Part shown: positions 1 through 64,000 of the stretch, in pieces
Layout of the letters: the number at the start of each line of letters is the position of its first letter
How positions within the stretch are numbered: position 1 is the first letter of the stretch
NCBI GenBank assembly: GCA_018268575.1
Contig: JAFDWF010000201.1
Span: forward strand, 1-64,000
Direction of reading: 5' to 3'
From: Actinomycetota bacterium
GTDB taxonomy: Bacteria > Actinomycetota > Thermoleophilia > Solirubrobacterales > 70-9
DNA length: 64,000 bases
Position numbers and translations under genes: made by a program
Notes under the pieces: generated by a model
The model's input: the letters and a program-made list of their open reading frames with translations, nothing else
What the model was told of the DNA's origin: nothing
The model's database searches: none

Positions 1-851
1 CAGGTCCAGGTCGCGTTGGTGGCGCCGACCTGGGTGAAGATGTCGTGGACGTGGCGCCAGGCGGCGACGTATTCGCCGGGGTTGTTGCCGTTGACGCCCT
101 CGGCCCAGGGGAACCAGTTGCCGTTCATCTCCCAGTCGAAGCGGAGGAAGAAGGGGTGTCCCCAGGCCTTCGCTTCTTCGGCGAACTTGCGGATGTAGGA
201 GTCATACCGACCGGAGATCACGTCGGAGAGCTGGTATTCGGGCTCGTTCAGGCTCGAGGGCGTCGACTGCGAGCTCCAGCTGAAGAAGGGGATCGCGCCG
301 TGTTCGCGGATCGCAGTCATCGGGCCGGTGGGGAAGTTGTAGTCGGTGCAGGGGGAGTGCGAGCAATCGGCGAAGGGCGAGGCGAAGTGGATCAGCGAGA
401 CGGGCTTGCCGGTCTGCCCTTCGAAGCGGGAGACCGCGCCCATGTCCCACGGCGCTTCGGTGCCGGTCAGCTGGTTGCCGATCCAGGCGCCCCAGTAGAG
501 GGAAGTCGGTTCGACCGGCGGTTCGACCGCAGTGGTCTTCGGCGCGCAGATGGAGGAGGCGCGGGCGATGCGGGCCTTGCGGCGCCGCGTCCAACGGCTC
601 CCGGCGCGGACCCGGCGGGCCTCGGTGCAGGCCGCGTTGCCGGTCGGCGCCTTGCCTTCGCCGCGGGCGTGGTGAAGGCCGCCGCCGAGGGCGCGCTGGT
701 TGGCGATCGCGTTTTGTCGGGCGGCCGCCTCGGCGCCCCCCGGGCGCAGGGAGAGCGCGATCAGGAGGGCCAGGAGGAGGGCGGCGGCGAACCCTGCCAG
801 TAGGCGCGGATCTGGCTTTGCAAGCCATTTTTCATGCTGATTCGGGGCCAC
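1..851 (-). CDS. Glycoside hydrolase family 26 protein, partial (C-terminus beyond left edge)
   Basis: A secreted or membrane-anchored glycosidase, probably acting on a mannan- or glucan-like polysaccharide. About 283 residues are visible. A GTG at 851 opens the frame and is followed by a hydrophobic segment at about residues 16-35 (LLAGFAAALLLALLIAL). A low-complexity basic stretch comes next, then the catalytic region from about residue 105. The motif FLRFDWEMNGNWFPW at about residues 225-240 matches the GH26 acid/base glutamate region, and WGAWIGNQLTG is the usual family entry. The nucleophile glutamate would lie past the edge. It follows a glycosyltransferase gene on the same strand after 72 bp, and two palindromic boxes sit just upstream. 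A role in trimming the exopolysaccharide is inferred. The start is uncertain because there is no clear ribosome site. Confidence 0.8.
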   Translation of the reverse strand, partial: MAPNQHEKWLAKPDPRLLAGFAAALLLALLIALSLRPGGAEAAARQNAIANQRALGGGLHHARGEGKAPTGNAACTEARRVRAGSRWTRRRKARIARASSICAPKTTAVEPPVEPTSLYWGAWIGNQLTGTEAPWDMGAVSRFEGQTGKPVSLIHFASPFADCSHSPCTDYNFPTGPMTAIREHGAIPFFSWSSQSTPSSLNEPEYQLSDVISGRYDSYIRKFAEEAKAWGHPFFLRFDWEMNGNWFPWAEGVNGNNPGEYVAAWRHVHDIFTQVGATNATWT

Positions 852-901
852 GGGAAGCCATCGGCTCGGGGGCCGCCGGCTTCAGGGTTGAATCCCCTCC
901 T

Positions 902-937
902 GGACGTTTGTTCTAGGTCTGAATCAGACGTTTGTCC
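902..937. promoter_or_regulatory. Pair of GGAC-N4-GTCC-like palindromic boxes upstream of the GH26 gene
   Basis: Two near-identical 12-mers lie 24 bp apart: GGACGTTTGTTC at 902-913 and AGACGTTTGTCC at 926-937. Each is one base off the perfect palindromic form GGACGTTTGTCC, which occurs at 32494-32505 upstream of a lyase gene. A further small palindrome, GTCTGA-A-TCAGAC, lies between them at 917-929. The boxes are 51-86 bp upstream of the GH26 start, and the second overlaps the end of the preceding gene. An operator role is inferred from position and symmetry. Confidence 0.4.
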
Positions 938-2021
938 GCTCAAGAATCGAGGCGTAGAGGCCGAGTAGGAGCCCCGCGCACTCGTCCCAACCGAGCGTCG
1001 CCGGGCGCTCGGCCTGCGGCGGCCGCTCGAGCTCCTCGGCGAGGACCTCGCCGACCTCCTCCGCGGGGGCATCGAGGGGGACCGACCGGGCGAAACCGGA
1101 GGCGGCCAGCTCCCGCGTGCCGCCGACATCGGCGACGACCAGGCGGCAGCCGGCGGCGGCGGCCTCGACCGCGGCGATCGGGTGGGTCTCGAACTCGCTC
1201 AGCAAGGCGAAGACCGAGACCCGCCGCAGCAGCGCCGCCATCGCCTCGGGCCGATCGGCGGGGACGCTGGTGATCTCGACCCGTGCGCCGATCCCGAGCC
1301 GCTCGGCCAGCGCCCGCAGCTCGCCCTCGTAGGGGCCCGTGCCGACGATCTGCAGGCGTGCCTCCGGGTGGTGGCGCAGGACAGTCGGGAACGCCTCGAT
1401 CACCCGGTGGTGGCCCTTGTAGCGCTCCAGCCGGCCGACGCTGGCGACGGTCGGCGGGCCGGAGCGCTCGGGCGCGCCGGCGGCGAAGGAGAGGTCGGTC
1501 CCGTTGGGGATGAGGGCGAAGTGCTCGCCGCCGAGGCGCAGCTCGCGGCCGTACTCCTCGATCTCGAAGCGGGCCACCGCGACGAGCCTCGCGGCGCGCG
1601 CCAGCAGGGGCCGCTGGACGGTGCGCTGGGCGCGACGGGCGCGGTTGCGCAGGCCGGAGCTGTGGCCGCCGCCGTGGAAGGTGAGGACGTAGGGGAGGCG
1701 CAGGGTCAGCGCCCGCAGCATCGCCAGCGGCGGCACCAGCGTGTGGTAGCTCTGCACGTGGACGATCTCGGGATCGGCGCGGCGCACCTCGCGCCACAGC
1801 GCCGGGACCAGGAACCAGTCGCGGCCGCGCGGGTGGGCGGGCAGGACGCGGACCTCATAGCCCTCGCGCCGTTCGGTGCGCGGTGCCTCGCCGTCGGCGT
1901 CGCCGCAGAGCACGGTCACCTGGTGGCCGGCGGCGGCGTGGCGGCGGGCGACCTCGGTGACGTGGCGCTCGACGCCACCTTGGGTGCGCGGATCGCGCGG
2001 GGTGACGACGAGGATCCGCAC
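924..2021 (-). CDS. Glycosyltransferase family 4 (GT-B)
   Basis: A cytoplasmic glycosyltransferase that probably adds one sugar to a lipid-linked exopolysaccharide repeat unit. The 365 residues have the normal length for the family. The N-terminal half opens with MRILVVTPRDP and the glycine-rich GGVERHV acceptor-side loop. The C-terminal half carries VGRLERYKGHHRVIEAF and the EFETHPIAAVEAAAAG donor-binding region, which corresponds to the family E-x7-E motif. The GTG start at 2021 is preceded by only 39 bp to the divergent gene at 2061, so both starts share a very short intergenic region. The sugar specificity cannot be read from sequence. Confidence 0.85.
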   Translation of the reverse strand: MRILVVTPRDPRTQGGVERHVTEVARRHAAAGHQVTVLCGDADGEAPRTERREGYEVRVLPAHPRGRDWFLVPALWREVRRADPEIVHVQSYHTLVPPLAMLRALTLRLPYVLTFHGGGHSSGLRNRARRAQRTVQRPLLARAARLVAVARFEIEEYGRELRLGGEHFALIPNGTDLSFAAGAPERSGPPTVASVGRLERYKGHHRVIEAFPTVLRHHPEARLQIVGTGPYEGELRALAERLGIGARVEITSVPADRPEAMAALLRRVSVFALLSEFETHPIAAVEAAAAGCRLVVADVGGTRELAASGFARSVPLDAPAEEVGEVLAEELERPPQAERPATLGWDECAGLLLGLYASILERTNV

Positions 2022-2060
2022 GTGCGCAGATTAATGCGAGTGGGTGAGGGGATACCTACG

Positions 2061-3299
2061 ATGTCGGCGATGAAGGTGCTGATGCTTGCCCAGACCTACG
2101 CGCCGGTCCTCGGCGGCGAGGAGCGCCACGTCGAGGACCTTGCGGCCGAGCTGGCCAGGCGCGGTCACGAGGTCGTCGTCGCGACCCTGCGCCAGCCGGG
2201 CGGCGACCCGCCGCCCCAGCCGCAAGGCGTGCGGGTGCGCCTGCTCGACTCCGGCGTCCACCGCATCCCCGGGGTCGAGACCCAGGCAAGCGCCAACTAC
2301 GCCGCGCCCCTGCCCGATCCGCTGACGACCGCGGGCCTGCGGGCGCTGCTGCACGAGGAGGTCCCCGACGTCGTCCACGCCCACAACTGGCTGGTCAACT
2401 CCTACCTGCCGCTCGCCCGCCGCGCCGCCGCGCCGCTCATCCTCACCCTGCACGACTACGGCCTCCTCTGCCCGACCAAGCGCCTCTTCCTCGACGGCGC
2501 GGTCTGCGCCGGGCCGGGGGCGAGGAAGTGCCTGCGCCACGCGATCGACTTCTACGGCGCGGGCAAGGGGATGCTGATCGCGGGCGGTGTCGCCGTCGCC
2601 GATCCCTGGGTGCGGCGCCGGGTCGACCTCTTCGTCTCGGTCAGCTCGGCGGTCGGCGAGCTGTGCCGGGTCGCGGGCCGGCGCGACCACCGCGTGATCC
2701 CCAACTTCACCCGTGAGCTGCCGGCGCCGCCCGCCGATGTCGAGGAGCGGCTCGCCTTCCTGCCCGCGGGGGAGTTCGCCTTGTACTTCGGCGACGTCAG
2801 CGAGGACAAGGGGGCGCGGGTGCTGCTCGAGGCCCACGCGGGCTTGGCGGGCGCGCCGCCGTTGGTGCTGATCGGGCGGCGCAACGTCGAGGGGCTCGAG
2901 GCGATGCCGAACGTGATCGCCCCGGGGCCGCTGCCGCACGCGGTGGCGATCGAGGCGGTGCGCCGCTCCGCCTTCACCGTAGCGCCGTCGATCTGGGCCG
3001 AGCCGTTCGGGATCGTCGCGCTCGAGGCCGGGGCGGCGGGCAAGGCGGTGCTCGCCTCGGCCGGCGGCGGCCTCCGCGACGTGGTCGTCGACGGTGAGAC
3101 CGGGCGCCTGCTGCCCCCCGGCGACGTCGGCGCCCTGCGCGTCGCGATGGCCGACCTCTTTGCCGACCGCGGGCTGCGCGAGCGGATGGGTGCGGCGGCG
3201 GCCGCACGGGTGCGCGAGGCCTTCTCACCCGCCGCCGTCGTGCCCCGGATCGAGGCCGCCTACGTCGAGGCGGTGATGGCGCGCTCGGGGTCCGCGTAG
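2061..3299 (+). CDS. Glycosyltransferase family 4 (GT-B)
   Basis: A second GT4 enzyme, 412 residues, divergent from its neighbour at 924-2021. The chosen ATG at 2061 follows a GTGAGGGG stretch about 10 bp upstream and is followed by MSAMKVLMLAQTYAPVLGGE, the usual N-terminal strand plus the GGEERHV loop. The acceptor domain has HAHNWLVNSY and HDYGLLCPTKR with a cysteine-rich insert (about residues 145-165) common in transferases of this subgroup. The donor site is seen as YFGDVSEDKGARVLLEA and EPFGIVALEAGAAGKAV. Its last 40 bp overlap the convergent epimerase gene. A role in polysaccharide assembly is inferred from context. Confidence 0.85.
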   Translation: MSAMKVLMLAQTYAPVLGGEERHVEDLAAELARRGHEVVVATLRQPGGDPPPQPQGVRVRLLDSGVHRIPGVETQASANYAAPLPDPLTTAGLRALLHEEVPDVVHAHNWLVNSYLPLARRAAAPLILTLHDYGLLCPTKRLFLDGAVCAGPGARKCLRHAIDFYGAGKGMLIAGGVAVADPWVRRRVDLFVSVSSAVGELCRVAGRRDHRVIPNFTRELPAPPADVEERLAFLPAGEFALYFGDVSEDKGARVLLEAHAGLAGAPPLVLIGRRNVEGLEAMPNVIAPGPLPHAVAIEAVRRSAFTVAPSIWAEPFGIVALEAGAAGKAVLASAGGGLRDVVVDGETGRLLPPGDVGALRVAMADLFADRGLRERMGAAAAARVREAFSPAAVVPRIEAAYVEAVMARSGSA

Positions 3300-4387
3300 G
3301 CGGGCAGGAGCACCTCCGCGATCCGCTCGGCGGCGCGACCGTCCCACAGCGGCGGCGGCTCCAGCGGCGACGCCGGGCGCGCCGCGAGGCGCTCTGGGAT
3401 CGAGGCGATCGCGCTCGGGTCGAGGCCGAGCAGCTCGTTGGTACCGAGGTCGATCGTCACCGGGCGCTCGGTGTTGGCCCGCAGGGTGAAGCAGGGGACG
3501 CCGAGGTAGGTCGTCTCCTCCTGGATGCCGCCGGAGTCGGTGAGAACGGCGCCCGCCCCGGCGACGAGGGAGAGGAAGTCGACGTAGCCGAGCGGCTCGC
3601 TGAGCAGCAGGTTCGGCGCCTCGGCGCCGCCGCCCGCGGCCTCCATCATCTTGCGCGTCCGCGGATGGACGGGGAAGACGACCGGCATCGCCTCCGAGAG
3701 CGCCGCCAGCCCGGCGACCGTCTCGCCCAGCAGGGGGCCGTCGACGAGCGCCGGGCGGTGGAGGGTGACGAGCGCGTATCCCCCCGGCGTGACCTCTAGC
3801 TTGCCCGGTGAATCGGCGGCCTCGATCCGGTCCCGCAGCGCCACCAAGGTGTCGATCATCGTGTTGCCGACCATGTGCATGCGCTCGTCGGGGATGCCTT
3901 CGGCCCGCAGGTTCTCGGCCGCCTCTTCGGAGTGCATGAAGAGGTACTTCGAGAAGCGGTCGGCGACGATCCGGTTGACCTCCTCAGGCATCGTCATGTC
4001 AAAGGAGCGGAGGCCCGACTCGACGTGGGCTATCGGCAGCTGCAGCTTCGAGGCGACGAGCACTGCGGCGAGGGTCGAGTTGACGTCGCCGGGCACGACC
4101 AGCAGGTCGGGCTGTTCGGCGAGGATCACGGGCTCCAGCCGCTCCATCGTCCGCGCCGTCTGCACCGCGTGGGTTCCCGAGCCGACCTCGAGCATGTGGT
4201 CGGGCGTCGGCACGCCGAGCTCCTCGAAGAAGATCTCCGACATCGCCCGGTCGTAATGCTGGCCGGTGTGGACGATGACGTGATGGCCGTCCGGATGCCG
4301 CTCGCGCATCGCGGCGATCACCGGGGCCGTCTTGACGAAGTTCGGCCGCGTGCCGATCACATAGACGATTCGTACGGGGTCGGTCAT
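3260..4387 (-). CDS. wecB: UDP-N-acetylglucosamine 2-epimerase, non-hydrolysing
   Basis: Interconverts UDP-GlcNAc and UDP-ManNAc in the cytoplasm. The 375 residues match the usual family length. Family landmarks are all present: GTRPNFVKTAPV at the start, HTGQHYD, VPGDVNST, HVESGLRSFDMTMPEEVNR, VTLHRPA, and LTDSGGIQEE with the following glutamates that bind UDP. The ATG at 4387 directly abuts the TAG of the upstream acetyltransferase gene, so the two are probably translationally coupled. With the hexosamine dehydrogenase at 19956 and the WecG/TagA transferase at 27287 it would supply ManNAc or ManNAc-uronate to the polymer. Confidence 0.93.
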   Translation of the reverse strand: MTDPVRIVYVIGTRPNFVKTAPVIAAMRERHPDGHHVIVHTGQHYDRAMSEIFFEELGVPTPDHMLEVGSGTHAVQTARTMERLEPVILAEQPDLLVVPGDVNSTLAAVLVASKLQLPIAHVESGLRSFDMTMPEEVNRIVADRFSKYLFMHSEEAAENLRAEGIPDERMHMVGNTMIDTLVALRDRIEAADSPGKLEVTPGGYALVTLHRPALVDGPLLGETVAGLAALSEAMPVVFPVHPRTRKMMEAAGGGAEAPNLLLSEPLGYVDFLSLVAGAGAVLTDSGGIQEETTYLGVPCFTLRANTERPVTIDLGTNELLGLDPSAIASIPERLAARPASPLEPPPLWDGRAAERIAEVLLPAYADPERAITAST

Positions 4388-5524
4388 CTACGCCCTCCTG
4401 ACGGTCGGGATCACGCTGTGCATCGCCTTCACCACGCGGCTCAGGGCCGGGCGCTGGCTGATGCCGGCGCTCGCGCGGCGCAAGCCGGACTCGGCAGCGA
4501 CGAGCAGGCGGACGGGATTGCGCGCGCCGACCAGGATCAGCGTCTGGCTGGGCCGGGCAAGGTCGGTGAAACGTTGCTTCCATTCCTCGGCGCCGAGTAG
4601 GAAGTCGTACTCGGAGGCACCCTCCTCGATCGCCTGGCGGATCGTCATCGTCTCGATCGCGAAGCCGACGCCGAGATCCGACCAGCTTGGGTCGAAGCCA
4701 CCCTGATAGGAAGCATAAGTGTCACCGACTCTCCAGCCGAAGAAGGACGCGATCTGGCGGCCGTTTGCTTCGAGTGCGCTGAGGCGCAGCCAGCCGCGTT
4801 CGGAGGCGGCGACGGCGAACGCATGAAGTGCGCGGCGCGAAGCGGCGTCGAGGGACGAGCCGCCGAGACTGTCCCGACGCAGGTCGTGAAGGCGGAACAT
4901 TTCAGACATGTCGGCGGTGACCGTCGACATGTCTGCGGGCCGCAATACCATCTCGTGCTCCTCGAGTAGGACCCGATCGGCGCGGCGGACCCGCTTGCGA
5001 AACTTCTGGCTGCGGCTTGACATGTAGTGATCCCAGTCAAGTCCGCGCAGGTCGATATAGGGGTTGATCGTCCGCTGCTGCTCGATCACGGTCTGGTCGC
5101 CCCGGGCCGACCTCTGTAGCGCCTGGCACCAGGTGGCGTCGGAGTCGGCGCGCTCGAAGAGCATCAGTTGGCGACCGAAGCCATTTGCCTCGAGTGCCGC
5201 GATGGTCGCCGTGGCAATCTCGGCTTCGTCCTCCGGCACTGCCGCCGGGTGGAAGCGGTCGCCGAGGGAGGCCCCGGCGAAGCGGATCGCCTGTGGGCGA
5301 CTGGAGCTGTCGAGGACAAGCGGGGTCACGCCGACGACCTCGCCGCCCTCGCGCCGCGCGACGGCGACCAAGGGGATGGAGAAGCCCTTGCCCAGGTGGG
5401 TCCACCAGCTATGGAACCACTCCGGGGTGACGAACGCGTTGGATCGCGCAACGGCGAGCTCGCGCCATCGATCGACGAACGGCCCCAGCTTCGAAACCTC
5501 GGTGATCAGCTCAGCGCTAAGCAT
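4388..5524 (-). CDS. GNAT/FemAB-like acyltransferase of polysaccharide loci
   Basis: A 378-residue protein of the GNAT-fold group often called BioF2-like or Acetyltransf_6, found in exopolysaccharide and cellulose loci. The N-terminal part has PEWFHSWWTHLG and a following beta sheet. The central block (about residues 165-310) shows RSQKFRKRVRRADRVL, FRLHDLRRDSLGG and SFFGWRVGDTYASYQGGFDPSW, the conserved part of the family, ending in a basic tail. It probably acylates an amino sugar or a precursor, but donor and acceptor are unknown. It sits second-last in the minus-strand run and abuts the epimerase start. Confidence 0.75.
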   Translation of the reverse strand: MLSAELITEVSKLGPFVDRWRELAVARSNAFVTPEWFHSWWTHLGKGFSIPLVAVARREGGEVVGVTPLVLDSSSRPQAIRFAGASLGDRFHPAAVPEDEAEIATATIAALEANGFGRQLMLFERADSDATWCQALQRSARGDQTVIEQQRTINPYIDLRGLDWDHYMSSRSQKFRKRVRRADRVLLEEHEMVLRPADMSTVTADMSEMFRLHDLRRDSLGGSSLDAASRRALHAFAVAASERGWLRLSALEANGRQIASFFGWRVGDTYASYQGGFDPSWSDLGVGFAIETMTIRQAIEEGASEYDFLLGAEEWKQRFTDLARPSQTLILVGARNPVRLLVAAESGLRRASAGISQRPALSRVVKAMHSVIPTVRRA

Positions 5525-5624
5525 TTCCCATCACTTGTTATTCGGCACTGCCGGACGAAACTGAAGCGCCGCGGGCGAAATCTTACGGGCGGGGGTCGGA
5601 CTGAGGGGTCTCCAGGTCGGCGAG

Positions 5625-6665
5625 CTATCTGCGCAGAATGGGCATTTTGTCCGGAAAAAGGAACCAAAGCGCGAGGCGCCGGGCCAGTGAGCGCGGTGCG
5701 AGTGCCATCGCCGCGAACCAGGCCGGAAAGGCGAGGCGCATTGCGATGGCAGCGTTGGTGCGGCGACGGACGGCACCGATCGAGTCGCGCACGAGGCCGA
5801 ACCGTGAATCGCCCGGGATCGGGTGACGGTCTGGGTCGAGGCGCAGGGAGATCATCCGGCGCGCGAGGTCGGCAATCGAGAGGATGCGCCGCGGGTGGGG
5901 GAGATCGAGTTCGGCGGCGAGCCGCAGGAGGTCGGTCGAGGTCTGCCTGCCGTAACTGACCGTGGCGCGGATCTGGTCGAGATCGATCCCCGGTTCCTGG
6001 GGCTCGTAGTTATTGGCGCCGTGGACGCGGTATGAGCAGCTCACCTCCTCGATCGTCGCCACGCGGCCGAGCAGGGTCGAGAGGTGGACCAGGTGCCAGT
6101 CGGCGCCGAGTCGGTAGGCCGCCTCGGGGATCGGCAGGATCGGGGCCAGGGCCTCGCGGCGGAAGGCGTAGGCGCTGGTCGGCAGCCAGGCCAGGTCGAA
6201 CGGGTAGGCGAGCTCGGCCGCCCGCAGGTCGCCGGTCGGCATCGGCCAGTGCGGCGGCGGCTTCAGCTCCCCGGTCGGTCCCCCGGCGGCGTCGATCACC
6301 TCCATCCGCATCTGCGCCTTGGCCGCGCCGGGGTCCCCGGCGAGGGCCGCGGCGGCGCGGCGCGCGGCGGCCGGATGGAGGACGTCGTCGGCGTCGAGGA
6401 ACATCACTACGTCGCCCCGGCAGCGGGCGAGGCCGGCGTTCAGCGCCGAGGCCTGGCCGCCGTTCGCCTGCAGGACGACCTCGGCCCGACCCTCGTAGGT
6501 GCGCAGGACGGCGCGCGAGTCGTCGGTCGAGCCGTCGTCGACGACGATCACCCGGGTGCGCGGATGGTCCTGGGCGAGGGCGCTGTCGACCGCGGCCGCG
6601 AGGTAGCGGCCATAGTCGTGGTTGTTGACGACGACATCGACGGCGAGGGAGGCGCCGTCGCTCAT
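5625..6665 (-). CDS. Glycosyltransferase family 2 (GT-A)
   Basis: A 346-residue GT2 enzyme with the standard N-terminal fold: VDVVVNNHDYGRYLAAAVDS, then VIVVDDGSTDDS for nucleotide binding, ANGGQASALNAGL, and the metal-binding LDADD at about residues 90-95. The acceptor region has GADWHLVHLSTLLG. The C-terminal third is basic and hydrophobic with a predicted membrane-associated stretch (AFPAWFAAMALAPRSLARR). Its ATG overlaps the stop of the preceding membrane-protein gene (ATGA at 6662-6665), showing one operon. It probably adds a hexose or amino sugar to the repeat unit. Confidence 0.85.
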   Translation of the reverse strand: MSDGASLAVDVVVNNHDYGRYLAAAVDSALAQDHPRTRVIVVDDGSTDDSRAVLRTYEGRAEVVLQANGGQASALNAGLARCRGDVVMFLDADDVLHPAAARRAAAALAGDPGAAKAQMRMEVIDAAGGPTGELKPPPHWPMPTGDLRAAELAYPFDLAWLPTSAYAFRREALAPILPIPEAAYRLGADWHLVHLSTLLGRVATIEEVSCSYRVHGANNYEPQEPGIDLDQIRATVSYGRQTSTDLLRLAAELDLPHPRRILSIADLARRMISLRLDPDRHPIPGDSRFGLVRDSIGAVRRRTNAAIAMRLAFPAWFAAMALAPRSLARRLALWFLFPDKMPILRR

Positions 6666-7435
6666 TGCGTCCCGGCGGGAATCCAGCCGTAGACCCGCCG
6701 GTAGGGCAGGTCGGGCTCGGCACGGCGGAAGAGCAGGACGGAGACGAAGGCGGCGTTGGCGAGCGTGCCGGGGGGGATGACGGCAAAGCGCAGGGTCGAG
6801 GTTTCCCCCGGCGAGAGGGTCAAGGAGCGGGTAACTTCGCGGCCGCCGGCGAACTTCGCCCGCACTTCGTAGGCGGTCCGTCGTTGCTCCTCGTTGCCGA
6901 CGCCGACGCGGACGCTGGCGCCGCCGGGCCCGGGCCGCATCCACAGCTCGCTGAACCCTTCCGCCTTGCTGTTGGAGAGCGGTACCTGGGCGAGGACGAT
7001 CGCGCCCGCGGCCAGCGCCAGGGCGGCGAGGCCGCAGGCCGCCGCGAGCGGCGAGACCGGTGGCGGGCGGAGCGCCGCCAAGCTCGTCCCGGTCCAGTCC
7101 GCGGGGCGCCGGGCGGCGGCGATCGCGGCGGCGACGAGGACGACGAGGGCGAGGGCGATCGCCCAGGTCGCGGGCGTCAGCCCGCCGAGGTAGTTGAGCG
7201 GCAGCGGCAGCAGCGCCAGCACGGCGAGGCTGAGGCCGAGGCTGATCCAGAACGCGCGCGGCCACGGCTGCGGGCCCTCGACGAAGGCGGCGAGGAGGAT
7301 CGCGTAGCCGGTGAGGAAGAAGGCGAGCGGCGCCAGCAGCAGCAGGCTGAGCCAGCCGAGCGGGACGACCAGCGCCAGGGCCGCGAGAACGACCGCGACG
7401 ATGACGACGGCGCGCAGGTCGCCGTGCCCCCTCAC
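6662..7435 (-). CDS. DUF1616-like membrane protein
   Basis: A 257-residue protein with about five hydrophobic segments in its first 170 residues (for example VVIVAVVLAALALVVPLGWLS and LAPLAFFLTGYAILLAAF). A soluble beta-rich domain of about 90 residues follows, ending in the sequence RVYGWIPAGTQ. The loop-plus-helix layout resembles the DUF1616 family of predicted membrane proteins found next to glycosyltransferases in archaea and actinomycetes. No catalytic residues are evident. It overlaps both neighbours by 4 bp (ATGA junctions), so it is co-translated with a polytopic membrane protein and a GT2. Function is not known. Confidence 0.6.
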   Translation of the reverse strand: MRGHGDLRAVVIVAVVLAALALVVPLGWLSLLLLAPLAFFLTGYAILLAAFVEGPQPWPRAFWISLGLSLAVLALLPLPLNYLGGLTPATWAIALALVVLVAAAIAAARRPADWTGTSLAALRPPPVSPLAAACGLAALALAAGAIVLAQVPLSNSKAEGFSELWMRPGPGGASVRVGVGNEEQRRTAYEVRAKFAGGREVTRSLTLSPGETSTLRFAVIPPGTLANAAFVSVLLFRRAEPDLPYRRVYGWIPAGTQ

Positions 7436-9216
7436 GGCCGGCCCCCGAGGTCGTAGATCGCGATCAACCCGTTGTCGTAGATCCGCGCCGTGCCCGGAAT
7501 CGCCGAGAACTTGCTAACCACGCCGGGGAACAGCAGCTTGTCGAAGTCACTGTCGCCGCGCAGGGGGAAGAAGTAGCCGCGGAGGCCGTCGTTGGAGACT
7601 TCCCGCCGGTCGGTGACCACGTAGCGCAGGTCGTTTTCGCGCAGCATGCGGACCTGCCACGGTTCGAGCGAGGGGTTGGTGAGCATGTCTTCGACGTCGG
7701 GGCCCTTCCCGGTCGTCACGTTGCGCCCGCCCGGCACCAGCAACAGGTTGGCGTCGGCGGTCGCCGCGGCCCAGTTGCCCTCCGGCCCTTCGGCCTTCGC
7801 CCATTCGGCCATCGCCAGTGGCGGCGAGGAGATCGTCCCGCCTGCGGCCGAGACGCGCAGCGGTTTCGCCAACTGGGCGTCCCAGGGCCAGCCGGAGATC
7901 ACGCCGCCGATCAGGACGAAGCCGAAGGCGCCGGTCAGGAGCCACGGCGCCCACCTTCGCGACGGCCAGCGCAGCTCGGTCAGCCCGGCGCCCGCGACGA
8001 CGAAGGCGAGCCCGATGAAGAAGAACTCGCTCGCCCGGTTGCCGGTCTCCCAGGCGGCGGGCGCCAGCCGCAGCCCGAGGGCGAGGAAGAAGCCGAGCGA
8101 GCCGAGCATGAAGAGGAGCGGCCAGGGCCGGGTGCGGTAGCGCCGCCAGGTGGCACGGATGCCGAAGACCCAGCCGATGCCGAGCAGGGCGACGCCGAGC
8201 AGGGCGACGAGCCGTGCCCCGATCGGGGTCGGCCCGGCCGCCCCGCCGCCCTGGAAGAGCCCGCGCGGCGCCGACTCGCCGGCGATCGTCTTGCCCAGCG
8301 CTTCGAGCGCTTCCGAGAGCGGGTTGGAGAGGTAGGAGAAGGTCTCCCCGGCGACCACGGCCAGCCAGCAGGCGGCGAGGATGGCGGCGAGGAGCGCGTA
8401 CGGCCAGGGGTTCGGCGGGTCCCAGTTGCGGGAGGAGTACCAGAGCAGCCCGGCGAGCAGGGCGAGGATGACGATCAGCGCGTAGGAGGTCAGGTGGTGG
8501 GTGATCACGATCGCCGCGATCGCCACGATCAGCGGCGCCGCCCACTCGCCGATCAGCGTCCTGGCGGTCGCTTCCCGCTCGGCCACCATCAGCATCACGA
8601 TCACCAGCAACGGGAGGGCCAGCGACTCGTAGGAGAACTGCGCCCCCCAGAAGAGGAAGTTGAAGTTGGTCGTGTAGATCGCCGCCGCCAGGCCGGCGGT
8701 GCGGGCCGAGCCGCCGATCCGCTCGAAGAGCAGGAAGAGGCCACCGATCAGGGTGAGCCGGGCGATGCCGACGAGGACGGTCCCGGCGGCATAGGTGGAG
8801 AGGCCGGTGACCTTGACCAGGGCCGAGGTCGCGCCCTCGAAGCCGGGGTAGTAGGGCGTCACCTTGAGCACCGGGTTGTGGTGGAAGAGGTGCCCGTGTT
8901 CGCGGATCTGTTCGACGTTGAAGGCGTGGATCAGCTCGTCCGTGAAGGTGAAGGACGGGGCGTCGTGGACGACCTTGACGAGGTAGAGGGCGATCCCGAG
9001 CAAGCAGACCAGCGCCAGCCGTTCCCCGTTGCTCGCCTCGCTGCCGAGCAGGCGGAAGAAGATCGGCAGCCCGATCACGACGAGGCCGACGAGGTAGGCG
9101 CTCATCGCCGGTTCGCTGCCCGCCCGGGCCAGCGCGTTGCCGAGCGCGCAGAGGAAGACGCCGAAGCCGACGACGAGCAGGCTCAGCGCGAACCGGTTGG
9201 ACCGGGCCCTGTGCAC
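7432..9216 (-). CDS. Large polytopic membrane protein, GT-C-like
   Basis: A 594-residue integral membrane protein with about 12 hydrophobic segments through residue 430 and a C-terminal soluble tail of about 150 residues. The first periplasmic loop contains the acidic motif FTDELIHAFNVEQIREHG, and a later loop has ITHHLTSYALI. Large multi-pass proteins with an acidic first loop are typical of GT-C transferases that use polyprenyl-phosphate sugars, or of polymerases. The tail (AEWAKAEGPEGNWAAATADA onward) also resembles GT-C tails. The start is GTG at 9216, 9 bp after the upstream GT2 stop. The assignment as a transferase is inference. Confidence 0.6.
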   Translation of the reverse strand: MHRARSNRFALSLLVVGFGVFLCALGNALARAGSEPAMSAYLVGLVVIGLPIFFRLLGSEASNGERLALVCLLGIALYLVKVVHDAPSFTFTDELIHAFNVEQIREHGHLFHHNPVLKVTPYYPGFEGATSALVKVTGLSTYAAGTVLVGIARLTLIGGLFLLFERIGGSARTAGLAAAIYTTNFNFLFWGAQFSYESLALPLLVIVMLMVAEREATARTLIGEWAAPLIVAIAAIVITHHLTSYALIVILALLAGLLWYSSRNWDPPNPWPYALLAAILAACWLAVVAGETFSYLSNPLSEALEALGKTIAGESAPRGLFQGGGAAGPTPIGARLVALLGVALLGIGWVFGIRATWRRYRTRPWPLLFMLGSLGFFLALGLRLAPAAWETGNRASEFFFIGLAFVVAGAGLTELRWPSRRWAPWLLTGAFGFVLIGGVISGWPWDAQLAKPLRVSAAGGTISSPPLAMAEWAKAEGPEGNWAAATADANLLLVPGGRNVTTGKGPDVEDMLTNPSLEPWQVRMLRENDLRYVVTDRREVSNDGLRGYFFPLRGDSDFDKLLFPGVVSKFSAIPGTARIYDNGLIAIYDLGGRP

Positions 9217-9225
9217 GACGCGATC

Positions 9226-10275
9226 CTAGGCTCGACCGGAGGACGGATCGGGGCGGCTCAGGCGTCCGCGCAGGCCGGCGAGGGCGTAGCCGGCGCCGGC
9301 GGCGCCGATCCCGGCGACCAAGGCGAGCGAGCGCAGCGGGCCGTAGGCGTCGCCGCGCAGCAGCTCGCCGAAGCCGCGCAGGAAGCCGAGCGGGATCGTG
9401 ACGAAGAGGTGGCGGCGCTCCGCCGCGAGCCCGGCCTCGGCGCCGACCGCCTGTGCCAGGGCCGCCTTCCCCTCGCCCTCCTCGAAGTTGCGGATCAGGA
9501 AGTAGCGCAGCGTCGTCCGCCCCGGGGCGACCTTGTGGCGGACCCGGGCGCTCGGCTGGTAGAGCCAGTGGGTGCCGGGGAAGGCGGCGGTGACCCGGAT
9601 CCCGAGGCTGGTGTCGTCGAGGGCGTGCCCGGCGGAGAGGACCTTGCCGCCGAGCCGCAGCTCGCGCGGCGCGACCCCGGCGGCGAAGCCGCCGACCGCG
9701 TCGAGCGCCGCGCGGCGGACCGCCATGTTGGCGCCGATCGCATTGCGGATCGGCGCCACCGCGGTCGGCAGGCCGCGGTAGGAGCAGCCGAAGACCCAGT
9801 AGAACTCGGTCGGCAGCCAGCGCGGCTCGGAGCCCGCCCAGACCGGGTCGAGGGCGCCGCCGACGCCGATCGCCCGCTCGTCGGCGAAGGCGTCCAGGAG
9901 CCCGGCGATCCAGCCCGGGTCGGGCGCCGCGTCGTCGTCGGTGAAGGCGATGATCGTGCCGCTCGCCGCCTCGAGCCCGGTGTTGCGGGCGCCGACCACG
10001 CCGCGCTCGTGGGCGTTCTCGAGCACGGTCACGGCGCCCAGGTGCGCGCGCGCCCAGGCTGCCAGCTCGGGGTTGTGGTCGATGACGAAGAGGACCTCGC
10101 GCGGGGTGACGGTCTGCGCGGCGAGCGCCGCGGCGCACGCTTCGAGGTCGGCCTTCGCATCAAGGCTCCAGGCGGCGACGACGACCGAGACCGTCGCGGT
10201 GCCGACCGGTGAGCTCGCCGGCTCAGCGCTTGGCGGCCGGTGCAGCGGCACTGGTCTGCCGGGTCGCGGCCGCAC
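9226..10275 (-). CDS. Glycosyltransferase family 2 (GT-A) with C-terminal membrane segments
   Basis: A GT2 enzyme of up to 349 residues. The fold begins at VSVVVAAWSLDAKADLEACAA, with NAHERGVVGARNTGLEAA and the metal-binding FTDDDAAPDPGWI (about residues 115-130). Later come the acceptor-side GGALDPVWAG and GANMAVRRAALDAVGGF. The C-terminal 60 residues contain one or two hydrophobic helices. The reading frame opens with GTG at 10275 inside the end of the preceding gene (53-bp overlap). A second GTG at 10251 is an equally good start, and neither has a clear ribosome site. Part of the minus-strand operon running from 11848 down to 3260. Confidence 0.82.
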   Translation of the reverse strand: MRPRPGRPVPLHRPPSAEPASSPVGTATVSVVVAAWSLDAKADLEACAAALAAQTVTPREVLFVIDHNPELAAWARAHLGAVTVLENAHERGVVGARNTGLEAASGTIIAFTDDDAAPDPGWIAGLLDAFADERAIGVGGALDPVWAGSEPRWLPTEFYWVFGCSYRGLPTAVAPIRNAIGANMAVRRAALDAVGGFAAGVAPRELRLGGKVLSAGHALDDTSLGIRVTAAFPGTHWLYQPSARVRHKVAPGRTTLRYFLIRNFEEGEGKAALAQAVGAEAGLAAERRHLFVTIPLGFLRGFGELLRGDAYGPLRSLALVAGIGAAGAGYALAGLRGRLSRPDPSSGRA

Positions 10276-11848
10276 CGGCGACCGGGTGCTCGCTGTGGAT
10301 GCTGCGGCGCCTGCGCGCCTCGCCGATGATCGTGCCGAGGACGCGCAGGCCGTCGCGGAAGGCGTTCAGGTTGCTGGCGCCGGAGATCCGCTCTTTCTCG
10401 TAGCTCGGCACCTCGGCAATCTTCATCCCGGCGCCGGCGATTCGCAGGTTGATCAGCGTCTCCACCTCGAAGCCGGGGACGTCGAGCGAGATGAACGGCA
10501 GGCAGCGGACCCAGAAGGCGTTGTAGCCATAGCAGAGGTCGGTGAAGTGGGTGCCGTGGAGCACGTTGGCGGTGCCGCTGAGGCAGCTGTTGCCGAACCT
10601 GCGCAGCAGGGTGATGTCATCGGAGCCGCCGCCGGGAAGGAAGCGCGAGCCCTTGGCGAAGTCGGCGCCCGCTTCCAGCGCCTCGACGAAGCGCGGGATC
10701 TCGGCCGGGTTGGCGGAGCCGTCGGCGTCGAGCATCACGATCAGGTTGCCGGTCGCGGCGGCGAAGCCGGTGCGCAGCGCGTCGCCCTTGCCTTTGCCGC
10801 CCTGGGTGGTGACGCGGATTGAGGGGTAGGTGCGCCGGGCGACCTCGATCGTGTTGTCGCGCGAGTTGCCGTCGACGAGGATCACCTCGTGCAGTTCGCC
10901 GGGCAGTTCGCCGAGGACCTGGGCGATGTTGCCCTCCTCGTTCATCGCTGGGACGACGACAGAGACCTTCGCGCGCCGGGTGCGCGAGCGCCGGTCCGGG
11001 CCTTTGTAGGGCTGCGAGTCGCGGGCTGCCAGCGACTCGACCTCGATCAGTGGCACGCCGCCGATCCGGGTCGGGCGGGCGGCCGGGGCCTCGAGCAGGT
11101 CGAGCGGCCGCGGCAGCATGCTGACCGGGACGCCGACCGCCTTGAAGGCGCGGACCAGGTTGAGCAGCCCGGCGTCGTCGGCGTGGGCGGTGGAGATGAC
11201 GACGCGGTCGGCGTCGTGGCTCTCGACCAGCTCCAGCGCCCGTGTCCTTCCGGCCGAGTCGTCGGGCTCGAGCGGCGCAACGCTGGCGACGACGGAGGCG
11301 TACTGGCGCAGCGGGGCGTAGGCGCGCAACCGGTCGGCGACGTCCTCGTCGCCGACCAGGACCCAGCGCTCGACCGGGTTGAGGTCCCGCAGGAAGGGTG
11401 CGACGCCGGCCCGCACGCCGAAGTCGAGGATCACGAAGGCGCCGAAGAGGGCCAGCTGTTCGGCCCCGTCGATCGGGGCGAGGAGCGAGGCCGACCAGGC
11501 GAAGAGGGCACCGACGAGGAGGCGCATGACCGGCCAGCCGACGCCGCCTTCGCTGCTGATCGCGTTGCGGTCAGGCCGGGCACCGTAAACGCCGAGTGCG
11601 CCGTAGGCGAGGACGAGCAGGGCGGGGGCGACGGGTAGCGCCGGGAACACGTCGACCCGGGCGATCAGCGTCACGCCAAGCAGGGCCAAGGCGGAGCAGA
11701 CGAAGTCGACGATCGGCAGCAGCCACCAGCCGAGCCCGCGGCGCGCCGCCGGCATCGAGGCGATCGTCGGCCGATCCTGGACCAGCGCCTCGTGTGGAAT
11801 GGCCGAAACGCGCTGCTCTATCGGGATCTCGAGGGGAGGTGGCTGCAT
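10223..11848 (-). CDS. Chimeric protein: priming-transferase N-terminal half fused to GT2 polyprenyl-phosphate glycosyltransferase
   Basis: A 541-residue protein with two unrelated halves. Residues 35-160 carry hydrophobic segments (LLPIVDFVCSALALLGVTL and onward) as in the membrane region of WbaP/EpsE priming transferases. Residues about 165-280 form a Rossmann-like CoA_binding_3 domain (VLVGDEDVADRLR, DADRVVISTAHADD, RIGGVPLIEVESL). Where a bacterial sugar transferase would follow, there is instead a complete GT2 domain: VSVVVPAMNEEGNIAQVL, VDGNSRDNT, GKGKGDALRTGF, VMLDADGSANP and ITLLRRFGNSCLS. That domain resembles dolichyl-phosphate-mannose synthase-type enzymes. ATG at 11848 follows GAAAGAG. 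It heads an operon of glycosyltransferases after a 233-bp leader. Confidence 0.82.
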   Translation of the reverse strand: MQPPPLEIPIEQRVSAIPHEALVQDRPTIASMPAARRGLGWWLLPIVDFVCSALALLGVTLIARVDVFPALPVAPALLVLAYGALGVYGARPDRNAISSEGGVGWPVMRLLVGALFAWSASLLAPIDGAEQLALFGAFVILDFGVRAGVAPFLRDLNPVERWVLVGDEDVADRLRAYAPLRQYASVVASVAPLEPDDSAGRTRALELVESHDADRVVISTAHADDAGLLNLVRAFKAVGVPVSMLPRPLDLLEAPAARPTRIGGVPLIEVESLAARDSQPYKGPDRRSRTRRAKVSVVVPAMNEEGNIAQVLGELPGELHEVILVDGNSRDNTIEVARRTYPSIRVTTQGGKGKGDALRTGFAAATGNLIVMLDADGSANPAEIPRFVEALEAGADFAKGSRFLPGGGSDDITLLRRFGNSCLSGTANVLHGTHFTDLCYGYNAFWVRCLPFISLDVPGFEVETLINLRIAGAGMKIAEVPSYEKERISGASNLNAFRDGLRVLGTIIGEARRRRSIHSEHPVAGAAATRQTSAAAPAAKR

Positions 11849-11879
11849 CTCTTTCTGGCGATGGGTGGGAGGGCGAAAA

Positions 11880-11956
11880 CCGCCCGGCGAAAGCCGAGCG
11901 GTAAGAAATACCTATTTGGGTGTCCGATGCCCCTATCGGCAGTGCCGGGCCCAATA
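11880..11956. other. Structured intergenic segment before the chimeric transferase
   Basis: In the 233-bp gap between the lyase gene (ends at 12082) and the chimeric transferase (starts at 11848) several stems can form. One is a 9-bp hairpin, CCGCCCGGC-GAAA-GCCGAGCGG, at 11880-11901. Another is an outer stem, TATTTGGG at 11913-11920 with CCCAATA at 11950-11956, enclosing an inner stem, CCGAT/ATCGG. Read on the minus strand the first hairpin is followed by TTTTC, so it could act as a weak terminator or attenuator about 30 bp before the start codon. A ligand-binding role cannot be shown from sequence. Confidence 0.35.
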
Positions 11957-12081
11957 GTTGAGCTTCGGCCGAATCCCCTCATGCGGGAATCCACTTCCTG
12001 CCTCATCGAACGGGTCAGCGCTCCACGGCTATTGTTTCAGCCGCGGTCCAGATTGGGGCCGCCCACCCTCTTGGGCTCGAC

Positions 12082-13137
12082 CTAAAGCCCGTAGGCCCCT
12101 TTCAGCTCCGGGTCCTTGGCGGCCAGCATTTCGGCCAGCTCGACCATCACCTTGCACTGCTTCCAGGTCGCGTCGTCCTGCATCTTGCCGTCGATCATGT
12201 GGACGCCGGCGCCGTCCGGGATCGCCTCGAGGACCTTCTTCGCGAAGGCGACCTCCTCCGGCGGCGGGCTGAACACCTTCTTGGCGATGCCGATCTGCAC
12301 CGGGTGCAGCGACCAGGCGCCGACGCAGCCCATCAGGAAGGCGGCGCGGAACTGGGCCTCGCAGCCCGCGACGTCCTTGATGTCGCCGAAGGGCCCGTAG
12401 AAAGGCAGGATCCCGGCCGACGTGCAGGCGTCGACCATGCGGGCGATCGAGTAGTGCCAGAGATCCTGCTGGGCGCTCGCCCGCTCGCCCTGGTCGGGGT
12501 TCTCCGGGTCGGCCGGGTCGCCGAGCACCAGGTAGCCGGGGTGGCCGCCGCCGACCCGGGTGGTCTTCATCCGCCGCGCCGCGGCGAGGTCGGCGGGGCC
12601 GAAGCTCATCCCCTGCATGCGCGGCGAGGCGTAGGCGATCTCCTCGACGTTGACGACGCCCTGCGGCGTCTCCAGCAGGGCGTGGATCAGGATCGGGCGC
12701 TCGAGCCCGGCCTTCGCCTCGAGCTGGGCGAGCAGGCGGTCGACGTAGTGGATGTCCCGGGCGCCCTCGACCTTCGGCACCATCACCACGGCCAGCTGGT
12801 CGCCGATCTCGCCGACCAGCTGCACGAGGTCGTCGAGGATCCAGGGGCTCTCCAGCGCGTTGACCCGGGTCCAGAGCGCGGTGGTGCCGAAGTCGGACTC
12901 CTTCGCCGCCTGGATCAGGCCAGCCCGCGCCGCCTCCTTGCGGTCGACCGGGATCGCGTCCTCGAGGTTGCCGAGCAGGATGTCGGTCTGCTTGGCGATG
13001 TCGGCCGCCTTGGCGACCATTTTCGGGTTCGAGAAGTCGAGGAAGTGGATCATCCGCGAAGGGACGACGGGGATCTCGCGCAGCGGCTCCGGCGCGCCGA
13101 TCGCCTGCGGATGAAAGAAGTCTCTGGGGTGTCTCAC
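12082..13137 (-). CDS. mcl: L-malyl-CoA / beta-methylmalyl-CoA lyase, Chloroflexus type
   Basis: A cytoplasmic magnesium-dependent lyase of the HpcH/HpaI-CitE superfamily. It cleaves malyl-CoA to glyoxylate and acetyl-CoA, and methylmalyl-CoA to glyoxylate and propionyl-CoA. The 351 residues match Chloroflexus Mcl (about 348) rather than the shorter 318-residue proteobacterial form. Visible landmarks are [48 protein letters not shown] with the metal-binding glutamate, [10 protein letters not shown] with the metal-binding aspartate, [20 protein letters not shown], and the tail [13 protein letters not shown]. It is the last step of the ethylmalonyl-CoA route, whose other enzymes are elsewhere in this window. 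Start ATG at 13137. Confidence 0.88.
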
Positions 13138-13220
13138 GCAGCTCCTCCTGCCGTTTTCTTGGTCCGCGGAATCTATTTCAAGGGTCGCGGAGCGCGCGTC
13201 CTTGCGGAAGAATCGGCGCG

Positions 13221-14200
13221 ATGATCGCCGCTCCCAAGCCGCCGGACGAGGAACGTCCTCTCGCGGCCCTTCATGCCCTCAACCTGCTCGACACCCGAGC
13301 GGGAGAACCGCCTCACCGCTCGCCCAGCGGGTCTTCGGCGCCTCGATCGCGACCTTCACCGTGGTCGACGTCGACCGCCAGTGGTTCAAGTCGTCGGTCG
13401 GGATGGGCTGCGAGGAAGACCCGCTCGAGACGGGCTTCTGTCCGCACCGCGATCGGCGCGCCGGGGACGATGGTGGTCGAGGACGCCCGCGTCGACCAAC
13501 GCTTCCACGACAACCCGCTGGTCACCGGCGACCCGAACATCCGCTTCTACGCCGGCCACCCCGTCTCCGGGCCCGGCGGCGAGGTGCTCGGCACCCTCTG
13601 CGTGATCGACGACAAGCCCCGCTCGCGCGACCAGTTCGACGCCGAGGCGCTGCGCGAATTCGCGGCGATGGTCGAAGCCGAGGTCGCCTCGTTCTCGCTG
13701 GCGATCGGCGACGAGCTGACCGGGCTCGCCAACCGGCGGGGCTTCGAGATGCTCGGCGGGCGGCTCGTCGCCGCGCCCGCCGGCTGGGGCTGGCGCTCTG
13801 CGTGATCTACGCCGACCTCGACAACATGAAGCCGATCAACGACCTGCACGGCCACGAGAGCGGCGACCAGGCGCTGCGCGAAGTAGCTGCGACCCTCGGC
13901 TCGACCCTCCGTGCCTCCGACCTCCTCGCCCGCCTCGGCGGCGACGAGTTCTGCGCCCTCCTGGTCGGCGCCGCCGCCCAGGCCGCGCCGACCCTGATCG
14001 CCCGGGTCGAAGGCGCGCTTGCCACCCGCAACGCCGAGGCCGAGCGCCGCTGGGACCTCTCGCTCAGCCTCGGCCTGGCAGAAAGCCCGGCGGGGGAGGA
14101 TGAAGCGCTCTGGGACCTCGTCGCCCGCGCCGACGCGGCGATGTTCGAGGCCAAGCGCGCCAAGAAGGCGAGTCGCGACACACGGCGCGAGTTGGCTTAG
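13221..14200 (+). pseudogene. Frameshifted GAF-GGDEF diguanylate cyclase
   Basis: Translations of three frames must be stitched to give one continuous protein. The first frame gives the N-terminus (LHALNLLDT). A second gives PERENRLT. The third gives a GAF domain (LAQRVFGASIATFTVVDVD, then EEDPLETGFCPH). The first frame resumes with APGTMVVEDARVDQRFHDN through ELTGLANRRGFEML, and the third again supplies LALCVIYADLDNMKPINDL and the signature RLGGDEFCALL. Shifts fall near 13290, 13308, 13446 and 13790. A working protein would sense a ligand with GAF and make c-di-GMP. The intact GGDEF motif and clean codons suggest recent decay, or sequencing indels. The divergent lyase gene starts 83 bp away. 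Confidence 0.75.
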
Positions 14201-14201
14201 A

Positions 14202-14362
14202 GCCCCATTCAGAATGCGGCGTGTGCGACTGGCGAGTGCCGGACCGAGCGGGGGTAGGACGCAGGGAGGCCTAATGGCAGAGCCATTTTGGCCGACCGAG
14301 GACGACGCCCCGCGAAGTGTGTCCGGCGCCGCCAGGCGTGCGCGGGGCATTCTGAAAGGGGC
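14202..14362. repeat. 161-bp long imperfect palindromic element
   Basis: The segment is bounded by 16-bp inverted repeats matching at 15 of 16 positions: GCCCCATTCAGAATGC at 14202-14217 and GCATTCTGAAAGGGGC at 14347-14362. The next ~25 bp of each arm remain partly complementary (CTGGCG and GCCGGAC elements on both sides), and a small hairpin ATGGC-AGA-GCCAT lies inside. It starts 2 bp after the stop codon of the broken cyclase gene. It carries no coding capacity and has the size and form of a miniature inverted-repeat element. Confidence 0.45.
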
Positions 14363-14486
14363 TCTTTGGGAGTCTGTTCCGGGCGCGCGGCGCGGGGAGG
14401 GTTCGGGCCGGGCCGGGCCGAGCTGGCGGCTGGTGGGGTGCGGGGCAGCGAGGGACGGGGCCGGACCGATCGGGGCCCAGGCGTCC

Positions 14487-14538
14487 CGGCCTTTTCGGAG
14501 GCGGCCCTGGCAGGCTGTGGCCGCCTCCGAAAAGGCCG
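14487..14538. repeat. Hairpin repeat copy A
   Basis: Perfect 20-bp inverted repeat: left arm CGGCCTTTTCGGAGGCGGCC, right arm at 14519-14538, with a 12-nt loop CTGGCAGGCTGT. The same loop and inner stem recur at 54157-54206 and 54730-54785 with different but still complementary outer stems. Together with the element at 14202-14362 it occupies the 418-bp gap between the broken cyclase and the aminotransferase gene. I see no gene in that gap. Confidence 0.7.
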
Positions 14539-14618
14539 CGTCCCTCTGGCCCCCGGGCGCCGGCCGGCGACGCCCCCATCCCTCGTCATCCCCCGGAGCT
14601 CACCACGCACCTCCCCGC

Positions 14619-15383
14619 CTAGGTCGCGCCGCCGAACCAGCGTCGGCGCAGCTCTGTGGCGAGCGCCGTGGTGATCGGCCCCTCTGCGGCGATCTCGGTG
14701 TCGTCGATCGCCCGGATCGGCTCGACTCCGCGCAGCGAGCCGGTCAGGAAGACCTCCTCGGCGCCGCGCAGGTCTTCCAGCGTCAGCCGCCGCTCGCGCA
14801 GCTCGACCCCGATCTTGGCCGCTTCCTCGATCACCGCGGCGCGGGTGACGCCGGGCAAGATCGAGCCCTCCAGTGGCGGCGCCACCAGGATCCCGGCGCG
14901 GACGGCGAAGACGTTCGCCCGCGCGGCCTCCAGCACTTCGTCCTCGCCCCGCACCAGGAGCGGTGCCGCGCCCGACCCGGCGCTCGCTTCCGCCCACGCC
15001 AGCATCTCCCGGTCGGCGTACTTGTGATCGCCCCAGCCCCGCTCGACCGGGAGGCTTCGTAGCGCGGTGGCGAAGGGGCCGGTAGGGAAGACGTCGTCGG
15101 GCTCGAAGCCGGCGACCACGATCGAGCTGCGCAGGCCGCCGTCGCGGGTCGGCTCGACCGTCAGCCGCAGCCGCCCCAGGCCGCCCCCGCGTGAGCTCGC
15201 GAGGACTTCGTCGGCGAGCTCCCGCGGCGGCTTCATCCCATAGAGAGCGCGGACGCTGCGACCGATCCGCTCGAGGTGGGCGCCCAGTTCGATCGGCCGG
15301 TCCTCGAAGATCAGGATCGTCTCGAAGACGCCCAGTCGGGGGTCCGGGTGAAAGCCCGGTGGGGAGGGGGCGGCTCGACGCAA
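14619..15383 (-). CDS. pabC: Aminotransferase class IV, probable aminodeoxychorismate lyase
   Basis: A PLP enzyme of about 254 residues that probably converts 4-amino-4-deoxychorismate to p-aminobenzoate and pyruvate for folate synthesis. Landmarks are GVFETILIFEDRPIELGAHLER, the PLP lysine in GDHKYADREM, ARANVFAVR, PPLEGSILPGVTRAAVIE and GAEEVFLTGSLRGVEP. The frame stays open back to a TTG at 15470, but that would overlap the divergent pabA-pabB start. The TTG at 15383 leaves 64 bp between the two genes and is preferred, although neither start has a good ribosome site. The neighbouring fused synthase makes its substrate. A branched-chain or D-amino-acid aminotransferase is the alternative. 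Confidence 0.75.
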   Translation of the reverse strand: MRRAAPSPPGFHPDPRLGVFETILIFEDRPIELGAHLERIGRSVRALYGMKPPRELADEVLASSRGGGLGRLRLTVEPTRDGGLRSSIVVAGFEPDDVFPTGPFATALRSLPVERGWGDHKYADREMLAWAEASAGSGAAPLLVRGEDEVLEAARANVFAVRAGILVAPPLEGSILPGVTRAAVIEEAAKIGVELRERRLTLEDLRGAEEVFLTGSLRGVEPIRAIDDTEIAAEGPITTALATELRRRWFGGAT

Positions 15384-15447
15384 GGCGTCGGCGATGATAG
15401 GCCGCTCGCTTCCGTCGCGGGACGCATGCGCCGAGGAGATCGTCTTC

Positions 15448-17541
15448 GTGAAGACACTGCTGATCGACAACTACGACTCCTTCACCTACAACCTCTTCCA
15501 GTTGCTCGCCGAGGCCAACGGCGAGGAGCCGATCGTCGTCCGCAACGACCGGATGGGCTGGGAGGAGCTGGCGGCGAGCCTCGATTTCGACAACGTCGTG
15601 ATCTCGCCCGGGCCGGGCAGCCCCGAGCGCGAGGCCGACTTCGGCGTCTGCGCGGAGGCGATCCGCCGCGCCGAGGTGCCGCTGCTCGGCGTCTGCCTCG
15701 GCCACCAGGGCCTCTGCGCCGCCTACGGGGCGAAGGTCGTGCACGCGCCGGAAGCGATGCACGGCCGGCTCAGCGCCGTCACCCACGAGGACGGCGGCCT
15801 CTTCGCCGGCCTGCCGCGCGAGTTCCAGGTCGTCCGCTACCACTCGCTCTGCGTCGAGGACCTGCCCGCGGAGCTCGAGCCGACAGCGTGGACCAGCGAC
15901 GGCATCCTGATGGGTGTCGCCCACCGCGAGCGCCCCCAGTGGGGCCTGCAGTTCCACCCCGAGTCGATCTCGACCGAATACGGACGGGCGATGCTGGCCC
16001 GCTTCCGCGACCTGACGATCGCCGCCCGCGGCCGCCCCGGCGCCGCTCCGGTCCGCCGCGGCGCCGCCTTCGCCCGGCCCCGCCCGGCGGGCCCCGACCT
16101 GGAGCTGCGCGTGCGCCGCCTCGACACCGCCTACGACACCGAGCGCGCCTTCCACCACCTCTACGGCGCTTCCGAGCACGCCTTCTGGCTCGACAGCAGC
16201 ATGCTCGACGGTCGCGCCCGCTTCTCCTTCATGGGCGACGCCTCCGGGCCGCTCGCCCAGACGATCAGCTACGACGTCGCGACCGGCGACCTGACCGTGA
16301 CCGGCGAGGGTCGGAGCCGCGTCCTCGACGAGTCGATCTTCGACTACCTCTCGCGCGAGATGCGCCGCTTGCGCCACCTCTCCGACGACCTCCCGTTCGA
16401 CTTCAACTGCGGCTTCGCCGGCTACCTCGGCTACGAGCTGAAGGCCGACTGCGAAGGCTCGGGCGCGCACGCCTCGACGATGCCCGACGCCTTCTTCGTC
16501 TTCGCCGACCGGATGATCGCCTTCGACCACCTCGAAGGCGCCACCTACGTGCTCGGCGTCTGCCCCCGCTCGGAGCCGGAGGAGACCGACCGCTGGATCG
16601 CCGAGACGGCGCTGCGGCTGGCCTCGCTGCCGCCGATCGAGGTGCCGGAGTGGAGCGAGGTGGCGACCGAGCGCGAGCCGGTCCGCTTCCACCTGGCCCG
16701 CTCGCACGAGCGCTACCTCGAGGACATCGCCGCCAGCAAGCGCCAGCTGATCGACGGCGAGAGCTACGAGATCTGCCTCACCAACAAGATCACCGCCGAC
16801 GTCAGCCCCGACCCGCTGCCGCTCTACCGGACCCTGCACCGGGTCAACCCGGCGCCCTTCTCGGCCTTCCTGAGGATCGGCGAGGCGGCGGTGCTGAGCT
16901 CCTCGCCGGAGCGCTTCCTCTCGATCGGGCGCGACCGCTGGGCGGAGGCGAAACCGATCAAGGGCACGGTGCGGCGCGGCAGCGAGCCCGCCGAGGACGT
17001 GCGCCTGGCCGAGGAGCTCCGCACCGAGGAGAAGTCGCGGGCCGAGAACCTGATGATCTGCGACCTGCTCCGCAACGACCTCGGCGTGGTCAGTGAGGTC
17101 GGCACCGTCCACGTGCCCAACCTGATGCAGATCGAGAGCTACGAGACCGTCCACCAGCTGGTCTCGACCGTGCGCGGGCTGATGCGCGAGGAGATCGAGC
17201 CGCCCGACTGCGTGCGCGCCTGCTTCCCCGGCGGGTCGATGACCGGGGCGCCGAAGAAGCGGACGATGGAGATCATCGACGCGCTCGAGGGCGAGGCACG
17301 GGGGGTCTACTCGGGGGCGATCGGCTACCTCGGCCTGAGCGGCGGCTGCGACCTGAACATCGTCATCCGCACGGTGGTCATGGACGGCGAGAAGACGAGC
17401 CTGGGCGTCGGCGGGGCGATCGTGATGCAGTCCGAGGCGGAGGACGAGTACCAGGAGATCCTGCTGAAGGCACGCGCCCCGATGCAGGCGATCGACCCGC
17501 GGGTCGACCCGCAGTCGGTCTTCGAGCGGGCGCCGGCCTGA
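15448..17541 (+). CDS. pabAB: Aminodeoxychorismate synthase, fused glutaminase and synthase components (PabA-PabB)
   Basis: Makes 4-amino-4-deoxychorismate from chorismate and glutamine. The 697-residue protein joins a class I glutamine amidotransferase (about residues 1-190) to a chorismate-binding domain (about 215-690). The amidotransferase has NYDSFTYNL, SPGPGSP, the nucleophile Cys in GVCLGHQGL and the His-Glu pair in QFHPES. The synthase has the PIKGTVRRG motif, whose lysine marks PabB rather than anthranilate synthase, then ENLMICDLLRNDLG, GGSMTGAPKKRTMEII and GVGGAIVMQSEAEDEYQE. The GTG at 15448 follows GAGGAGAT by 9 bp. It is divergent from pabC, its pathway partner. Confidence 0.9.
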   Translation: MKTLLIDNYDSFTYNLFQLLAEANGEEPIVVRNDRMGWEELAASLDFDNVVISPGPGSPEREADFGVCAEAIRRAEVPLLGVCLGHQGLCAAYGAKVVHAPEAMHGRLSAVTHEDGGLFAGLPREFQVVRYHSLCVEDLPAELEPTAWTSDGILMGVAHRERPQWGLQFHPESISTEYGRAMLARFRDLTIAARGRPGAAPVRRGAAFARPRPAGPDLELRVRRLDTAYDTERAFHHLYGASEHAFWLDSSMLDGRARFSFMGDASGPLAQTISYDVATGDLTVTGEGRSRVLDESIFDYLSREMRRLRHLSDDLPFDFNCGFAGYLGYELKADCEGSGAHASTMPDAFFVFADRMIAFDHLEGATYVLGVCPRSEPEETDRWIAETALRLASLPPIEVPEWSEVATEREPVRFHLARSHERYLEDIAASKRQLIDGESYEICLTNKITADVSPDPLPLYRTLHRVNPAPFSAFLRIGEAAVLSSSPERFLSIGRDRWAEAKPIKGTVRRGSEPAEDVRLAEELRTEEKSRAENLMICDLLRNDLGVVSEVGTVHVPNLMQIESYETVHQLVSTVRGLMREEIEPPDCVRACFPGGSMTGAPKKRTMEIIDALEGEARGVYSGAIGYLGLSGGCDLNIVIRTVVMDGEKTSLGVGGAIVMQSEAEDEYQEILLKARAPMQAIDPRVDPQSVFERAPA

Positions 17542-17618
17542 GCCGGGCGGGGGCCCGGTGGGGGCGTAGCGCCGATATCCTCCACATTCCACGTAACCGA
17601 GAGATCAGGCAGGAGCCC

Positions 17619-18830
17619 ATGGCCGTAGATACCTCCGCGTACCGCGAAATGACCGACGAGCAGGAAGCGATCGTCGAAATGGTGCGCCAGTTCGCCGACG
17701 AGCAGATCATCCCCAACGCCGAGCACTACGACCACGAGGACACGTTCCCGGAGCCGATCGTCGAGCAGATGAAGGAGCTCGGCCTGTTCGGGGTGACGAT
17801 CCCCGAAGAGTACGGCGGCATGGGCCTCGACCTGACCACCTACGCGATGATCGTCGAAGAGCTCTCGCGCGGCTGGATCTCGATCTCCGGCGTCGTCAAC
17901 ACCCACTTCATCGGCTCCTACCTGTTGATGAAGTTCGGCACCGAGGAGCAGAAGCAGTACTTCCTGCCGAAGATGGCGACCGGTGAGATCCGCGCCGCCT
18001 TCTCGCTCTCGGAGCCCGAGACCGGCTCCGACGTGCAGGGCATCAAGGCCACCGCCAAGGAGGACGGCGAGGGCAACTGGGAGCTGAACGGGCAGAAGAT
18101 GTGGGTCACCAACGGGCTCGGCTCCGGGGTCGTCTTCGTCTTGATGAAGACCGACCCGAAGGCCGATCCGCCCTACAAGGGGATGACCTGCTTCATCACC
18201 GAGAAGGAGCCCTGGAAAGAAGTGGGCGAGGGCGACTTCGCCGGCCTCACGGTGCCGCCGAAGATCAAGAAGATGGGCTACAAGGGGGTCGAGTCGACCG
18301 AGCTCGTCTACGACGGCTACAAGTGCAAGCCCGACCGCATCCTCGGCGGCCCGGGCGGCGTCGGCCAGGGCTTCGTGCAGATGATGGACGCGCTCGAGGT
18401 GGGCCGCGTCAACGTCGCCGCCCGCGGCGTCGGCATCGCTCAGCGGGCGCTGGAGCTGGCGCTCAAATACAGCCAGGAGCGCAAGACCTTCGGCAAGCCG
18501 ATCGCCCAGCACCAGGCGATCTCCTTCAAGCTCGCCGACATGGCGACCCGGCTCGAGGCGGCCCGGTTGGTGACCCGCAAAGCGGCGCGCCTGAAGGACG
18601 CGGGCGAGCGCTCCGACCTCGAGGCCGGCATGGCCAAGCTGCTCGCCTCGGAGACCGGCAAGGAAAACGTCGAGGACGCCTTCCGCATCCACGGCGGCTA
18701 CGGCTACTCGAAGGAGTACGAGATCGAGCGCCTCTACCGCGACGCGCCGCTGCTCCTGATCGGCGAGGGCACCTCCGAGATCCAGCGCATGGTGATCGGC
18801 AAGAAGGTCCTGCAGCGAAACAAGATCTAA
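17619..18830 (+). CDS. mcd: Acyl-CoA dehydrogenase, probable methylsuccinyl-CoA dehydrogenase
   Basis: An FAD enzyme of 403 residues that would oxidise a short branched acyl-CoA. It has the normal three-domain fold: an N-terminal helical domain, the central sheet with FSLSEPETGSDVQ and MWVTNGLGSGV, and the C-terminal helices with RVNVAARGVGIAQRALE, QERKTFGKPIAQHQAI and EDAFRIHGGYGYSKEYEIERLYRDA. From recalled sequences it closely resembles the acyl-CoA dehydrogenases encoded beside ccr and ecm in streptomycetes, shorter than the proteobacterial Mcd (about 550 residues). That resemblance and the other pathway genes here support methylsuccinyl-CoA as substrate; specificity is inferred. CAGGAG lies 5 bp before the ATG. 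A small unknown gene follows after 16 bp. Confidence 0.75.
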   Translation: MAVDTSAYREMTDEQEAIVEMVRQFADEQIIPNAEHYDHEDTFPEPIVEQMKELGLFGVTIPEEYGGMGLDLTTYAMIVEELSRGWISISGVVNTHFIGSYLLMKFGTEEQKQYFLPKMATGEIRAAFSLSEPETGSDVQGIKATAKEDGEGNWELNGQKMWVTNGLGSGVVFVLMKTDPKADPPYKGMTCFITEKEPWKEVGEGDFAGLTVPPKIKKMGYKGVESTELVYDGYKCKPDRILGGPGGVGQGFVQMMDALEVGRVNVAARGVGIAQRALELALKYSQERKTFGKPIAQHQAISFKLADMATRLEAARLVTRKAARLKDAGERSDLEAGMAKLLASETGKENVEDAFRIHGGYGYSKEYEIERLYRDAPLLLIGEGTSEIQRMVIGKKVLQRNKI

Positions 18831-18846
18831 GGCAGACTGTGGCGCC

Positions 18847-19209
18847 GTGGCTTCCACCCCCGAGCTGATCCGCACCGCGGTCGAGCGCTTCCAGGCGGAA
18901 GTCCCGGCGCTGGCGAAGCTGAAGCTGGTCTTCGGCCTCGAGTTGCGTGCCAAGCACGACATCCAGCTCTACCGGGTCGAGCTGCCGGGGCCGAAGATCA
19001 CCAAGGACCTCGCCCAGGACGAGCGGGTGCTGGTCGAAATCGACCGGCCGCAGTTCAACCAGCTGGCCGAGAAAGGCACGCTGGCGAGTTATCGCAAGGC
19101 CGCCGAGACCGGCCACATCAAGGCGACCGGTGACTCCAACGTGGTGAAGCTGGTGGTGCAGGTGGTGGAAAAGCAGGAGGAACGGGCCCGGCTGCGGAAA
19201 GTGCACTGA
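18847..19209 (+). CDS. Unrecognised 120-residue protein downstream of the dehydrogenase
   Basis: A small soluble protein with no signal peptide or membrane segment. It begins at GTG 18847, 16 bp after the acyl-CoA dehydrogenase stop, and its TGA is immediately followed by the GTG of a methyltransferase gene, so all three are probably one transcript. The sequence alternates predicted strands and helices: VFGLELRAKHDIQLYRVEL, ERVLVEIDRPQFNQLAEKG, ATGDSNVVKLVVQVVEKQ. The layout loosely recalls small SCP2-type lipid-binding folds, but I see no defining motif. Its position suggests a link to acyl-CoA metabolism. Confidence 0.7.
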   Translation: MASTPELIRTAVERFQAEVPALAKLKLVFGLELRAKHDIQLYRVELPGPKITKDLAQDERVLVEIDRPQFNQLAEKGTLASYRKAAETGHIKATGDSNVVKLVVQVVEKQEERARLRKVH

Positions 19210-19929
19210 GTGAGCGCGAGCGAGCATCAGGGCAGCCATGCACTACTCCAGTCAGACGAGGAGTGGGACGCCCGCAACAAGGTCCTCTCGGAGACCTTGA
19301 CGACGTTGGTCCGCCGCGAAGTCCCCACCGCGAGCCGTGGCCTCGACATCGGCTGCCAGAACGGCTGGACCACGGACCGCTACGCGCAGCTGACCGGCTT
19401 CGACTGGGTCGGGATCGACCCGGCGTTGAAGGGGGAGGAGAGATCCCCCGACGGGATCGACCTCCGCCCCGGGACCGCGGACGAGCTCGCGTTCCCCGAC
19501 GACACGTTCGACGTGGTGATGCTCGCCAACGTCTACGAGCACATCTTCCCGCAGTACCGGGTCGCCTCCTTCGCCGAGATGCGCCGCGTGTTGAGGCCGG
19601 GCGGCGCGGTCGTCGGCCAGATCCCCAACCCCTACTTCCCGATCGAGTCGCACAGCCGGCTGCCGTTCATGGGCTGGCTGCCGATCCGGGCGCAGAAGGT
19701 GTACTGGAAGCTGGCGCCGGTCAGCTGGGAGCACGACTTCTTCGTCGTCACCCCGAGGCACCTGCGCCGCGACGCCGAGGCCGGCGGGCTGGAGGCGACC
19801 ATGGTGCGCAAGTTCAACTACCCGCCCGAGGTGATCCCGGAGCGCGTCCGCGGTATCTACAAGATGCTGCAGGCGCCGATGCGGCTGTGGCCCTGGGCCT
19901 GGCAGTTCGTCCTGCGTCCGCGCCCGTAG
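19210..19929 (+). CDS. Class I SAM-dependent methyltransferase
   Basis: A 239-residue methyltransferase of the Methyltransf_11 type. The SAM-binding glycine motif is GLDIGCQNGWTTDRY (about residues 44-58). It is followed by the acidic strand end GIDPALKG, FPDDTFDVVMLANVYEHI and the post-motif MRRVLRPGGAVVGQIPNPYF. The C-terminal part holds aromatic residues (MGWLPIRAQKVYWKLAPVSW) that may form the acceptor site. Start GTG at 19210 abuts the upstream stop. Enzymes like this occur in surface polysaccharide loci, so the substrate could be a sugar or lipid carrier, but it is not identifiable. Confidence 0.8.
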   Translation: MSASEHQGSHALLQSDEEWDARNKVLSETLTTLVRREVPTASRGLDIGCQNGWTTDRYAQLTGFDWVGIDPALKGEERSPDGIDLRPGTADELAFPDDTFDVVMLANVYEHIFPQYRVASFAEMRRVLRPGGAVVGQIPNPYFPIESHSRLPFMGWLPIRAQKVYWKLAPVSWEHDFFVVTPRHLRRDAEAGGLEATMVRKFNYPPEVIPERVRGIYKMLQAPMRLWPWAWQFVLRPRP

Positions 19930-19955
19930 GCGCCCCCTCCCGGGGCGAGGACGTC

Positions 19956-21203
19956 CTACAGGCGGACGAGGTTGGACGCCGAGATCTTGCGCGTGACGCC
20001 GCGGAAGTCGATCACGATGGGCGCCTTCTCGACCACCGCCTGATAGTCGACTTCGCGGTGCGCAGTGACGATCGCGACCAGGTCGGCTTCGGCGAGTCCG
20101 ACCTCGAGGTCGACCGACGTCAGGCCCAGTTTCCCGAGCTCGGGAACGAAGGGGTCATGGTAGGAGAGGTCTGCTTCGAGCGCCTCCAGGAGGCGCATCA
20201 TCTTCAGGGCCGGGGACTCGCGGATGTCACCGGACCCGGCCTTGTAGGCGGCGCCGAGGATCATCACCTTGGAGCCCTTGACCGGCTTGCCGGAGAGGTT
20301 CAGCGCCCGCTCGATGCGCTCGACGCAGTAGGCGGGCTGGGCCTGGTTGACCTTGCCGGCGAGCTCGATGAACTCGGGGTAGAAGTCGTGCTCGCGGGCC
20401 TTGAAGGCGAGGTAGAAGGGGTCGACCGGCAGGCAGTGGCCGCCCATTCCTGGCCCCGGCTCGAAGCGCATGAAGCCGAAGGGCTTGGTCGAGGCGGCGT
20501 CGATCACCTCCCAGACGTCGATGTCGAGTCGGTCGCAGAGCTGCGCCAGCTCGTTGACGAGTGCGATGTTCACCGAGCGGAAGATGTTCTCGAGCAGCTT
20601 CGAGAGCTCGGCCGCCTCGGGCGAGGAGAGGACGACGACGGTCTCGCAGATCCGCGCGTAGAGCTCGTGGGCGCGCTCCGTGCAGGCGTCCGTCAGCCCA
20701 CCGACGAGCTTCGGCGTGGTGCGCACGGTGTAGTCGGTGCGACCGGGGTCGATGCGCTCCGGCGAGAAGGCGAGGTGGAAATCGCGCCCTACCTTCATCC
20801 CCGACTCCTCGAGGATCGGCGCGACCTGCTCGCGGGTCGTCCCCGGGTAGGTCGTCGACTCCAGCACGATCAGCTGCCCCTGCTGGAGGACCTGGGAGAG
20901 GGCGGTGGCCGCGTCGAGCAGGTAGGTGAGGTCGGGTTCGCGCGAGCGCGTCAATGGGGTCGGCACGCAGATCACGATCGCATCGCAGGTCGCCAGGTCG
21001 GCGTGGCGGGAAGTGGGGTGGAGGCGCTCGCGGATCGGGGCAAGCGCCTCGTCGGAGATGTCCTCGATGTAGGAGCGTCCTTCCGACAGCGCCTGCGTCT
21101 TCCTCGTGTCGAGGTCGAAGCAGACCACGTCGCTGCCCTCCTCCGCGAAGGCGACGGCGAGCGGGAGTCCTACGTATCCGAGTCCGACGATGGCGATCTT
21201 CAT
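19956..21203 (-). CDS. UDP-N-acetylhexosamine 6-dehydrogenase (WbpA/WecC family)
   Basis: Oxidises a UDP-HexNAc to its uronic acid using NAD, in the cytoplasm. The 415 residues have the three expected domains: the Rossmann start MKIAIVGLGYVGLPLAVAF, the central helix domain with ELSKLLENIFRSVNIALVNE, and the catalytic cysteine in MGGHCLPVDPFYLAFKARE (about residue 250). The C-terminal UDP-binding domain follows (GSKVMILGAAYKAGSGDIRESPALK). The GHC-PVDPFYL form is typical of UDP-GlcNAc or UDP-ManNAc dehydrogenases rather than UDP-glucose dehydrogenase. With the 2-epimerase at 3260-4387 it could make UDP-ManNAcA. It converges with the methyltransferase gene. Confidence 0.88.
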   Translation of the reverse strand: MKIAIVGLGYVGLPLAVAFAEEGSDVVCFDLDTRKTQALSEGRSYIEDISDEALAPIRERLHPTSRHADLATCDAIVICVPTPLTRSREPDLTYLLDAATALSQVLQQGQLIVLESTTYPGTTREQVAPILEESGMKVGRDFHLAFSPERIDPGRTDYTVRTTPKLVGGLTDACTERAHELYARICETVVVLSSPEAAELSKLLENIFRSVNIALVNELAQLCDRLDIDVWEVIDAASTKPFGFMRFEPGPGMGGHCLPVDPFYLAFKAREHDFYPEFIELAGKVNQAQPAYCVERIERALNLSGKPVKGSKVMILGAAYKAGSGDIRESPALKMMRLLEALEADLSYHDPFVPELGKLGLTSVDLEVGLAEADLVAIVTAHREVDYQAVVEKAPIVIDFRGVTRKISASNLVRL

Positions 21204-21263
21204 GGGCGCGAGTCTAGATCGTCAGCTTCGCCCTACTCCTTTAGCATCCTGCGCCAAATCCCT

Positions 21264-21269
21264 AGGAGG
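21264..21269 (+). promoter_or_regulatory. Strong ribosome-binding site fixing a TTG start
   Basis: AGGAGG lies 5 bp before the TTG at 21275. No ATG or GTG gives a plausible MaoC N-terminus here, so this site decides the start. Confidence 0.75.
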
Positions 21270-21274
21270 CGCAG

Positions 21275-21790
21275 TTGAGCGACCAGATAACGAACGAGTT
21301 CACCACCGATCAGGCGCAGCGCGAGGCGAGCGGTGCCCACAGCTACGGGCGCTATCTCGAGGAGTTCGAGGTCGGTGCGACGTACAAGCACTGGCCTGCG
21401 AAGACGGTCACCGAGTCCGACGACCACCTCTTCTGCCTGATCACGATGAACCACCATCCGCTCCATCTCAATGATGTCTACGCGGCGGAGTCGCAACAGG
21501 GCCGCAACGTGGTCGTCGGTCCGCTGGTCTACTCGTTGGCCCTCGGGATGTCGGTCTCCGACGTCTCGGGCAAGGCGATCGCCAACCTGGCGACCGAAGA
21601 GTTGAGCCACCCGAACCCGGTCTTTCACGGCGACACGCTCTTCTGCGAGACCGAGGTGCTCGAGGTCAAGCCGTCGAAGTCGAAGCCCGACCGCGGCGTG
21701 GTCAAGGTCCACACCCGCGTCTTGAACCAAGACGGCGTGCTGGTCGCCGAGTTCAAGCGGCTGGTGCTGGTTCCGAAGCGGCCCGCCTAG
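21275..21790 (+). CDS. mch: MaoC-family hydratase, probable mesaconyl-CoA hydratase
   Basis: A single hot-dog domain protein of 171 residues that would hydrate mesaconyl-CoA to methylmalyl-CoA. The start is TTG, set by AGGAGG. The catalytic region is KTVTESDDHLFCLITMNHHP, with the Asp and His of the MaoC hydratase motif, followed by GRNVVVGPLVYSLALGMSV, SGKAIANLATEELSHPNPVF and FHGDTLFCETEVLEVKPSKS. This pattern matches, as recalled, the short MaoC proteins next to ccr and ecm in streptomycetes; the proteobacterial enzyme has two such domains. The last 38 bp overlap the convergent flippase gene. Its malyl-CoA lyase partner is at 12082-13137. Confidence 0.8.
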   Translation: MSDQITNEFTTDQAQREASGAHSYGRYLEEFEVGATYKHWPAKTVTESDDHLFCLITMNHHPLHLNDVYAAESQQGRNVVVGPLVYSLALGMSVSDVSGKAIANLATEELSHPNPVFHGDTLFCETEVLEVKPSKSKPDRGVVKVHTRVLNQDGVLVAEFKRLVLVPKRPA

Positions 21791-23039
21791 CCAGCCGGCC
21801 CGCAACGATCGCGACGACGACCGGCTCGATCGCGCCGACGCCACAAGCGACTGCGGCGACGGCGACGACGCCGGCGACCGTCGCGATCCCGCCGGCGGCG
21901 ATCAGCTGTATGGCCAGCAGCGCCGTGTAGATCGCCGCCAGGAGTGGATAGCGCTTCTGGGACATCAGAAGGCCGGAGCTGGGCAGGGTCGCGTAGTTGA
22001 TCAGGGCCGGGACCAGCATGAACTCGAAGATCGGAACCGAGTCCGGATATCGGCCGCCGTCGACCAGCGGAATCGCAAACGGGGCAGCCACCGCGGCGAT
22101 GCCGATCAGGGCTGAGACCGGGAGGATGCTCTGCCTCATCCAGTTGCGGAGCATGTGGACCTGCGCCGCGGCCGAGTCGATCAGGTCGCTCTGCGAGGTC
22201 CGCACGCGCATCACGGCCAAGAGCGAGGGTAGGGGCCCCATGACGATTGCGATGTAGCGCAGCGCGGCGCCATAGCTGGCGACGGCGTCGTCATTGAGGA
22301 ATCCGGCGACGATGAAGATGTCGGCGTAGGCGAATCCCGCGGAGGCGAGGTAATAGAGCGTGAGCCAGCCAGACTCGCGGCCGAACTCGCGTGATACGCC
22401 CGCACCGAAAAGAGAACCTGCGCCGCTCCGGAGGAGCGGCACGCAGACGATTGCGCCCACCAGACAGGTGGCGCCCGCGACGGCTGCCGCGGTCACCGCG
22501 CCGGCATCGACGAACCCGGCCAGCGCAGCGATCCCGACGACGATCAGTGCACCGCCGCGGCCAACCCCGATCCAGCCTGCGCGGGCGAATGAGAGGTGGG
22601 CCTGGTGGTGGTAGACCCCCAGTTCGACCACGGCGTACCCGGCGGTGTAGGCGGCAGTGAGGGCAACAAAGAGAAGGCTTGACCCGACGCCTGCCCCGCC
22701 TGCGATCGCGACCCCGGCGATCGCCAGGGTGCCGATCGCGAGGACCAGCAGCAGGCTGGCCGCGATCGCGAGGCCGAAGCCGGTTGCTTCCTCGTCGCCG
22801 CGCGAGACGCGCTCGGCCTCGGTCCGCATGTAACGCATGCGGATGCCGCCGGTGAGCGCCGCCCCCGCGAATTGTCCGATGTTTAGGAACAGCACCAGAT
22901 AGGCGAACGAGCTCGTGCCGAGCGCGCGGATGAAGAAAACCGTCGCCAGGGCACTGAACCCGCGGCCGAGCAGGTCGAGGACGAACGTGGAGACGAATCC
23001 CCGGCGGAAAGTCGAGAGCTTTTTTCGTTGCTCGGTCAT
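21753..23039 (-). CDS. wzx: Polysaccharide flippase, Wzx-like
   Basis: A 428-residue integral membrane protein with about 12 hydrophobic segments that would move lipid-linked repeat units across the membrane. It opens with the basic MTEQRKKLSTFRRGF and then LGRGFSALATVFFIRALGTSS, the usual first helices of the polysaccharide-exporter branch of the MOP superfamily. Later segments include FAYADIFIVAGFLNDDAVASYG, a conserved substrate-channel region of these proteins. The gene is divergent from the Wzy-like polymerase gene by 49 bp and overlaps the MaoC gene at its 3' end. A second flippase is at 49631-51046. Confidence 0.8.
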   Translation of the reverse strand: MTEQRKKLSTFRRGFVSTFVLDLLGRGFSALATVFFIRALGTSSFAYLVLFLNIGQFAGAALTGGIRMRYMRTEAERVSRGDEEATGFGLAIAASLLLVLAIGTLAIAGVAIAGGAGVGSSLLFVALTAAYTAGYAVVELGVYHHQAHLSFARAGWIGVGRGGALIVVGIAALAGFVDAGAVTAAAVAGATCLVGAIVCVPLLRSGAGSLFGAGVSREFGRESGWLTLYYLASAGFAYADIFIVAGFLNDDAVASYGAALRYIAIVMGPLPSLLAVMRVRTSQSDLIDSAAAQVHMLRNWMRQSILPVSALIGIAAVAAPFAIPLVDGGRYPDSVPIFEFMLVPALINYATLPSSGLLMSQKRYPLLAAIYTALLAIQLIAAGGIATVAGVVAVAAVACGVGAIEPVVVAIVAGRLARRAASEPAPAA

Positions 23040-23088
23040 CGGGGCCTATCCTGCTGATTCTCGGCCAGGACTCCGGATTCCTGGAGCG

Positions 23089-24429
23089 ATGCCGATAATC
23101 CCCAGTGCAGATGAGCTTCCCGATGCCGTACCGATTGCGATGAACCGCGCCGCGTCGCGTCTTCGAATCGACCTGCTCCCGACCCTCCTGGCCGGGGTCG
23201 GCGCGATAGTCGTCGGCGTCCTGGTGGTCAAATCGCCGCCGGCGGCGGTGGCTTTCGTCGGCCTGATTGCGGTCGGGATCGCGACGCTTCGCTACGGCAC
23301 CTTCGCTGCCGCCGCGTCGGCCTTCGCCTTGTTGCCATGGATGGTGACCTTCGAAGGCGTGCTGCCGAACCAGGTGGGGACCCTGATCGCCTCGGCCGGC
23401 ACCGCGGCGTTGCTGACGATGGTCTGGCCGCTCGAATTCGAGTCCCCTCTAATCCCCTTCTCCGCCTTCTTCTTCCTCGCCGTCACCCTCGGCCACCTGG
23501 CGCTCTCCTCGGACAAAGAAGACCTCTTCCAAGCCGCCAAGTACATCGACTTCGCCTTCGTGGCCTTGGCCGTCACCTCGTCCCGCGGCAGGCAGATGAT
23601 GCCCCGCTTCAAGCGTCCCGTCTACGGCAGCTGCGTTGCCGCGATGGGCGTCCAGCTGGTCGTGATTGCGGCCGGTCTCGGCAAGGTCGGGACCTACTAC
23701 CACGCCGGCGAGCGCCTCGGTTTCACCGGCGAGGCGCCTCATCCGCTCGCGCTGATGACGATGGTGATCGCCGCTGCCGGGCTCTGCACCAGCACCAGCC
23801 TGCGCAAGGGCCTCCTTTTCGCTATCGGCGCGGTGCCCTCGGCCTTCACCGGTGTCCGCTCTGCGCTGTTCGGGCTGGTCGCGGCGCTGCTCACCTTCGT
23901 CGGCAAATCTGACGCCAAGCTGCGCGCCGGGGTCGTCCTCGTGCTGATCGCCGCGGTCGCCTTCGCAACCGGTGCGCTCGACGTCCTCACCTCCAGGATC
24001 GCCAGCCAGGGCAACGAATTCTCCTCGCTGGCCACGGCGGGGTCTGGGCGCGGCGAGATTTGGACCGCGGCCCTGAACGGCTGGGACCACGCGGGGCCCT
24101 GGGCGTGGGTATTCGGCACCGGCCTGCGGACGATTCCCGCCTTCGAGTTGAAGGAAATCGGAGTCGAACTGATCGGCCACTCCGACATCGTCGAGGTGCT
24201 GGTCCAGTTCGGCGTCGTCGGCTTCGTCGGCTACCTAGGGATCTGGCTCGGGCTACTGCGCTCACCGGCGAACTCCATAGTCCTCGTCCCGATTCTCGCT
24301 TTCGGAGCAGTCAACGGATCACTCGAATACGTTTCGTCGCTGACCGTCGGGCTGGTCCTCGCGGCCTGCTTCGCCGACCGGCGTCGCCTGGGGCTTCCGG
24401 CGGCATCGGACTCGCCGCCCTCAGGCTGA
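23089..24429 (+). CDS. wzy: O-antigen ligase / Wzy-like polymerase
   Basis: A 446-residue membrane protein with about 11 hydrophobic segments and a large periplasmic loop near residues 300-370. The loop has the family arrangement SGRGEIWTAALNGWDHAG, VFGTGLRTIPAF and LIGHSDIVEVLVQFGVVGF, as in Wzy_C/O-antigen ligase proteins. It would polymerise the repeat units delivered by the adjacent flippase. ATG at 23089 is chosen because the hydrophobic core begins shortly after it. Upstream the frame remains open but overlaps the flippase gene. The 3' end overlaps the convergent C5-epimerase gene by 9 bp. Confidence 0.78.
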   Translation: MPIIPSADELPDAVPIAMNRAASRLRIDLLPTLLAGVGAIVVGVLVVKSPPAAVAFVGLIAVGIATLRYGTFAAAASAFALLPWMVTFEGVLPNQVGTLIASAGTAALLTMVWPLEFESPLIPFSAFFFLAVTLGHLALSSDKEDLFQAAKYIDFAFVALAVTSSRGRQMMPRFKRPVYGSCVAAMGVQLVVIAAGLGKVGTYYHAGERLGFTGEAPHPLALMTMVIAAAGLCTSTSLRKGLLFAIGAVPSAFTGVRSALFGLVAALLTFVGKSDAKLRAGVVLVLIAAVAFATGALDVLTSRIASQGNEFSSLATAGSGRGEIWTAALNGWDHAGPWAWVFGTGLRTIPAFELKEIGVELIGHSDIVEVLVQFGVVGFVGYLGIWLGLLRSPANSIVLVPILAFGAVNGSLEYVSSLTVGLVLAACFADRRRLGLPAASDSPPSG

Positions 24430-25404
24430 GCGACCCGCCCGCGAGAGGCGGAAGATGACCTTGTCCACGGCAGCGCGGGCGGTCCCGATGCGGGTCCGCT
24501 GGCTGCGCCAGCGCCGCGCATACCCGCCCAGCGCCGGATCGTGGGTGATCATCCCCAGCCCTTCGAGCATGGTCGGGTGGAGATCCTGGTAGAAGGGCTT
24601 GGCGAGGTCGGGGCGGCCACTGTGGTCGTAGAGGCTGTAGCGGGACCACCAGCCGAGGTCATAGCGGGGGAGCAACTCGACCACCCCGGCCGCGCTCCGC
24701 TCGAAGAGGACCCGAGCCTCGATGTCGTCGGTTGCGACGGTGAGCTCATGGACTCCCCATAAGGCGAATATCCAGCCGTTCAGAACCGCGCAGGGCTTTT
24801 TGGTCGGATACTCCTCGAGTACTAGGGCGCCGTCGAGTTCTCGCTGGGCTCCCCCGGCAGCGACCGGCACGTTTAGTGGTCCGAAGGACTGGCGGGCCAG
24901 CTTCAGGTAGTGATCCTCGCCGGTCAGCTGATGCGCACGCAGCAGGGTCGAGATCGCCTGCCCTTGCCCCATCGCCGAGATCCAGCCCGCGGCGAGGTCG
25001 TACTTGGCGACCGGCAGTCCCGTGCGCCAGACGAGGCCGATCTCCTCCTCGGCCGAGCGTTCGAGGAGCCAGTCGACGGCCTTCAGGAATTCGGCGTCGG
25101 TCGGCTCGCCGTCGAGCCGTCGCTCCCAGAGGCCGAGCGCGTACTGGGCGATCGGGATGATCCAGTCGTATTCGGAGTTCCGCATCCTCGCTTCCGTCAG
25201 ACGCGTCTTGCCGCTGAGGTCGCAGTAATAGCCTGCGATCCCCTTCGGGTCGACGTGGCGGCCGAGGGGCTGCGGGGAGAAGTCGATGCCGCCGCCGACC
25301 ATCGACAGGACCGCGCGTTTGGCTTCGATCACCGCCTTGACGGGCAGTGGTGGCTCGGGGACGGCCGCGGTCTCGCTCTCTCCGGCGGGTGCCAAGCCAG
25401 GCAT
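24421..25404 (-). CDS. D-glucuronyl C5-epimerase-like protein
   Basis: A 327-residue protein related to heparosan/heparan glucuronyl C5-epimerases, which convert glucuronate to iduronate in an assembled chain. The C-terminal domain shows the family pattern EEYPTKKPCAVLNGWIFAL, ARVLFERSAAGVVELLPRYD, LGWWSRYSLYDHSGRPDL and FYQDLHPTMLEGL. The N-terminal part has YYCDLSGKTRLTEARM and NSEYDWIIPIAQYALGLWE, an alpha/alpha-barrel layout. No signal peptide is visible, so it would act inside the cell or before export. The ATG at 25404 is preferred over a TTG at 25449 that overlaps the divergent gene. It is a key indicator that the polymer contains uronic acid. Confidence 0.75.
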   Translation of the reverse strand: MPGLAPAGESETAAVPEPPLPVKAVIEAKRAVLSMVGGGIDFSPQPLGRHVDPKGIAGYYCDLSGKTRLTEARMRNSEYDWIIPIAQYALGLWERRLDGEPTDAEFLKAVDWLLERSAEEEIGLVWRTGLPVAKYDLAAGWISAMGQGQAISTLLRAHQLTGEDHYLKLARQSFGPLNVPVAAGGAQRELDGALVLEEYPTKKPCAVLNGWIFALWGVHELTVATDDIEARVLFERSAAGVVELLPRYDLGWWSRYSLYDHSGRPDLAKPFYQDLHPTMLEGLGMITHDPALGGYARRWRSQRTRIGTARAAVDKVIFRLSRAGRSA

Positions 25405-25432
25405 TATGATCGCCAGGCTGTCTCGTCTGACG

Positions 25433-26521
25433 ATGCCCGTCTCCAGCAAGCAATCTCGCGGCCTTGCCGTCGCTTGTGTCAGTCTCGACCCGGCGGGCGA
25501 GGGCGGGATGGCAGAGGTCCTGCGCTCGCTGCTCGCCTCGCCACTGGCGGAGCGCTACCGGATGCGGATGATCGTCACCTACGCAATGGTCTCGCCGTGG
25601 CGGAAGCTGCTCCGCTTTGCCGCGGCCCTGGTCGAACTGGCGGTCTGGTGCCTTGGGGATGGGACGCGCATCGTCCACATCCAGGGGGCGGTGCGGGGGA
25701 GCCTTTACCGCAAGTCGGCCTGCGTGTTCCTCGCCCGGGCGCTGCGCCGGCCTGTCCTCTTCCAGATCCACGCCGGCCCCGGTGACATCGAGGACTTCGT
25801 CGATCGTCTCGACCCGATTCGGCGCGGTGTCTTCAGCGCCGCGCTGCGTCGTGCCACTCGGACCGTCGCCGTGTCCAGCGAGAGTGCCCAGGCGGTCGAG
25901 CGCTGCTTCGGCGTCGCCCGCGTCGGCGTCCTTGCCAACCCCGTGCCGCCGGTTGCCGGCGGCGGGGTGGATGTCGGTTCCCAGGGCGGCGCCCGGGTGC
26001 TGTACCTGGGAGGCTTTTTCGACCCCGCCAAGGGTGGCGCGGTCCTGGTCGAGGCCCTCGGGACGCTCGCTGCCGAGCGTCCCGATGACCATTTCCAGCT
26101 CCACGGCCCTGGAGATGCGCCGCCGGGGTTGGTGGACCTGGTCACCCGGACCGAGAACGTCGAGTGGGGCGGCTGGCTCGCCGCCGACGCCAAGCGCGAA
26201 GCCTTTCGCGCCGCCTCGATCTTCGTCCTCCCGTCGATCTCCGAGGGACTGCCGATGGCGCTGCTCGAGGCGATGGCCTGGGGCCGGGCGATCCTCGCCA
26301 CCTCGATGGGAGGCGTGCTCGACCTGGTCGCCGACGGCGAGGACGGCGTCCTGGTCCCGCCTGGGGATGCGCCCGCGCTTGCCGATGCTCTACGCCGCCT
26401 GCTCGACGATCCGGAGCTGCGCCGACGGATCGCGGCGGCTGCCGAGCGCCGCTCGGCCGACTTCACCGAGGACGCCGTCTGGGGCCGGCTCGGGACGATG
26501 TACGAGGAATTGTCGGCATGA
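25433..26521 (+). CDS. Glycosyltransferase family 4 (GT-B)
   Basis: A GT4 enzyme of about 362 residues. The N-terminal domain has GLAVACVSLDPAGEGGMAEV and HIQGAVRGSLYRKSACVFLA, then FQIHAGPGDIEDF. The donor domain has VLYLGGFFDPAKGGAVLVEA, VEWGGWLAADAKREAFRAAS and LPSISEGLPMALLEAMAWG with the E-x7-E pair. Two ATGs are possible (25406 and 25433). The second is taken because the first abuts the divergent epimerase start. The stop overlaps the ATG of the deacetylase gene (ATGA at 26518-26521), so the two are coupled. Confidence 0.83.
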   Translation: MPVSSKQSRGLAVACVSLDPAGEGGMAEVLRSLLASPLAERYRMRMIVTYAMVSPWRKLLRFAAALVELAVWCLGDGTRIVHIQGAVRGSLYRKSACVFLARALRRPVLFQIHAGPGDIEDFVDRLDPIRRGVFSAALRRATRTVAVSSESAQAVERCFGVARVGVLANPVPPVAGGGVDVGSQGGARVLYLGGFFDPAKGGAVLVEALGTLAAERPDDHFQLHGPGDAPPGLVDLVTRTENVEWGGWLAADAKREAFRAASIFVLPSISEGLPMALLEAMAWGRAILATSMGGVLDLVADGEDGVLVPPGDAPALADALRRLLDDPELRRRIAAAAERRSADFTEDAVWGRLGTMYEELSA

Positions 26522-27330
26522 ACCGGGTGAGCCGCGCCGGCCGCACCGCCGATGCCGTCTTCCTCGCCTACCACGCGATCGTCGCCGACGGCCCCGAATA
26601 CCTGTCTCTGAACCCACGGACTTTCGAGGCCCAGCTCGACTTTCTCCTCGCCAAGGGATATCGGAGCGGCACTCGGTCCGATCTCGAATCGGTTGCCGCC
26701 GGCCGTCGCCTGCCAGGGAAGACCGCATTCCTGACCTTCGACGATGGCTTCCTCGACACCTACGAGGTCGCCGCCCCGATGCTCGCCGGGCGCGGTTTCA
26801 CCGGCTTCGTCTTCGTCCTCCCACGGCACCTGGACGACGGCGCGGCGCTTGCCTGGCCCGAGGTCGACGGTGAGGTGCGCCGCCATCCCGCGACGATGCG
26901 CTCGATGACCTGGGAGATGGCCGCTGGGTTGGCTGCGGCGGGTTGGGAGATCGGTGCCCACACGCTCACCCATCCGCGGTTGACGGGGCTTGACGATGAG
27001 CGCCTGCGCGAAGAGCTGGAGGAGGGGAGGCGGCTGGTTGCCGACCGGCTCGGACGCTGCGATACCTTCTCCTACCCATTCGGCGCCTGGGACGCTCGGG
27101 TCGAGCAAGCTGCCGCCGACGCCGGGTATCGCTACGCCTTCACGCTGCCGATCGAGGCCCAGCCCGTCTCCGGGCCGTTGTCGCTCCCGCGGCTCACCGT
27201 CGACGACCGCGACACCGTGAACCGGTTCCGGCTGAAGCTCAGCGTCGCCGGACGCACGCTGCTTTTTTCACAGCTGCGTCCGACGATCAGGAAGTTGCGG
27301 CGTCACCAGGTGCATTCGAACGCCGAGTGA
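26518..27330 (+). CDS. Polysaccharide deacetylase (NodB/CE4)
   Basis: A 270-residue metal-dependent deacetylase that would remove N-acetyl groups from a polysaccharide or its precursor. The NodB domain is complete: catalytic and metal aspartates in LTFDDGFLDTY (about residues 78-88), the metal histidines in GAHTLTHPRLT (about 150-160), SYPFGAWD, and FTLPIEAQPV near the end. No signal peptide is visible, which is unusual for enzymes acting on exported polymer. It is translationally coupled to a GT4 gene and overlaps the convergent WecG-like gene by 44 bp. Deacetylation next to a C5-epimerase recalls the editing steps of glycosaminoglycan synthesis. Confidence 0.87.
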   Translation: MNRVSRAGRTADAVFLAYHAIVADGPEYLSLNPRTFEAQLDFLLAKGYRSGTRSDLESVAAGRRLPGKTAFLTFDDGFLDTYEVAAPMLAGRGFTGFVFVLPRHLDDGAALAWPEVDGEVRRHPATMRSMTWEMAAGLAAAGWEIGAHTLTHPRLTGLDDERLREELEEGRRLVADRLGRCDTFSYPFGAWDARVEQAAADAGYRYAFTLPIEAQPVSGPLSLPRLTVDDRDTVNRFRLKLSVAGRTLLFSQLRPTIRKLRRHQVHSNAE

Positions 27331-28075
27331 CCAGTTCGCGCAGCACCATGCCGACGAACTTGAAGTTCGTGAGCAGGTAGCGCTTACCGAGTCGCCGTGG
27401 TTCCTGCAGCATCCGGTAGGCCCACTCGAGCCCGGCGCGCTGGAGGTACTTCGGGGCGCGGGTGGTGACACCGGCGACGACGTCGATCGAGCCGCCCACG
27501 CCCATGGTGAAAGGGGCGCCAAGATCGCGGCCCAGCCGACCGAGGAAATGCTCCTTTCGCGGCGAGCTCATCGCGACGAAGAGGATGTCGGGCTTCGACT
27601 CGCGGATGGCTGCGGCGATGGCGTCGGTCTCGGCATCTTTGAAGTAGCCGTGCTGGCGCCCGGCGACGATGAGATCCGGCAGTTGTGCCCGTAGCTTTTC
27701 GATCGCCGTCTCCAAGACCTCGGGCTTGGCGCCGAGGAAGTAGACCCGGTAGCCGAGATTGTCAGCCGCCGCCAGCATCCTGTGCATCAAATCTATTCCC
27801 GCCACCCGTTCGGGCAGCGGGGTACCAAGCAGGCGGGCGGCCCAGACGACACTCTGGCCGTCGGCGGTGATCAGCCCGCAGGCCTCGACCGAGCGGCGCA
27901 GCTCCTCGTCGGTCCGCATCGAGACCAGCTTTGCCGCGTTGATGCTCATGTGCTGGAGGTAGCCGCGGGTGTCGATCGCCGCGCGGCAGCGAGCGACCGC
28001 CTCCTCCATGTCGACTGCGTCGAGGGGGGATCCGAGCAGGTGGACCCTGCCCTCGGTGGCGGGCGGGGCGGCCAC
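27287..28075 (-). CDS. WecG/TagA/CpsF family glycosyltransferase (GT26)
   Basis: A 262-residue transferase of the family that moves ManNAc or ManNAc-uronate from UDP onto a lipid-linked acceptor at the membrane surface. The GT26 core is seen in QHMSINAAKLVSMRTDEELR, ITADGQSVVWAARLLG with the catalytic aspartate, VYFLGAKPEVLETA, ILFVAMSSPRKEHFLGR and FTMGVGGSIDVVAG. The C-terminus is basic and amphipathic (LEWAYRMLQEPRRLGKRYL), fitting membrane attachment. The GTG at 28075 lies 7 bp downstream of the Wzz/kinase stop, so both belong to one operon. The donor is likely made by the epimerase and dehydrogenase elsewhere in the locus. Confidence 0.87.
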   Translation of the reverse strand: MAAPPATEGRVHLLGSPLDAVDMEEAVARCRAAIDTRGYLQHMSINAAKLVSMRTDEELRRSVEACGLITADGQSVVWAARLLGTPLPERVAGIDLMHRMLAAADNLGYRVYFLGAKPEVLETAIEKLRAQLPDLIVAGRQHGYFKDAETDAIAAAIRESKPDILFVAMSSPRKEHFLGRLGRDLGAPFTMGVGGSIDVVAGVTTRAPKYLQRAGLEWAYRMLQEPRRLGKRYLLTNFKFVGMVLRELVTRRSNAPGDAATS

Positions 28076-28082
28076 GATTGAC

Positions 28083-29687
28083 TCAGCCGCGGGCCCGGTC
28101 GGCCGGGTCGGGCACCTTGCCGTCGTCGGGGTCGGGCACCTTGCCGTCGTCCGGCCTTAGACCGGTCGACGGGGCCGACTTCTTGGCCGGGCGCTCGTGG
28201 GCGGACGTCGAGATCGGGATCGGACGGTAGTAGCTCGTCTCGCTCGGCCGCGGAGCGCCGTTGACGACGACACCGACCAGCGGCGCGTGTAGCCGCCGTA
28301 GGTGCACCCTCAGCTGCTCGACCGAGTCACGCGTGCTCTCGCCGAGGCGCGCGACCGTGAGCACCGCACCGACCCTGCCGAAGAGCGGCAAGGCATCGGC
28401 GACGAGCGCGGCCGGCGGGGTATCGATGATCACCTTGTCGTATCCGCCTTCGGCCCATTCGAGCAGCTTCGTCATCCGCTTGCCCTCCAGGAGCTCAGCC
28501 GGATTCGGAGGCAGCGGGCCGGCGGGCAGCAGGTCGACTCCGTTGACGGTGCGGATCGCGCTCTCGGGATGCTCGCCCTCCGCGAGGATCTTGCTTAGAC
28601 CAGGACCAGAGGTGGTCCCGACGACCTGAGCGAGAGTCGGGCGGCGCATGTCGGCCTCGATGACCAGGACGCGCTCACCGGCCGCAGCCGCCGCCCGGGC
28701 GAGGCCCCACGCGATCATCGTCTTGCCCTCTCGCGGCATCGCCGAGGTGAGGAGCAAGGAGCGTGACTGCCGCGTAGCGTCGATGTAGCGAAGGTTGGCG
28801 CGCAACATCATCATGGCCTCTCCGACCCCGGTATCGCCGCCGTCGCGGGAGTGCGACTTGGTGTTCGGGATCGTGCCCAGGATCGGCACGCCATAGAGCT
28901 CTTCGATCTCCTCGGGCCCCCGGATCCGCCGGTCGAACTGCTCACGGAGGAAGATGCCGGCAATCGCGAGCAGGATGCCGACGACGATCCCGAGGGCGAC
29001 ATTCCGCTTGGTGTTTGGCGACGACGGCGATTCCGGAGCGGTCGCCTTCTGCGCGATTTCGGCGCGGCCGGTCTGGATCGTTGCCAGTGCCTGTAGTTCG
29101 AGGACCCGCCGTTCGAGCGTCTTCCCGGCGGCGCCGTTTCGTTCCGTTTCTCCGAGGCTTTCCAGCTGCGCTTCGGCCAGCTTCTCGGCCCGCTTCACCT
29201 TGGCGGTTTCGATTTCGCGGCTGAAGGCGACGAACTGCTGGGCGAATTCGTTGGCCAGCCTCGCGGCGAAGGCGGGGGAGGGATCCGTAGCGGCGATCGA
29301 TACCAATTCCGATTCGCCCTCCGGGCTGACTTCGACTTTTTCACTGACCTCGCCCCCGGTCAGGCCGCCGCCCATCGCCTTGGCGGTGCGCACGGAGAGC
29401 GTCGTCAGCGAAGCGAGTTTGAGGTTGGTCGCGGCTTCGCGCGCCGGATCGGCGTTGGCGGCCGGTTCGACTCCGAGGAGGCCTGCTTCGACCGTCTGGT
29501 TGGTGAAGAGGAGGGACGCGGAGGCGGTGTATTCCTTCGTCTGGGTCTTCGAGTAGGCGAACGCGACGATCGGTGCAACGACGATGCAGATCAGGGCGAT
29601 GCGCCAGTTGCGGCGCAGGATCCCCAACTCGCGTCGCAGCGCCAGCTTGTCCTCGGGTCGGTCGGTGGGCATCTGGGGGGTGGGCAT
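28083..29687 (-). CDS. Wzz-type copolymerase fused to bacterial tyrosine kinase
   Basis: A 534-residue inner-membrane protein controlling chain length and export. Residues 15-130 are the Wzz domain with TM1 (WRIALICIVVAPIVAFAY), a coiled-coil periplasmic region follows, and TM2 is near 230-250 (VALGIVVGILLAIAGIFL). The cytoplasmic kinase has the Walker A region TSAMPREGKTMIAW (about 314-327), Walker A' VLVIEADMRRPT and Walker B KVIIDTPPA. The C-terminal tail has only one tyrosine pair (ETSYYRP) instead of the usual tyrosine cluster, and ends in a duplicated acidic motif, DDGKVPDP. It lies between the priming transferase and the WecG-like gene. Confidence 0.88.
   Translation of the reverse strand: MPTPQMPTDRPEDKLALRRELGILRRNWRIALICIVVAPIVAFAYSKTQTKEYTASASLLFTNQTVEAGLLGVEPAANADPAREAATNLKLASLTTLSVRTAKAMGGGLTGGEVSEKVEVSPEGESELVSIAATDPSPAFAARLANEFAQQFVAFSREIETAKVKRAEKLAEAQLESLGETERNGAAGKTLERRVLELQALATIQTGRAEIAQKATAPESPSSPNTKRNVALGIVVGILLAIAGIFLREQFDRRIRGPEEIEELYGVPILGTIPNTKSHSRDGGDTGVGEAMMMLRANLRYIDATRQSRSLLLTSAMPREGKTMIAWGLARAAAAAGERVLVIEADMRRPTLAQVVGTTSGPGLSKILAEGEHPESAIRTVNGVDLLPAGPLPPNPAELLEGKRMTKLLEWAEGGYDKVIIDTPPAALVADALPLFGRVGAVLTVARLGESTRDSVEQLRVHLRRLHAPLVGVVVNGAPRPSETSYYRPIPISTSAHERPAKKSAPSTGLRPDDGKVPDPDDGKVPDPADRARG
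28107..28154. repeat. Two tandem 24-bp units inside the kinase tail
   Basis: The unit GTCGGGCACCTTGCCGTCGT plus four bases is present twice in direct tandem (28107-28130 and 28131-28154) with a single change near the end of the second. It encodes the duplicated DDGKVPDP near the kinase C-terminus and looks like a recent slippage duplication. Confidence 0.8.
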
Positions 29688-29723
29688 CTTAGCTAGGGGT
29701 CCTCAAGGCGAGATTGGATGAGG

Positions 29724-31181
29724 TCAGTAGGCACCCCGCCCCGACAGCACGGCGGGGAGGGTGGCAAGCAGGATCTCGATGTCGCGGGCAAGGGACCAGC
29801 CGGCAACGTATTGGTAGTCGAAACGGACCATCTCCTGGAAGGGGCTCTGCGAGCGGCCGTAGATCTGCCAGGGGCCGGTCAGGCCAGGTCTCAGCTCGGC
29901 CCGGCGCAGGTGCCAGTCTTCGAGCGCTTCGGCCTCGCGGAAGATGATCGGTCGCGGACCGACGAGGCTCATGTCGCCGCGGAGGACGTTGAACAGCTGC
30001 GGCAGCTCGTCGATCGAGGTTCGCCGGATCAGCCTGCCGACCCTGGTGATCCTTGGGTCGTCGCGGATCTTGAACATCACACCGTCGGTCGATTCGTTCT
30101 CTTTTTCGAGTGCCGCCTTGCGCTCTTCGGCGTCCGCGTACATGGAGCGGAACTTGAGCACCTCGAACGGTTCGTTGTGGCGGCCGGCGCGGCGCTGGCG
30201 GAAGAAGACCGGCCCGCGGGACTCGATCCGGATCGCCGCGGCGATCCCGAGCAGGACGGGGGAGAGGACGACGAGCGCGACTGCCGAGCCGGCGACGTCG
30301 ACGATCCGCTTGGCGATCCGCGCGCTGCGGGTCAGGCGCGCCGGGCCGAGCGAGATCAGCGGCAGGCCGCCGACCTGGTCGAGGGCGCGTGCGCCGTCGA
30401 GGAACTCGAATAGGCGCGGGACGACGTCGATCGCCACGCCCGCATCCCGGCAGGTGCGGATCGCGTCCAGAAGCTCTACGTGGCTGGCCCGGGAGAAGGC
30501 GATGATCACGCGGGCGATCTGCCGGCTGCTGAGGAGTCGCGACAGTTCGGAGAAGCCGCCGAGCAACGGAAGGTCGACTTCGCCGACCGGATGGAATTCG
30601 TCATCGACCATGCCGATTGGTACGAGGCCGTACTGGTCGTTGTTGCGGAGCTTGCCGACCAGCTGTCCGGCGACCACTCCGGAGCCGAGGATCAGGGTCC
30701 GCTGGCGCAGGTCGGTGACCCGGTGGATGCGCGTGCGGACGATCGTGCGGCCGATCGAGTCGAAGATCCCGAGGAGGGCGACACAGCAGACGGCCGTGAT
30801 CGCGGGTGATCCGAGATCGAGAGCGGCGGCGGCGACGAACACGGGCCAGCTGAGCAGGAGGAGGCCGACGCAGAAGGGCGCCACTTCGTTGAGTGAGGAG
30901 GCCCAGGATCCAAGTCGGTCACCACTGTGCAGGCCGAGAGCGAAGGAGAAGAAGCTCCACAGCAACGCGGTCATCAGGGCGAATCCGATGATCGCAAGAA
31001 TGCTGGCGCCCGGCTCGAAGATCACCGCCGCGATCACCGCGGCGAGAAGCGAGGAGATCAGGTCGGAGACCCAAAGACGATGCGAAAGAACGACGCCGCG
31101 GCGTCGTGCCTTCGAGGCGGAGGCTGGAACGCGCAACTCTCGGGCTTTCGCGCCCGCGCTGGCTGCGGTCGAACTCTCCAT
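29724..31181 (-). CDS. Polyprenyl-phosphate sugar-1-phosphate transferase (WbaP/EpsE family)
   Basis: The priming enzyme that loads the first sugar phosphate onto undecaprenyl phosphate. The 485 residues show the full architecture: four hydrophobic segments (about 38-140), a CoA_binding_3 domain (LILGSGVVAGQLVGKLRN to GVAIDVVPRLFEFLDG), a fifth membrane segment (KRIVDVAGSAVALVVLSPVLL) and the catalytic domain. The catalytic domain has FRQRRAGRHNEPFEVLKFRS, RRTSIDELPQLFNVLRGDMS, VGPRP and GLTGPWQIYGRS. ATG at 31181 is chosen over the adjacent GTG at 31184; GAAAGAGA precedes it. It compares directly with the chimera at 10223-11848, which has the same N-terminal half. Confidence 0.9.
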   Translation of the reverse strand: MESSTAASAGAKARELRVPASASKARRRGVVLSHRLWVSDLISSLLAAVIAAVIFEPGASILAIIGFALMTALLWSFFSFALGLHSGDRLGSWASSLNEVAPFCVGLLLLSWPVFVAAAALDLGSPAITAVCCVALLGIFDSIGRTIVRTRIHRVTDLRQRTLILGSGVVAGQLVGKLRNNDQYGLVPIGMVDDEFHPVGEVDLPLLGGFSELSRLLSSRQIARVIIAFSRASHVELLDAIRTCRDAGVAIDVVPRLFEFLDGARALDQVGGLPLISLGPARLTRSARIAKRIVDVAGSAVALVVLSPVLLGIAAAIRIESRGPVFFRQRRAGRHNEPFEVLKFRSMYADAEERKAALEKENESTDGVMFKIRDDPRITRVGRLIRRTSIDELPQLFNVLRGDMSLVGPRPIIFREAEALEDWHLRRAELRPGLTGPWQIYGRSQSPFQEMVRFDYQYVAGWSLARDIEILLATLPAVLSGRGAY

Positions 31182-31366
31182 CACTGGTCTCTTTCGTCAA
31201 ACGGGGGGCTGACCCGAGGTTCTTCCTGGGGAGGGATGCTCACGCTTGTACATATCGTCCTCATGGAACGAACCTTGAGCATGGGAAGGGTCCTTCATCA
31301 CCTTAGAGGGCGGCGGCCCGCGGCGTGTCGACTGGCTCGTAATCTGGGCGAGACCCGCCAAATGGC

Positions 31367-32419
31367 CTAGTTGGCCATGACGGCGGCGAGCGAAGTCCCG
31401 ACGACGATGTTGTCGTGTTCGACAATGCTGACGCCAGTGCTCGAGATGCTTCGGTAGATGCCGGCCTTGAGGTAGGTTTCGGCAGTCTGGATGGTTTCGC
31501 CGTACATCCGGATCTGGCCGTTGAGCAGCGTCTGCTGGACTCCGTCGAGCCAGAGTTCGACAAAGCCTTCGCTCGGGTTGCGCTCGAGGTTGACGCGGTA
31601 GACCAGGTCGTACCAGCGTTCCTGTTCGAGCTGCGGGCCGCGCCAGTACGTCGGCGAGCCGTCGCCGGCGCCGAAGCTGATCGAGCGGTTCGAGTCGAGG
31701 AAGGTGGCGATCCCCGGGGAGCCCGACCACGGCTTCTCGTGCAGCTGGTCGATCAGCTGCCAGGGGCCCTGGAACGTGTAGCCGACCGGTACGCGGATGT
31801 CGTCGCGCACGTAGATGTCTTCGCCTTCGTGAAACGTCGGCCCGGTGACCTCGGAGCGCTGTGAGCCGGTGTCCGGCTCGACGTCGCCCGGCTGTACTTC
31901 GAAGCGGCCCGCGGCGCTGCCCTCATAGGGATGCGCGCTGTTGATCGTGGCGCGATAGGACAGCGACTGCACGTACCAGCCGGAGAAGCTGCCGTCGAAG
32001 AGGCCCTCGAAGATGACCTTGCCTTCCGGGGCGGGAGCCGGGAGCGGGGCGACCGGTTCGCTTGGGGTGGTCGGTGGGGCCGGGGTCGTCGGCGTGGTGG
32101 GCGTGGTCGGCTTGGTCGTGCCCGAGTGCTTCGAGCCGCTCGACGAGCCGCCACCTTCGACCGAGGCGCTCTGGCCGATGCCGGTCGTGCCGCTGCTGCC
32201 GGCGCTCGGTGCATCCGAGCCGCGGCTCTTGCCCGACCTGGTGGCGCGTTGGCTGCTCAACCGGTGCGCGCCCACCTTGCCTGGGGTGGCGCGGTGGCGA
32301 CGCTTGTGGGCGCTCCCACCGTCGCGCCCGTGGCCTGCGGCGCCGGCGCCGGCAGGTACCAGGAGGGCGCAGCAGATGAGGAGGACGAAGGCGGCGGACG
32401 GACTCCGAAGCGTTTTCAT
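31367..32419 (-). CDS. Secreted heparin-lyase-like polysaccharide lyase, copy 1
   Basis: A 350-residue exported protein with a signal peptide (SAAFVLLICCALLVPAGAGA). A low-complexity Ser/Thr/Pro linker follows to about residue 130, including repeated TTP triplets, then a beta-jelly-roll domain of about 215 residues. The domain resembles the heparin lyase I/PL20 group: GDVEPDTGSQRSEVTGPT, IYVRDDIRVPVGYTFQGPW, LIDQLHEKPWSGSPGIATFL and RWYDLVYRVNLERN. It would depolymerise a uronate polymer or release the chain. A paralogue lies 268 bp upstream on the same strand, separated by an inverted-repeat element. A palindromic box lies 75 bp upstream of the start. Confidence 0.78.
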   Translation of the reverse strand: MKTLRSPSAAFVLLICCALLVPAGAGAAGHGRDGGSAHKRRHRATPGKVGAHRLSSQRATRSGKSRGSDAPSAGSSGTTGIGQSASVEGGGSSSGSKHSGTTKPTTPTTPTTPAPPTTPSEPVAPLPAPAPEGKVIFEGLFDGSFSGWYVQSLSYRATINSAHPYEGSAAGRFEVQPGDVEPDTGSQRSEVTGPTFHEGEDIYVRDDIRVPVGYTFQGPWQLIDQLHEKPWSGSPGIATFLDSNRSISFGAGDGSPTYWRGPQLEQERWYDLVYRVNLERNPSEGFVELWLDGVQQTLLNGQIRMYGETIQTAETYLKAGIYRSISSTGVSIVEHDNIVVGTSLAAVMAN

Positions 32420-32493
32420 GCCCTGTCATCGGAGGCCTCCTCACGCTTCTGACCGGGGCCACGTCGCGATGGACGCTATGGCACCGAGCCCGT

Positions 32494-32505
32494 GGACGTT
32501 TGTCC
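32494..32505. promoter_or_regulatory. Perfect palindromic box GGACGTTTGTCC
   Basis: A 12-bp sequence with 4-bp arms, GGAC and GTCC, located 75-86 bp upstream of lyase copy 1. Two one-mismatch versions occur at 902-913 and 926-937 upstream of the GH26 gene. A shared operator for secreted polymer-degrading enzymes is inferred. Confidence 0.4.
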
Positions 32506-32520
32506 TGTCGAGGGGCGGGA

Positions 32521-32690
32521 CTAGATGATTGATTCCTAATCCCCGCACACCCGGATGACGGGCCTGACACGGCGCATCTCTGCGTCCTCGGGCTTGCCTT
32601 TGCCCACCGGCAGAGGCTGCGCCCTGCGTCCTTGACCTGCTTGGTCAGGCCCGCCCCCGGTCACACGCGGATTAGGAATCAGTCATCTAG
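32521..32690. mobile_element. 170-bp MITE-like element with 22-bp terminal inverted repeats
   Basis: The left end, CTAGATGATTGATTCCTAAT plus CC (32521-32542), is the reverse complement of the right end at 32669-32690 with a single mismatch. Both ends finish in CTAG, which could be a 4-bp target duplication around an element with 18-bp repeats. Inner arms also pair (GGGCCTGAC with GTCAGGCCC). It has no coding capacity. It lies between two paralogous lyase genes, and its right end contains the stop codon of copy 2. Size and ends suggest a miniature transposable element mobilised by an absent transposase. Confidence 0.6.
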
Positions 32691-33532
32691 TGAGGCAGTT
32701 GGGTGATCACCAGCGAGTCGTCTTCGATCCGACTGACGCCTTCGCTGTACCGCGAGCGATAGATCCCGGTCTTCAGGTAGGAGTGCGGCATCTGCTGGGT
32801 GAAGCCATATTGCCGGAAGTGGCCGTTGCGTAGACGCTGGTGCTTGCCGTTCAGCCAGACTTCCATGAACCCGACCTTCGGATTCTGGGAGAACTTCACC
32901 CGGTAGGTGAGGTCATACCAGCGGTTCTTGACCAGCGGCTTCGATTGCCAGTCGAGCTCGCTCGCGTCCCCGTGGCCGATTCTGATGCGGCGATCGGAGG
33001 TGAGGAAGATCGCGGTGCCCGGCGAACCGCTCCAGCCTTCGGCCTCGTGGAACTGCTGAATCAGCTGCCAGGGACCGTGGAAGGTGTTGTCCTTGGGGAC
33101 GCGGAAGGCAGTGCGAACGTAGATGTCGTCGCCTTCTTCGAAGGTGGGTCCGGTCCCCTCGGCGCGTTGCGAGCCGGTTTCCGGCTCGATGTCACCGGGG
33201 CGGACTTCGAAGAGGGCGTTGCCGTTTCCTTCGTAGGGGCTGTTGTGAACGATGCGGACACGGTTCGGCAGCGCCTGCATGAACCATTCTGGGAAGCTGG
33301 CGTTTTCGAAGTTGCTGACGAAGACCACGCGGCCCGGCATGTGTGGATTCTGCAGCTGGGCCGGATTGGCCCTGACCTCCGCGGAGGTCGTGGTCGATCG
33401 GGCCCCGCCGCTGGCGCTGTCGGTGCTGCCGCAGGAGACGAGCACGACGATGATCGTGGCCAGCGCGGCGACGAAGGCCGCAGCCCGGAGCAGGGAGGCC
33501 CGGCCGGAAGTGGGGGCGCGGCGCGCAAACAC
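32687..33532 (-). CDS. Lipoprotein heparin-lyase-like polysaccharide lyase, copy 2
   Basis: A 281-residue paralogue of copy 1 with the same jelly-roll domain: GDIEPETGSQRAEGTGPT, IYVRTAFRVPKDNTFHGPW, LIQQFHEAEGWSGSPGTAIF and RWYDLTYRVKFSQN. In place of the long linker it has a lipoprotein signal ending in the lipobox LVSC (about residue 34), so it should be tethered to the outer face of the membrane. The tail ends HLP-H-stop, with the TAG inside the right end of the inverted-repeat element. One copy free and one anchored suggests division of labour in cutting the polymer. Confidence 0.78.
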   Translation of the reverse strand: MFARRAPTSGRASLLRAAAFVAALATIIVVLVSCGSTDSASGGARSTTTSAEVRANPAQLQNPHMPGRVVFVSNFENASFPEWFMQALPNRVRIVHNSPYEGNGNALFEVRPGDIEPETGSQRAEGTGPTFEEGDDIYVRTAFRVPKDNTFHGPWQLIQQFHEAEGWSGSPGTAIFLTSDRRIRIGHGDASELDWQSKPLVKNRWYDLTYRVKFSQNPKVGFMEVWLNGKHQRLRNGHFRQYGFTQQMPHSYLKTGIYRSRYSEGVSRIEDDSLVITQLPH

Positions 33533-33577
33533 GCTTTCGAGTCTAGGCGGGAAGCCTAAATATCCCTTGATGTCGCA

Positions 33578-35506
33578 TCACGGGCGAGTGCTGAGGCAGA
33601 GGCGGAGCTCGAAGACGTTCTCGCCGGGGGCACTGCGCCCGCGCGCGCGAAGGAAGGGCCGTGCTTCTTTGACGCCATAGCGCGGCGAGGAAAGGCCTTC
33701 GACGACCTCGAACTCGAGGCCCGCGGCCTCGACCAGCATCGTCGTCGCCTCGAACTCGACCTTGGCGATGTCTGGCCCTGGCTCGATGCTTTGGCTCGAC
33801 GCGAGCGGGAAGTTCCACACGAGATCCTGCGGTGCGGCGCACTCGACCGTGTCGAGGATGGTCAGCACTGGCCCGGTGGGGTCGAGCTCGACCCGACGGG
33901 TGTAACGAAGCGGCGTGGCCAGTTGCTCGAAGCCGCGGTGTCGGCCATAGAACGTAGGGCGGGGATCCTCGGGCCGCCACTCGAGTGCCTCGGCCCTCGT
34001 GCGGTCGCCGAGTGGGAAGCGGGGCGGCTCGGGAAGGCGATTCTGCTCCTCGCCGTCAGGCTGCATGGTGGCGTGGAACCCAGTCGATCGGAAGAGCTTG
34101 CGCAAGCGCGCGTCGGGCGCGTAGCGGTACGCGCCAGGGTCCTCGATCAGCGGCTCGCCGCGGTAGCAGAGCTCGAAGGAGAGCTGATCGTTGTGGGCGT
34201 GGCCACCCTCGCCCCCGAGTCCGGTATCCCCACAGCGGATCAGGAGGTAGATGTCGCCGCGGCGGAGGACGAAGTAACCACCGTCGGGGAAACCGATCGA
34301 ACTTGGCGCCGGTGGCGGGTCTCGATCGGCCTGGGCGAAGAGGTGGAGGTGAGAGCGGGGATCGGCCTTGCCGTAGTCGCCCAGCGGCAGGAAGCGGCCG
34401 TCGTCGTTGTCACCGAGTTGCGGCGCGAGGCCGTCGGGCCGGGTGTAGGCGGCGACGAAGTCCAGCATCCGGTCGAGCTTTTGCTCGAAGGAAGTCGGGA
34501 GCGTCGCGCCGGGAGCGGCTCGCAGGACGTCGGCGCCGCAGAGGAACAGCTCGGTGACGAGGCGGTGGTACGGGATCGAGGCCTCGTGGCTGCAACCGTC
34601 GTCGCGTACCTCGTGCTCGATCTCGGCGAGCAACTCGTCCTTTGCCCATGCCAGCCACCCCGCACCCTCCTCGCCCGCCGCGAAGAGGGAGGCGACGACG
34701 AGCAGGCCGACGACGTCGGAGAGATAGTGGTTGCTGCGCACCGGCGCCCACTCGGGGTGGCTGCGGATGAAGCGGCCATGCAGCAGGAGGCTGGCCGCGA
34801 CCGGTTGCGCCCAGCGCTCGGCGGCCGCCTCGGGGGCGGCGATGACGAGCGCCGCGATCCAGTTCGCCGCCCGGATCGCGACATCCATGGTGCAGACCCA
34901 GTTGACCCCGAACTCGACCGGGTTGGCCTCGATCCAGCCGGTCAGTTGAGCGCCAAGCTCATCCAGGTAGAGGTCGTCACCGCTCAGTCGAAATGCGGCC
35001 GCCAGAAGCGGTAGGTGCTGGAACCGCGAGAGCTCCCACGGCATCTTCACGTCGGCGCCGGGGACGTAGGTCGACAGAAGGTCGCTGTGCTTCACCGGCC
35101 AGCGGTGGCCGTGGATGAAGTCGACGCTCCAGTCGATCGTCTGCCCGAGCTCGGTGGGCCCCGAGCCGAGCAAGTCGAAGCGGTGCGCCACGATCGCGTC
35201 GGCCCGGGCCAGGAGGTCCCGGCGGCCTTCGTCGTCGAGCGTTGCCAGCAGGCGCTCGAACCGCATGACGGTGGGCAGTGCTTGCAGGGCTGGGCCTCGA
35301 AGCGCGTCGCCGAGCGCGATGCCGCCGAGCGCCTGTCGCAGCTCGTCCGGACCAACGGCTCGCGGTCGCCGGGTGAGGCGCCAAGCGCGCGCGTGCGCGC
35401 GGAGTGGATCGACGGTGCGGCGACGGACGGCATCCGCGATCCCGCGGGGGCCGGCGGAGCGCAATCGTCCCACCAAAGCGTCGGGGCTGCGTCGGATCGA
35501 GTTCAA
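33578..35506 (-). CDS. Heparinase II/III family protein
   Basis: A 642-residue polysaccharide lyase with an N-terminal alpha/alpha-toroid (about residues 80-330) and a C-terminal beta-sandwich domain. The toroid has IDWSVDFIHGHRWP, SRFQHLPLLAAAF, NPVEFGVNWVCTMDVAIRAAN, FIRSHPEWAPVRSNHYLSD and SHEASIPYHRLVTELFL with the likely catalytic His/Tyr. The sandwich domain shows FPDGGYFVLRRGDIYLLIR, GGHAHNDQLSFELCYRGEP and EDPGAYRYAPDA. No signal peptide is apparent. Such proteins are common in bacterial exopolysaccharide loci. The start is TTG at 35506, with ATG absent nearby. It is divergent from a glycosyltransferase gene by 59 bp. Confidence 0.87.
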   Translation of the reverse strand: MNSIRRSPDALVGRLRSAGPRGIADAVRRRTVDPLRAHARAWRLTRRPRAVGPDELRQALGGIALGDALRGPALQALPTVMRFERLLATLDDEGRRDLLARADAIVAHRFDLLGSGPTELGQTIDWSVDFIHGHRWPVKHSDLLSTYVPGADVKMPWELSRFQHLPLLAAAFRLSGDDLYLDELGAQLTGWIEANPVEFGVNWVCTMDVAIRAANWIAALVIAAPEAAAERWAQPVAASLLLHGRFIRSHPEWAPVRSNHYLSDVVGLLVVASLFAAGEEGAGWLAWAKDELLAEIEHEVRDDGCSHEASIPYHRLVTELFLCGADVLRAAPGATLPTSFEQKLDRMLDFVAAYTRPDGLAPQLGDNDDGRFLPLGDYGKADPRSHLHLFAQADRDPPPAPSSIGFPDGGYFVLRRGDIYLLIRCGDTGLGGEGGHAHNDQLSFELCYRGEPLIEDPGAYRYAPDARLRKLFRSTGFHATMQPDGEEQNRLPEPPRFPLGDRTRAEALEWRPEDPRPTFYGRHRGFEQLATPLRYTRRVELDPTGPVLTILDTVECAAPQDLVWNFPLASSQSIEPGPDIAKVEFEATTMLVEAAGLEFEVVEGLSSPRYGVKEARPFLRARGRSAPGENVFELRLCLSTRP

Positions 35507-35565
35507 CCACGGTGGAATCTAGTCGGGCGGGTGCCGATCGATCGTCTATTCTCGCCGCCGACCGG

Positions 35566-36747
35566 ATGACGGAGCCCTCGGCCGCCAAGCCTGCCGCCAC
35601 AACGAGCCGTCGTCGGATGGTCGTCGTTTCCGGGTTCGGCGATGACCTGATGACCCCACGGGGTCAGCGCACCCAGCATCTGATCGAGGCGCTCGGGGTG
35701 GAGTGGGAGGTCGAGCTGATCGCGATGCCCGCCCAAGGACACCGGGGCGGTGGCGGCACCAGCGGCCGCAGCCTCGCCCGCCGCTTTGCCAGCTGGGGCG
35801 TTCAGCAGGCGCTCTTCGACCGCTGGGAGCCATGGGCGCGCAAACGCTTCTCGCGTTGGCTGCCGGGCGCCGACGCCGCGGTGCTGATCGTCGCGCCATG
35901 GTCGCTCGCGGCGATCGCCGCGCCACGACTGCGGGCGGCGGGCATTCCTTACGTGATCGATGCCGGCGATCCGTGGACGGTCGGCATGGCTGACTTGGAG
36001 CGCACGCTTGCCGTCCGCCGTGGACTTCGTGCGGAGAAGCCGATCTGGGGCGCCGCCGCCGGGGCGATCCTGACGACGCCCCAGCAGGCGTCAAGGATGG
36101 AGGCGAAGTACCCGGATCTGCCGATCATGGCGCGGCCGAACGGGTACGAGCTGCCCGCGGATGCGATCGCGCCGGCCGAGCGGCCCGCTTCCGATCCCGG
36201 GGTCCTGCGGCTCGTCCACCTAGGTGTCATCTACGCGGCGCGGCTCGACATCATGCCGCTGCTCGTCAATCTCAGGGACAGCGGCCGCTGGGAGACGATC
36301 CGATTCGACCAGTTCGGCGCCGATCCCGAGGGGATGCTCGCCGATGCGCCGGCCGGGATCGAGGTCCACAACCACGCGGCCATCCCGTGGCCTGAGGTCG
36401 TGGCGCGCACCGCTGAGTTCGACCTTGCCGTGGTGCTCGGCAATGAGCTCGGCGAACTGCTGCCGAGCAAGGCGATCCAGTACCTGACCCTGCCGATCCC
36501 GCGGATCGCCGTCACCGACACCGAGCGCGACGACGCGCTGACCGACTTCGCCGGTGACCACACGGCCTGGCTCGCCGTCGCCCCCGGAGATCCCGAGGCC
36601 GCTCGACTGATAGCCGACCACGTCGCTCATGCCTGGACCACCGCCGAGCTGGAGCCGCCGCAGGCGGACTCATGGCCCGCGGTTGCCACTGATCTGGCGA
36701 CCTTCGTCGACCGCTGCGTCTCGGCGACGCCCCGGGAGGGCCGTTAG
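35566..36747 (+). CDS. Glycosyltransferase, GT-B fold
   Basis: A 393-residue GT-B enzyme, less typical than the other GT4 proteins here. The N-terminal domain begins MVVVSGFGDDLMTPRGQRTQ and has AAGIPYVIDAGDPWTVGMAD. The second domain has LRLVHLGVIYAARLDIMPLL, the aromatic and acidic contact stretch GIEVHNHAAIPWPEV, then FDLAVVLGNELGELLPSKAI for donor binding. No signal or membrane segment is seen. The ATG at 35566 follows a weak purine run and gives 59 bp to the divergent heparinase gene. The stop overlaps the convergent asparagine synthase gene by 4 bp. Confidence 0.75.
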   Translation: MTEPSAAKPAATTSRRRMVVVSGFGDDLMTPRGQRTQHLIEALGVEWEVELIAMPAQGHRGGGGTSGRSLARRFASWGVQQALFDRWEPWARKRFSRWLPGADAAVLIVAPWSLAAIAAPRLRAAGIPYVIDAGDPWTVGMADLERTLAVRRGLRAEKPIWGAAAGAILTTPQQASRMEAKYPDLPIMARPNGYELPADAIAPAERPASDPGVLRLVHLGVIYAARLDIMPLLVNLRDSGRWETIRFDQFGADPEGMLADAPAGIEVHNHAAIPWPEVVARTAEFDLAVVLGNELGELLPSKAIQYLTLPIPRIAVTDTERDDALTDFAGDHTAWLAVAPGDPEAARLIADHVAHAWTTAELEPPQADSWPAVATDLATFVDRCVSATPREGR

Positions 36748-38609
36748 GCCTTCTCGATGAAGGCCCGGTGCCAGTAGGCGAACTCGAGCAGGCAGTAGAG
36801 GATGCGCTTATGGTCGGCGCGGCCGCGGCGGTGCTCGTCGGTCAGCCTGTGGACCTCGCCCGGGTCGATCAGATCCGCGGTCGGACTCGCAGGGGTGTAA
36901 AGCCGGTCGAGCTCGTCGCTCAGCGAGCTGCGGAACCAGTCGTCATAGGGGGTGGCGAAGGGGTGCTTGCGCCGGTTCATCACCGCCTCGGGAACCAGCC
37001 GCCCCCGCAGCGCCTTGCGGTAGAGCCACTTGCGCCTCAACCCGCGTACCCGAACCCGCGCCGGGATCCGCTCGATGAACCGCATCAGCTCGAGATCGAG
37101 AAAGGGGACCCGCTGCTCGAGGCTTGCCGCCATCGAGGTCTTGTCGCCGTAGAGGAGCAGGCTGTCGGGCAGGAACATATGGGTGTCGAGGTAGAGGACC
37201 TGGGAGAGTGGATCTCGCCCCTCGCCGAGGTCGGCGAGGACGCCGGCGGCGAGTGCCCGGCGTTCGTCGGCCGCTGCCGCCGCGGGCCCCTTGGTGAGGC
37301 GCCCGCGGGTGTCGGCGTCGGCGATCTCGAAGATCTGCAGGACGCGGTCGAGGTCGTCCTCGGGGGCGAGCAGGCGGGTGGCCCGCTTCAGCCGCTCGTT
37401 GCGGGGCACCCGCTCGGCGGCGGCGACCACCGGCCGCGCCAGGGCCGTCGGGACGCGGGCGATCAGATCCAGCACCGCGCCGGCCTGGTGGCGCTCGTAG
37501 CCGCCGAGCGGCTCGTCGGCGCCCTGGCCGGAGAGGACGACTTTCACCGACTGGGCAGCGAAGCGGCTGAGTTGGAAGACGGCCGGTGCCGAGGCGGCCC
37601 CGGTCGGTTCCTCGAGGTGGCGGACGCAAGCGTCGAGTTCGGCGGTGAAGTCACCGTGCTCCATCGCCGTGGCGTGATGGCGGGTGCCGAGCTCGGCCGC
37701 CGTCGCGGCCGCCGCCGAGCGCTCGTCCAGGGTCTCTCCTGCTCCCGGAAAGCCGATCGTGAAGGTGAGCGGCGGCTCGTCGGCCTTGCGCCGCATCGCC
37801 TGCACGATCGCGGTCGAGTCGAGGCCACCGCTGAGGAAGGCCCCGTAGGGGACATCGGACATCATCTGCCGAGCGACTGCGTCTTCGAAGCGCGACGCCA
37901 GCTCGTCGGCCAGCGCGTCGGGCTTGCCGGTGGCCTTCTCGCCGGGGGCGGAGCGGTAGGAGCGCACCTCGACGCCACCCGGCCCGGCGATCAGCAGCGA
38001 GGCGGCGGGAAGCCTGGAGACGCCCTTGAACATCGTCCGCGGCGAGGGGGTGAAGCGCCAGGTCAGGAAGTGCTCCAGCGAGACCTCGTCGACGGCGGGC
38101 TCGATCAGATCGGCGGCGAGAAACGCGCCGACCTCGGAGGCGACGCCGACCGTCCCGTCGCGCTCGAGCCAGTACAGGGGCTTGACCCCGAACGGGTCGC
38201 GCGCCGCGACCAGGGTCTGGCGCTGCTCGTCCCAGAGGGCGAAGCCGAAGATCCCGTTGAGGCGGGTGACGCAGTCGGTTCCCCACTCCTCGTAGGCATG
38301 GACGATCACCTCGCAGTCGGAGTGGGTGGCAAACTCGTGGCCCGCCGCCTCGAGCTCGGTGCGGATGTCGAGGTGGTTGTAGATCTCGCCGTTGGCGACG
38401 AGGTGGCAGTTGCCGTCCTCTGAGTGGAGCGGCTGGTCGCCCCCCGCCAGGTCGATGATCGCGAGGCGGGTGTGGATCAGCGTCGTCGGTCCGTAACGGC
38501 TGACCGACTCGCCGTCCGGGCCACGATGGCGGAGGGCGGCGCAGATCGAGGCGGCCGCTTCGTCGTTGAGCGGCCCGCGCGCATCGACTATGGCTGCCAC
38601 GCCGCACAC
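36744..38609 (-). CDS. asnB: Asparagine synthase, glutamine-hydrolysing (AsnB family)
   Basis: A 621-residue amidotransferase. The N-terminal glutaminase has the nucleophile Cys2 (MCGVAAIVDA), RHRGPD, HTRLAIIDLAGGDQP and NGEIYNH. The synthase domain has the ATP-pyrophosphatase motif FLSGGLDSTAIVQAM near residue 260 and VVLSGQGADEPLGGYERH. Start GTG at 38609. AsnB-like enzymes in surface polysaccharide loci often amidate uronic acids or other carboxylates instead of making free asparagine. The location between a glycosyltransferase and an unknown gene leaves both roles possible. Confidence 0.87.
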   Translation of the reverse strand: MCGVAAIVDARGPLNDEAAASICAALRHRGPDGESVSRYGPTTLIHTRLAIIDLAGGDQPLHSEDGNCHLVANGEIYNHLDIRTELEAAGHEFATHSDCEVIVHAYEEWGTDCVTRLNGIFGFALWDEQRQTLVAARDPFGVKPLYWLERDGTVGVASEVGAFLAADLIEPAVDEVSLEHFLTWRFTPSPRTMFKGVSRLPAASLLIAGPGGVEVRSYRSAPGEKATGKPDALADELASRFEDAVARQMMSDVPYGAFLSGGLDSTAIVQAMRRKADEPPLTFTIGFPGAGETLDERSAAAATAAELGTRHHATAMEHGDFTAELDACVRHLEEPTGAASAPAVFQLSRFAAQSVKVVLSGQGADEPLGGYERHQAGAVLDLIARVPTALARPVVAAAERVPRNERLKRATRLLAPEDDLDRVLQIFEIADADTRGRLTKGPAAAAADERRALAAGVLADLGEGRDPLSQVLYLDTHMFLPDSLLLYGDKTSMAASLEQRVPFLDLELMRFIERIPARVRVRGLRRKWLYRKALRGRLVPEAVMNRRKHPFATPYDDWFRSSLSDELDRLYTPASPTADLIDPGEVHRLTDEHRRGRADHKRILYCLLEFAYWHRAFIEKA

Positions 38610-38627
38610 GGGCGGGGAACTGTAGTG

Positions 38628-39185
38628 CTAATGGGCTTCGTCAGAGGCGTGGGCGGGAGGCCGGGACTCCTCCGCCAGCGAGGTGATCTCGAGCTGACCC
38701 TGCGCTGCCTCCTCGAGCACCTCGGTTGCCTCCTGCGCCGAGCGGGCATAGAGCTCGACCAGGAGGTGGACGACGATCTGCTCCTCGTCGTGCTTGTGAA
38801 AGCGGACGTGGGTGAAGAACTCGCGCACCCCGGCGTCGCCGAAGGCGCCGTAGGTGAGGAACTCGGCAGCTTCCGGCCCGGAGCAGGTCTCTACCCGGTC
38901 GGCGTCGATCGTCACCGTGCAGGAGGCGACCCAGGGGGTGCCCGCCACCATCCTTTCCCAGCGGTCCACGAGCGGCACGACGCGGTCCTCCTCGAAGGCG
39001 AGGTGGGGTTGGTCGTGCATGCAGGCGAGGCACTGGACGACTGCTTCCTGGACCTCGTCGACCCCTTCGGCGAGCGCGCCGGTCTCCGGGTCGACCCGCC
39101 GGATCGCGTCGTAGTGAAGCTGGATCTCGAGATCCTGGGACCAGCACCGGTAGCAGCGGAGCCAGGCTGCCCGTTCCCCGTTCAT
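38628..39185 (-). CDS. Unrecognised 185-residue protein with a CxxC pair
   Basis: A soluble acidic protein with no signal peptide. Two cysteine pairs, LRCYRCW near the N-terminus and VQCLACMH about 40 residues later, could bind a metal. The rest alternates helices and strands: FEEDRVVPLVDRWERMVA, TCSGPEAAEFLTYGAFG, VRFHKHDEEQIVVHLLVELY. I recognise no family. The ATG at 39185 is preferred over the ATG at 39194 because GGAGGG lies 9 bp before the first and directly abuts the second. It lies 18 bp upstream of asnB on the same strand, so it may be its operon leader. Confidence 0.65.
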   Translation of the reverse strand: MNGERAAWLRCYRCWSQDLEIQLHYDAIRRVDPETGALAEGVDEVQEAVVQCLACMHDQPHLAFEEDRVVPLVDRWERMVAGTPWVASCTVTIDADRVETCSGPEAAEFLTYGAFGDAGVREFFTHVRFHKHDEEQIVVHLLVELYARSAQEATEVLEEAAQGQLEITSLAEESRPPAHASDEAH

Positions 39186-39194
39186 GTCGTTCAT

Positions 39195-39200
39195 CCCTCC
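39195..39200 (-). promoter_or_regulatory. Ribosome-binding site deciding between two ATGs
   Basis: GGAGGG on the minus strand abuts the ATG at 39194 but sits 9 bp from the ATG at 39185. The spacing favours the second. Confidence 0.6.
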
Positions 39201-39267
39201 ATTTTTGCGCCTCGGCTCCGCCGACCGCCCGGTCGGCCTCTCGCGACCATCCCGCTACCGTTCGGAT

Positions 39268-40026
39268 GTGCCGCGTACCGTCAAATCCGCTGCGTCTGCC
39301 GCTCTGGGATGCGCCTTGGCGATTCCGGTCCTGGCCGTCCTCGCATACTACGTCCACCCGGTACGGGTCGTCGACGCCCACGTCCTCGCCTGGTTCTCCC
39401 GGTTCGAGTACACGACCCCGACCTCGTACGTGTATACGACGACCGGCCACGTCGCGCGGGCGATCACCTTCTTCGCCGAGCCGGTGCCACTGCTCGTCAT
39501 CGTCGGCTTCGGCTGCGCCTACGCGGTCCGCCGCCGGCGTCCCGTCGACGCGGTCGCGGCGCTCGTCATCGTCGCCGGCGCCAACCTCACCACCCAGACC
39601 CTCAAGCACCTGCTGACCCACGATCGCTACGAGCCGTTCCTCGCCCACCATCCCAACATGAACACCTTTCCCAGCGGCCACGTTACCGCCGCCGCGACCA
39701 TCGTCGTCGCCCTCGTCTGGACCGCCGCGCCCGCCCGCCGCCGCGCCATCGCCTGGGTGGGGGCCGCCTATGTCGTTCTCGTCGGCATCTCCACCTTCGT
39801 GCTCGAATGGCACTTCCCCAGCGACGTCCTCGGTGCGCTCGCCGTCACCGGCGCCTGGACCTTCGGTGTCCTCGCGGTCTACCTTCGCCTCGCCGAGCGT
39901 CGCTTGCGGCTACGCCGCGGCTCCCGCCCCGGCGCGCTCGCCGACCAGCTCGACGATCTCGCCGATGATCTTGCTGACGTCGAAGTCCTTCGGCGTGTAG
40001 ACGCCGGCGACCCCCGCGGCACGTAG
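39268..40026 (+). CDS. PAP2-family membrane phosphatase
   Basis: A 252-residue protein with five to six membrane segments that may dephosphorylate a polyprenyl or lipid phosphate. Catalytic motifs are KHLLTHDRYEP (motif 1, with Tyr in place of the usual Pro-adjacent position), the central NTFPSGHVTAAA (motif 2) and STFVLEWHFPSDVLGA (motif 3). Recycling of undecaprenyl pyrophosphate for polymer assembly is a plausible role. The GTG at 39268 is selected because the first membrane helix starts soon after. The last 117 bp, encoding about 38 residues beyond the PAP2 domain, are antisense to the end of the convergent mutase gene. Confidence 0.8.
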   Translation: MPRTVKSAASAALGCALAIPVLAVLAYYVHPVRVVDAHVLAWFSRFEYTTPTSYVYTTTGHVARAITFFAEPVPLLVIVGFGCAYAVRRRRPVDAVAALVIVAGANLTTQTLKHLLTHDRYEPFLAHHPNMNTFPSGHVTAAATIVVALVWTAAPARRRAIAWVGAAYVVLVGISTFVLEWHFPSDVLGALAVTGAWTFGVLAVYLRLAERRLRLRRGSRPGALADQLDDLADDLADVEVLRRVDAGDPRGT

Positions 40027-41904
40027 GCGCTCGGCGTCGGCGAGCGGGATGATCCCGCCGACCACCACCGGGATGTCGAGCCCCTCCTCGTCCAAGAGGC
40101 GGACGACCTCGGGGATCAGCTCGAGGTGGGAGCCGGAGAGGATCGAGAGGCCGACCACGTCGACGTCCTCCTGCAGGGCCGAGGTGGCGATCTCGGCCGG
40201 GGTCAGGCGGATGCCCTGGTAGATCACCTCCATGCCGACGTCGCGGGCGCGCAGGGCGATCTGCTCGGCGCCGTTGGAGTGGCCGTCGAGGCCGGGCTTG
40301 CCGACCAGGATCTTGATCCGGTGGCCGATCCGCTCGGAGGTCTCCTCGACCAGGCGGTGGGTGGCCTCCAGCTGGGCCTTGTGGGCCGGCGGGGCGGCGC
40401 CGTCGACGCCGGTCGGGCCGCGGTAGGCGCCGAACGCCTCGCGCAGCACCTCCGACCACTCGCCGGTGGTGGCGCCCGCCTTGGCGGCGGCGATCGTCGC
40501 GGGCATGATGTTCACCGAATCGTCGGCGGCGACCCGGGCGAGCTCCGCCAGCGCCGCCTCGACGGCGCCTTGGTCGCGGTTCGCCTTCCACTCCTGGAGC
40601 GCTTCGATCCGCTCCCGTTCGACCTCTGGGTCGGGGGTCATGATGCCGCCGTCGGCGCCCGCCGTGAGCGGCGATTCCTCGGTCTCGGTGAAGGAGTTCT
40701 GGCCGATCACCTTCTGCTCGCCGCGCTCGATCCGGCCGACCCGCTCGCGGTGCGACTCGACCAGGCGGGCCTTCATGTAGGGGACCGCCTTGACCGCGCC
40801 GCCCTGCTTCTCGACCGCCTCCATCTCCTCGCGGGCGCCGGCCGAGAGCTCCTCGACCAGGCCGTCCATGACCACCGAGCCGGCGAAGATGTCGGGGTAC
40901 TCGAGCAGGTCGGTCTCCTCGGCCAGCACCTGCTGGATCCGCAGGCTCCACTGCTGGTCCCAGGGGCGGGGGAGGCCCATCGCCTCGTTCCAGGCGGGCA
41001 GCTGCAGGGCGCGGGCGCGGGCGTCGCGGCTGAGCGTCACCGCCAGCGCCTCGAGCACGATCCGCTGCACGTTGTTCTCCGGCTGGGCCTCGGTCAGGCC
41101 GAGGCTGTTGACCTGGACGCCGTAGCGGAAGCGCAGCATCTTCTCGTCGGTGACGCCGTAGCGCTCGCGGCCGATCTCGCGCCAGAGCGCCGCCATCGTG
41201 CGCAGCTTGGCGATCTCCTCGATCACCCGGATGCCGGCGTTGACGAAGAAGGAGATGCGGCCGAAGACCTTGGGGAAGTCCGCCTCGGCGACCTGGCCGC
41301 GCGCTTTCACCTCGTCGAGCACGGCGATCCCGGTGGAGAGCGCGTAGGCGATCTCCTGGACCGGGGTCGCGCCCGCCTCCTGCAGGTGGTAGCTGCAGAT
41401 GTTGGTCGGGTTCCAGCGCGGCACCTCGTTGACGCTGAAGGCGACCATGTCGGCGATCAGGCGCAGGCTGGGCTCGGGCGGGAAGGCGTAGGTGCCGCGC
41501 GAGAGGTACTCCTTGATGATGTCGTTCTGGGTCGTGCCGGAGAGGGCGGCGCGCGCGACCCCGCTCTCCTCGGCGACCGTGACGTAGAGGCCGAGCAACC
41601 AGGCGGCCGTCGCGTTGATCGTCATCGAGGTGTTCATCTCCTCGAGCGGGATCCCGTCGAGCAGCTGGTGCATGTCGCCCTTGTTGGCGACCGAGACGCC
41701 GACCTTGCCGACCTCGCCGCGGGCGAGGACGTGGTCGGGGTCGTAGCCGGTCTGGGTCGGCAGGTCGAAGGCGATCGAGAGGCCGGTCTGGCCCTTGGCC
41801 AGGTTCTTGCGGTAGAGCTCGTTGGAGCGCTTGGCGTCGGAGTGGCCGGCGTAGGTGCGCATTACCCAGGGGCGGTCGCGCTCGGGGAGTCGGTGGTTGC
41901 TCAT
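39910..41904 (-). CDS. ecm: Ethylmalonyl-CoA mutase, coenzyme B12-dependent
   Basis: Converts ethylmalonyl-CoA to methylsuccinyl-CoA. At 664 residues it joins a substrate-binding barrel (about 1-500) and a C-terminal B12 domain in one chain, the Ecm/MeaA arrangement. Landmarks are WVMRTYAGHSDAKRSNELYR, KGQTGLSIAFDLPTQTGYD, LEEMNTSMTINATAAWLL, QNDIIKEYLSRGTY, ICSYHLQEAGATPVQE and YGVQVNSLGLTEAQPENN. The B12 motif is ILVGKPGLDGHSNGAEQ (about 531-547), and the tail is VYTPKDFDVSKI. This resembles, as recalled, Rhodobacter Ecm much more than methylmalonyl-CoA mutase. ATG at 41904 lacks a strong ribosome site. The 3' end overlaps the PAP2 gene by 117 bp. Confidence 0.88.
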   Translation of the reverse strand: MSNHRLPERDRPWVMRTYAGHSDAKRSNELYRKNLAKGQTGLSIAFDLPTQTGYDPDHVLARGEVGKVGVSVANKGDMHQLLDGIPLEEMNTSMTINATAAWLLGLYVTVAEESGVARAALSGTTQNDIIKEYLSRGTYAFPPEPSLRLIADMVAFSVNEVPRWNPTNICSYHLQEAGATPVQEIAYALSTGIAVLDEVKARGQVAEADFPKVFGRISFFVNAGIRVIEEIAKLRTMAALWREIGRERYGVTDEKMLRFRYGVQVNSLGLTEAQPENNVQRIVLEALAVTLSRDARARALQLPAWNEAMGLPRPWDQQWSLRIQQVLAEETDLLEYPDIFAGSVVMDGLVEELSAGAREEMEAVEKQGGAVKAVPYMKARLVESHRERVGRIERGEQKVIGQNSFTETEESPLTAGADGGIMTPDPEVERERIEALQEWKANRDQGAVEAALAELARVAADDSVNIMPATIAAAKAGATTGEWSEVLREAFGAYRGPTGVDGAAPPAHKAQLEATHRLVEETSERIGHRIKILVGKPGLDGHSNGAEQIALRARDVGMEVIYQGIRLTPAEIATSALQEDVDVVGLSILSGSHLELIPEVVRLLDEEGLDIPVVVGGIIPLADAERLRAAGVAGVYTPKDFDVSKIIGEIVELVGERAGAGAAA

Positions 41905-42065
41905 GTCGCAGATGTTATTTGGATACGAGGAAGGTCGCGCATCTCTGTGACGAGCCCGCACAGCAGCCGAAATCCGCCGCCCAGATGGGGCCGAAGACGC
42001 AACAACTGGCGCGGGCTGTGTTTAGGTTGGCGACCTCGCATCCTCGGCGGTGCGGGGTGCTCCGC

Positions 42066-42755
42066 ATGAAGACCAAGCTCGCAATCGCCACCGTCTCGCT
42101 GCTCGTCGTCGGCCTCGTCGTCGCCGGCGCGGCCTCGGGCGCCTTCGTGGCGATCTACCGAAATGCCTTGGAAACGACGGCGCAGCGCACCGAAATCATC
42201 AAGGTGGCGGGCAAGGAATGCACCCGCGGCGGGGCCCAGACCTCGCTCAAGATCACGGTCGGCAAGCTGACCGAAGAGTGCGCCTACCGCACCCCGGTGG
42301 TCGGGTCGGACCTCGAAATCGCCGCCACCGGGCGGATCCTCGAAGGCACCCCGGCCGCGGTGGTGAAGAAATCCTTCCTCGGCTTGCAACTGCGGGCGGG
42401 CGGCGGCGGCAAGCTCGAGCTGCGCGTCTTCCCGGCCCAGAAAAAGGTCCAGATCGCCAAGGCGACCGAAGCGGGGATCAAGTACCTGGCGATCAAGAAG
42501 AACGTGGTCTCGCTGAAAGAAGCGATGAAGCCGGTGGTGCTGCGCCTGCGGGTGGTCAGCGGCGCGGGCGAATCGGCGGGCACCTGCAAGATCGGCGGCT
42601 ACCTGGCCGGCGAACTGGTGGCCGAAGCCGAAGATCCGGCCTGCAGCGAAGTGAGTGGCGAAATGACGGCGCTCTCGGCGGGTGCGCCGAACAACGGCGT
42701 CGGCCTGATCGCCGGCTTCGAAGCGATCGTCGTGCGGACCCCGGTCCGCTTCTAA
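42066..42755 (+). CDS. Secreted or membrane-anchored protein of unknown function
   Basis: A 229-residue protein beginning with a short basic N-terminus and a hydrophobic helix (LAIATVSLLVVGLVVAGAAS) that is either a signal peptide or an anchor. The remainder is beta-rich with two cysteine pairs (about GKECTRGG/TEECAYRT and GTCKIGG/DPACSEV). It contains repeated strand patterns such as GSDLEIAATGRILEG and LGLQLRAGGGGKLELRVFP. I recognise no family. Glutamate is encoded almost always by GAA, unlike neighbouring genes. ATG at 42066 is selected because the signal helix follows directly. The 161-bp gap to the divergent ecm start shows nothing I can name. Confidence 0.7.
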   Translation: MKTKLAIATVSLLVVGLVVAGAASGAFVAIYRNALETTAQRTEIIKVAGKECTRGGAQTSLKITVGKLTEECAYRTPVVGSDLEIAATGRILEGTPAAVVKKSFLGLQLRAGGGGKLELRVFPAQKKVQIAKATEAGIKYLAIKKNVVSLKEAMKPVVLRLRVVSGAGESAGTCKIGGYLAGELVAEAEDPACSEVSGEMTALSAGAPNNGVGLIAGFEAIVVRTPVRF

Positions 42756-42766
42756 CCTGACCCACG

Positions 42767-44608
42767 TCAGCCGCCGCGCGGGAACGCCACCTTTTCGTGG
42801 ACGACCTTGCTGACCAGGCGGGCGTAGACGCCGGCGCCCTTCGGGGTCAGGTGGATGCCGTCCCAGAAGAGGCTTTCGCCGCCTTCTTCGGCCACCCGCG
42901 CCCAGGGGATTTCGGTGGTGTGGTGCCAGAGCTTTGACGCTTCGGCGATCGCTTCGTTCGACTCGTCCTGCCAGGAGACCGGGGCGTGGTCGGAGATCAG
43001 GAAGAGCTGACCGACGTTCGTCGTCGCCTTGCGCAGCGCCTCCATGTCTTCGCTGTAGAGCGGGCCGTTGTTGCCCCACTGGATCACCATCGCCGCCGGG
43101 CGGTGCCCCTGGCGCTTGATCGCCTCGATGATTTCGAGGAATTCGTCGGCCTGGCGGCCGACCTTGGCGTCCATCGAGAAGCCGGGGCCGAGCCGGGAGG
43201 CCAGCTGTTCCTTGGCGCCGATCATCACCGAGTCGCCGAGCATCACGATCCGCGGCCAGTGCTTCGCGGGCGCCGGCTTCTTCTCCTGCTGCCCGCCGGC
43301 CTTGCCCTGGGGCGGGGAGGACCCGCGCGCGTCGCCTTCGGCCTGCGGCAGCTTGGCGTGCACCTTGGCTTCGGTCGCGGTCGAGGCCGCGGCCAGTTCG
43401 GGGTTGGAGCCGCCGGCGCCGACGATGCCGCTCCAGCCGACGATCAGGATCACCGCGAGGACGCCGCCGATCAACGCCGGGCGGGCCCACTTCATCGCGC
43501 GCTCGGGCATCTTCGGGAGCTTAGCCTTGCCGCTGAAGGGCAGCTCGATGAAGCGGTAGGAGAGGTCGGCGAGCGCCAGGCAGAGCAGCAACTGCAGCGG
43601 GATCAGGATCCCGCGCGGCAGGGCGATATCGACGCCGGGCCGGGTCATCGCCAGGACCGGCCAGTGCCAGAGGTAGAAGCTGTAGCTGCGCAGGCCGAGC
43701 CAGAGCAGGGCGGGGCGGCCGAGGATGCCGCCGAGGCGCGCGGCGGGGTGGGCGAGGGCGGCGAGCAGGAGCGCGGTCGCGATCGCCACCCAGGCGTAGC
43801 CGCCGTGCCAGAGCGCCAGGTCGTAGTCGTGGACGTGGACGAAGCTGAGGATCAGGTAGCCGAGCGCGATCACCCCGAGGGCGTCGAGGATCGGCCCCAC
43901 CAGGGGGCCTGCCTTGTGCGAGGGGAGGCGCAGCTCGGTCGGGCTCCAGACCAGCGCCAGGGCGACGCCCGCGAGCAGGCCGACGGCGTGCGTGTCGGTG
44001 CCGTAGTAGACGCGCGAGGCGTCGTGGCCGGGATCGAAGAGGATCCAGGCGAGGACCACCGAGCCGATCGCCCCGGCGAGCACGCCGAGCAGGAGCCGGC
44101 CACGGCCGAAGACCTTCATCCCGACCGCGAAGACGAGCGGCCAGAAGAGGTAGAACTGCTCCTCCACCGAGAGCGACCAGAGGTGGGTGAAGAGCGAGGG
44201 CCGACCGAACTGTTCGAAGTAGGACGTGTGGGCGAAGATGAAGTGCCAGTTGGCGAAGTAGAAGAGCGAGGCGAGCGCGTCGCCGCGGATCTGGTCGATC
44301 TTGCTCGGCTCGGCGATCGCCGAGGCGATCATCGCCACCGCGATCAGGACGCCGACCGCGGGCAGCAGGCGGCGGGCGCGCCGCAGCCAGAAGCGGCCGA
44401 GCTGGATGTGGTCGGTGGAGCGGAACTCGCGCAAGAGCAGCGAGGTGATCAGGAAGCCGCTGATGACGAAGAAGACGTCGACGCCGAGGAAGCCGCCGGG
44501 CACCCAGTCGAGGCCCGCGTGGTAGCCGAAGACCGCCAGCACCGCCAGCGCCCGCATCGCGTCGATCCCCGGCATGTAGGGGAAACGGCTGTCCTTCGGC
44601 CTGCTCAT
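42767..44608 (-). CDS. OafA/YrhL-type membrane acyltransferase with SGNH domain
   Basis: A 613-residue enzyme that would O-acylate a surface sugar. Residues 1-370 form the acyltransferase-3 membrane domain with about ten helices: IDAMRALAVLAVFGYHAG with the catalytic histidine, GVDVFFVISGFLITSLLLRE, RRARRLLPAV and SVEEQFYLFWPLVFAVGM. A linker rich in Ala and Lys follows. The C-terminal SGNH-like domain (about 430-613) has IVMLGDSVMIGAKE with the serine and DGIHLTPKGAGVYARL with the Asp-His pair. The gene converges with the unknown secreted protein gene and is divergent from clpS by 82 bp. Confidence 0.85.
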   Translation of the reverse strand: MSRPKDSRFPYMPGIDAMRALAVLAVFGYHAGLDWVPGGFLGVDVFFVISGFLITSLLLREFRSTDHIQLGRFWLRRARRLLPAVGVLIAVAMIASAIAEPSKIDQIRGDALASLFYFANWHFIFAHTSYFEQFGRPSLFTHLWSLSVEEQFYLFWPLVFAVGMKVFGRGRLLLGVLAGAIGSVVLAWILFDPGHDASRVYYGTDTHAVGLLAGVALALVWSPTELRLPSHKAGPLVGPILDALGVIALGYLILSFVHVHDYDLALWHGGYAWVAIATALLLAALAHPAARLGGILGRPALLWLGLRSYSFYLWHWPVLAMTRPGVDIALPRGILIPLQLLLCLALADLSYRFIELPFSGKAKLPKMPERAMKWARPALIGGVLAVILIVGWSGIVGAGGSNPELAAASTATEAKVHAKLPQAEGDARGSSPPQGKAGGQQEKKPAPAKHWPRIVMLGDSVMIGAKEQLASRLGPGFSMDAKVGRQADEFLEIIEAIKRQGHRPAAMVIQWGNNGPLYSEDMEALRKATTNVGQLFLISDHAPVSWQDESNEAIAEASKLWHHTTEIPWARVAEEGGESLFWDGIHLTPKGAGVYARLVSKVVHEKVAFPRGG

Positions 44609-44690
44609 CCTTCCTCGATCATTTCGGGTCGGTTCCGCCGGTTCCTTGGCGAATCCCCGCGGCTACGTCTAGGTGCATAATCTCGACCCG

Positions 44691-44999
44691 ATGTCGACCT
44701 CGACGCCATCGTTGTCGATCACGGTCGAGAAGCCCCGCATCTCCGACCCCCATTCTGGTTTAGGGGGAAACTGGCGCGTGATCGTTCGCAACGACAACCA
44801 CAACACCTTCGACCACGTCGCGCAGACGCTCGCCCGCGTCCTGCCCGGCGTCAGCCTGGACCAGGGTCACCGGATCGCCGAGCAGATCCACAACACCGGT
44901 CAGGCGATCGTCTGGACCGGCCCGCGCGAGCCGGCCGAGCACTATTGGGAGCAGCTGGAGGGCGCGGGCCTGACGATGGCGCCGTTGGAGCGCGCTTGA
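44691..44999 (+). CDS. clpS: ATP-dependent Clp protease adaptor ClpS
   Basis: A 102-residue adaptor that binds N-end-rule substrates and delivers them to ClpAP or ClpCP. The core is WRVIVRNDNHNTFDHVAQTL, with the Asn-Asp pair and the hydrophobic pocket residues. Next come the helix region LDQGHRIAEQIHNTGQAIVW and the final PAEHYWEQLEGAGLTMAPLE. The N-terminal 30 residues are a flexible tail. The ATG at 44691 is preferred to a GTG at 44673. Its stop codon overlaps the TTG start of the next gene (TTGA), so the adaptor is translationally coupled to a secreted sugar dehydrogenase gene, an odd pairing. Confidence 0.87.
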   Translation: MSTSTPSLSITVEKPRISDPHSGLGGNWRVIVRNDNHNTFDHVAQTLARVLPGVSLDQGHRIAEQIHNTGQAIVWTGPREPAEHYWEQLEGAGLTMAPLERA

Positions 45000-46993
45000 A
45001 GAGGCGACGCCGAACGCCGGCCGCGATCGTCGCGGCGCTCCTGGTCGCTGCCGTCGCCCTGATCGCCGTGCCCTCTGCGGGCGCGGTGATCACGCTGCCG
45101 GAAAAGTTCGAAGACCAGACCGTCTGGAGCGGCCTGAGCCAACCGACGATCGTCAAGTTCGCGCCGAACGGCGAGGTCTTCGTCGGTGAGAAAGGCGGGA
45201 AGATCCTCGTCTACAAAAGCGTGAACGACAAGACGCCGGAAGAATTCGCGAATCTGGCCAAACCCGTCTATGACTACGAAGACCACGGCATCCTCGGCAT
45301 GGCGATCGATCCGCTCTTCGAGCTCGGGCGACCCTACGTATATGTGCTCTACACCTTCAACCACAAACTCGAAAACCCGGCCACTCAGGAACCGCAGGGC
45401 TTCGAACCGCGGGCGCAGACGCCGGCATGGCCGTCGGCCGAATCAAACTTCGAACACGACAAATGCGAAAACAGCGAAAAAGCCAAAGAAGAACACAAGA
45501 TCGAAAACCCTGGCTGTGAGGTCAGCGGTGTCCTGGTCAAACTAAAAGCGGACCCAGCCGGGACCGAAGCCGAACCCTCGGCTGCCGAACCCCATGAAGA
45601 AGTGCTTCTCGAAGGCTGGTGCCAGCAGGCGACCACGCACTCGATCGGTGACCTCGGCTTTGGCCCGGAAGGCGACCTCTACGTCAGCGGCGGCGAAGGC
45701 GCGATGTACTCGGAAGCCGACTACGGCCAGTTCGGAAACCCCTGCGAAGACCCGGTCGAATACGAATCGCCGGGCGTGGTCAAACGGCTCACCGCGCTGG
45801 GCGGCTCGCTGCGCTCGCAGAGCGTGCTGCGCGACCATTCCCTTCCCAATCACCCGACTCTCCTCTCCGGGTCGATCCTGCGGATCGACCCGAACACCGG
45901 GGAAGGGGTCCCCGGCAACCCCTTCTACGGGGCGACGCCGATCGAAAAGAACAAGCAGCGCATCGTCGCCTTCGGCTTCCGCCAGCCGTGGCGCTTCACG
46001 ATCGACCCGCGGCTCGGGGAACTGTATGTCTCCAACGTCGGCAACGGCTCCTACGAGGAGGTCGAACGGGTACCCCTCGGCTCCTCGGCGCCCTACAACG
46101 GCGGCTGGCCCTGTTACGAAGGCAGCGAAAACGGCAAGCCGGCGAAGAACTACACCTATGCGGGCGAAAGCGAAGGGCACCCGTACGCGTCGATCCAGTA
46201 CTGCATCGACCAGTACGCCGCCGAAGAAGCCGGTCATCAAGAAACCGAAACGCCGTTCTACGCCTACCCGCACAACGGGCCGGCCGTGCCCGGCGACCGC
46301 TGCTACCACGGCACGCCGCTGGCGACCGATGTCTCCGGCAACGCCTTCAACGAAGGGACCGCCTACTCGAAGGCCTATCGCCATGCCTTCTTCTTCTCCG
46401 ACGCGATTCGCGGCTGCATCTACGTGATGCTGAGCGGCGCCGATGGGAAACCGAACCCGGCGACCGCGACCACCTTCCTCTCCGACACCGAACCGTATGC
46501 GTTCCCTGCGGTGGATATGGAGCAAGGTCCCGAAGGGAACATCTTCTACGTCCAGCTCGCCGGCGCCGGCGGTGGCAGCGTGCATCGGATCGTCTACACC
46601 GGGACGACCGAACGGGAAGAAATCGAAAAGGAAGAACGGGAAGAGCGGGAAGGGCGGGAACGGAAGGAACGGGAAGAAAGGGAACAGAGGGAAAAGGCGC
46701 CGAAGTCGAACCCCACGCCCGCCCCGAGCCCGAGCTACAAGCCGCCGCAGATCAAGAAGCGGCCCGCCAAGAAGACGACGCAGCGCTACGCGAAGTTCGT
46801 CTTCAACGGCCAGGGCGAGACGAAGTTCCGCTGCAAGCTCGACGGCAAGGCCTTCTCCTCCTGCAAGTCACCGCGGACCTACAAGCACCTGAAGCCCGGC
46901 AAGCACTCCTTCCGCGTCTTCGCGGCTGGCCCCTCCGGCACCAGGTTGAGCGCGAACCGCGTCTTTCAGTGGAAGATCGTCGGCAAGTCCTGA
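44996..46993 (+). CDS. Secreted PQQ-type sugar dehydrogenase-like protein, copy 1
   Basis: A 665-residue exported beta-propeller of the glucose/sorbosone dehydrogenase family. The start is TTG at 44996, set by GGAG 6 bp upstream and overlapping the clpS stop. A signal peptide follows (IVAALLVAAVALIAVPSAGA). The propeller (about 30-535) shows YDYEDHGILGMAIDPLF, HSIGDLGFGPEGDLYVSGGE, ILRIDPNTGEGVPGNP and VAFGFRQPWRFTIDPRLGEL. A highly charged Glu/Arg segment follows (about 538-568), then a Pro-rich stretch and a C-terminal domain with TKFRCKLDGKAFSSCKSP and LKPGKHSFRVFA. Catalysis on sugars is family knowledge; the substrate is unknown. Glutamate is mostly GAA. Confidence 0.83.
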   Translation: MKRRRRTPAAIVAALLVAAVALIAVPSAGAVITLPEKFEDQTVWSGLSQPTIVKFAPNGEVFVGEKGGKILVYKSVNDKTPEEFANLAKPVYDYEDHGILGMAIDPLFELGRPYVYVLYTFNHKLENPATQEPQGFEPRAQTPAWPSAESNFEHDKCENSEKAKEEHKIENPGCEVSGVLVKLKADPAGTEAEPSAAEPHEEVLLEGWCQQATTHSIGDLGFGPEGDLYVSGGEGAMYSEADYGQFGNPCEDPVEYESPGVVKRLTALGGSLRSQSVLRDHSLPNHPTLLSGSILRIDPNTGEGVPGNPFYGATPIEKNKQRIVAFGFRQPWRFTIDPRLGELYVSNVGNGSYEEVERVPLGSSAPYNGGWPCYEGSENGKPAKNYTYAGESEGHPYASIQYCIDQYAAEEAGHQETETPFYAYPHNGPAVPGDRCYHGTPLATDVSGNAFNEGTAYSKAYRHAFFFSDAIRGCIYVMLSGADGKPNPATATTFLSDTEPYAFPAVDMEQGPEGNIFYVQLAGAGGGSVHRIVYTGTTEREEIEKEEREEREGRERKEREEREQREKAPKSNPTPAPSPSYKPPQIKKRPAKKTTQRYAKFVFNGQGETKFRCKLDGKAFSSCKSPRTYKHLKPGKHSFRVFAAGPSGTRLSANRVFQWKIVGKS

Positions 46994-49656
46994 GGGCGCT
47001 GCGCCTGGCGCTGGCGGCTCTGGTGGTGCCGCTGTGCCTCTTCGGCGCGGGCACCGCGGTGGCGGCGACGCTGCCGGCGGGCTTCCAGGACGAAGTGGTC
47101 CTCGAAGCCGATCAACCAGGCATGGAACACCCCACCGCCTTCAAGTTCGCGCCGGACGGCCGTACCTTCGTCGCGCTGAAGGGCGGCAAGATCCTCGTCT
47201 ACCCGGCCGGGGCGAACTCCTCGACCGCGCCGACCGTCTTCGCCAACCTGGCCAAGCCGAGCTACGACAACGGCGATCATGGGTTGCTCGGGCTGGCGCT
47301 CGACCCGAAGTTCGACGAAGGTCGCCCTTACGTCTACGCGCTCTACACCTTCAACCATGAACTCGGCGTTCCGCCGAGCATCGAAATGCCGAAGTACCCG
47401 TCGGCGGGCAGCGGGGTCGCCGCCTACGAAGGTGACGAATGCCCTCCGAGCGAAGAAAACAAATGCGTGGTCAGCGGCCGCCTGGTGCGGTTGACCGCAG
47501 AAGGGAATCACGCCAAAGAAGCGGGTGGTGAAGTCGAACAGCAGGTCCTGCTCGAAGGCTGGTGCCAGCAGTCGAGCAGCCACTCGATCGGCGATCTCGG
47601 CTTCGGGACCGAAGGGGCGCTGTTCGTCAGCGGCGGCGAAGGTGGGATCTTCACCAACCCCGATTACGGCCAGTACGAAAACCTCTGTGGCGACCCGAAC
47701 GGCACCAAGGGGCAGGACATGGTGCTGAACCCGGAAGCCGAAGGCGGCTCGCTGCGCTCGCAGAGCATCTTCCGTCCCGACGGTCAGGTGCTCCTCAGCG
47801 GCACGCTCGATCGGATCGACCCCGATACCGGTGAAGGCTGGCCGGGCAACCCGTACGCCGGTGACGCGAACGCGAACAAACGGCGGATCGTCGCGATGGG
47901 TTTCCGCAATCCATTCCGGTTCGTGGTCAGCCCGCGGCTCGGCGACGTCTTCGTCGGCAACGTCGGCGCCAATACCTACGAGGAGATCGACCGGGTTCCG
48001 ATCGGCGGCCCGCTCTACAACTCGGGCTGGCCCTGTTACGAAGGCCTCGGCCGCAACTTCGAATTCGAAGTGCTCGGTCTGAATGCCTGCAACCGGCTCT
48101 ACGACACGCCAGGCTCGACCGCGACGCCCTTCTTCTACTACTCGCACACCTCGCCGGTCGCGCCCGGCGACAAGTGCTCCCACAGCTCCGGCTCGGCGAT
48201 CTCCGGCTCGGCCTTCTACGAAGGCTCGACCTATCCGAGCGAATACGACGACGCCCTCTTCTTCGCCGACTCGGTCCGCGGCTGCATCTACGTGATGCTC
48301 GCCGACGGCGAAGACCGCGAACCCGATCCGTCGACCGTGCGGCCCTTCCTCTCGGAAGGGACCAACTACCCGGGGGTCGATCTCGAGCAAGGCCCGGACG
48401 GATCGATCTACTACGTCAGCCTCTACGAAGGGACGATCAACAAGATCTCCTACGACCCGGGGGCGCCCACCGCCAAGCTGAAGACGGTCGGCCATCCCTG
48501 GGGCCCGGCGCCGTTGCAGGTCGAATTCGACGCGGGCGAATCCACCGGCCCGGCCGGCGACACGCTCAAGTACGAATGGGACCTCGACGGCAACGGCGAA
48601 TTCAACGACGGCTCGAACGCACCGACGCAGCAATTCACCTACGCCGACGGCACCCATAACGTCGTCGTCGCGGTCCGGGTCAAAGACGTCCAGACCGGCA
48701 AGAGCTCGGTCGCGAAGCTGACCGTCTTCCCCGGCGATGCGCCGCCGAAGGTGACGATCTCCGAACCGTCCCCGATCCTCACCTGGAAGGTCGCCCAGCC
48801 GATCCACTTCGCGGGCTCGGCGGTGGCGGAGGAAGGGAGCGGGGCGGCGCTGCCGGCCGAAGACCTGTACTGGAAGACGCGGTTGCTGCACTGTCCCTTC
48901 GAAGCGTCGAGCTGCCACGAACACCCGATCCAGATCTTCCCCGGCGTCGCCGGAGGGACCGTCGGGGCGCCCGACCACTCCTATCCCTCCTACGTCAACT
49001 TCATCCTCAGCGCCACCGACGCGCGCGGCCTGACCGCCGAAGCCTCGGTCAAAGTCAAGGCTCGCCCGGTGCCGCTGCAGCTCCGTTCCGAGCCGGCCGG
49101 CATCCCGATCGCGGTAGGGGAAACGAAAGTCGTGACGCCGGGCGAATTCCTCGCGATCGAAGGCTCCCGCACCGATGTCGCGGCGCCGGAAACCGCGCAG
49201 GTCGGCGGGGTCGCCTACACCTTCGAACGGTGGTGCGACGGCGGCGCCCGCGTGCACGAGGTCCCGACCGACGCCGCCGGGACCTACACGGCGATCTACC
49301 GATCGGCCGGGGGCGCCGCCGGAAGTTGCAGCCCCGACGGGGGCGGCGGCCACGGCGGTGGCGGAGCCGGAGGGGCCGGGGGCGAGGTGGCGGGGCCCGG
49401 GACCGTCGCCAAGCCGAGCCTGAGGCGGCACCCGGCGAAGCGGACGAGGTCGAGGACGGCGAAGTTCGCCTTCTCCGGCTCCGCCGCCGCCCGCTTCCGC
49501 TGCAAGCTCGACCGCGGCAGGTTCCTCGCCTGCCGCTCGCCGCGGGTATACCGGGCGCTGAAGCCGGGGAGCCATAAGTTCCGCGTCTACGCGATCGGCG
49601 CCTCCGGCGGGCGCGGCCCGGCGAGGGTCTTCAGCTGGAGGATCCTCGCGAGGTAA
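46969..49656 (+). CDS. Secreted PQQ-type sugar dehydrogenase-like protein with PKD domain, copy 2
   Basis: An 895-residue paralogue of the preceding protein. The GTG at 46969, inside the end of that gene, gives a good signal peptide (RQVLRALRLALAALVVPLCL, cleaved near AVA-ATLP). The propeller has DNGDHGLLGLALDPKF, HSIGDLGFGTEGALFVSGGE, LDRIDPDTGEGWPGNPY and VAMGFRNPFRFVVSPRLG. A PKD domain follows at about 495-590 (YEWDLDGNGEFNDGS, VAVRVKDVQTG). Further beta domains, a glycine-rich linker and the C-terminal domain complete it (RFRCKLDRGRFLACRSP, LKPGSHKFRVYA). The charged coiled segment of copy 1 is missing. It overlaps the convergent flippase gene by 26 bp. Confidence 0.82.
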   Translation: MEDRRQVLRALRLALAALVVPLCLFGAGTAVAATLPAGFQDEVVLEADQPGMEHPTAFKFAPDGRTFVALKGGKILVYPAGANSSTAPTVFANLAKPSYDNGDHGLLGLALDPKFDEGRPYVYALYTFNHELGVPPSIEMPKYPSAGSGVAAYEGDECPPSEENKCVVSGRLVRLTAEGNHAKEAGGEVEQQVLLEGWCQQSSSHSIGDLGFGTEGALFVSGGEGGIFTNPDYGQYENLCGDPNGTKGQDMVLNPEAEGGSLRSQSIFRPDGQVLLSGTLDRIDPDTGEGWPGNPYAGDANANKRRIVAMGFRNPFRFVVSPRLGDVFVGNVGANTYEEIDRVPIGGPLYNSGWPCYEGLGRNFEFEVLGLNACNRLYDTPGSTATPFFYYSHTSPVAPGDKCSHSSGSAISGSAFYEGSTYPSEYDDALFFADSVRGCIYVMLADGEDREPDPSTVRPFLSEGTNYPGVDLEQGPDGSIYYVSLYEGTINKISYDPGAPTAKLKTVGHPWGPAPLQVEFDAGESTGPAGDTLKYEWDLDGNGEFNDGSNAPTQQFTYADGTHNVVVAVRVKDVQTGKSSVAKLTVFPGDAPPKVTISEPSPILTWKVAQPIHFAGSAVAEEGSGAALPAEDLYWKTRLLHCPFEASSCHEHPIQIFPGVAGGTVGAPDHSYPSYVNFILSATDARGLTAEASVKVKARPVPLQLRSEPAGIPIAVGETKVVTPGEFLAIEGSRTDVAAPETAQVGGVAYTFERWCDGGARVHEVPTDAAGTYTAIYRSAGGAAGSCSPDGGGGHGGGGAGGAGGEVAGPGTVAKPSLRRHPAKRTRSRTAKFAFSGSAAARFRCKLDRGRFLACRSPRVYRALKPGSHKFRVYAIGASGGRGPARVFSWRILAR

Positions 49657-51046
49657 GGCGGAGGCCTGTGATCAGGCCGCCGTGGCGGAGGGCCCAGAGG
49701 CCGGTGGCGAGCGCGGCGAGCAGTGCGAGCGCGGCGAGCGGGACGCTGCTCGGCTGAATCGCGAGCAGCATGGTGGTCGCCACCACGGGCGCGCTCACCG
49801 CTGCGATCATCAGGCAGGCCTCCCGGCCGAGCACCACGAAGGCGAGGGCGAAGGTGCCGACCAGGGTCTGTCCCATCGTCGCGAAGCTCGGGCCGACGAC
49901 GCCGAAGGGGGGGACCAGGATCAGGTCGAGGCCGATATTGACCGCGACCGAGGCGATCGAGACGCGGGCGACCAGTTCGCTGCGCCGAGCGCCGACCAGG
50001 GCGGCGAGGAGCGCGTAGTAGATGACCGAGAAGACGCCGCTGCCGCCGAGGAGCAGCAGGAGCGGGGCCGCGGTGCCTTCGAACCCCGAGCCGAAGACGA
50101 CCGGCAGGACGAAGGCGGCGACGACGCCGGTGACACCCACCAGGGTCGCCCAGAGCCCCAGGTATGTGAGGAGGCGCGGGGTCGGCAGCTGCTCTTTGAG
50201 CTCCTGGCCGGAGGCGGTCGAGCGGGCGTGCTCGGGCAGCGCGGCGACCAGCCAGTAGCTGGTCAGGGCGGTGACGAAGGTGAAGACCTGGTAGGCGAGC
50301 GAGTAGATCCCGACGTCGGCGTCGGAGCGGAAGATCGCGAGGATGAAGATGTCGGCGTAGGCGACGCCGTAGGAGGCGAGGCTGACGATCGCCATCGCGC
50401 CGACCGCGCCCATCACCGTGCCGATCGGATGGTCGGGGATCTCCTCGGTGGGGGCGCGGAAGAGGCGCTGGCGCCGCTCGACGACGACGACCGCGATCGC
50501 GAAGGTGACCACCGAGGCGATCGTCAGCAGGACCTGGGAGCCGATCACGCCGAGGCTGGTGGCGGCGACGATGGCCAGTGCCAGGGCGAGGGCGATCACC
50601 CGCTCGAGCGTCTGCAGGGCCGCGATCTCCCCCATCCGGCCCTCGGTCTGCTGGACGGCGAAGATCCCCTGTAGGCCGACGAGGGCGACCGCCGAGAGGA
50701 CGACGCAGACCAGCGAGGTCGGCGAGTCGATGCCGAGCGCGACGGCGAGGGGGATCGCGACGAGCAGGCTGGCGCCGGTCGCCAGGGCGGCGACGTAGAG
50801 CGAGGGCCGGAAGGCGGCGCCGATCGAGCGGTCGCCGGCGCTCAGGACCGGTACCGCCAGGAACGGCCACGACCCGGCTACCAGGGAGACTCCGAGGGTG
50901 AGGGCGAGGAAGAGCGAGACGACGCCGAACCCGGCCGTGCCGAGGGCGCGGGTGAGGACGACGATCAGGAGGAAGTAGCCGCCCGCCCGCCCGACGTATC
51001 CCGCCCAGAGCCAGCCGACGTTACGCGTCAGGCTTCGCGAGTCCAT
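49631..51046 (-). CDS. Polysaccharide flippase, Wzx-like, second copy
   Basis: A 471-residue protein with about 12-14 membrane segments of the MOP superfamily. It begins SLTRNVGWLWAGYVGRAGGYF and LIVVLTRALGTAGFGVVSLF, with the typical channel-region helix ASYGVAYADIFILAIFRSDA. The C-terminus ends in basic residues. It is only distantly similar to the flippase at 21753-23039. It lies outside the main polysaccharide block beside sugar dehydrogenase genes, so it may export a different lipid-linked glycan, or be a displaced part of the locus. It lies 57 bp downstream of the small gene at 51104-51418 on the same strand. Confidence 0.83.
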   Translation of the reverse strand: MDSRSLTRNVGWLWAGYVGRAGGYFLLIVVLTRALGTAGFGVVSLFLALTLGVSLVAGSWPFLAVPVLSAGDRSIGAAFRPSLYVAALATGASLLVAIPLAVALGIDSPTSLVCVVLSAVALVGLQGIFAVQQTEGRMGEIAALQTLERVIALALALAIVAATSLGVIGSQVLLTIASVVTFAIAVVVVERRQRLFRAPTEEIPDHPIGTVMGAVGAMAIVSLASYGVAYADIFILAIFRSDADVGIYSLAYQVFTFVTALTSYWLVAALPEHARSTASGQELKEQLPTPRLLTYLGLWATLVGVTGVVAAFVLPVVFGSGFEGTAAPLLLLLGGSGVFSVIYYALLAALVGARRSELVARVSIASVAVNIGLDLILVPPFGVVGPSFATMGQTLVGTFALAFVVLGREACLMIAAVSAPVVATTMLLAIQPSSVPLAALALLAALATGLWALRHGGLITGLRLTSRGSSS

Positions 51047-51103
51047 CGAGCCATGCTGGCGGGTCGGGGGGACGCGTCCGGCCCCCCGGGATGCTCGCGT
51101 CGG

Positions 51104-51418
51104 TCAGACGCCGGAGGCGACTATGGACTCGGCGGCGAGCAGGGTGTGCCAGGTCGGCAGCAGCGGGATGACGTACCAGGCGACGACCGACTCGCGGATC
51201 TCGGCGATCTCCTGCGAGTACCAATAGCGTTCGAAGTCGGCTTTGTCCTCCCAGACCATCGTCTGCTGGAAGGCGAGCGGGTCGTCCACCGCGCGGGTCA
51301 GCGACCAGCTCTTGGCGCCGTAGGCGGTGCACTTTTCCACCGCCGGTTCCCAGGCGTTGAGCCAGCGGTCGCCCCGCAGTGGCGCGATGTGCCAATCGAG
51401 TCTGCAGACGTAGAGCAT
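51104..51418 (-). CDS. Unrecognised 104-residue protein downstream of crotonyl-CoA carboxylase/reductase
   Basis: A small soluble protein starting at ATG 51418. AAAGGA 7 bp upstream decides this start over an ATG 18 bp earlier. It begins 35 bp after the ccr stop and is probably co-transcribed with it. The sequence (MLYVCRLDWHIAPLRGDRW, KSWSLTRAVDDPLAFQQTMV, WEDKADFERYWYSQEIAEIR) has the strand-helix rhythm and aromatic content of dimeric alpha/beta-barrel proteins such as antibiotic biosynthesis monooxygenases or EthD. No catalytic motif is evident. The fixed location suggests an accessory role in acyl-CoA metabolism. Confidence 0.72.
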   Translation of the reverse strand: MLYVCRLDWHIAPLRGDRWLNAWEPAVEKCTAYGAKSWSLTRAVDDPLAFQQTMVWEDKADFERYWYSQEIAEIRESVVAWYVIPLLPTWHTLLAAESIVASGV

Positions 51419-51453
51419 CTCCTGATCCTTTCGCATCGTCGCCGCGGGCGTAG

Positions 51454-52716
51454 CTACGCCCCGACCTCCGCCCGGATCGCCCCCGGGCCCTCCTCGGTCT
51501 TGCCGGCGTCCTCGGACTCGGCGCCGACCAGCACGGCGATCTTGCCGAGGTGCTTGTTTTCGTGCATCAGCTGGTGGGCGACGGGGACGCCGTCGAACCC
51601 CATCGTCTGCCAGAGGACGGGGCGCACCTTGCCCTCGGCCATCAGCTGGTTCGCCCGCATGCACTCGTACGCGTTGGCGAAGTGGGAGCCGATGATCTGC
51701 TTCTGGCGCATCCACAGGTAGCGGACGTCGAAGTCGAGCTGGAAGCCGGAGGTGGCGCCGCAGATGACGACTTTGCCGAACGGCTTCACCACGTAGACGG
51801 AGGTCGGGAAGGTCGCCCGGCCGACGTGCTCGAAGACGATGTCGGGGGAATCGCCGAGGATCTCCTTGACCCGGTTGGCGAAGCCGCGCGAGGCGCGGAA
51901 GCGCTCCTTGTCGGCGGCCGGGTCGGTGAGGTTGGCGTCGGTTCGCATCATCTCGCCGAATTCGGAGCGGTCGATGTAGTCGACGGCGCCGAGCTGCTTG
52001 ACCAGCTCGCCCTTCTCGGCGTTGGAGACGACGCCGACCGCGTTGGCGCCCGCCGCCTTGCAGAGCTGCGTGGCGAAGACGCCGAGGCCGCCTGCGGCGC
52101 CCCAGATCAGGACGTTGTGGCCCGGCTGCAGCTTGCACTGGTCGATCAGCATCCGGTAGGCGGTGAAGTAGGTGAGCCCGTAGGAGCAGGCCTCGGCCCA
52201 GCTCATGTTCTGGGGGCGTGGCAGCAGCTGCTGCGCCTGCACCTTGGTGAACTCGGCGAACGAACCCCAGGTCGTCTCATAGCCCCAGATCCGCTGGCTC
52301 GGCGCGGCGAGCGGGTCGAGCCCGTGCACCTCGACGTCCTCGTAGGAGGCCTGGTTGCAGTGGACGACGACCTCGTCGCCGGGCTTCCAGCGGGTGACGC
52401 CCTCGCCGACCTTCCAGACGATGCCGGAGGCGTCGGAGCCGCCGATGTGGTGACCGTACTCGGGATGGTCGCCGTAGCCGAAGACCGAGACCGGCTTGCC
52501 CAGCGCCGCCCAGACGTTGTTGAAGTTGACCCCGGCCGCCATCACCCGGACGATCACCTCGAAGGCGCCCGGCTCGGGGACCTCGATCTGCTCGAGCTGG
52601 AAGGCGTCCTTAGGTTCGCCTTCGCGCTCCTGCCGGATCACCCACGCCGCCATCGTCTCCGGGAGCGTTCCCGGCTCGACGTCCAGTTGGGTCAGGTTGC
52701 TGGTGTCCACAGCCAA
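51454..52716 (-). CDS. ccr: Crotonyl-CoA carboxylase/reductase
   Basis: Reductively carboxylates crotonyl-CoA with NADPH and CO2 to ethylmalonyl-CoA, the committed step of the ethylmalonyl-CoA route. The 420 residues form a medium-chain reductase. Family-specific landmarks are MAAGVNFNNVWAALGKPVS, HIGGSDASGIVWKVGEGVT, GDEVVVHCNQASYEDV, QRIWGYETTWGSFAEF, WGAAGGLGVFATQLCKAAGA for NADPH, IVFEHVGRATFPTSVYVV and LWMRQKQIIGSHFAN with the CO2-pocket histidine. It resembles, as recalled, the Rhodobacter-type enzyme more than the streptomycete one. Start TTG at 52716, set by GGAGG 6 bp upstream. A plain quinone oxidoreductase is unlikely given these motifs. Confidence 0.9.
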   Translation of the reverse strand: MAVDTSNLTQLDVEPGTLPETMAAWVIRQEREGEPKDAFQLEQIEVPEPGAFEVIVRVMAAGVNFNNVWAALGKPVSVFGYGDHPEYGHHIGGSDASGIVWKVGEGVTRWKPGDEVVVHCNQASYEDVEVHGLDPLAAPSQRIWGYETTWGSFAEFTKVQAQQLLPRPQNMSWAEACSYGLTYFTAYRMLIDQCKLQPGHNVLIWGAAGGLGVFATQLCKAAGANAVGVVSNAEKGELVKQLGAVDYIDRSEFGEMMRTDANLTDPAADKERFRASRGFANRVKEILGDSPDIVFEHVGRATFPTSVYVVKPFGKVVICGATSGFQLDFDVRYLWMRQKQIIGSHFANAYECMRANQLMAEGKVRPVLWQTMGFDGVPVAHQLMHENKHLGKIAVLVGAESEDAGKTEEGPGAIRAEVGA

Positions 52717-52722
52717 AGCTTG

Positions 52723-52727
52723 CCTCC
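52723..52727 (-). promoter_or_regulatory. Ribosome-binding site setting the TTG start of ccr
   Basis: GGAGG on the minus strand lies 6 bp before TTG at 52716 and 12 bp before the alternative GTG at 52710. The spacing favours the TTG, as for the MaoC gene at 21275. Confidence 0.65.
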
Positions 52728-52772
52728 GTCTTGGTTTCCCGCCTGCCGCGAGAGATCCTAGATGTGTGTGGC

Positions 52773-53999
52773 CTACGCCGCGTCGCGCTCGCCGGCGGGC
52801 GAGCGCTCCTCGGGTGCCTCGCGTAGCTCGGGCGCGGTGACCTGGCGGACCGTGATGTGGGTCGGTTCGGGCGGCTCGATCTCCTTGCCGGGGGCGACGC
52901 CCATGCCCTCGACCTTGCGCAGCTGCGGCAGCAGCCTCGCCTCCATCGAGCCGACCGCCTTGTCGTAGGCGGTGGCCGCCGTGGTCAAGCCCTTTCCGAC
53001 CCGCTCGAACTCGCCGAGGAAGCGCGAGAAGCGCGCGTGCAGGGTGCCCGCCGCCTCGGCGATCTCGGCCGCCTCGGCGACCATCCGCTCCTGGCGCCAG
53101 CCGAGCTCCATCGTCCGCAGCAGGCCGATCAGCGAGGTGGGGCCGACGAGGAGCACGTTGCGCTCGAGGGCGTAGTCGAAGAGCTCCGGGTCGGCGGCGA
53201 GGGCGGCGTGCATGGCGGGCTCGTTGGGGATGAAGCAGACGACCAGGTCGGGAGTCTCCCCGGCCTTGAATTGGCCCTGGTAGTCCTTGGTGCTGAGGCT
53301 GCGCACGTGCTCGCGGGCCTGCCGCGCGTGGCGGGCGAGGTGGACCTGGCGGGTGCTCTCGTCCTCCGCCTCCTGGGCGTCGAGGAAGGCGTCGAAGGGG
53401 ACTTTCGAATCGGCGACGAAGCTGCGGCCCTCGGGGAGCAGGAAGCGCGCGTCGGGGCGCAGCGCGCCGTCTTCGGTGCGCAGGGTCTCCTGCAGCTCGA
53501 AGTCGACGTGCTCGGTCATCCCGGCGATCTCGATGCAGCGGCGCAGCTGCATCTCGCCCCACTGGCCGCGGGTCTGCGGCTGGCGCAGCGCCTTCTTCAG
53601 GCCGGCGGTCTCGGAGTTCAGGTTGCCGACCGTCTGGCCCACCTGCTCGAGCAAAGTGCGGGTCTGCAGGTCGACTTCGCCGCGTTTGCGGACTTCGGCC
53701 TCGATCTTCTCCTGGCCGCGGGCGATCCGCTCGGTCAGCGCCTTGATCTCGGCCTGGCGCCGGTCGATCTCGTGCTGGCGCCGGTCGAGGGCGGCGGCGG
53801 CGTTGGCGGCATCGACCTTGCGCGACTCCTCGTTCATCCGCTGCAGGTCGGCGACCGCGGCGGAGGTCGCCTCGGCGACCGCTGCACGCACGTCGAGCGG
53901 CTCGGTGGCAGGCTCCTCCGAGCGCCTGAGCAGCGCGTAGAGGAGCCCGGCGACGACGGCGACGAGGAGCAGGATCACGATGGCGAGCAGGGCGGTCAT
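52773..53999 (-). CDS. rmuC: DNA recombination protein RmuC
   Basis: A 408-residue membrane-tethered protein thought to limit DNA inversions and act on DNA ends. It has an N-terminal membrane helix (ALLAIVILLLVAVVAGLLYALL). A long coiled coil follows (about 45-125, AALDRRQHEIDRRQAEIKAL), then the nuclease-like RmuC domain: NSETAGLKKALRQPQTRGQW, WGEMQLRRCIEIAGMTEHVD, RPDARFLLPEGRSFVADSKV and FIPNEPAMHAALAADPELF. The C-terminal tail is acidic and disordered. It is transcribed toward ccr with a 56-bp gap. Upstream lies the palindrome-rich non-coding island. Confidence 0.9.
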   Translation of the reverse strand: MTALLAIVILLLVAVVAGLLYALLRRSEEPATEPLDVRAAVAEATSAAVADLQRMNEESRKVDAANAAAALDRRQHEIDRRQAEIKALTERIARGQEKIEAEVRKRGEVDLQTRTLLEQVGQTVGNLNSETAGLKKALRQPQTRGQWGEMQLRRCIEIAGMTEHVDFELQETLRTEDGALRPDARFLLPEGRSFVADSKVPFDAFLDAQEAEDESTRQVHLARHARQAREHVRSLSTKDYQGQFKAGETPDLVVCFIPNEPAMHAALAADPELFDYALERNVLLVGPTSLIGLLRTMELGWRQERMVAEAAEIAEAAGTLHARFSRFLGEFERVGKGLTTAATAYDKAVGSMEARLLPQLRKVEGMGVAPGKEIEPPEPTHITVRQVTAPELREAPEERSPAGERDAA

Positions 54000-54156
54000 C
54001 TGGACCGTCGATGGTTGCGCGTGGGGCGGACGGCAACGGCGGTTCGGAAGCCCGCAAGGAGCGTGGATTTAGCTCTGTGCGTGGTCCCGGGTGGAAGTGC
54101 AAGATCGATTGCTCACGGCGTTCGCGTCGCCGGCTGGCGCCCGGGGGAAGGGACGC

Positions 54157-54206
54157 GGCCTTCTCGGAGGCGACCCGGGCAGGCTGTGGCCGCCTCCGAG
54201 AAGGCC
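54157..54206. repeat. Hairpin repeat copy B
   Basis: A 19-bp inverted repeat, GGCCTTCTCGGAGGCGACC with its complement at 54188-54206, differing at one pair, around the 12-nt loop CGGGCAGGCTGT. The loop and inner stem match copies A and C. The outer stem differs from A (CTTCTC instead of CTTTTC) but stays complementary. Its left flank (54124-54156) matches the reversed right flank of copy A, with the loop in the opposite orientation. Confidence 0.7.
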
Positions 54207-54238
54207 GGGTCATGGGGGAAGCGGCGAGGGTCCTACGT

Positions 54239-54283
54239 TCCGCTGTTCCTTATGCCGGGATGGTGGCCATAAGGAACAGCGGA
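54239..54283. repeat. 16-bp perfect inverted repeat
   Basis: TCCGCTGTTCCTTATG at 54239-54254 is the exact complement of CATAAGGAACAGCGGA at 54268-54283, with a 13-nt loop. It has no run of T on either side, so it is not a standard intrinsic terminator. Confidence 0.7.
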
Positions 54284-54465
54284 GTGAGGGTGCCGCGGGA
54301 GACGTGAGGAAGACGCCGGGAACCGCGCGGGAGACGTGACGGAGACGTCACCGGTTCCACGCTTCCTCCACCGTTACGAAGACGCAGCGCGAGACGGGGC
54401 CTCCGAAACTCCCCGTGAAGGCTCACGCCTTCCCTGCGATCGTGGACCCTTCGTCACCGACCGAC

Positions 54466-54496
54466 CATGATCCGGCGGGGATCCCGCCGGATCATG
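54466..54496. repeat. 14-bp perfect palindrome with 3-nt centre
   Basis: CATGATCCGGCGGG, centre GAT, then CCCGCCGGATCATG. The very short loop favours a cruciform or a protein-binding palindrome over an RNA hairpin. Confidence 0.7.
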
Positions 54497-54601
54497 GATC
54501 TCCCGGGCGGGACCCGCGTAGATCGCACGGTCTTCGTGGCGTCTTTCCTCGGCCTCGTCACGGAGACGTCGCATCCCTCCGTCCCGTTACGGAGACGCCC
54601 T

Positions 54602-54632
54602 GCTGCCGTATGCGCCATCCGCATACGGCAGC
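54602..54632. repeat. 13-bp perfect inverted repeat
   Basis: GCTGCCGTATGCG, loop CCATC, then CGCATACGGCAGC. It lies 98 bp before repeat copy C. Confidence 0.7.
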
Positions 54633-54729
54633 GAGTGGCCGATCTCCCCGCCACGCACCCGTCCCTGCGCCGGGTCCTCCCCCCGCGCAGGCCCGTCCCT
54701 GCGCCAGCTCCCCCCGCAAGACCCCTCGT

Positions 54730-54785
54730 CCCGGGCGTCCCGGAGGCGGCCACAGCCTGCCCGGGTCGCCTCCGGGACGCCCGGG
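54730..54785. repeat. Hairpin repeat copy C
   Basis: A 22-bp inverted repeat with outer stem CCCGGGCGTCCCGG and its complement, differing at one pair, around the loop ACAGCCTGCCCG, which is the reverse complement of the loop in copy B. The inner stem GGAGGCG/CGCCTCC is shared with A and B; the outer stem is entirely different yet still pairs. Its right flank (CTCCGATCGGTC) resembles the reversed left flank of copy A. Confidence 0.7.
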
Positions 54786-54871
54786 AGGCCTGAGCTCCGA
54801 TCGGTCAGGCCCGGACCACTCGGGCGCCAGCCCTACCCGGCCCGAACCCCACCCGGGCGCCAGCTTCCCCC

Positions 54872-55363
54872 TCAGGGCAGCAGCAGGTCGTTCTTCGACG
54901 AGGCCCGGTACGGCCCGACCCTGAGCGTCGCCGGGGTGCCGGGCACGCCGACAGCGGAGATCGTGTAGCGGCCGGTCGAGAGGGCGGCCGAGTAGGTGCC
55001 GGGGCTGCGGGGGCCGATCTGCGGCGAGGTCGAGGACTTCGGGCCCTTGATCTGCAGCTTCGCCTTGCTGCCGGTCTGGTTGGCGGTGACGAAGACGACG
55101 GCAAGCGGCGCCTGGGTCTTGATCGGCGGCTGCGGGTGGTTCTGGTTTTGCGGCAGCTGCTGGTGCTTTTCCGGGCCCATCGCGATCTGCCGCGGCTGCA
55201 CGGTCACGCCGCCTGGGCCGATGATCACGCTGACCCGGGTCGGGACCGCGGGGCGCGGTTCGTTGGGATGGCTCTCGGCGCCGCACCCGGCGCCGGCCAC
55301 GGCCAGGATCAGCGCGGCGAGCGCGCCGCCCCCCGCGACCTTGGCTCTCCCGAGAACCCCCAT
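54872..55363 (-). CDS. Small secreted protein or lipoprotein of unknown function
   Basis: A 163-residue exported protein. A signal segment (ALAALILAVAGAGCGAES) ends in a cysteine at about residue 27; the lipobox is imperfect because glycine occupies the -3 position. A proline- and glutamine-rich linker follows (about 60-85). The remainder is a small beta-sandwich-like domain (LAVVFVTANQTGSKAKLQIK, GTYSAALSTGRYTISAVGVP). I recognise no family. It starts 12 bp downstream of the ygfZ stop on the same strand, so it may share that transcript. Confidence 0.65.
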   Translation of the reverse strand: MGVLGRAKVAGGGALAALILAVAGAGCGAESHPNEPRPAVPTRVSVIIGPGGVTVQPRQIAMGPEKHQQLPQNQNHPQPPIKTQAPLAVVFVTANQTGSKAKLQIKGPKSSTSPQIGPRSPGTYSAALSTGRYTISAVGVPGTPATLRVGPYRASSKNDLLLP

Positions 55364-55375
55364 CTGGGGGTGAAT

Positions 55376-56320
55376 CTAGCCGAAGGGGAGGGCGACGACT
55401 TCAGCCGTAACGCCATCTTCACCTACCGCGAGCTCGGTGCCAGGCTCGGCCTCGCGACGCACGATCGCCAGGCCGATCGGCCCGAGGGCGGGGGAGACGA
55501 CGGCGCCGCCGAGCGCGCCGACCTCCTTCTCGCCGAGGCGCAGGGGGGCGCCGGGGGTCGCCGCGGCGCTCAGCTTGAGCCCGCGCAGGTGGCGGTTCGG
55601 CTTGCCCTTGTAGTGGAGGCGGGCGACGGTCTCCTGGCCGATGTAGCAGCCCTTGGTGAAGCTGACGGCGTCCTCGACGATGCCCGCCTCGGCGGGCATC
55701 GTGGCGTCGTCCATCTCGGCGCCGAAGCGGGGGACCCCGGCCTCGACCCGGACGATCTCGGCCGCCTCCGGGGTGACCTCGACCGCTCCGGCCTCGACCA
55801 AGGCGGCGAGGACGCGGTCGCGCTCGGCGAGCGGCAGGAGCAGATCGATCCCGTCGCGCGTGCCGACCGCCACGACATCGACGCCCGCGACCGTCGTCGC
55901 CTCGTTGGCAAACTCCGGCAGCGGCGGCGTCCCGGCGAGCTCCGCCGCCCGCGGCCCGATCAGGGAGACGGCTCCGCGCTCCGCGGTCGCGTCGGTGACC
56001 GAGACCTCGCGCCCGATCGAGTACATCGTCAGGTGACGGAGGGCGAGGTCCTTGGTCGCCGGCTCGGTGTCGAGGAGGATCGCCTCCTCGCCCACCCGCA
56101 GCACCCGCAGGTCGGCCTGCATGTGCCCCTTGCGGTCGAGCAGCGCCGCGTACTGGCCCTCGCCGACGCCCAGGGCCTCGACGTCGTTGGTCAGCTGCCC
56201 TTGCAGGTACTCCGCCGCGTCCGGCCCGAGCACGTCGATGAAGCCGCGCTCGCGGGGGAGCACGCCGCACTCCTCTCGCAGCTGTCGGTACTGGGCGTCG
56301 AGCTCGACGGTCACGTTCAT
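55376..56320 (-). CDS. ygfZ: Folate-binding protein YgfZ (GcvT-like)
   Basis: A 314-residue tetrahydrofolate-binding protein that supports iron-sulfur enzyme maturation, such as MiaB. The GcvT-like fold is seen in ERGFIDVLGPDAAEYLQGQL, TNDVEALGVGEGQYAALLDR and KGHMQADLRVLRVG. The YgfZ signature KGCYIGQETVARLHYKGK is at about residues 223-240 with its conserved cysteine. The final strand PIGLAIVRREAEPG follows. The protein lacks glycine-cleavage context, and the signature separates it from GcvT. It is divergent from the metal regulator gene by 62 bp, a region that contains the operator boxes. Confidence 0.9.
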   Translation of the reverse strand: MNVTVELDAQYRQLREECGVLPRERGFIDVLGPDAAEYLQGQLTNDVEALGVGEGQYAALLDRKGHMQADLRVLRVGEEAILLDTEPATKDLALRHLTMYSIGREVSVTDATAERGAVSLIGPRAAELAGTPPLPEFANEATTVAGVDVVAVGTRDGIDLLLPLAERDRVLAALVEAGAVEVTPEAAEIVRVEAGVPRFGAEMDDATMPAEAGIVEDAVSFTKGCYIGQETVARLHYKGKPNRHLRGLKLSAAATPGAPLRLGEKEVGALGGAVVSPALGPIGLAIVRREAEPGTELAVGEDGVTAEVVALPFG

Positions 56321-56353
56321 GGCCCGGATTCTAGGAAGCCGCGCCGCTCCGCT

Positions 56354-56391
56354 TTTAGATGTGTCTAAACTCTGTTTTCGACATGTCTAAA
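56354..56391. promoter_or_regulatory. Two tandem DtxR/MntR-type operator boxes
   Basis: TTTAGATGTGTCTAAA at 56354-56369 and TTTCGACATGTCTAAA at 56376-56391 share the form TTT-GA-N4-TCTAAA and are spaced 22 bp apart, about two helical turns. The second covers the ATG of the regulator gene, so binding would block its expression directly. Autoregulation and control of the adjacent transporter by metal are inferred; the divergent ygfZ start is 34 bp from the first box. Confidence 0.65.
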
Positions 56392-56850
56392 TCTCAGGCC
56401 ATCGAGGACTACTGCAAGGCCGTCTACGTGCTGGGCCTCGACCGCGACGCCCTCGTCCCCACCGGCGAGGTCGCCGCCCGCCTCGGCGTCACCCCGGCGA
56501 CCGCCACCGCGATGCTGCAGAAGGTCGCCGAGCTCGGCCTCGCCGAATACGTCCCCTACAAGGGCGTCAGTCTCACCCCGGCCGGGGAGCGCGTGGCCCT
56601 GGAGGTGATCCGGCACCACCGGCTGATCGAGTCCTTCCTCGCCGAGGCATTGGGGATGCCGCACGACCAGGTCCACGCCGAGGCCGAGGTGCTCGAGCAC
56701 TACATCTCTGAGGACCTCGAGGCGTTGATCGCGGCGAAGCTCGGCGAACCAAGCCACGACCCGCACGGGACGCCGATCCCCGGCCCTGACCTGGAGCCGC
56801 CGATGCCGCCCTCGCCGGGCCGACCGACGACGCCGGGGGCGAGGCCGTGA
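56383..56850 (+). CDS. mntR: DtxR/MntR-family metal-dependent regulator
   Basis: A 155-residue repressor that binds DNA when loaded with Mn(II) or Fe(II). It has the N-terminal winged helix ([57 protein letters not shown]). The metal-binding and dimerisation helices follow: [20 protein letters not shown], then [19 protein letters not shown] with the His/Glu/Cys-position ligands. It ends in a Pro-rich tail with no SH3-like domain, so it is the short MntR form. The stop overlaps the GTG of the Nramp transporter gene. Two operator boxes, one on its own start, indicate autoregulation. Manganese rather than iron is inferred from the partner gene. Confidence 0.87.
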
Positions 56851-58154
56851 CCCCTCCCGCGGCGCGCTCGGAAGCCGAGCAGGCGCTCCCCGGCGAGGCC
56901 GCCGTCGCCCGCGCCGCGCGCGCCTCGCTGGCCGGCCACAACCGCGGGCTGGCCCGGATCTGGCCGTTCCTCGGCCCCGCCTTCATCGCCGCGGTCGCCT
57001 ACATCGACCCCGGCAACTTCGCCACCAACGTCAGCGGCGGCGCCAAGTTCGGCTACCTGCTGCTCTGGGTCGTCCTCGCCGCCAACCTGGTCGCGATGCT
57101 GGTCCAGGCCCAGTCGGCGAAGCTCGGCATCGCCACCGGCAAGAACCTCGCCGAGCTCTGCCGCGAACGCTATTCGCGGCGCACCTCGATCGGTCTCTGG
57201 CTGCAGGCGGAGGTGGTCGCGATGGCCTGCGACCTTGCCGAGATCGTCGGCGCCGCGCTCGGCCTCAACCTCCTCTTCGGCATCCCGCTGTTCGTCGCCG
57301 GGCTGATCGCCGGCGCCGGCACCTTCGCCCTGCTCGCCCTGCAGCGGCGCGGCTTCCGCCAGCTGGAGGCGGCGATCACGGTGCTGGTCGGCGTCGTCGT
57401 GGTCGCCTTCGCCTATGAGCTCCTCGACGCCTCGCCGGACGGCGGCGAAGTCGCCCGCCACCTTTTCGTCCCCGGCTTCGGCGGCACGGAGAGCATCCTG
57501 CTGGCGACCGGCATCGTCGGCGCGACGGTGATGCCGCACGTGATCTACCTGCACTCGGCGCTGACCCAGCACCGGATCGTCGGCCGCGACGAGGACGAGC
57601 GCCGCCGCATCCTGCGCTTCGAGAAAGTCGACGTGGTGATCGCGCTGGCGATCGCCGGGCTGGTCAACCTGGCGATGATGATCGTAGCCGCGGCGCTCTT
57701 CCACGGCACCGGCCTGGCCGGGATCGAAACGATCGAAGGCGCCTACCACGGGCTGCAGCAGATGGACTCGAACGGCGCCGCGACGATCTTCGGCATCGCC
57801 CTGCTCGCCTCCGGCTTCGCCTCCTCCTCGGTCGGCACGCTCGCCGGGCAGGTGGTGATGCAGGGCTTCATCCACCGCCAGATCCCGCTCTTCCTGCGTC
57901 GCGCGATCACCCTCGCGCCCGCCCTGCTGGTGCTGGCGATCGGGGTCAACCCGACCGACGCGCTGGTCGGCTCGCAGGTGGTGCTCTCGTTCGGGATCCC
58001 CTTCGCGCTGGTGCCGCTGCTGCTGATCGCCGCCAAGCGCGAGGTGATGGGCGCGCTGGTCAACCCGCGCTGGCTGAGCGCGGTGGCGGGAGTGCTCGCC
58101 GGGCTGATCATCGCCCTCAACGTCTTCCTGCTCTACGAGTTCGTCGCCGGGTAG
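56847..58154 (+). CDS. mntH: Nramp-family divalent metal transporter (MntH-like)
   Basis: A proton-coupled Mn(II)/Fe(II) importer of 435 residues with 11 predicted membrane helices. The metal-site helices are intact: [20 protein letters not shown] (TM1 DPGN, about residues 54-57) and [17 protein letters not shown] (TM6 MPH, near residue 229). Other landmarks are [20 protein letters not shown] and [20 protein letters not shown] hydrophilic N-terminal tail of about 30 residues precedes TM1. The GTG start overlaps the regulator stop, so the two genes are coupled and probably repressed together through the boxes at 56354-56391. Confidence 0.9.
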
Positions 58155-58201
58155 GCGGGCGCGGGGACCGTCGCGCGGTCGGAACGGTACCCTTCGCGGC
58201 G

Positions 58202-58567
58202 ATGGCACTTGCCGAGGACTTCCAGCGCATCGTCGACGCGCTGCCGCCCGACTGGACCGACCTCGAGGTCGACCTGCGGATCGACGACGAGAGCCGCTAC
58301 ATCGACACCGCGGTCTTCGTCAGCCAGGTCAACGCGCAGGTCTACAACCGGCCCATCGAGCGGCACTGGCGCCTGGTCGTCGCCCACAGCTTCGGCCACG
58401 CGGCCGCGGCGGAGACGGTGAAGGGCGTGCTGGCGAAGCTCGACGCGGAGGGGATCGCCGGCGAGCTGCGGGTCGCCGAGGTGCGCGAGGGTCGCTCCGA
58501 GGTCGTGCAGATGTGGGGACGCCCGGAAAGCGTCCGCGAGGAGTTCCGCGAGCGCCGCAGCATCTGA
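58202..58567 (+). CDS. Unrecognised 121-residue protein
   Basis: A small acidic cytoplasmic protein with alternating strand and helix pattern: FQRIVDALPPDWTDLEVDLR, RYIDTAVFVSQVNAQVYNRP, RHWRLVVAHSFGHAAAAET, then VKGVLAKLDAEGIAGELRVA. It has no signal peptide and no motif I can assign. The start at ATG 58202 is 47 bp after the transporter stop. The next gene starts 22 bp after its end, so the two small genes probably form a pair or the tail of the mntR-mntH transcript. Confidence 0.7.
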   Translation: MALAEDFQRIVDALPPDWTDLEVDLRIDDESRYIDTAVFVSQVNAQVYNRPIERHWRLVVAHSFGHAAAAETVKGVLAKLDAEGIAGELRVAEVREGRSEVVQMWGRPESVREEFRERRSI

Positions 58568-58589
58568 GGCGGCGCCCGCTGGAGCACCG

Positions 58590-58925
58590 ATGGCCCGCGT
58601 CGTCAGCATCGCCACCGACCTGATGCTCGCCAGCCGGGTCGACGCCGGCCTGACCGCCGCCGGGCACCACGTGGTCCTGGCCCGCTCGGTCGAGGGCGCG
58701 CCGCTGGACGAGGCCGAGTTGATCGTCGCCGACCTCGAAGTCGCCGACCCGGCGGAGCTGGCGGCGACCGGGGTGCCGGTGCTCGGCTACTACTCCCACG
58801 TCGACGCCGAGACGAAGGCACGCGCCGAGGCCGCCGGCCTGGCCCAGGTCGTGCCCCGCTCGCGGATGTCGCGCGAACTGCCGGAGCTCGTCGCGGCGCT
58901 GCTCGAACGCGCCCGCGAGGGCTAG
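58590..58925 (+). CDS. Small receiver-like protein of unknown function
   Basis: A 111-residue protein whose layout matches a response-regulator receiver fold: RVVSIATDLMLASRVDAGLT as strand 1 and helix 1, HHVVLARSVEGAPLDEAELI, IVADLEVADPAELAATGVPV with an aspartate where phosphorylation would occur, and VLGYYSHVDAETKARAEAAG. The paired acidic residues normally found after strand 1 are replaced (ATDL), so a working phospho-receiver is doubtful. It may be a degenerate receiver used for protein contact. The last 4 bp overlap the convergent binding-protein gene. Confidence 0.65.
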   Translation: MARVVSIATDLMLASRVDAGLTAAGHHVVLARSVEGAPLDEAELIVADLEVADPAELAATGVPVLGYYSHVDAETKARAEAAGLAQVVPRSRMSRELPELVAALLERAREG

Positions 58926-59881
58926 TCGGCGAGGTCGAACGTCCTGGGGACGTCTACCGGTCGTGGCAGCAGGCCGTGGGCGCTCGCCCAGGCAGACCAT
59001 TCCCTCAGCACCGCTTGGTCGAACGGCAGCGGGTGCAGGACGGGGAGGAGGACTTCGAGTTGGGCTTCCTGGTCGGCCCGTTCGAGGCTCGGGTTGGCGG
59101 CGAGCAGGTCGCCGAGCGCCTTCTGTGGCTGCCTCTCGGTGAAGCGGTACCCGTGGCGGGTCGCGGCGACCATCGCCTCGACCAGCTGCGGTTCGGCTTC
59201 CAGCTCCTTGCGGGTCGTCGTCAGCACCAGCTCCGGATAGGGCGGCGCTCCGTATTCGTCGACTTTGAAGACGCGCAGGGGGATGCCTTTGCGCTGCGCC
59301 TCGACCGCCTCGGCGTTCCAGAAGCCGGTCGCCGCGTCGACCTTGCCCGCCGCCAGCGCGCTCACCGCGTTGAAGCCGATCGTCACTTCGTCGACCCCCT
59401 GCGGGTTGCCGCCGTCGGCGCTCACCTCCGATTCGACCACGGCGGTGTCGGAGGGGAGGCCGGTGACGCCGACCGTATGACCGTCCATCTCGCGCGGGCG
59501 GGCGACCGGACCTTCGGCGCGGGCCAGCACCGCGGCCAGCGGCCGCTGCACGATCGGCATCAGGCCGACCAGTTCGAGCCCCTTCTCGTCGGCGATGGCC
59601 AGGTCGGTGATATCGAGGATCGCGAAGTCGGTGCGGCCGGCGGCGAGCAGCTTCGGCGCGTCGGTCGATTCGCCGGGGACCTGGATCTGGAGGTCGATTC
59701 CGCGGTCTTCGTAGTAGCCCTCGGCCTGCGCCGCGTAGATGCCGGTGTGGACCGCGTTGGGGGTGAAATCGAGCACGACGGTCGCGCCTTTCGGCGCGCC
59801 CGGTTCAGCGCCGCTCCCGCCGCAGCCGGCGACGCCGGCGAGCAGCAGGGCGGCCGCCAGCAGCGCAGCAGCCCGTCTCAT
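58922..59881 (-). CDS. ABC-transporter substrate-binding lipoprotein, NMT1/THI5-like
   Basis: A 319-residue lipoprotein with a signal ending in the lipobox VAGC (about residue 20). The type II binding fold is of the NMT1/THI5 family, which carries thiamine-pyrimidine precursors, riboflavin or related small molecules. Landmarks are VVLDFTPNAVHTGIYAAQAE, GYYEDRGIDLQIQVPGES, AAGRTDFAILDITDLA and KVDAATGFWNAEAVEAQRKG. No permease or ATPase gene lies next to it, so the remaining transporter parts must be elsewhere. I see no thiamine riboswitch in the 105 bp upstream. The ligand is unproven. Confidence 0.82.
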   Translation of the reverse strand: MRRAAALLAAALLLAGVAGCGGSGAEPGAPKGATVVLDFTPNAVHTGIYAAQAEGYYEDRGIDLQIQVPGESTDAPKLLAAGRTDFAILDITDLAIADEKGLELVGLMPIVQRPLAAVLARAEGPVARPREMDGHTVGVTGLPSDTAVVESEVSADGGNPQGVDEVTIGFNAVSALAAGKVDAATGFWNAEAVEAQRKGIPLRVFKVDEYGAPPYPELVLTTTRKELEAEPQLVEAMVAATRHGYRFTERQPQKALGDLLAANPSLERADQEAQLEVLLPVLHPLPFDQAVLREWSAWASAHGLLPRPVDVPRTFDLAD

Positions 59882-59986
59882 CTGCGGGCCACCCTAATTC
59901 CTTGAGCAAATATGGGTAGACTGCCGCCGCTTCCCTTTTGGCGGGGGCACCGGTTAGGGACAAATCTTCTAGGAGGGGATCAGAGA

Positions 59987-60772
59987 GTGGAGCTGGAGCA
60001 AAAAGGACTTTCTGCGTATCTCGCGGAGTTGATCGGCACCTTCCTGCTGGTCTTTTTCATCACCAGCGTCGTCACTCTCTACGTGTCGGTCGGCTCGTCG
60101 ACCTCGTTCGGCTCGGACTTCGCCGTCGTCGGCTTCGTCCAGGGGCTGGCGCTGTTCGGCGTGATCTGCATGTTCGGCGCGGTCAGCGGCGGGCACTTCA
60201 ACCCGGCCGTCACCCTGGCCGCGGCGACGATCCGCAAGATCAGCGTGATCGACGCGGTGATCTACATCCTCGCCCAGTGCTCGGGCGCGGTGCTCGGCGC
60301 GCTGCTGACCAAGGGCCTCCTGCTCGACGAGGGTCGCGCCGTCCACTATGGCGCCGGCTCGATCAGCCCGATGCTCTCCGGCAACGTCGCCGGCGCCGCG
60401 GTCGAGGCGATCGGCGTCTTCGCCCTCGTGCTGGTGATCCTCGCCGTCGTCTTCTCGACCAAGAGCCTCAAGGACTGGGGCCCGCTGGCGATCGGCACCA
60501 CCTTCGTCTTCATCGTCATGGTCGGAGGCCCGCTGACCGGCGCTTGCTACAACCCGGCCCGCTGGTTCGGCGCCGCCCTCGTCTCCAACGAATGGGGCGG
60601 CGTCTGGCCCTACCTGGTCGGCCCGGTGGTCGGCGCGCTGGTCGCCGTGGGCGTCTGGCGCTTCGTGATCGAGGGCGGTGGCCTCTCCCCGAGCGAGCCG
60701 CCCCAGCGGGTGGCCCCGGCGGCGGCGCGCGGCGGCAAAGGCGCCGGCCCCGCCGATCCGAAAAAAGCCTAG
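59987..60772 (+). CDS. Aquaporin (MIP family)
   Basis: A water or small-solute channel of 261 residues with six membrane helices and both half-helix motifs: SGGHFNPAVTLAAATIR (first NPA, about residues 72-74) and GACYNPARWFGAALVSNEWG (second NPA, about 188-190). N-terminal AYLAELIGTFLLVFFITSVV is typical of bacterial aquaporin Z relatives. A 30-residue Pro/Ala/Lys tail follows the last helix. The GTG at 59987 is selected because AGGAGGGG lies about 10 bp upstream; the frame continues open upstream to 59912 without a better site. The strong hairpin at 60817-60850 follows. Confidence 0.88.
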   Translation: MELEQKGLSAYLAELIGTFLLVFFITSVVTLYVSVGSSTSFGSDFAVVGFVQGLALFGVICMFGAVSGGHFNPAVTLAAATIRKISVIDAVIYILAQCSGAVLGALLTKGLLLDEGRAVHYGAGSISPMLSGNVAGAAVEAIGVFALVLVILAVVFSTKSLKDWGPLAIGTTFVFIVMVGGPLTGACYNPARWFGAALVSNEWGGVWPYLVGPVVGALVAVGVWRFVIEGGGLSPSEPPQRVAPAAARGGKGAGPADPKKA

Positions 60773-60816
60773 GGCGGCGCCCGGAGCCAGGCGCCGGGCC
60801 AAACCTCCCGTTTCGC

Positions 60817-60850
60817 ACAGGGCGCGTCCGGCCGAGCCGGCGCGCCCTGT
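60817..60850. terminator. Strong hairpin between aquaporin and fbiC
   Basis: A 10-bp outer stem, ACAGGGCGCG/CGCGCCCTGT, encloses an inner stem, CCGGC-CGA-GCCGG, with one bulged T. It lies 44 bp after the aquaporin stop and 12 bp before the fbiC GTG. There is no T run, so it would be a non-canonical terminator or could affect fbiC translation. Confidence 0.5.
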
Positions 60851-60862
60851 AGCTTTGCCGGG

Positions 60863-63070
60863 GTGCAGCGGGTTACTTTCTCCCGAAACTTCACGTTGTC
60901 CCTGTCGCGGACGTGCCAGTGCTACTGCAAGTACTGCGCCTTTGCCACGCATCAGGCCCACCTGCACGCGCCCGTCGACGTCGAACGGATCCTCGACGAA
61001 GCACTGAGACGGAACACCAAGGAGCTGCTCGTCCTCACCGGCGAGCGCCCCGAGGTCAACCCCGTCGTCGCCGAGCGCCTCGCCGCCTGGGGCCACGAGG
61101 ACTTCACCTCCTACGTCGTCTGGGCCTGCGAGCGGGCGCTCGAGCGGGGGATGCTCCCGCACACGAACCTGGGAGTGCTCTCGAAGGAGGACCTGGCGCG
61201 ACTGCGCGAGGTGACCGCGTCCCAGGGGCTGATGCTGGAGTCGGTCGACCCGAGCCTGATGGAGACGGTGCACGCCGGCAGCCCGACCAAGCACCCGCTT
61301 GAGCGCCTGGCCACGATCCAGGCGGCAGGCGAACTGAAGATCCCCTTCACCAGCGGGATCCTCGTCGGCATCGGCGAGAGCCCGGACTCGCGTGTCGAAT
61401 CCCTCGAAGCGATCGCCGCGCTCCACGCCGAGTACGGCCACATCCAGGAGATCATCCTGCAGAACTTCGTCCCCCATCCGCGCTACCACGGCGCCGAGGT
61501 GGCGGAGATCGCCGAGGAGGCCTCGAAGGCGCGCTGGGGCGGCGAGGGACAGGTCGGTGCCGAGGTGCCGCTCCCCGGCTGGGCGAATCCGGTCGGCATC
61601 GAGGAGATCAAGTGCCTGATCGTCGAGTGCAGGCGGCTGATGCCCGACGTGGGGGTGCAGGTGCCGCCGAACCTCTCGGACTGGTGGCCGGAGCTGGTCG
61701 AAGCCGGGGCGACGGACCTCGGCGGCCTCTCCGCCAACGGCGACCACATCTCCCCGGAGGAGCCCTTCCCCTCGCCACACCAGGTGCGCAAGGAGCTGGC
61801 GCCGCGGGGCTACGCGCTGACCGAGCGCCTGTGCGTCTACCCCCAGTACATGGACATGGACTGGATGGAGCAGGGCGTCCTCGACGTGATCAAGCTGAAG
61901 TACTGGAGCTTCATCCCGCGCCGCGGCTCGGGGCGGCGCTCGGAAGAGAGCATCGACGCCGGGCTGGCGCCCCGGGCGATCGAGAAGGGCCGTGACGGTG
62001 TCGCGCTCTCCGAAGACGAGCTGACGGCGCTCTTCTCGGAGACCCGCCCCGAGGTGATCGAGGAGATGCGGATCGCCGCCGACGAGCTCCGCCAGGAACT
62101 GGCCGGCGACCTCGTCACCTTCGTCGTCAACCGCAACATCAACTTCACCAACATCTGCGTGGTCGGCTGCGCCTTCTGCGGGTTCGGCCAGGGCAGGCGC
62201 TCCCCGGACGCCTACGAAGTGGCCGAGCCCGATTTTGCCGCGCGGATCTCCGAGGCGGTCGAGTTCGGCGCCACCGAGATCTGCATGCAGGGCGGCATCC
62301 ACCCCGACCTGACCCTGGAGGAGTACGGGCGCTGGCTGCGCCTCGCCAAGGAGACAGCGCCGCAGCTCCACCTCCACGCCTACTCGCCGATGGAGATCAA
62401 CCACGCCTGCGAGCGCTCCGGCAAGGAGCCCGGGGAAGTCTTCGAATACCTGCTCGACCAGGGGCTCGGCTCGACCCCGGGGACGGCGGCCGAGGTGCTC
62501 GACGACGGCGTGCGCCAGCGGATCTCGCCCAACAAGCTCCCGGTGGCGCGCTGGATCGAGATCATCGAGGCCTCCCACCGGGCCGGCCTGCGCTCGACCT
62601 CGACCGTGATGTTCGGCCACATCGAGGAGCCGCGCGAGCTCGCCCGTCACATGACGGTGGTGCGCTCACTGCAGGAACGGACCGGCGGGATCACCGAGTT
62701 CGTGCCGCTCAGCTTCATCCCCTTCAACACGCTGCTCGGGCGCACCCACGGGATCGAGGAGATCACCGTGCAGGAGAACCTCAAGCACACCGCCGCCTTC
62801 CGGCTGGCGCTGGGGAGGACGATCACGAACCTGCAGGCGAGCTGGGTGAAGATGGGCCTCGAGGGCGCCACCGAGGCGCTGCGCTGGGGGGTCAACGACC
62901 TCGGCGGGACGCTGATGGAGGAGAACATCTCGCGGATGGCCGGGTCCCAGCACGGGGTGCGCCTCGACCCCGAGGACCTGATCGCCGCCGCCCGCGCCGC
63001 CGGCCGCACGCCCGCCCAGCGGACGACGCTCTACGAGATCCTCGAGACCTACCCGGCGGCCGGCGTCTAG
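60863..63070 (+). CDS. fbiC: 7,8-didemethyl-8-hydroxy-5-deazariboflavin synthase, fused CofG-CofH (FbiC)
   Basis: Makes the F420 precursor Fo from tyrosine and 5-amino-6-ribitylamino-uracil using two radical SAM domains in one 735-residue chain. Iron-sulfur motifs are CQCYCKYC at about residues 18-25 (CofG half) and CVVGCAFC at about 432-439 (CofH half). Other landmarks are LTGERPEVNPVVAERLAAWG, ILVGIGESPDSRVESLEAI, ICMQGGIHPDLTLEEYGRWL, TPGTAAEVLDDGVRQRISPN and WVKMGLEGATEALRWGVNDL. The fused form is the actinobacterial arrangement; archaea and cyanobacteria keep separate genes. GTG at 60863 is used. A zinc alcohol dehydrogenase gene follows after 33 bp. Confidence 0.95.
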   Translation: MQRVTFSRNFTLSLSRTCQCYCKYCAFATHQAHLHAPVDVERILDEALRRNTKELLVLTGERPEVNPVVAERLAAWGHEDFTSYVVWACERALERGMLPHTNLGVLSKEDLARLREVTASQGLMLESVDPSLMETVHAGSPTKHPLERLATIQAAGELKIPFTSGILVGIGESPDSRVESLEAIAALHAEYGHIQEIILQNFVPHPRYHGAEVAEIAEEASKARWGGEGQVGAEVPLPGWANPVGIEEIKCLIVECRRLMPDVGVQVPPNLSDWWPELVEAGATDLGGLSANGDHISPEEPFPSPHQVRKELAPRGYALTERLCVYPQYMDMDWMEQGVLDVIKLKYWSFIPRRGSGRRSEESIDAGLAPRAIEKGRDGVALSEDELTALFSETRPEVIEEMRIAADELRQELAGDLVTFVVNRNINFTNICVVGCAFCGFGQGRRSPDAYEVAEPDFAARISEAVEFGATEICMQGGIHPDLTLEEYGRWLRLAKETAPQLHLHAYSPMEINHACERSGKEPGEVFEYLLDQGLGSTPGTAAEVLDDGVRQRISPNKLPVARWIEIIEASHRAGLRSTSTVMFGHIEEPRELARHMTVVRSLQERTGGITEFVPLSFIPFNTLLGRTHGIEEITVQENLKHTAAFRLALGRTITNLQASWVKMGLEGATEALRWGVNDLGGTLMEENISRMAGSQHGVRLDPEDLIAAARAAGRTPAQRTTLYEILETYPAAGV

Positions 63071-63103
63071 CGCGACGGCCCGATCCGCGATCATCGCCTG
63101 GCG

Positions 63104-64000
63104 ATGCGCGCGATGGTCCTCGATCAGCCCGGCCGCCCACTGCGGCTGGCGGAGATCCCCGAGCCGGAGCCCGGTCCGGGGCAGGTGAAGCTCGCGGTCC
63201 GCACCTGCGGCGTCTGCCGCACCGACCTCCACATCTACGACGCCGAGTTGCAGGGCGCGCCGAAGCTGCCGCTGGTGATGGGACACCAGATCGTCGGCGA
63301 GGTGGTCGGCGCGGGGGAGGGCGCGGAGCGCTTTGCGATCGGCGAGCGGGTCGGCGTCCCTTGGCTCGGCTGGGCCGACGGCACCTGCCGCTACTGCCGC
63401 GAAGGGCGGGAGAACCTCTGTGAGCACGCCAGGTTCACCGGCTACGACGTCGACGGCGGATACGCCGAGCTCACCGTCGCCGCGGAGGACTTCTGCTTCC
63501 CGATCCCGGACCTCTACTCCGACGCCGAGGCGGCGCCGCTCCTCTGTGCCGGACTGATCGGCTACCGGGCCCTGCGGCTGGTCGGCGAGGCGGAGCGGGT
63601 CGGCTTCTACGGCTTCGGCTCCTCCGCCCACATCCTCTGCCAGGTCGCGGTGCACGAAGGGCGCCGCGTCTTCGCCTTCACCCGCGACGGCGACGGTCCG
63701 GGACAGGCGTTCGCGCGCAGCCTCGGCGCCGAGTGGGCGGGCGGGTCCTCGGAGACGGCGCCGGAGGAGCTCGACGGGGCGATCGTCTTCGCCGCGGTCG
63801 GGCCGCTGATGGTGCAGGCGCTGAAGGCGAGCGCCCGCGGCGCCCGGGTGATCAGCGCCGGCATCCACATGAGCGAGATCCCCGCCTTCTCCTACGACCT
63901 GCTGTGGGAGGAGCGGACGCTCGGCTCGGTCGCCAACCTGACCCGCGCCGACGGCGAGGAGCTGCTGCGGATCGCGCCCGAGGTGCCGGTGCGCGCCGCC
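63104..64000 (+). CDS. Zinc-dependent alcohol dehydrogenase, partial (C-terminus beyond right edge)
   Basis: A medium-chain dehydrogenase of the AdhA/AdhP type; about 299 residues are visible and the end is cut off. Catalytic zinc ligands are in RTCGVCRTDLHIYD (Cys), VMGHQIVGEVVGAGEG (His-Glu) and PLLCAGLIGYRALRL (Cys). The structural-zinc lobe reads WADGTCRYCREGRENLC: three cysteines remain, but the position usually held by the first is Asp, so the second zinc may be weak or absent. NAD binding is by VGFYGFGSSAHI, which departs from the usual glycine pattern. ATG 63104 is used, with ATG 63113 possible. It may reduce or oxidise a small alcohol; the link to fbiC is only proximity. Confidence 0.85.
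   Translation, partial: MRAMVLDQPGRPLRLAEIPEPEPGPGQVKLAVRTCGVCRTDLHIYDAELQGAPKLPLVMGHQIVGEVVGAGEGAERFAIGERVGVPWLGWADGTCRYCREGRENLCEHARFTGYDVDGGYAELTVAAEDFCFPIPDLYSDAEAAPLLCAGLIGYRALRLVGEAERVGFYGFGSSAHILCQVAVHEGRRVFAFTRDGDGPGQAFARSLGAEWAGGSSETAPEELDGAIVFAAVGPLMVQALKASARGARVISAGIHMSEIPAFSYDLLWEERTLGSVANLTRADGEELLRIAPEVPVRAA

Follow-up and report, generated by a model that had tools for sequence, protein, structure and literature searches.

This locus raises the question of whether a glucuronyl C5-epimerase-like protein, a polysaccharide deacetylase and several lyases, encoded together by an uncultured actinobacterium, edit and trim one exopolysaccharide, and at which site the editing would take place. 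The window, i.e., the whole analyzed stretch of 64,000 nt of contig JAFDWF010000201.1 (GCA_018268575.1, Actinomycetota bacterium), contains a sugar-polymer assembly locus at about 19.2–38.6 kb. Profile searches of the window confirmed, with their coordinates, all of the genes that the initial annotation had named between positions 24421 and 35506. The gene order is identical in three congeneric MAGs (L006–L008); an assembly error is therefore not the source of the cluster. The following genes were distinguished:

19956..21203, minus strand: nucleotide-sugar 6-dehydrogenase, UDP-HexNAc type (TIGR03026, 427 bits)
21753..23039, minus strand: putative Wzx flippase (no family match; about 10 hydrophobic segments)
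23089..24429, plus strand: Wzy-type polymerase (Wzy_C; PF04932, 39 bits; 9 hydrophobic segments)
24421..25404, minus strand: GLCE-family glucuronyl C5-epimerase-like protein (327 aa; PF06662, 135 bits)
25403..26521, plus strand: GT4 glycosyltransferase (family match; 4-base overlap with the NodB gene)
26518..27330, plus strand: NodB/CE4 polysaccharide deacetylase (270 aa; PF01522, 78 bits)
27287..28075, minus strand: WecG/TagA/CpsF-family GT26 glycosyltransferase (Pfam, 212 bits; TIGR00696, 150 bits, exceeding the cut-off of 69)
28083..29687, minus strand: Wzz/Wzc-type chain-length protein with a kinase-like domain (PF02706)
29724..31184, minus strand: polyprenyl-phosphate sugar-1-phosphate (priming) transferase (PF02397, Bac_transf; TIGR03025, 376 bits)
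31367..32419, minus strand: PF14099 polysaccharide lyase, PLa (68 bits; Sec-type signal)
32687..33532, minus strand: PF14099 jelly-roll polysaccharide lyase, PLb (81 bits; lipoprotein-type signal, LVSC)
33578..35506, minus strand: heparinase II/III family protein (642 aa; PF07940, 115 bits; PF16889, 72 bits)
35404..36747, plus strand: GT4-like glycosyltransferase (PF13579, 26 bits, below the cut-off), whose real start is probably downstream of the annotated one
36744..38609, minus strand: asparagine-synthase-like amidotransferase of the EPS-locus type (PF00733; TIGR01536 above the cut-off; TIGR03108, 449 bits, yet below the cut-off of that family)

The locus is of the Wzx/Wzy exopolysaccharide type, with a putative flippase. 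Of the complete Wzx/Wzy set claimed initially, the Wzy polymerase, the Wzz/Wzc-type chain-length protein and the priming transferase are substantiated by profile matches, whereas the Wzx component is assigned less directly: the protein encoded at 21753..23039 matches none of the Pfam or NCBIfam families, and BLAST detected no similarity between it and the L061 Wzx. It shares 85–87% identity with its counterparts in L006–L008, and we infer from its position and architecture that it is the flippase.

As the initial annotation had suspected, the protein encoded at 24421..25404 is related to the animal epimerase that generates the iduronic acid of heparin; judging by its sequence, it is intact. 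Its match to PF06662, the C-terminal catalytic domain, is above the cut-off of 23.3 bits, and the comparison with the human GLCE structure 6HZZ gave E=1.4e-21. The AlphaFold2 model (pLDDT 87) matches human GLCE (6I01/6HZZ) with Z 30.4, an rmsd of 2.6 over 262 residues and 30% identity over about 260 residues, while the best unrelated fold reaches Z 15.9; comparison with known C5-epimerase structures had been suggested as a check. Residues E198, Y199, Y256 and Y272 align with E499, Y500, Y560 and Y578 of human GLCE, of which Tyr578 and Glu499 are catalytic (PMC12834895). Thus, the catalytic tyrosines and glutamate, whose loss was to count against the assignment, are conserved; among ten relatives Y272 is invariant and E198 is present in at least 90%. 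Chance similarity or a pseudo-epimerase is excluded by the catalytic residues, the fold and the 71–82% identity to the congener proteins. The shared features (PF06662, the fold and the four aligned residues) are accompanied by several differences from human GLCE: the window enzyme is much shorter (327 vs. 617 residues), lacks the N-terminal beta domains and the membrane anchor, has Tyr in place of Arg563 and is probably cytoplasmic.

The NodB protein carries the metal-binding Asp-His-His motif (FDDG at residue 74 and HTxxH at residue 148) and resembles PgaB/IcaB in comparisons with PDB and NCBIfam. In the window its gene and that of the epimerase lie on opposite strands with a GT4 gene in between. 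What is new here is that the epimerase and NodB are recurrent partners across genera, often adjacent and fused once. Directly adjacent genes in the same direction were found in L059–L061, L068, L157, L158, L166 and L009, and a 615-aa epimerase-NodB fusion protein in L062. When 396 genomes of the phylum were searched with the fusion protein, only separate genes were recovered; the fusion thus stands alone, in one assembly, and may reflect a sequencing indel joining neighboring genes. NodB occurs in 17 of 23 epimerase loci, and in 6/59 PGT-centered and 8/20 Wzc-centered control loci, all from the same order and devoid of the epimerase. The odds ratio of 25 obtained with the PGT-centered controls alone is tempered by the frequency of NodB in the Wzc-centered ones. 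For loci that are not phylogenetically independent, the enrichment is modest against the Wzc-centered controls alone (p = 0.03), and p = 0.007 when these are pooled with the Wzc-positive PGT-centered loci.

The two exported heparin-lyase-like proteins of the initial annotation are also well founded: both PLa and PLb match PF14099 and have a hydrophobic, export-type N terminus in hydropathy analysis, and PLb displays the jelly-roll lyase fold. The best Foldseek match of the PLb model (pLDDT 73) is glucuronan lyase 2ZZJ (E=1.3e-8), and in the structural comparison (VIA) heparin lyase I ranked top (Z 18.0), with glucuronan lyase at Z 16.8; the predicted fold is the one shared by heparin, glucuronan and alginate lyases. 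The motifs SxR, QxH and YLKxGIYR are conserved in PLb and shared by PLa; at the sequence level, QxH and YLKxGIYR are candidates for the catalytic residues of heparin lyase I. PLb shares its fold and Pfam family with heparin lyase I (PL13) and glucuronan lyase (PL20), but its core is smaller (about 220 residues vs. about 370 in PL13), and it is encoded in a synthesis locus, unlike the degradation-locus setting of these enzymes. PF14099 genes lie within 20 kb of the epimerase gene in 7 of the 12 family members having the epimerase. The solved structures nearest to the heparinase II/III protein are PL12 heparinase III (E=8e-14), and by sequence alignment its N259/H260, Y313 and HAHND motif correspond to the PL12 N/H, Y and H residues. 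Of the proteins said initially to act on uronate polymers, PLa and PLb are supported as exported acid-polysaccharide lyases; in the heparinase II/III protein hydropathy revealed no export signal.

The same analysis found no export signal in the window epimerase and NodB, and no membrane-like N terminus in any of 24 epimerases and 18 NodB proteins. The editing therefore probably occurs inside the cell, before the chain is built, although either protein may be exported by a signal invisible to hydropathy. The explanation that we cautiously favor is that lipid-linked units are edited in the cytoplasm, then exported and polymerized, and that the chains are finally trimmed outside. The repeat unit would combine a uronic acid with an N-acetylated amino sugar, and would be assembled on undecaprenyl phosphate in the cytoplasm by the priming transferase, the GT4 enzymes and the GT26 enzyme. 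NodB would take off one N-acetyl group from the lipid-linked unit, on which the GLCE-type epimerase would also flip the uronic acid at C5 (from D-gluco to L-ido, or from D-manno to L-gulo), both edits preceding flipping and polymerization. PLa and PLb would then trim or release the finished chains extracellularly, and the heparinase II/III protein may have the same uronate, or misrouted material within the cell, as its target. Substrates, step order, sites of action and the role of the lyases are all predicted. Counted in favor of this mechanism were the family, fold and residues of the epimerase, the gene set common to L006–L008, the NodB association, the pattern of signals, the proximity of PF14099 genes and the PLb fold. 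Counted against it were the modest NodB enrichment among related loci, the opposite strands and intervening GT4 gene of the window pair, possible export by a signal that hydropathy misses, and a Wzx assigned by no sequence match.

The identity of the uronate bears on two other readings. The in-locus dehydrogenase has its highest scores in the UDP-HexNAc (ManNAcA) group, not among UDP-glucose dehydrogenases, and its best relatives are the UDP-ManNAcA dehydrogenase 4R16 and Cap5O; a glucuronic acid (GlcA) substrate deduced from a "UDP-glucose dehydrogenase" label was consequently dropped, and an N-acetylhexosaminuronic acid is a possible identity of the uronate. It may also be GlcA, since the genome encodes a canonical UDP-glucose dehydrogenase at another place (L075). 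The dehydrogenase, the GT26 enzyme and a WecB equivalog at 3260–4387 of the window are as compatible with ManNAcA (giving GulNAcA) as with GlcA (giving IdoA). In a variant of substrate that can be accommodated within cytoplasmic editing, and that we regard as possible though rather unlikely, the dehydrogenase would supply UDP-ManNAcA, the GT26 enzyme (the ManNAcA transferase WecG belongs to this family) would transfer it, and the epimerase would convert it to L-GulNAcA, which the AsnB-like enzyme might amidate. A bacterial exopolysaccharide does contain L-GulNAcA, whose proposed origin is ManNAcA inverted at C5 (PMC3901696). However, most epimerase loci of other genera lack the dehydrogenase, which, with its neighbors, also borders another locus in G037 and may thus serve other glycans. 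We also know of no GLCE-family enzyme that acts on an N-acetylated uronate. It is doubtful, in turn, that the polymer is heparosan-like, with a GlcA/GlcNAc backbone, L-iduronic acid and free amines made after polymerization and all of the lyases cutting a uronate polymer. The GLCE-type catalytic site, the dehydrogenase of L075 and the similarity of PLb to heparin and glucuronan lyases agree with this, as does the conversion of GlcA to IdoA in vitro by the Bermanella relative (PMC4432689), but the HexNAc-type dehydrogenase and the lack of export signals do not. Neither a heparosan-type GlcA/GlcNAc synthase was found in the locus, where GT4 and GT26 glycosyltransferases accompany a Wzy polymerase, nor any sulfotransferase in the window, which rules out membership of the window in the heparan sulfate pathway and leaves the initial term "glycosaminoglycan-like" unsupported. 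The epimerase assignment of the initial annotation and a deacetylase as recurrent partner are supported; post-polymerization editing as in animals is improbable, since only PLa and PLb look exported.

An ordinary exopolysaccharide locus, in which NodB, heparinase II/III and the AsnB-like protein are common Wzy-locus passengers and the epimerase is the sole special part, also seems unlikely. AsnB-like and GT4 genes are frequent in such loci, and NodB reaches the frequency given above in Wzc-centered loci without the epimerase; against this stand the adjacent epimerase-NodB pairs of several genera with their one fusion, the occurrence of PF14099 in 7/23 epimerase loci vs. 1/79 controls, and the gene order kept in L006–L008.

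In alginate loci, as in the window, a C5-epimerase (AlgG) and a lyase (AlgL) are encoded among the polymer synthesis genes. AlgG belongs to an unrelated epimerase family and acts in the periplasm at the polymer level, within a synthase-dependent pathway. The animal epimerase and the alginate epimerases have polymer rather than lipid-linked units as their substrate, which counts against lipid-linked editing. Halobacterium Agl32 works as in the proposed mechanism, converting GlcA to IdoA on a lipid-linked glycan before transfer, but is structurally unlike GLCE and outside its family (PMC13308652). The sole characterized bacterial glucuronyl C5-epimerase, according to a 2026 report, is RED65_08024 of Bermanella marisrubri, which, by its description, is like the window enzyme a bacterial GLCE-type protein thought to act on exopolysaccharide; its natural polymer is not known according to reviews, and sulfation had not been observed in bacterial glycosaminoglycans according to a 2015 review (PMC4432689; PMC13308652).

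Loci that tie the epimerase to a deacetylase, lyases and, in some genera, sulfotransferases make bacterial iduronate polymers directly testable. They would provide small cytoplasmic epimerases with a reduced N-terminal part, useful in the production of heparin-like material, and would show editing of lipid-linked units in bacteria. Sulfotransferases are encoded in the related loci L059–L061, L063 and L167, and in a sister genus they adjoin the epimerase-NodB pair. It is conceivable, albeit improbable, that the order has a heparan-sulfate-like logic of its own, in which a cytoplasmic pair of epimerase and N-deacetylase (fused in one species) would work on lipid-linked units and the sulfotransferases encoded in the loci of sister genera would then act on the product, yielding a sulfated iduronate polymer modified before polymerization.

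The polysaccharide locus spans approximately 19.2-38.6 kb of the window, within a draft genome (4.3 Mb, 226 contigs, 87% complete) for which sequence comparison found close relatives among MAGs labelled as Actinomycetota. It encodes a methyltransferase, a UDP-HexNAc-type dehydrogenase, a MaoC-like protein, a putative Wzx (assigned solely from position and hydropathy), Wzy_C, a C5-epimerase, a GT4 protein, a NodB deacetylase, a GT26 protein, Wzz/Wzc, a priming transferase (PGT), two PF14099 lyases, a heparinase II/III, a GT4-like protein and an AsnB-like amidotransferase. The gene coordinates of the initial annotation were all correct, and the key enzymes it had recognized appear, from their sequences, to be real and intact:

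24421-25404, minus strand: C5-epimerase
26518-27330, plus strand: NodB deacetylase
31367-32419, minus strand: PF14099 lyase PLa
32687-33532, minus strand: PF14099 lyase PLb
33578-35506, minus strand: heparinase II/III

The core order, from the dehydrogenase to the heparinase II/III, is the same in three congeneric MAGs (L006-L008), and in L064 and L066 the AsnB-like and second GT4 genes come after the core. The AsnB-like amidotransferase (36744-38609, minus strand), of a type known from exopolysaccharide loci, could amidate the carboxyl group of a uronic acid. A second glycan cluster (924-11848, minus strand) encodes GT4, WecB (3260-4387), an acetyltransferase and three GT2-type proteins.

The epimerase (327 aa) covers most of the PF06662 profile and matches human glucuronyl C5-epimerase (GLCE) with E = 1.4e-21. 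The catalytic glutamate and tyrosines, proposed earlier as the decisive residues, are retained in the HMMER alignment: E198, Y199, Y256 and Y272 correspond to human Glu499, Tyr500, Tyr560 and Tyr578, of which Glu499 and Tyr578 act as proton donor and base (PMC12834895), whereas human Arg563 is replaced by Tyr. Y256 and Y272 show no variation across ten aligned bacterial relatives, E198 is almost invariant and Y199 is variable. The AlphaFold2 model (pLDDT 87) has the GLCE fold (Z 30.4 to human GLCE over 262 residues; next unrelated fold, Z 15.9), but lacks the N-terminal beta domains and anchor of the animal enzyme. Some PF06662 match occurs in 168/232 genomes, and a second, longer protein type with a signal-like N terminus (L092, L094, L095 and L096, at about 9-11 kb in each) is apparently widespread across the order; its activity is doubtful, since the EEY motif is substituted (e.g., YLQYSF).

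Across the order, 23 loci, some cut by contig ends, carry the exopolysaccharide-type epimerase, and 17 of them have a NodB gene within about 10 kb, vs. 6/59 PGT-centred, epimerase-free and 8/20 Wzz/Wzc-centred control loci. With kinship of the loci ignored, the excess is modest against the stricter, Wzz/Wzc-centred control (p = 0.03; p = 0.007 when pooled with 11 Wzc-positive PGT-centred loci). Gene arrangement is stronger evidence for the pairing than these counts: the two genes are adjacent, co-directional and overlapping in eight loci (L059-L061, L068, L157, L158, L166 and L009), and in L062:10624-12471 (G045:C11) a single 615-aa frame joins the Pfam-recognized epimerase (38-331) and NodB (360-604) domains. 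This single case may be an indel artefact; no further fusion was found among 396 genomes of the phylum. In another family of the order, a right-handed beta-helix protein, which could be an additional lyase or epimerase, adjoins the pair (L068:9601-11013, PF13229 match; L157:11152-12564, assigned by similar size and position only).

The PLb model is of moderate confidence (pLDDT 73; first 45 residues low). Foldseek ranks glucuronan lyase first (E = 1.3e-8), followed by ulvan lyase and heparin lyase I, and VIA gave Z 18.0 for heparin lyase I, 16.8 for glucuronan lyase and about 15 for alginate lyases; by its predicted structure, PLb groups with acid-polysaccharide lyases. All eight aligned PF14099 copies contain SxR, QxH and YLKxGIYR motifs, which are similar to the catalytic motifs known from PL7 alginate lyases. 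In sequence, the heparinase II/III protein comes closest to PL12 heparinase III, and it retains the Asn-His, Tyr and His positions. PF14099 genes occur in 7/23 epimerase loci vs. 1/79 controls; in the window's family they lie within 20 kb of the epimerase in 7 of the 12 genomes possessing one (chance under random gene placement, 0.01-0.06 for each).

Hydrophobic N-terminal segments distinguish PLa and PLb (19-residue means 2.33 and 2.60; PLb also has a lipobox-like LVSC) from 24 epimerases and 18 NodB proteins, none of which has one (top mean 1.46), and from the heparinase II/III, which lacks one by hydropathy. Editing is therefore probably intracellular: in the cytoplasm, epimerization and deacetylation would modify the lipid-linked repeat unit, and only the PF14099 lyases would encounter the exported polymer. 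Archaeal Agl32, an unrelated enzyme, edits a lipid-linked glycan (PMC13308652). The site of action of a heparinase II/III without export signal inside a synthesis locus, seen also in related loci, is puzzling.

The uronate may be ManNAcA, converted to L-GulNAcA: the locus dehydrogenase scores highest with UDP-ManNAcA dehydrogenase 4R16 (239 bits; Cap5O, 218; CalS8, 176; UDP-glucose dehydrogenases, at most 133), the GT26 belongs to the WecG family, and the neighbouring glycan cluster of the window supplies a WecB equivalog. L-GulNAcA is C5-inverted D-ManNAcA, and this origin was proposed for its occurrence in a bacterial exopolysaccharide (PMC3901696). A canonical UDP-glucose dehydrogenase is encoded on another contig (L075), so the uronate may equally be GlcA/IdoA.

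Sulfotransferase genes (PF13469/PF00685) are absent from the window and present in 5/23 epimerase loci (L059-L061 of genus g7, L063 and L167) vs. 1/79 controls, which is suggestive only, because they are common in these genomes (129/232), one control is positive and the queries came from L061. In L061:15990-18696, three lie in a row, with a Wzx and the epimerase-NodB pair as neighbours. The one control locus with such genes, the epimerase-free polysaccharide locus L181, has four tandem sulfotransferase-like genes (1147-5094; G150:C56).

The glycosaminoglycan-like polymer initially proposed is thus partly supported: the key enzymes stand, backbone, uronate and sulfation are hypothetical for this locus, and editing is probably intracellular. 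The enzyme combination, its recurrence and the fusion are apparently undescribed in the searchable literature, which excludes most subscription journals. Elsewhere in the window (44945-49656, plus strand) lies a tandem pair of exported-looking proteins of the glucose/sorbosone-dehydrogenase type, the first (44945-46993) matching PF07995 and the second assigned by eye from similarity.
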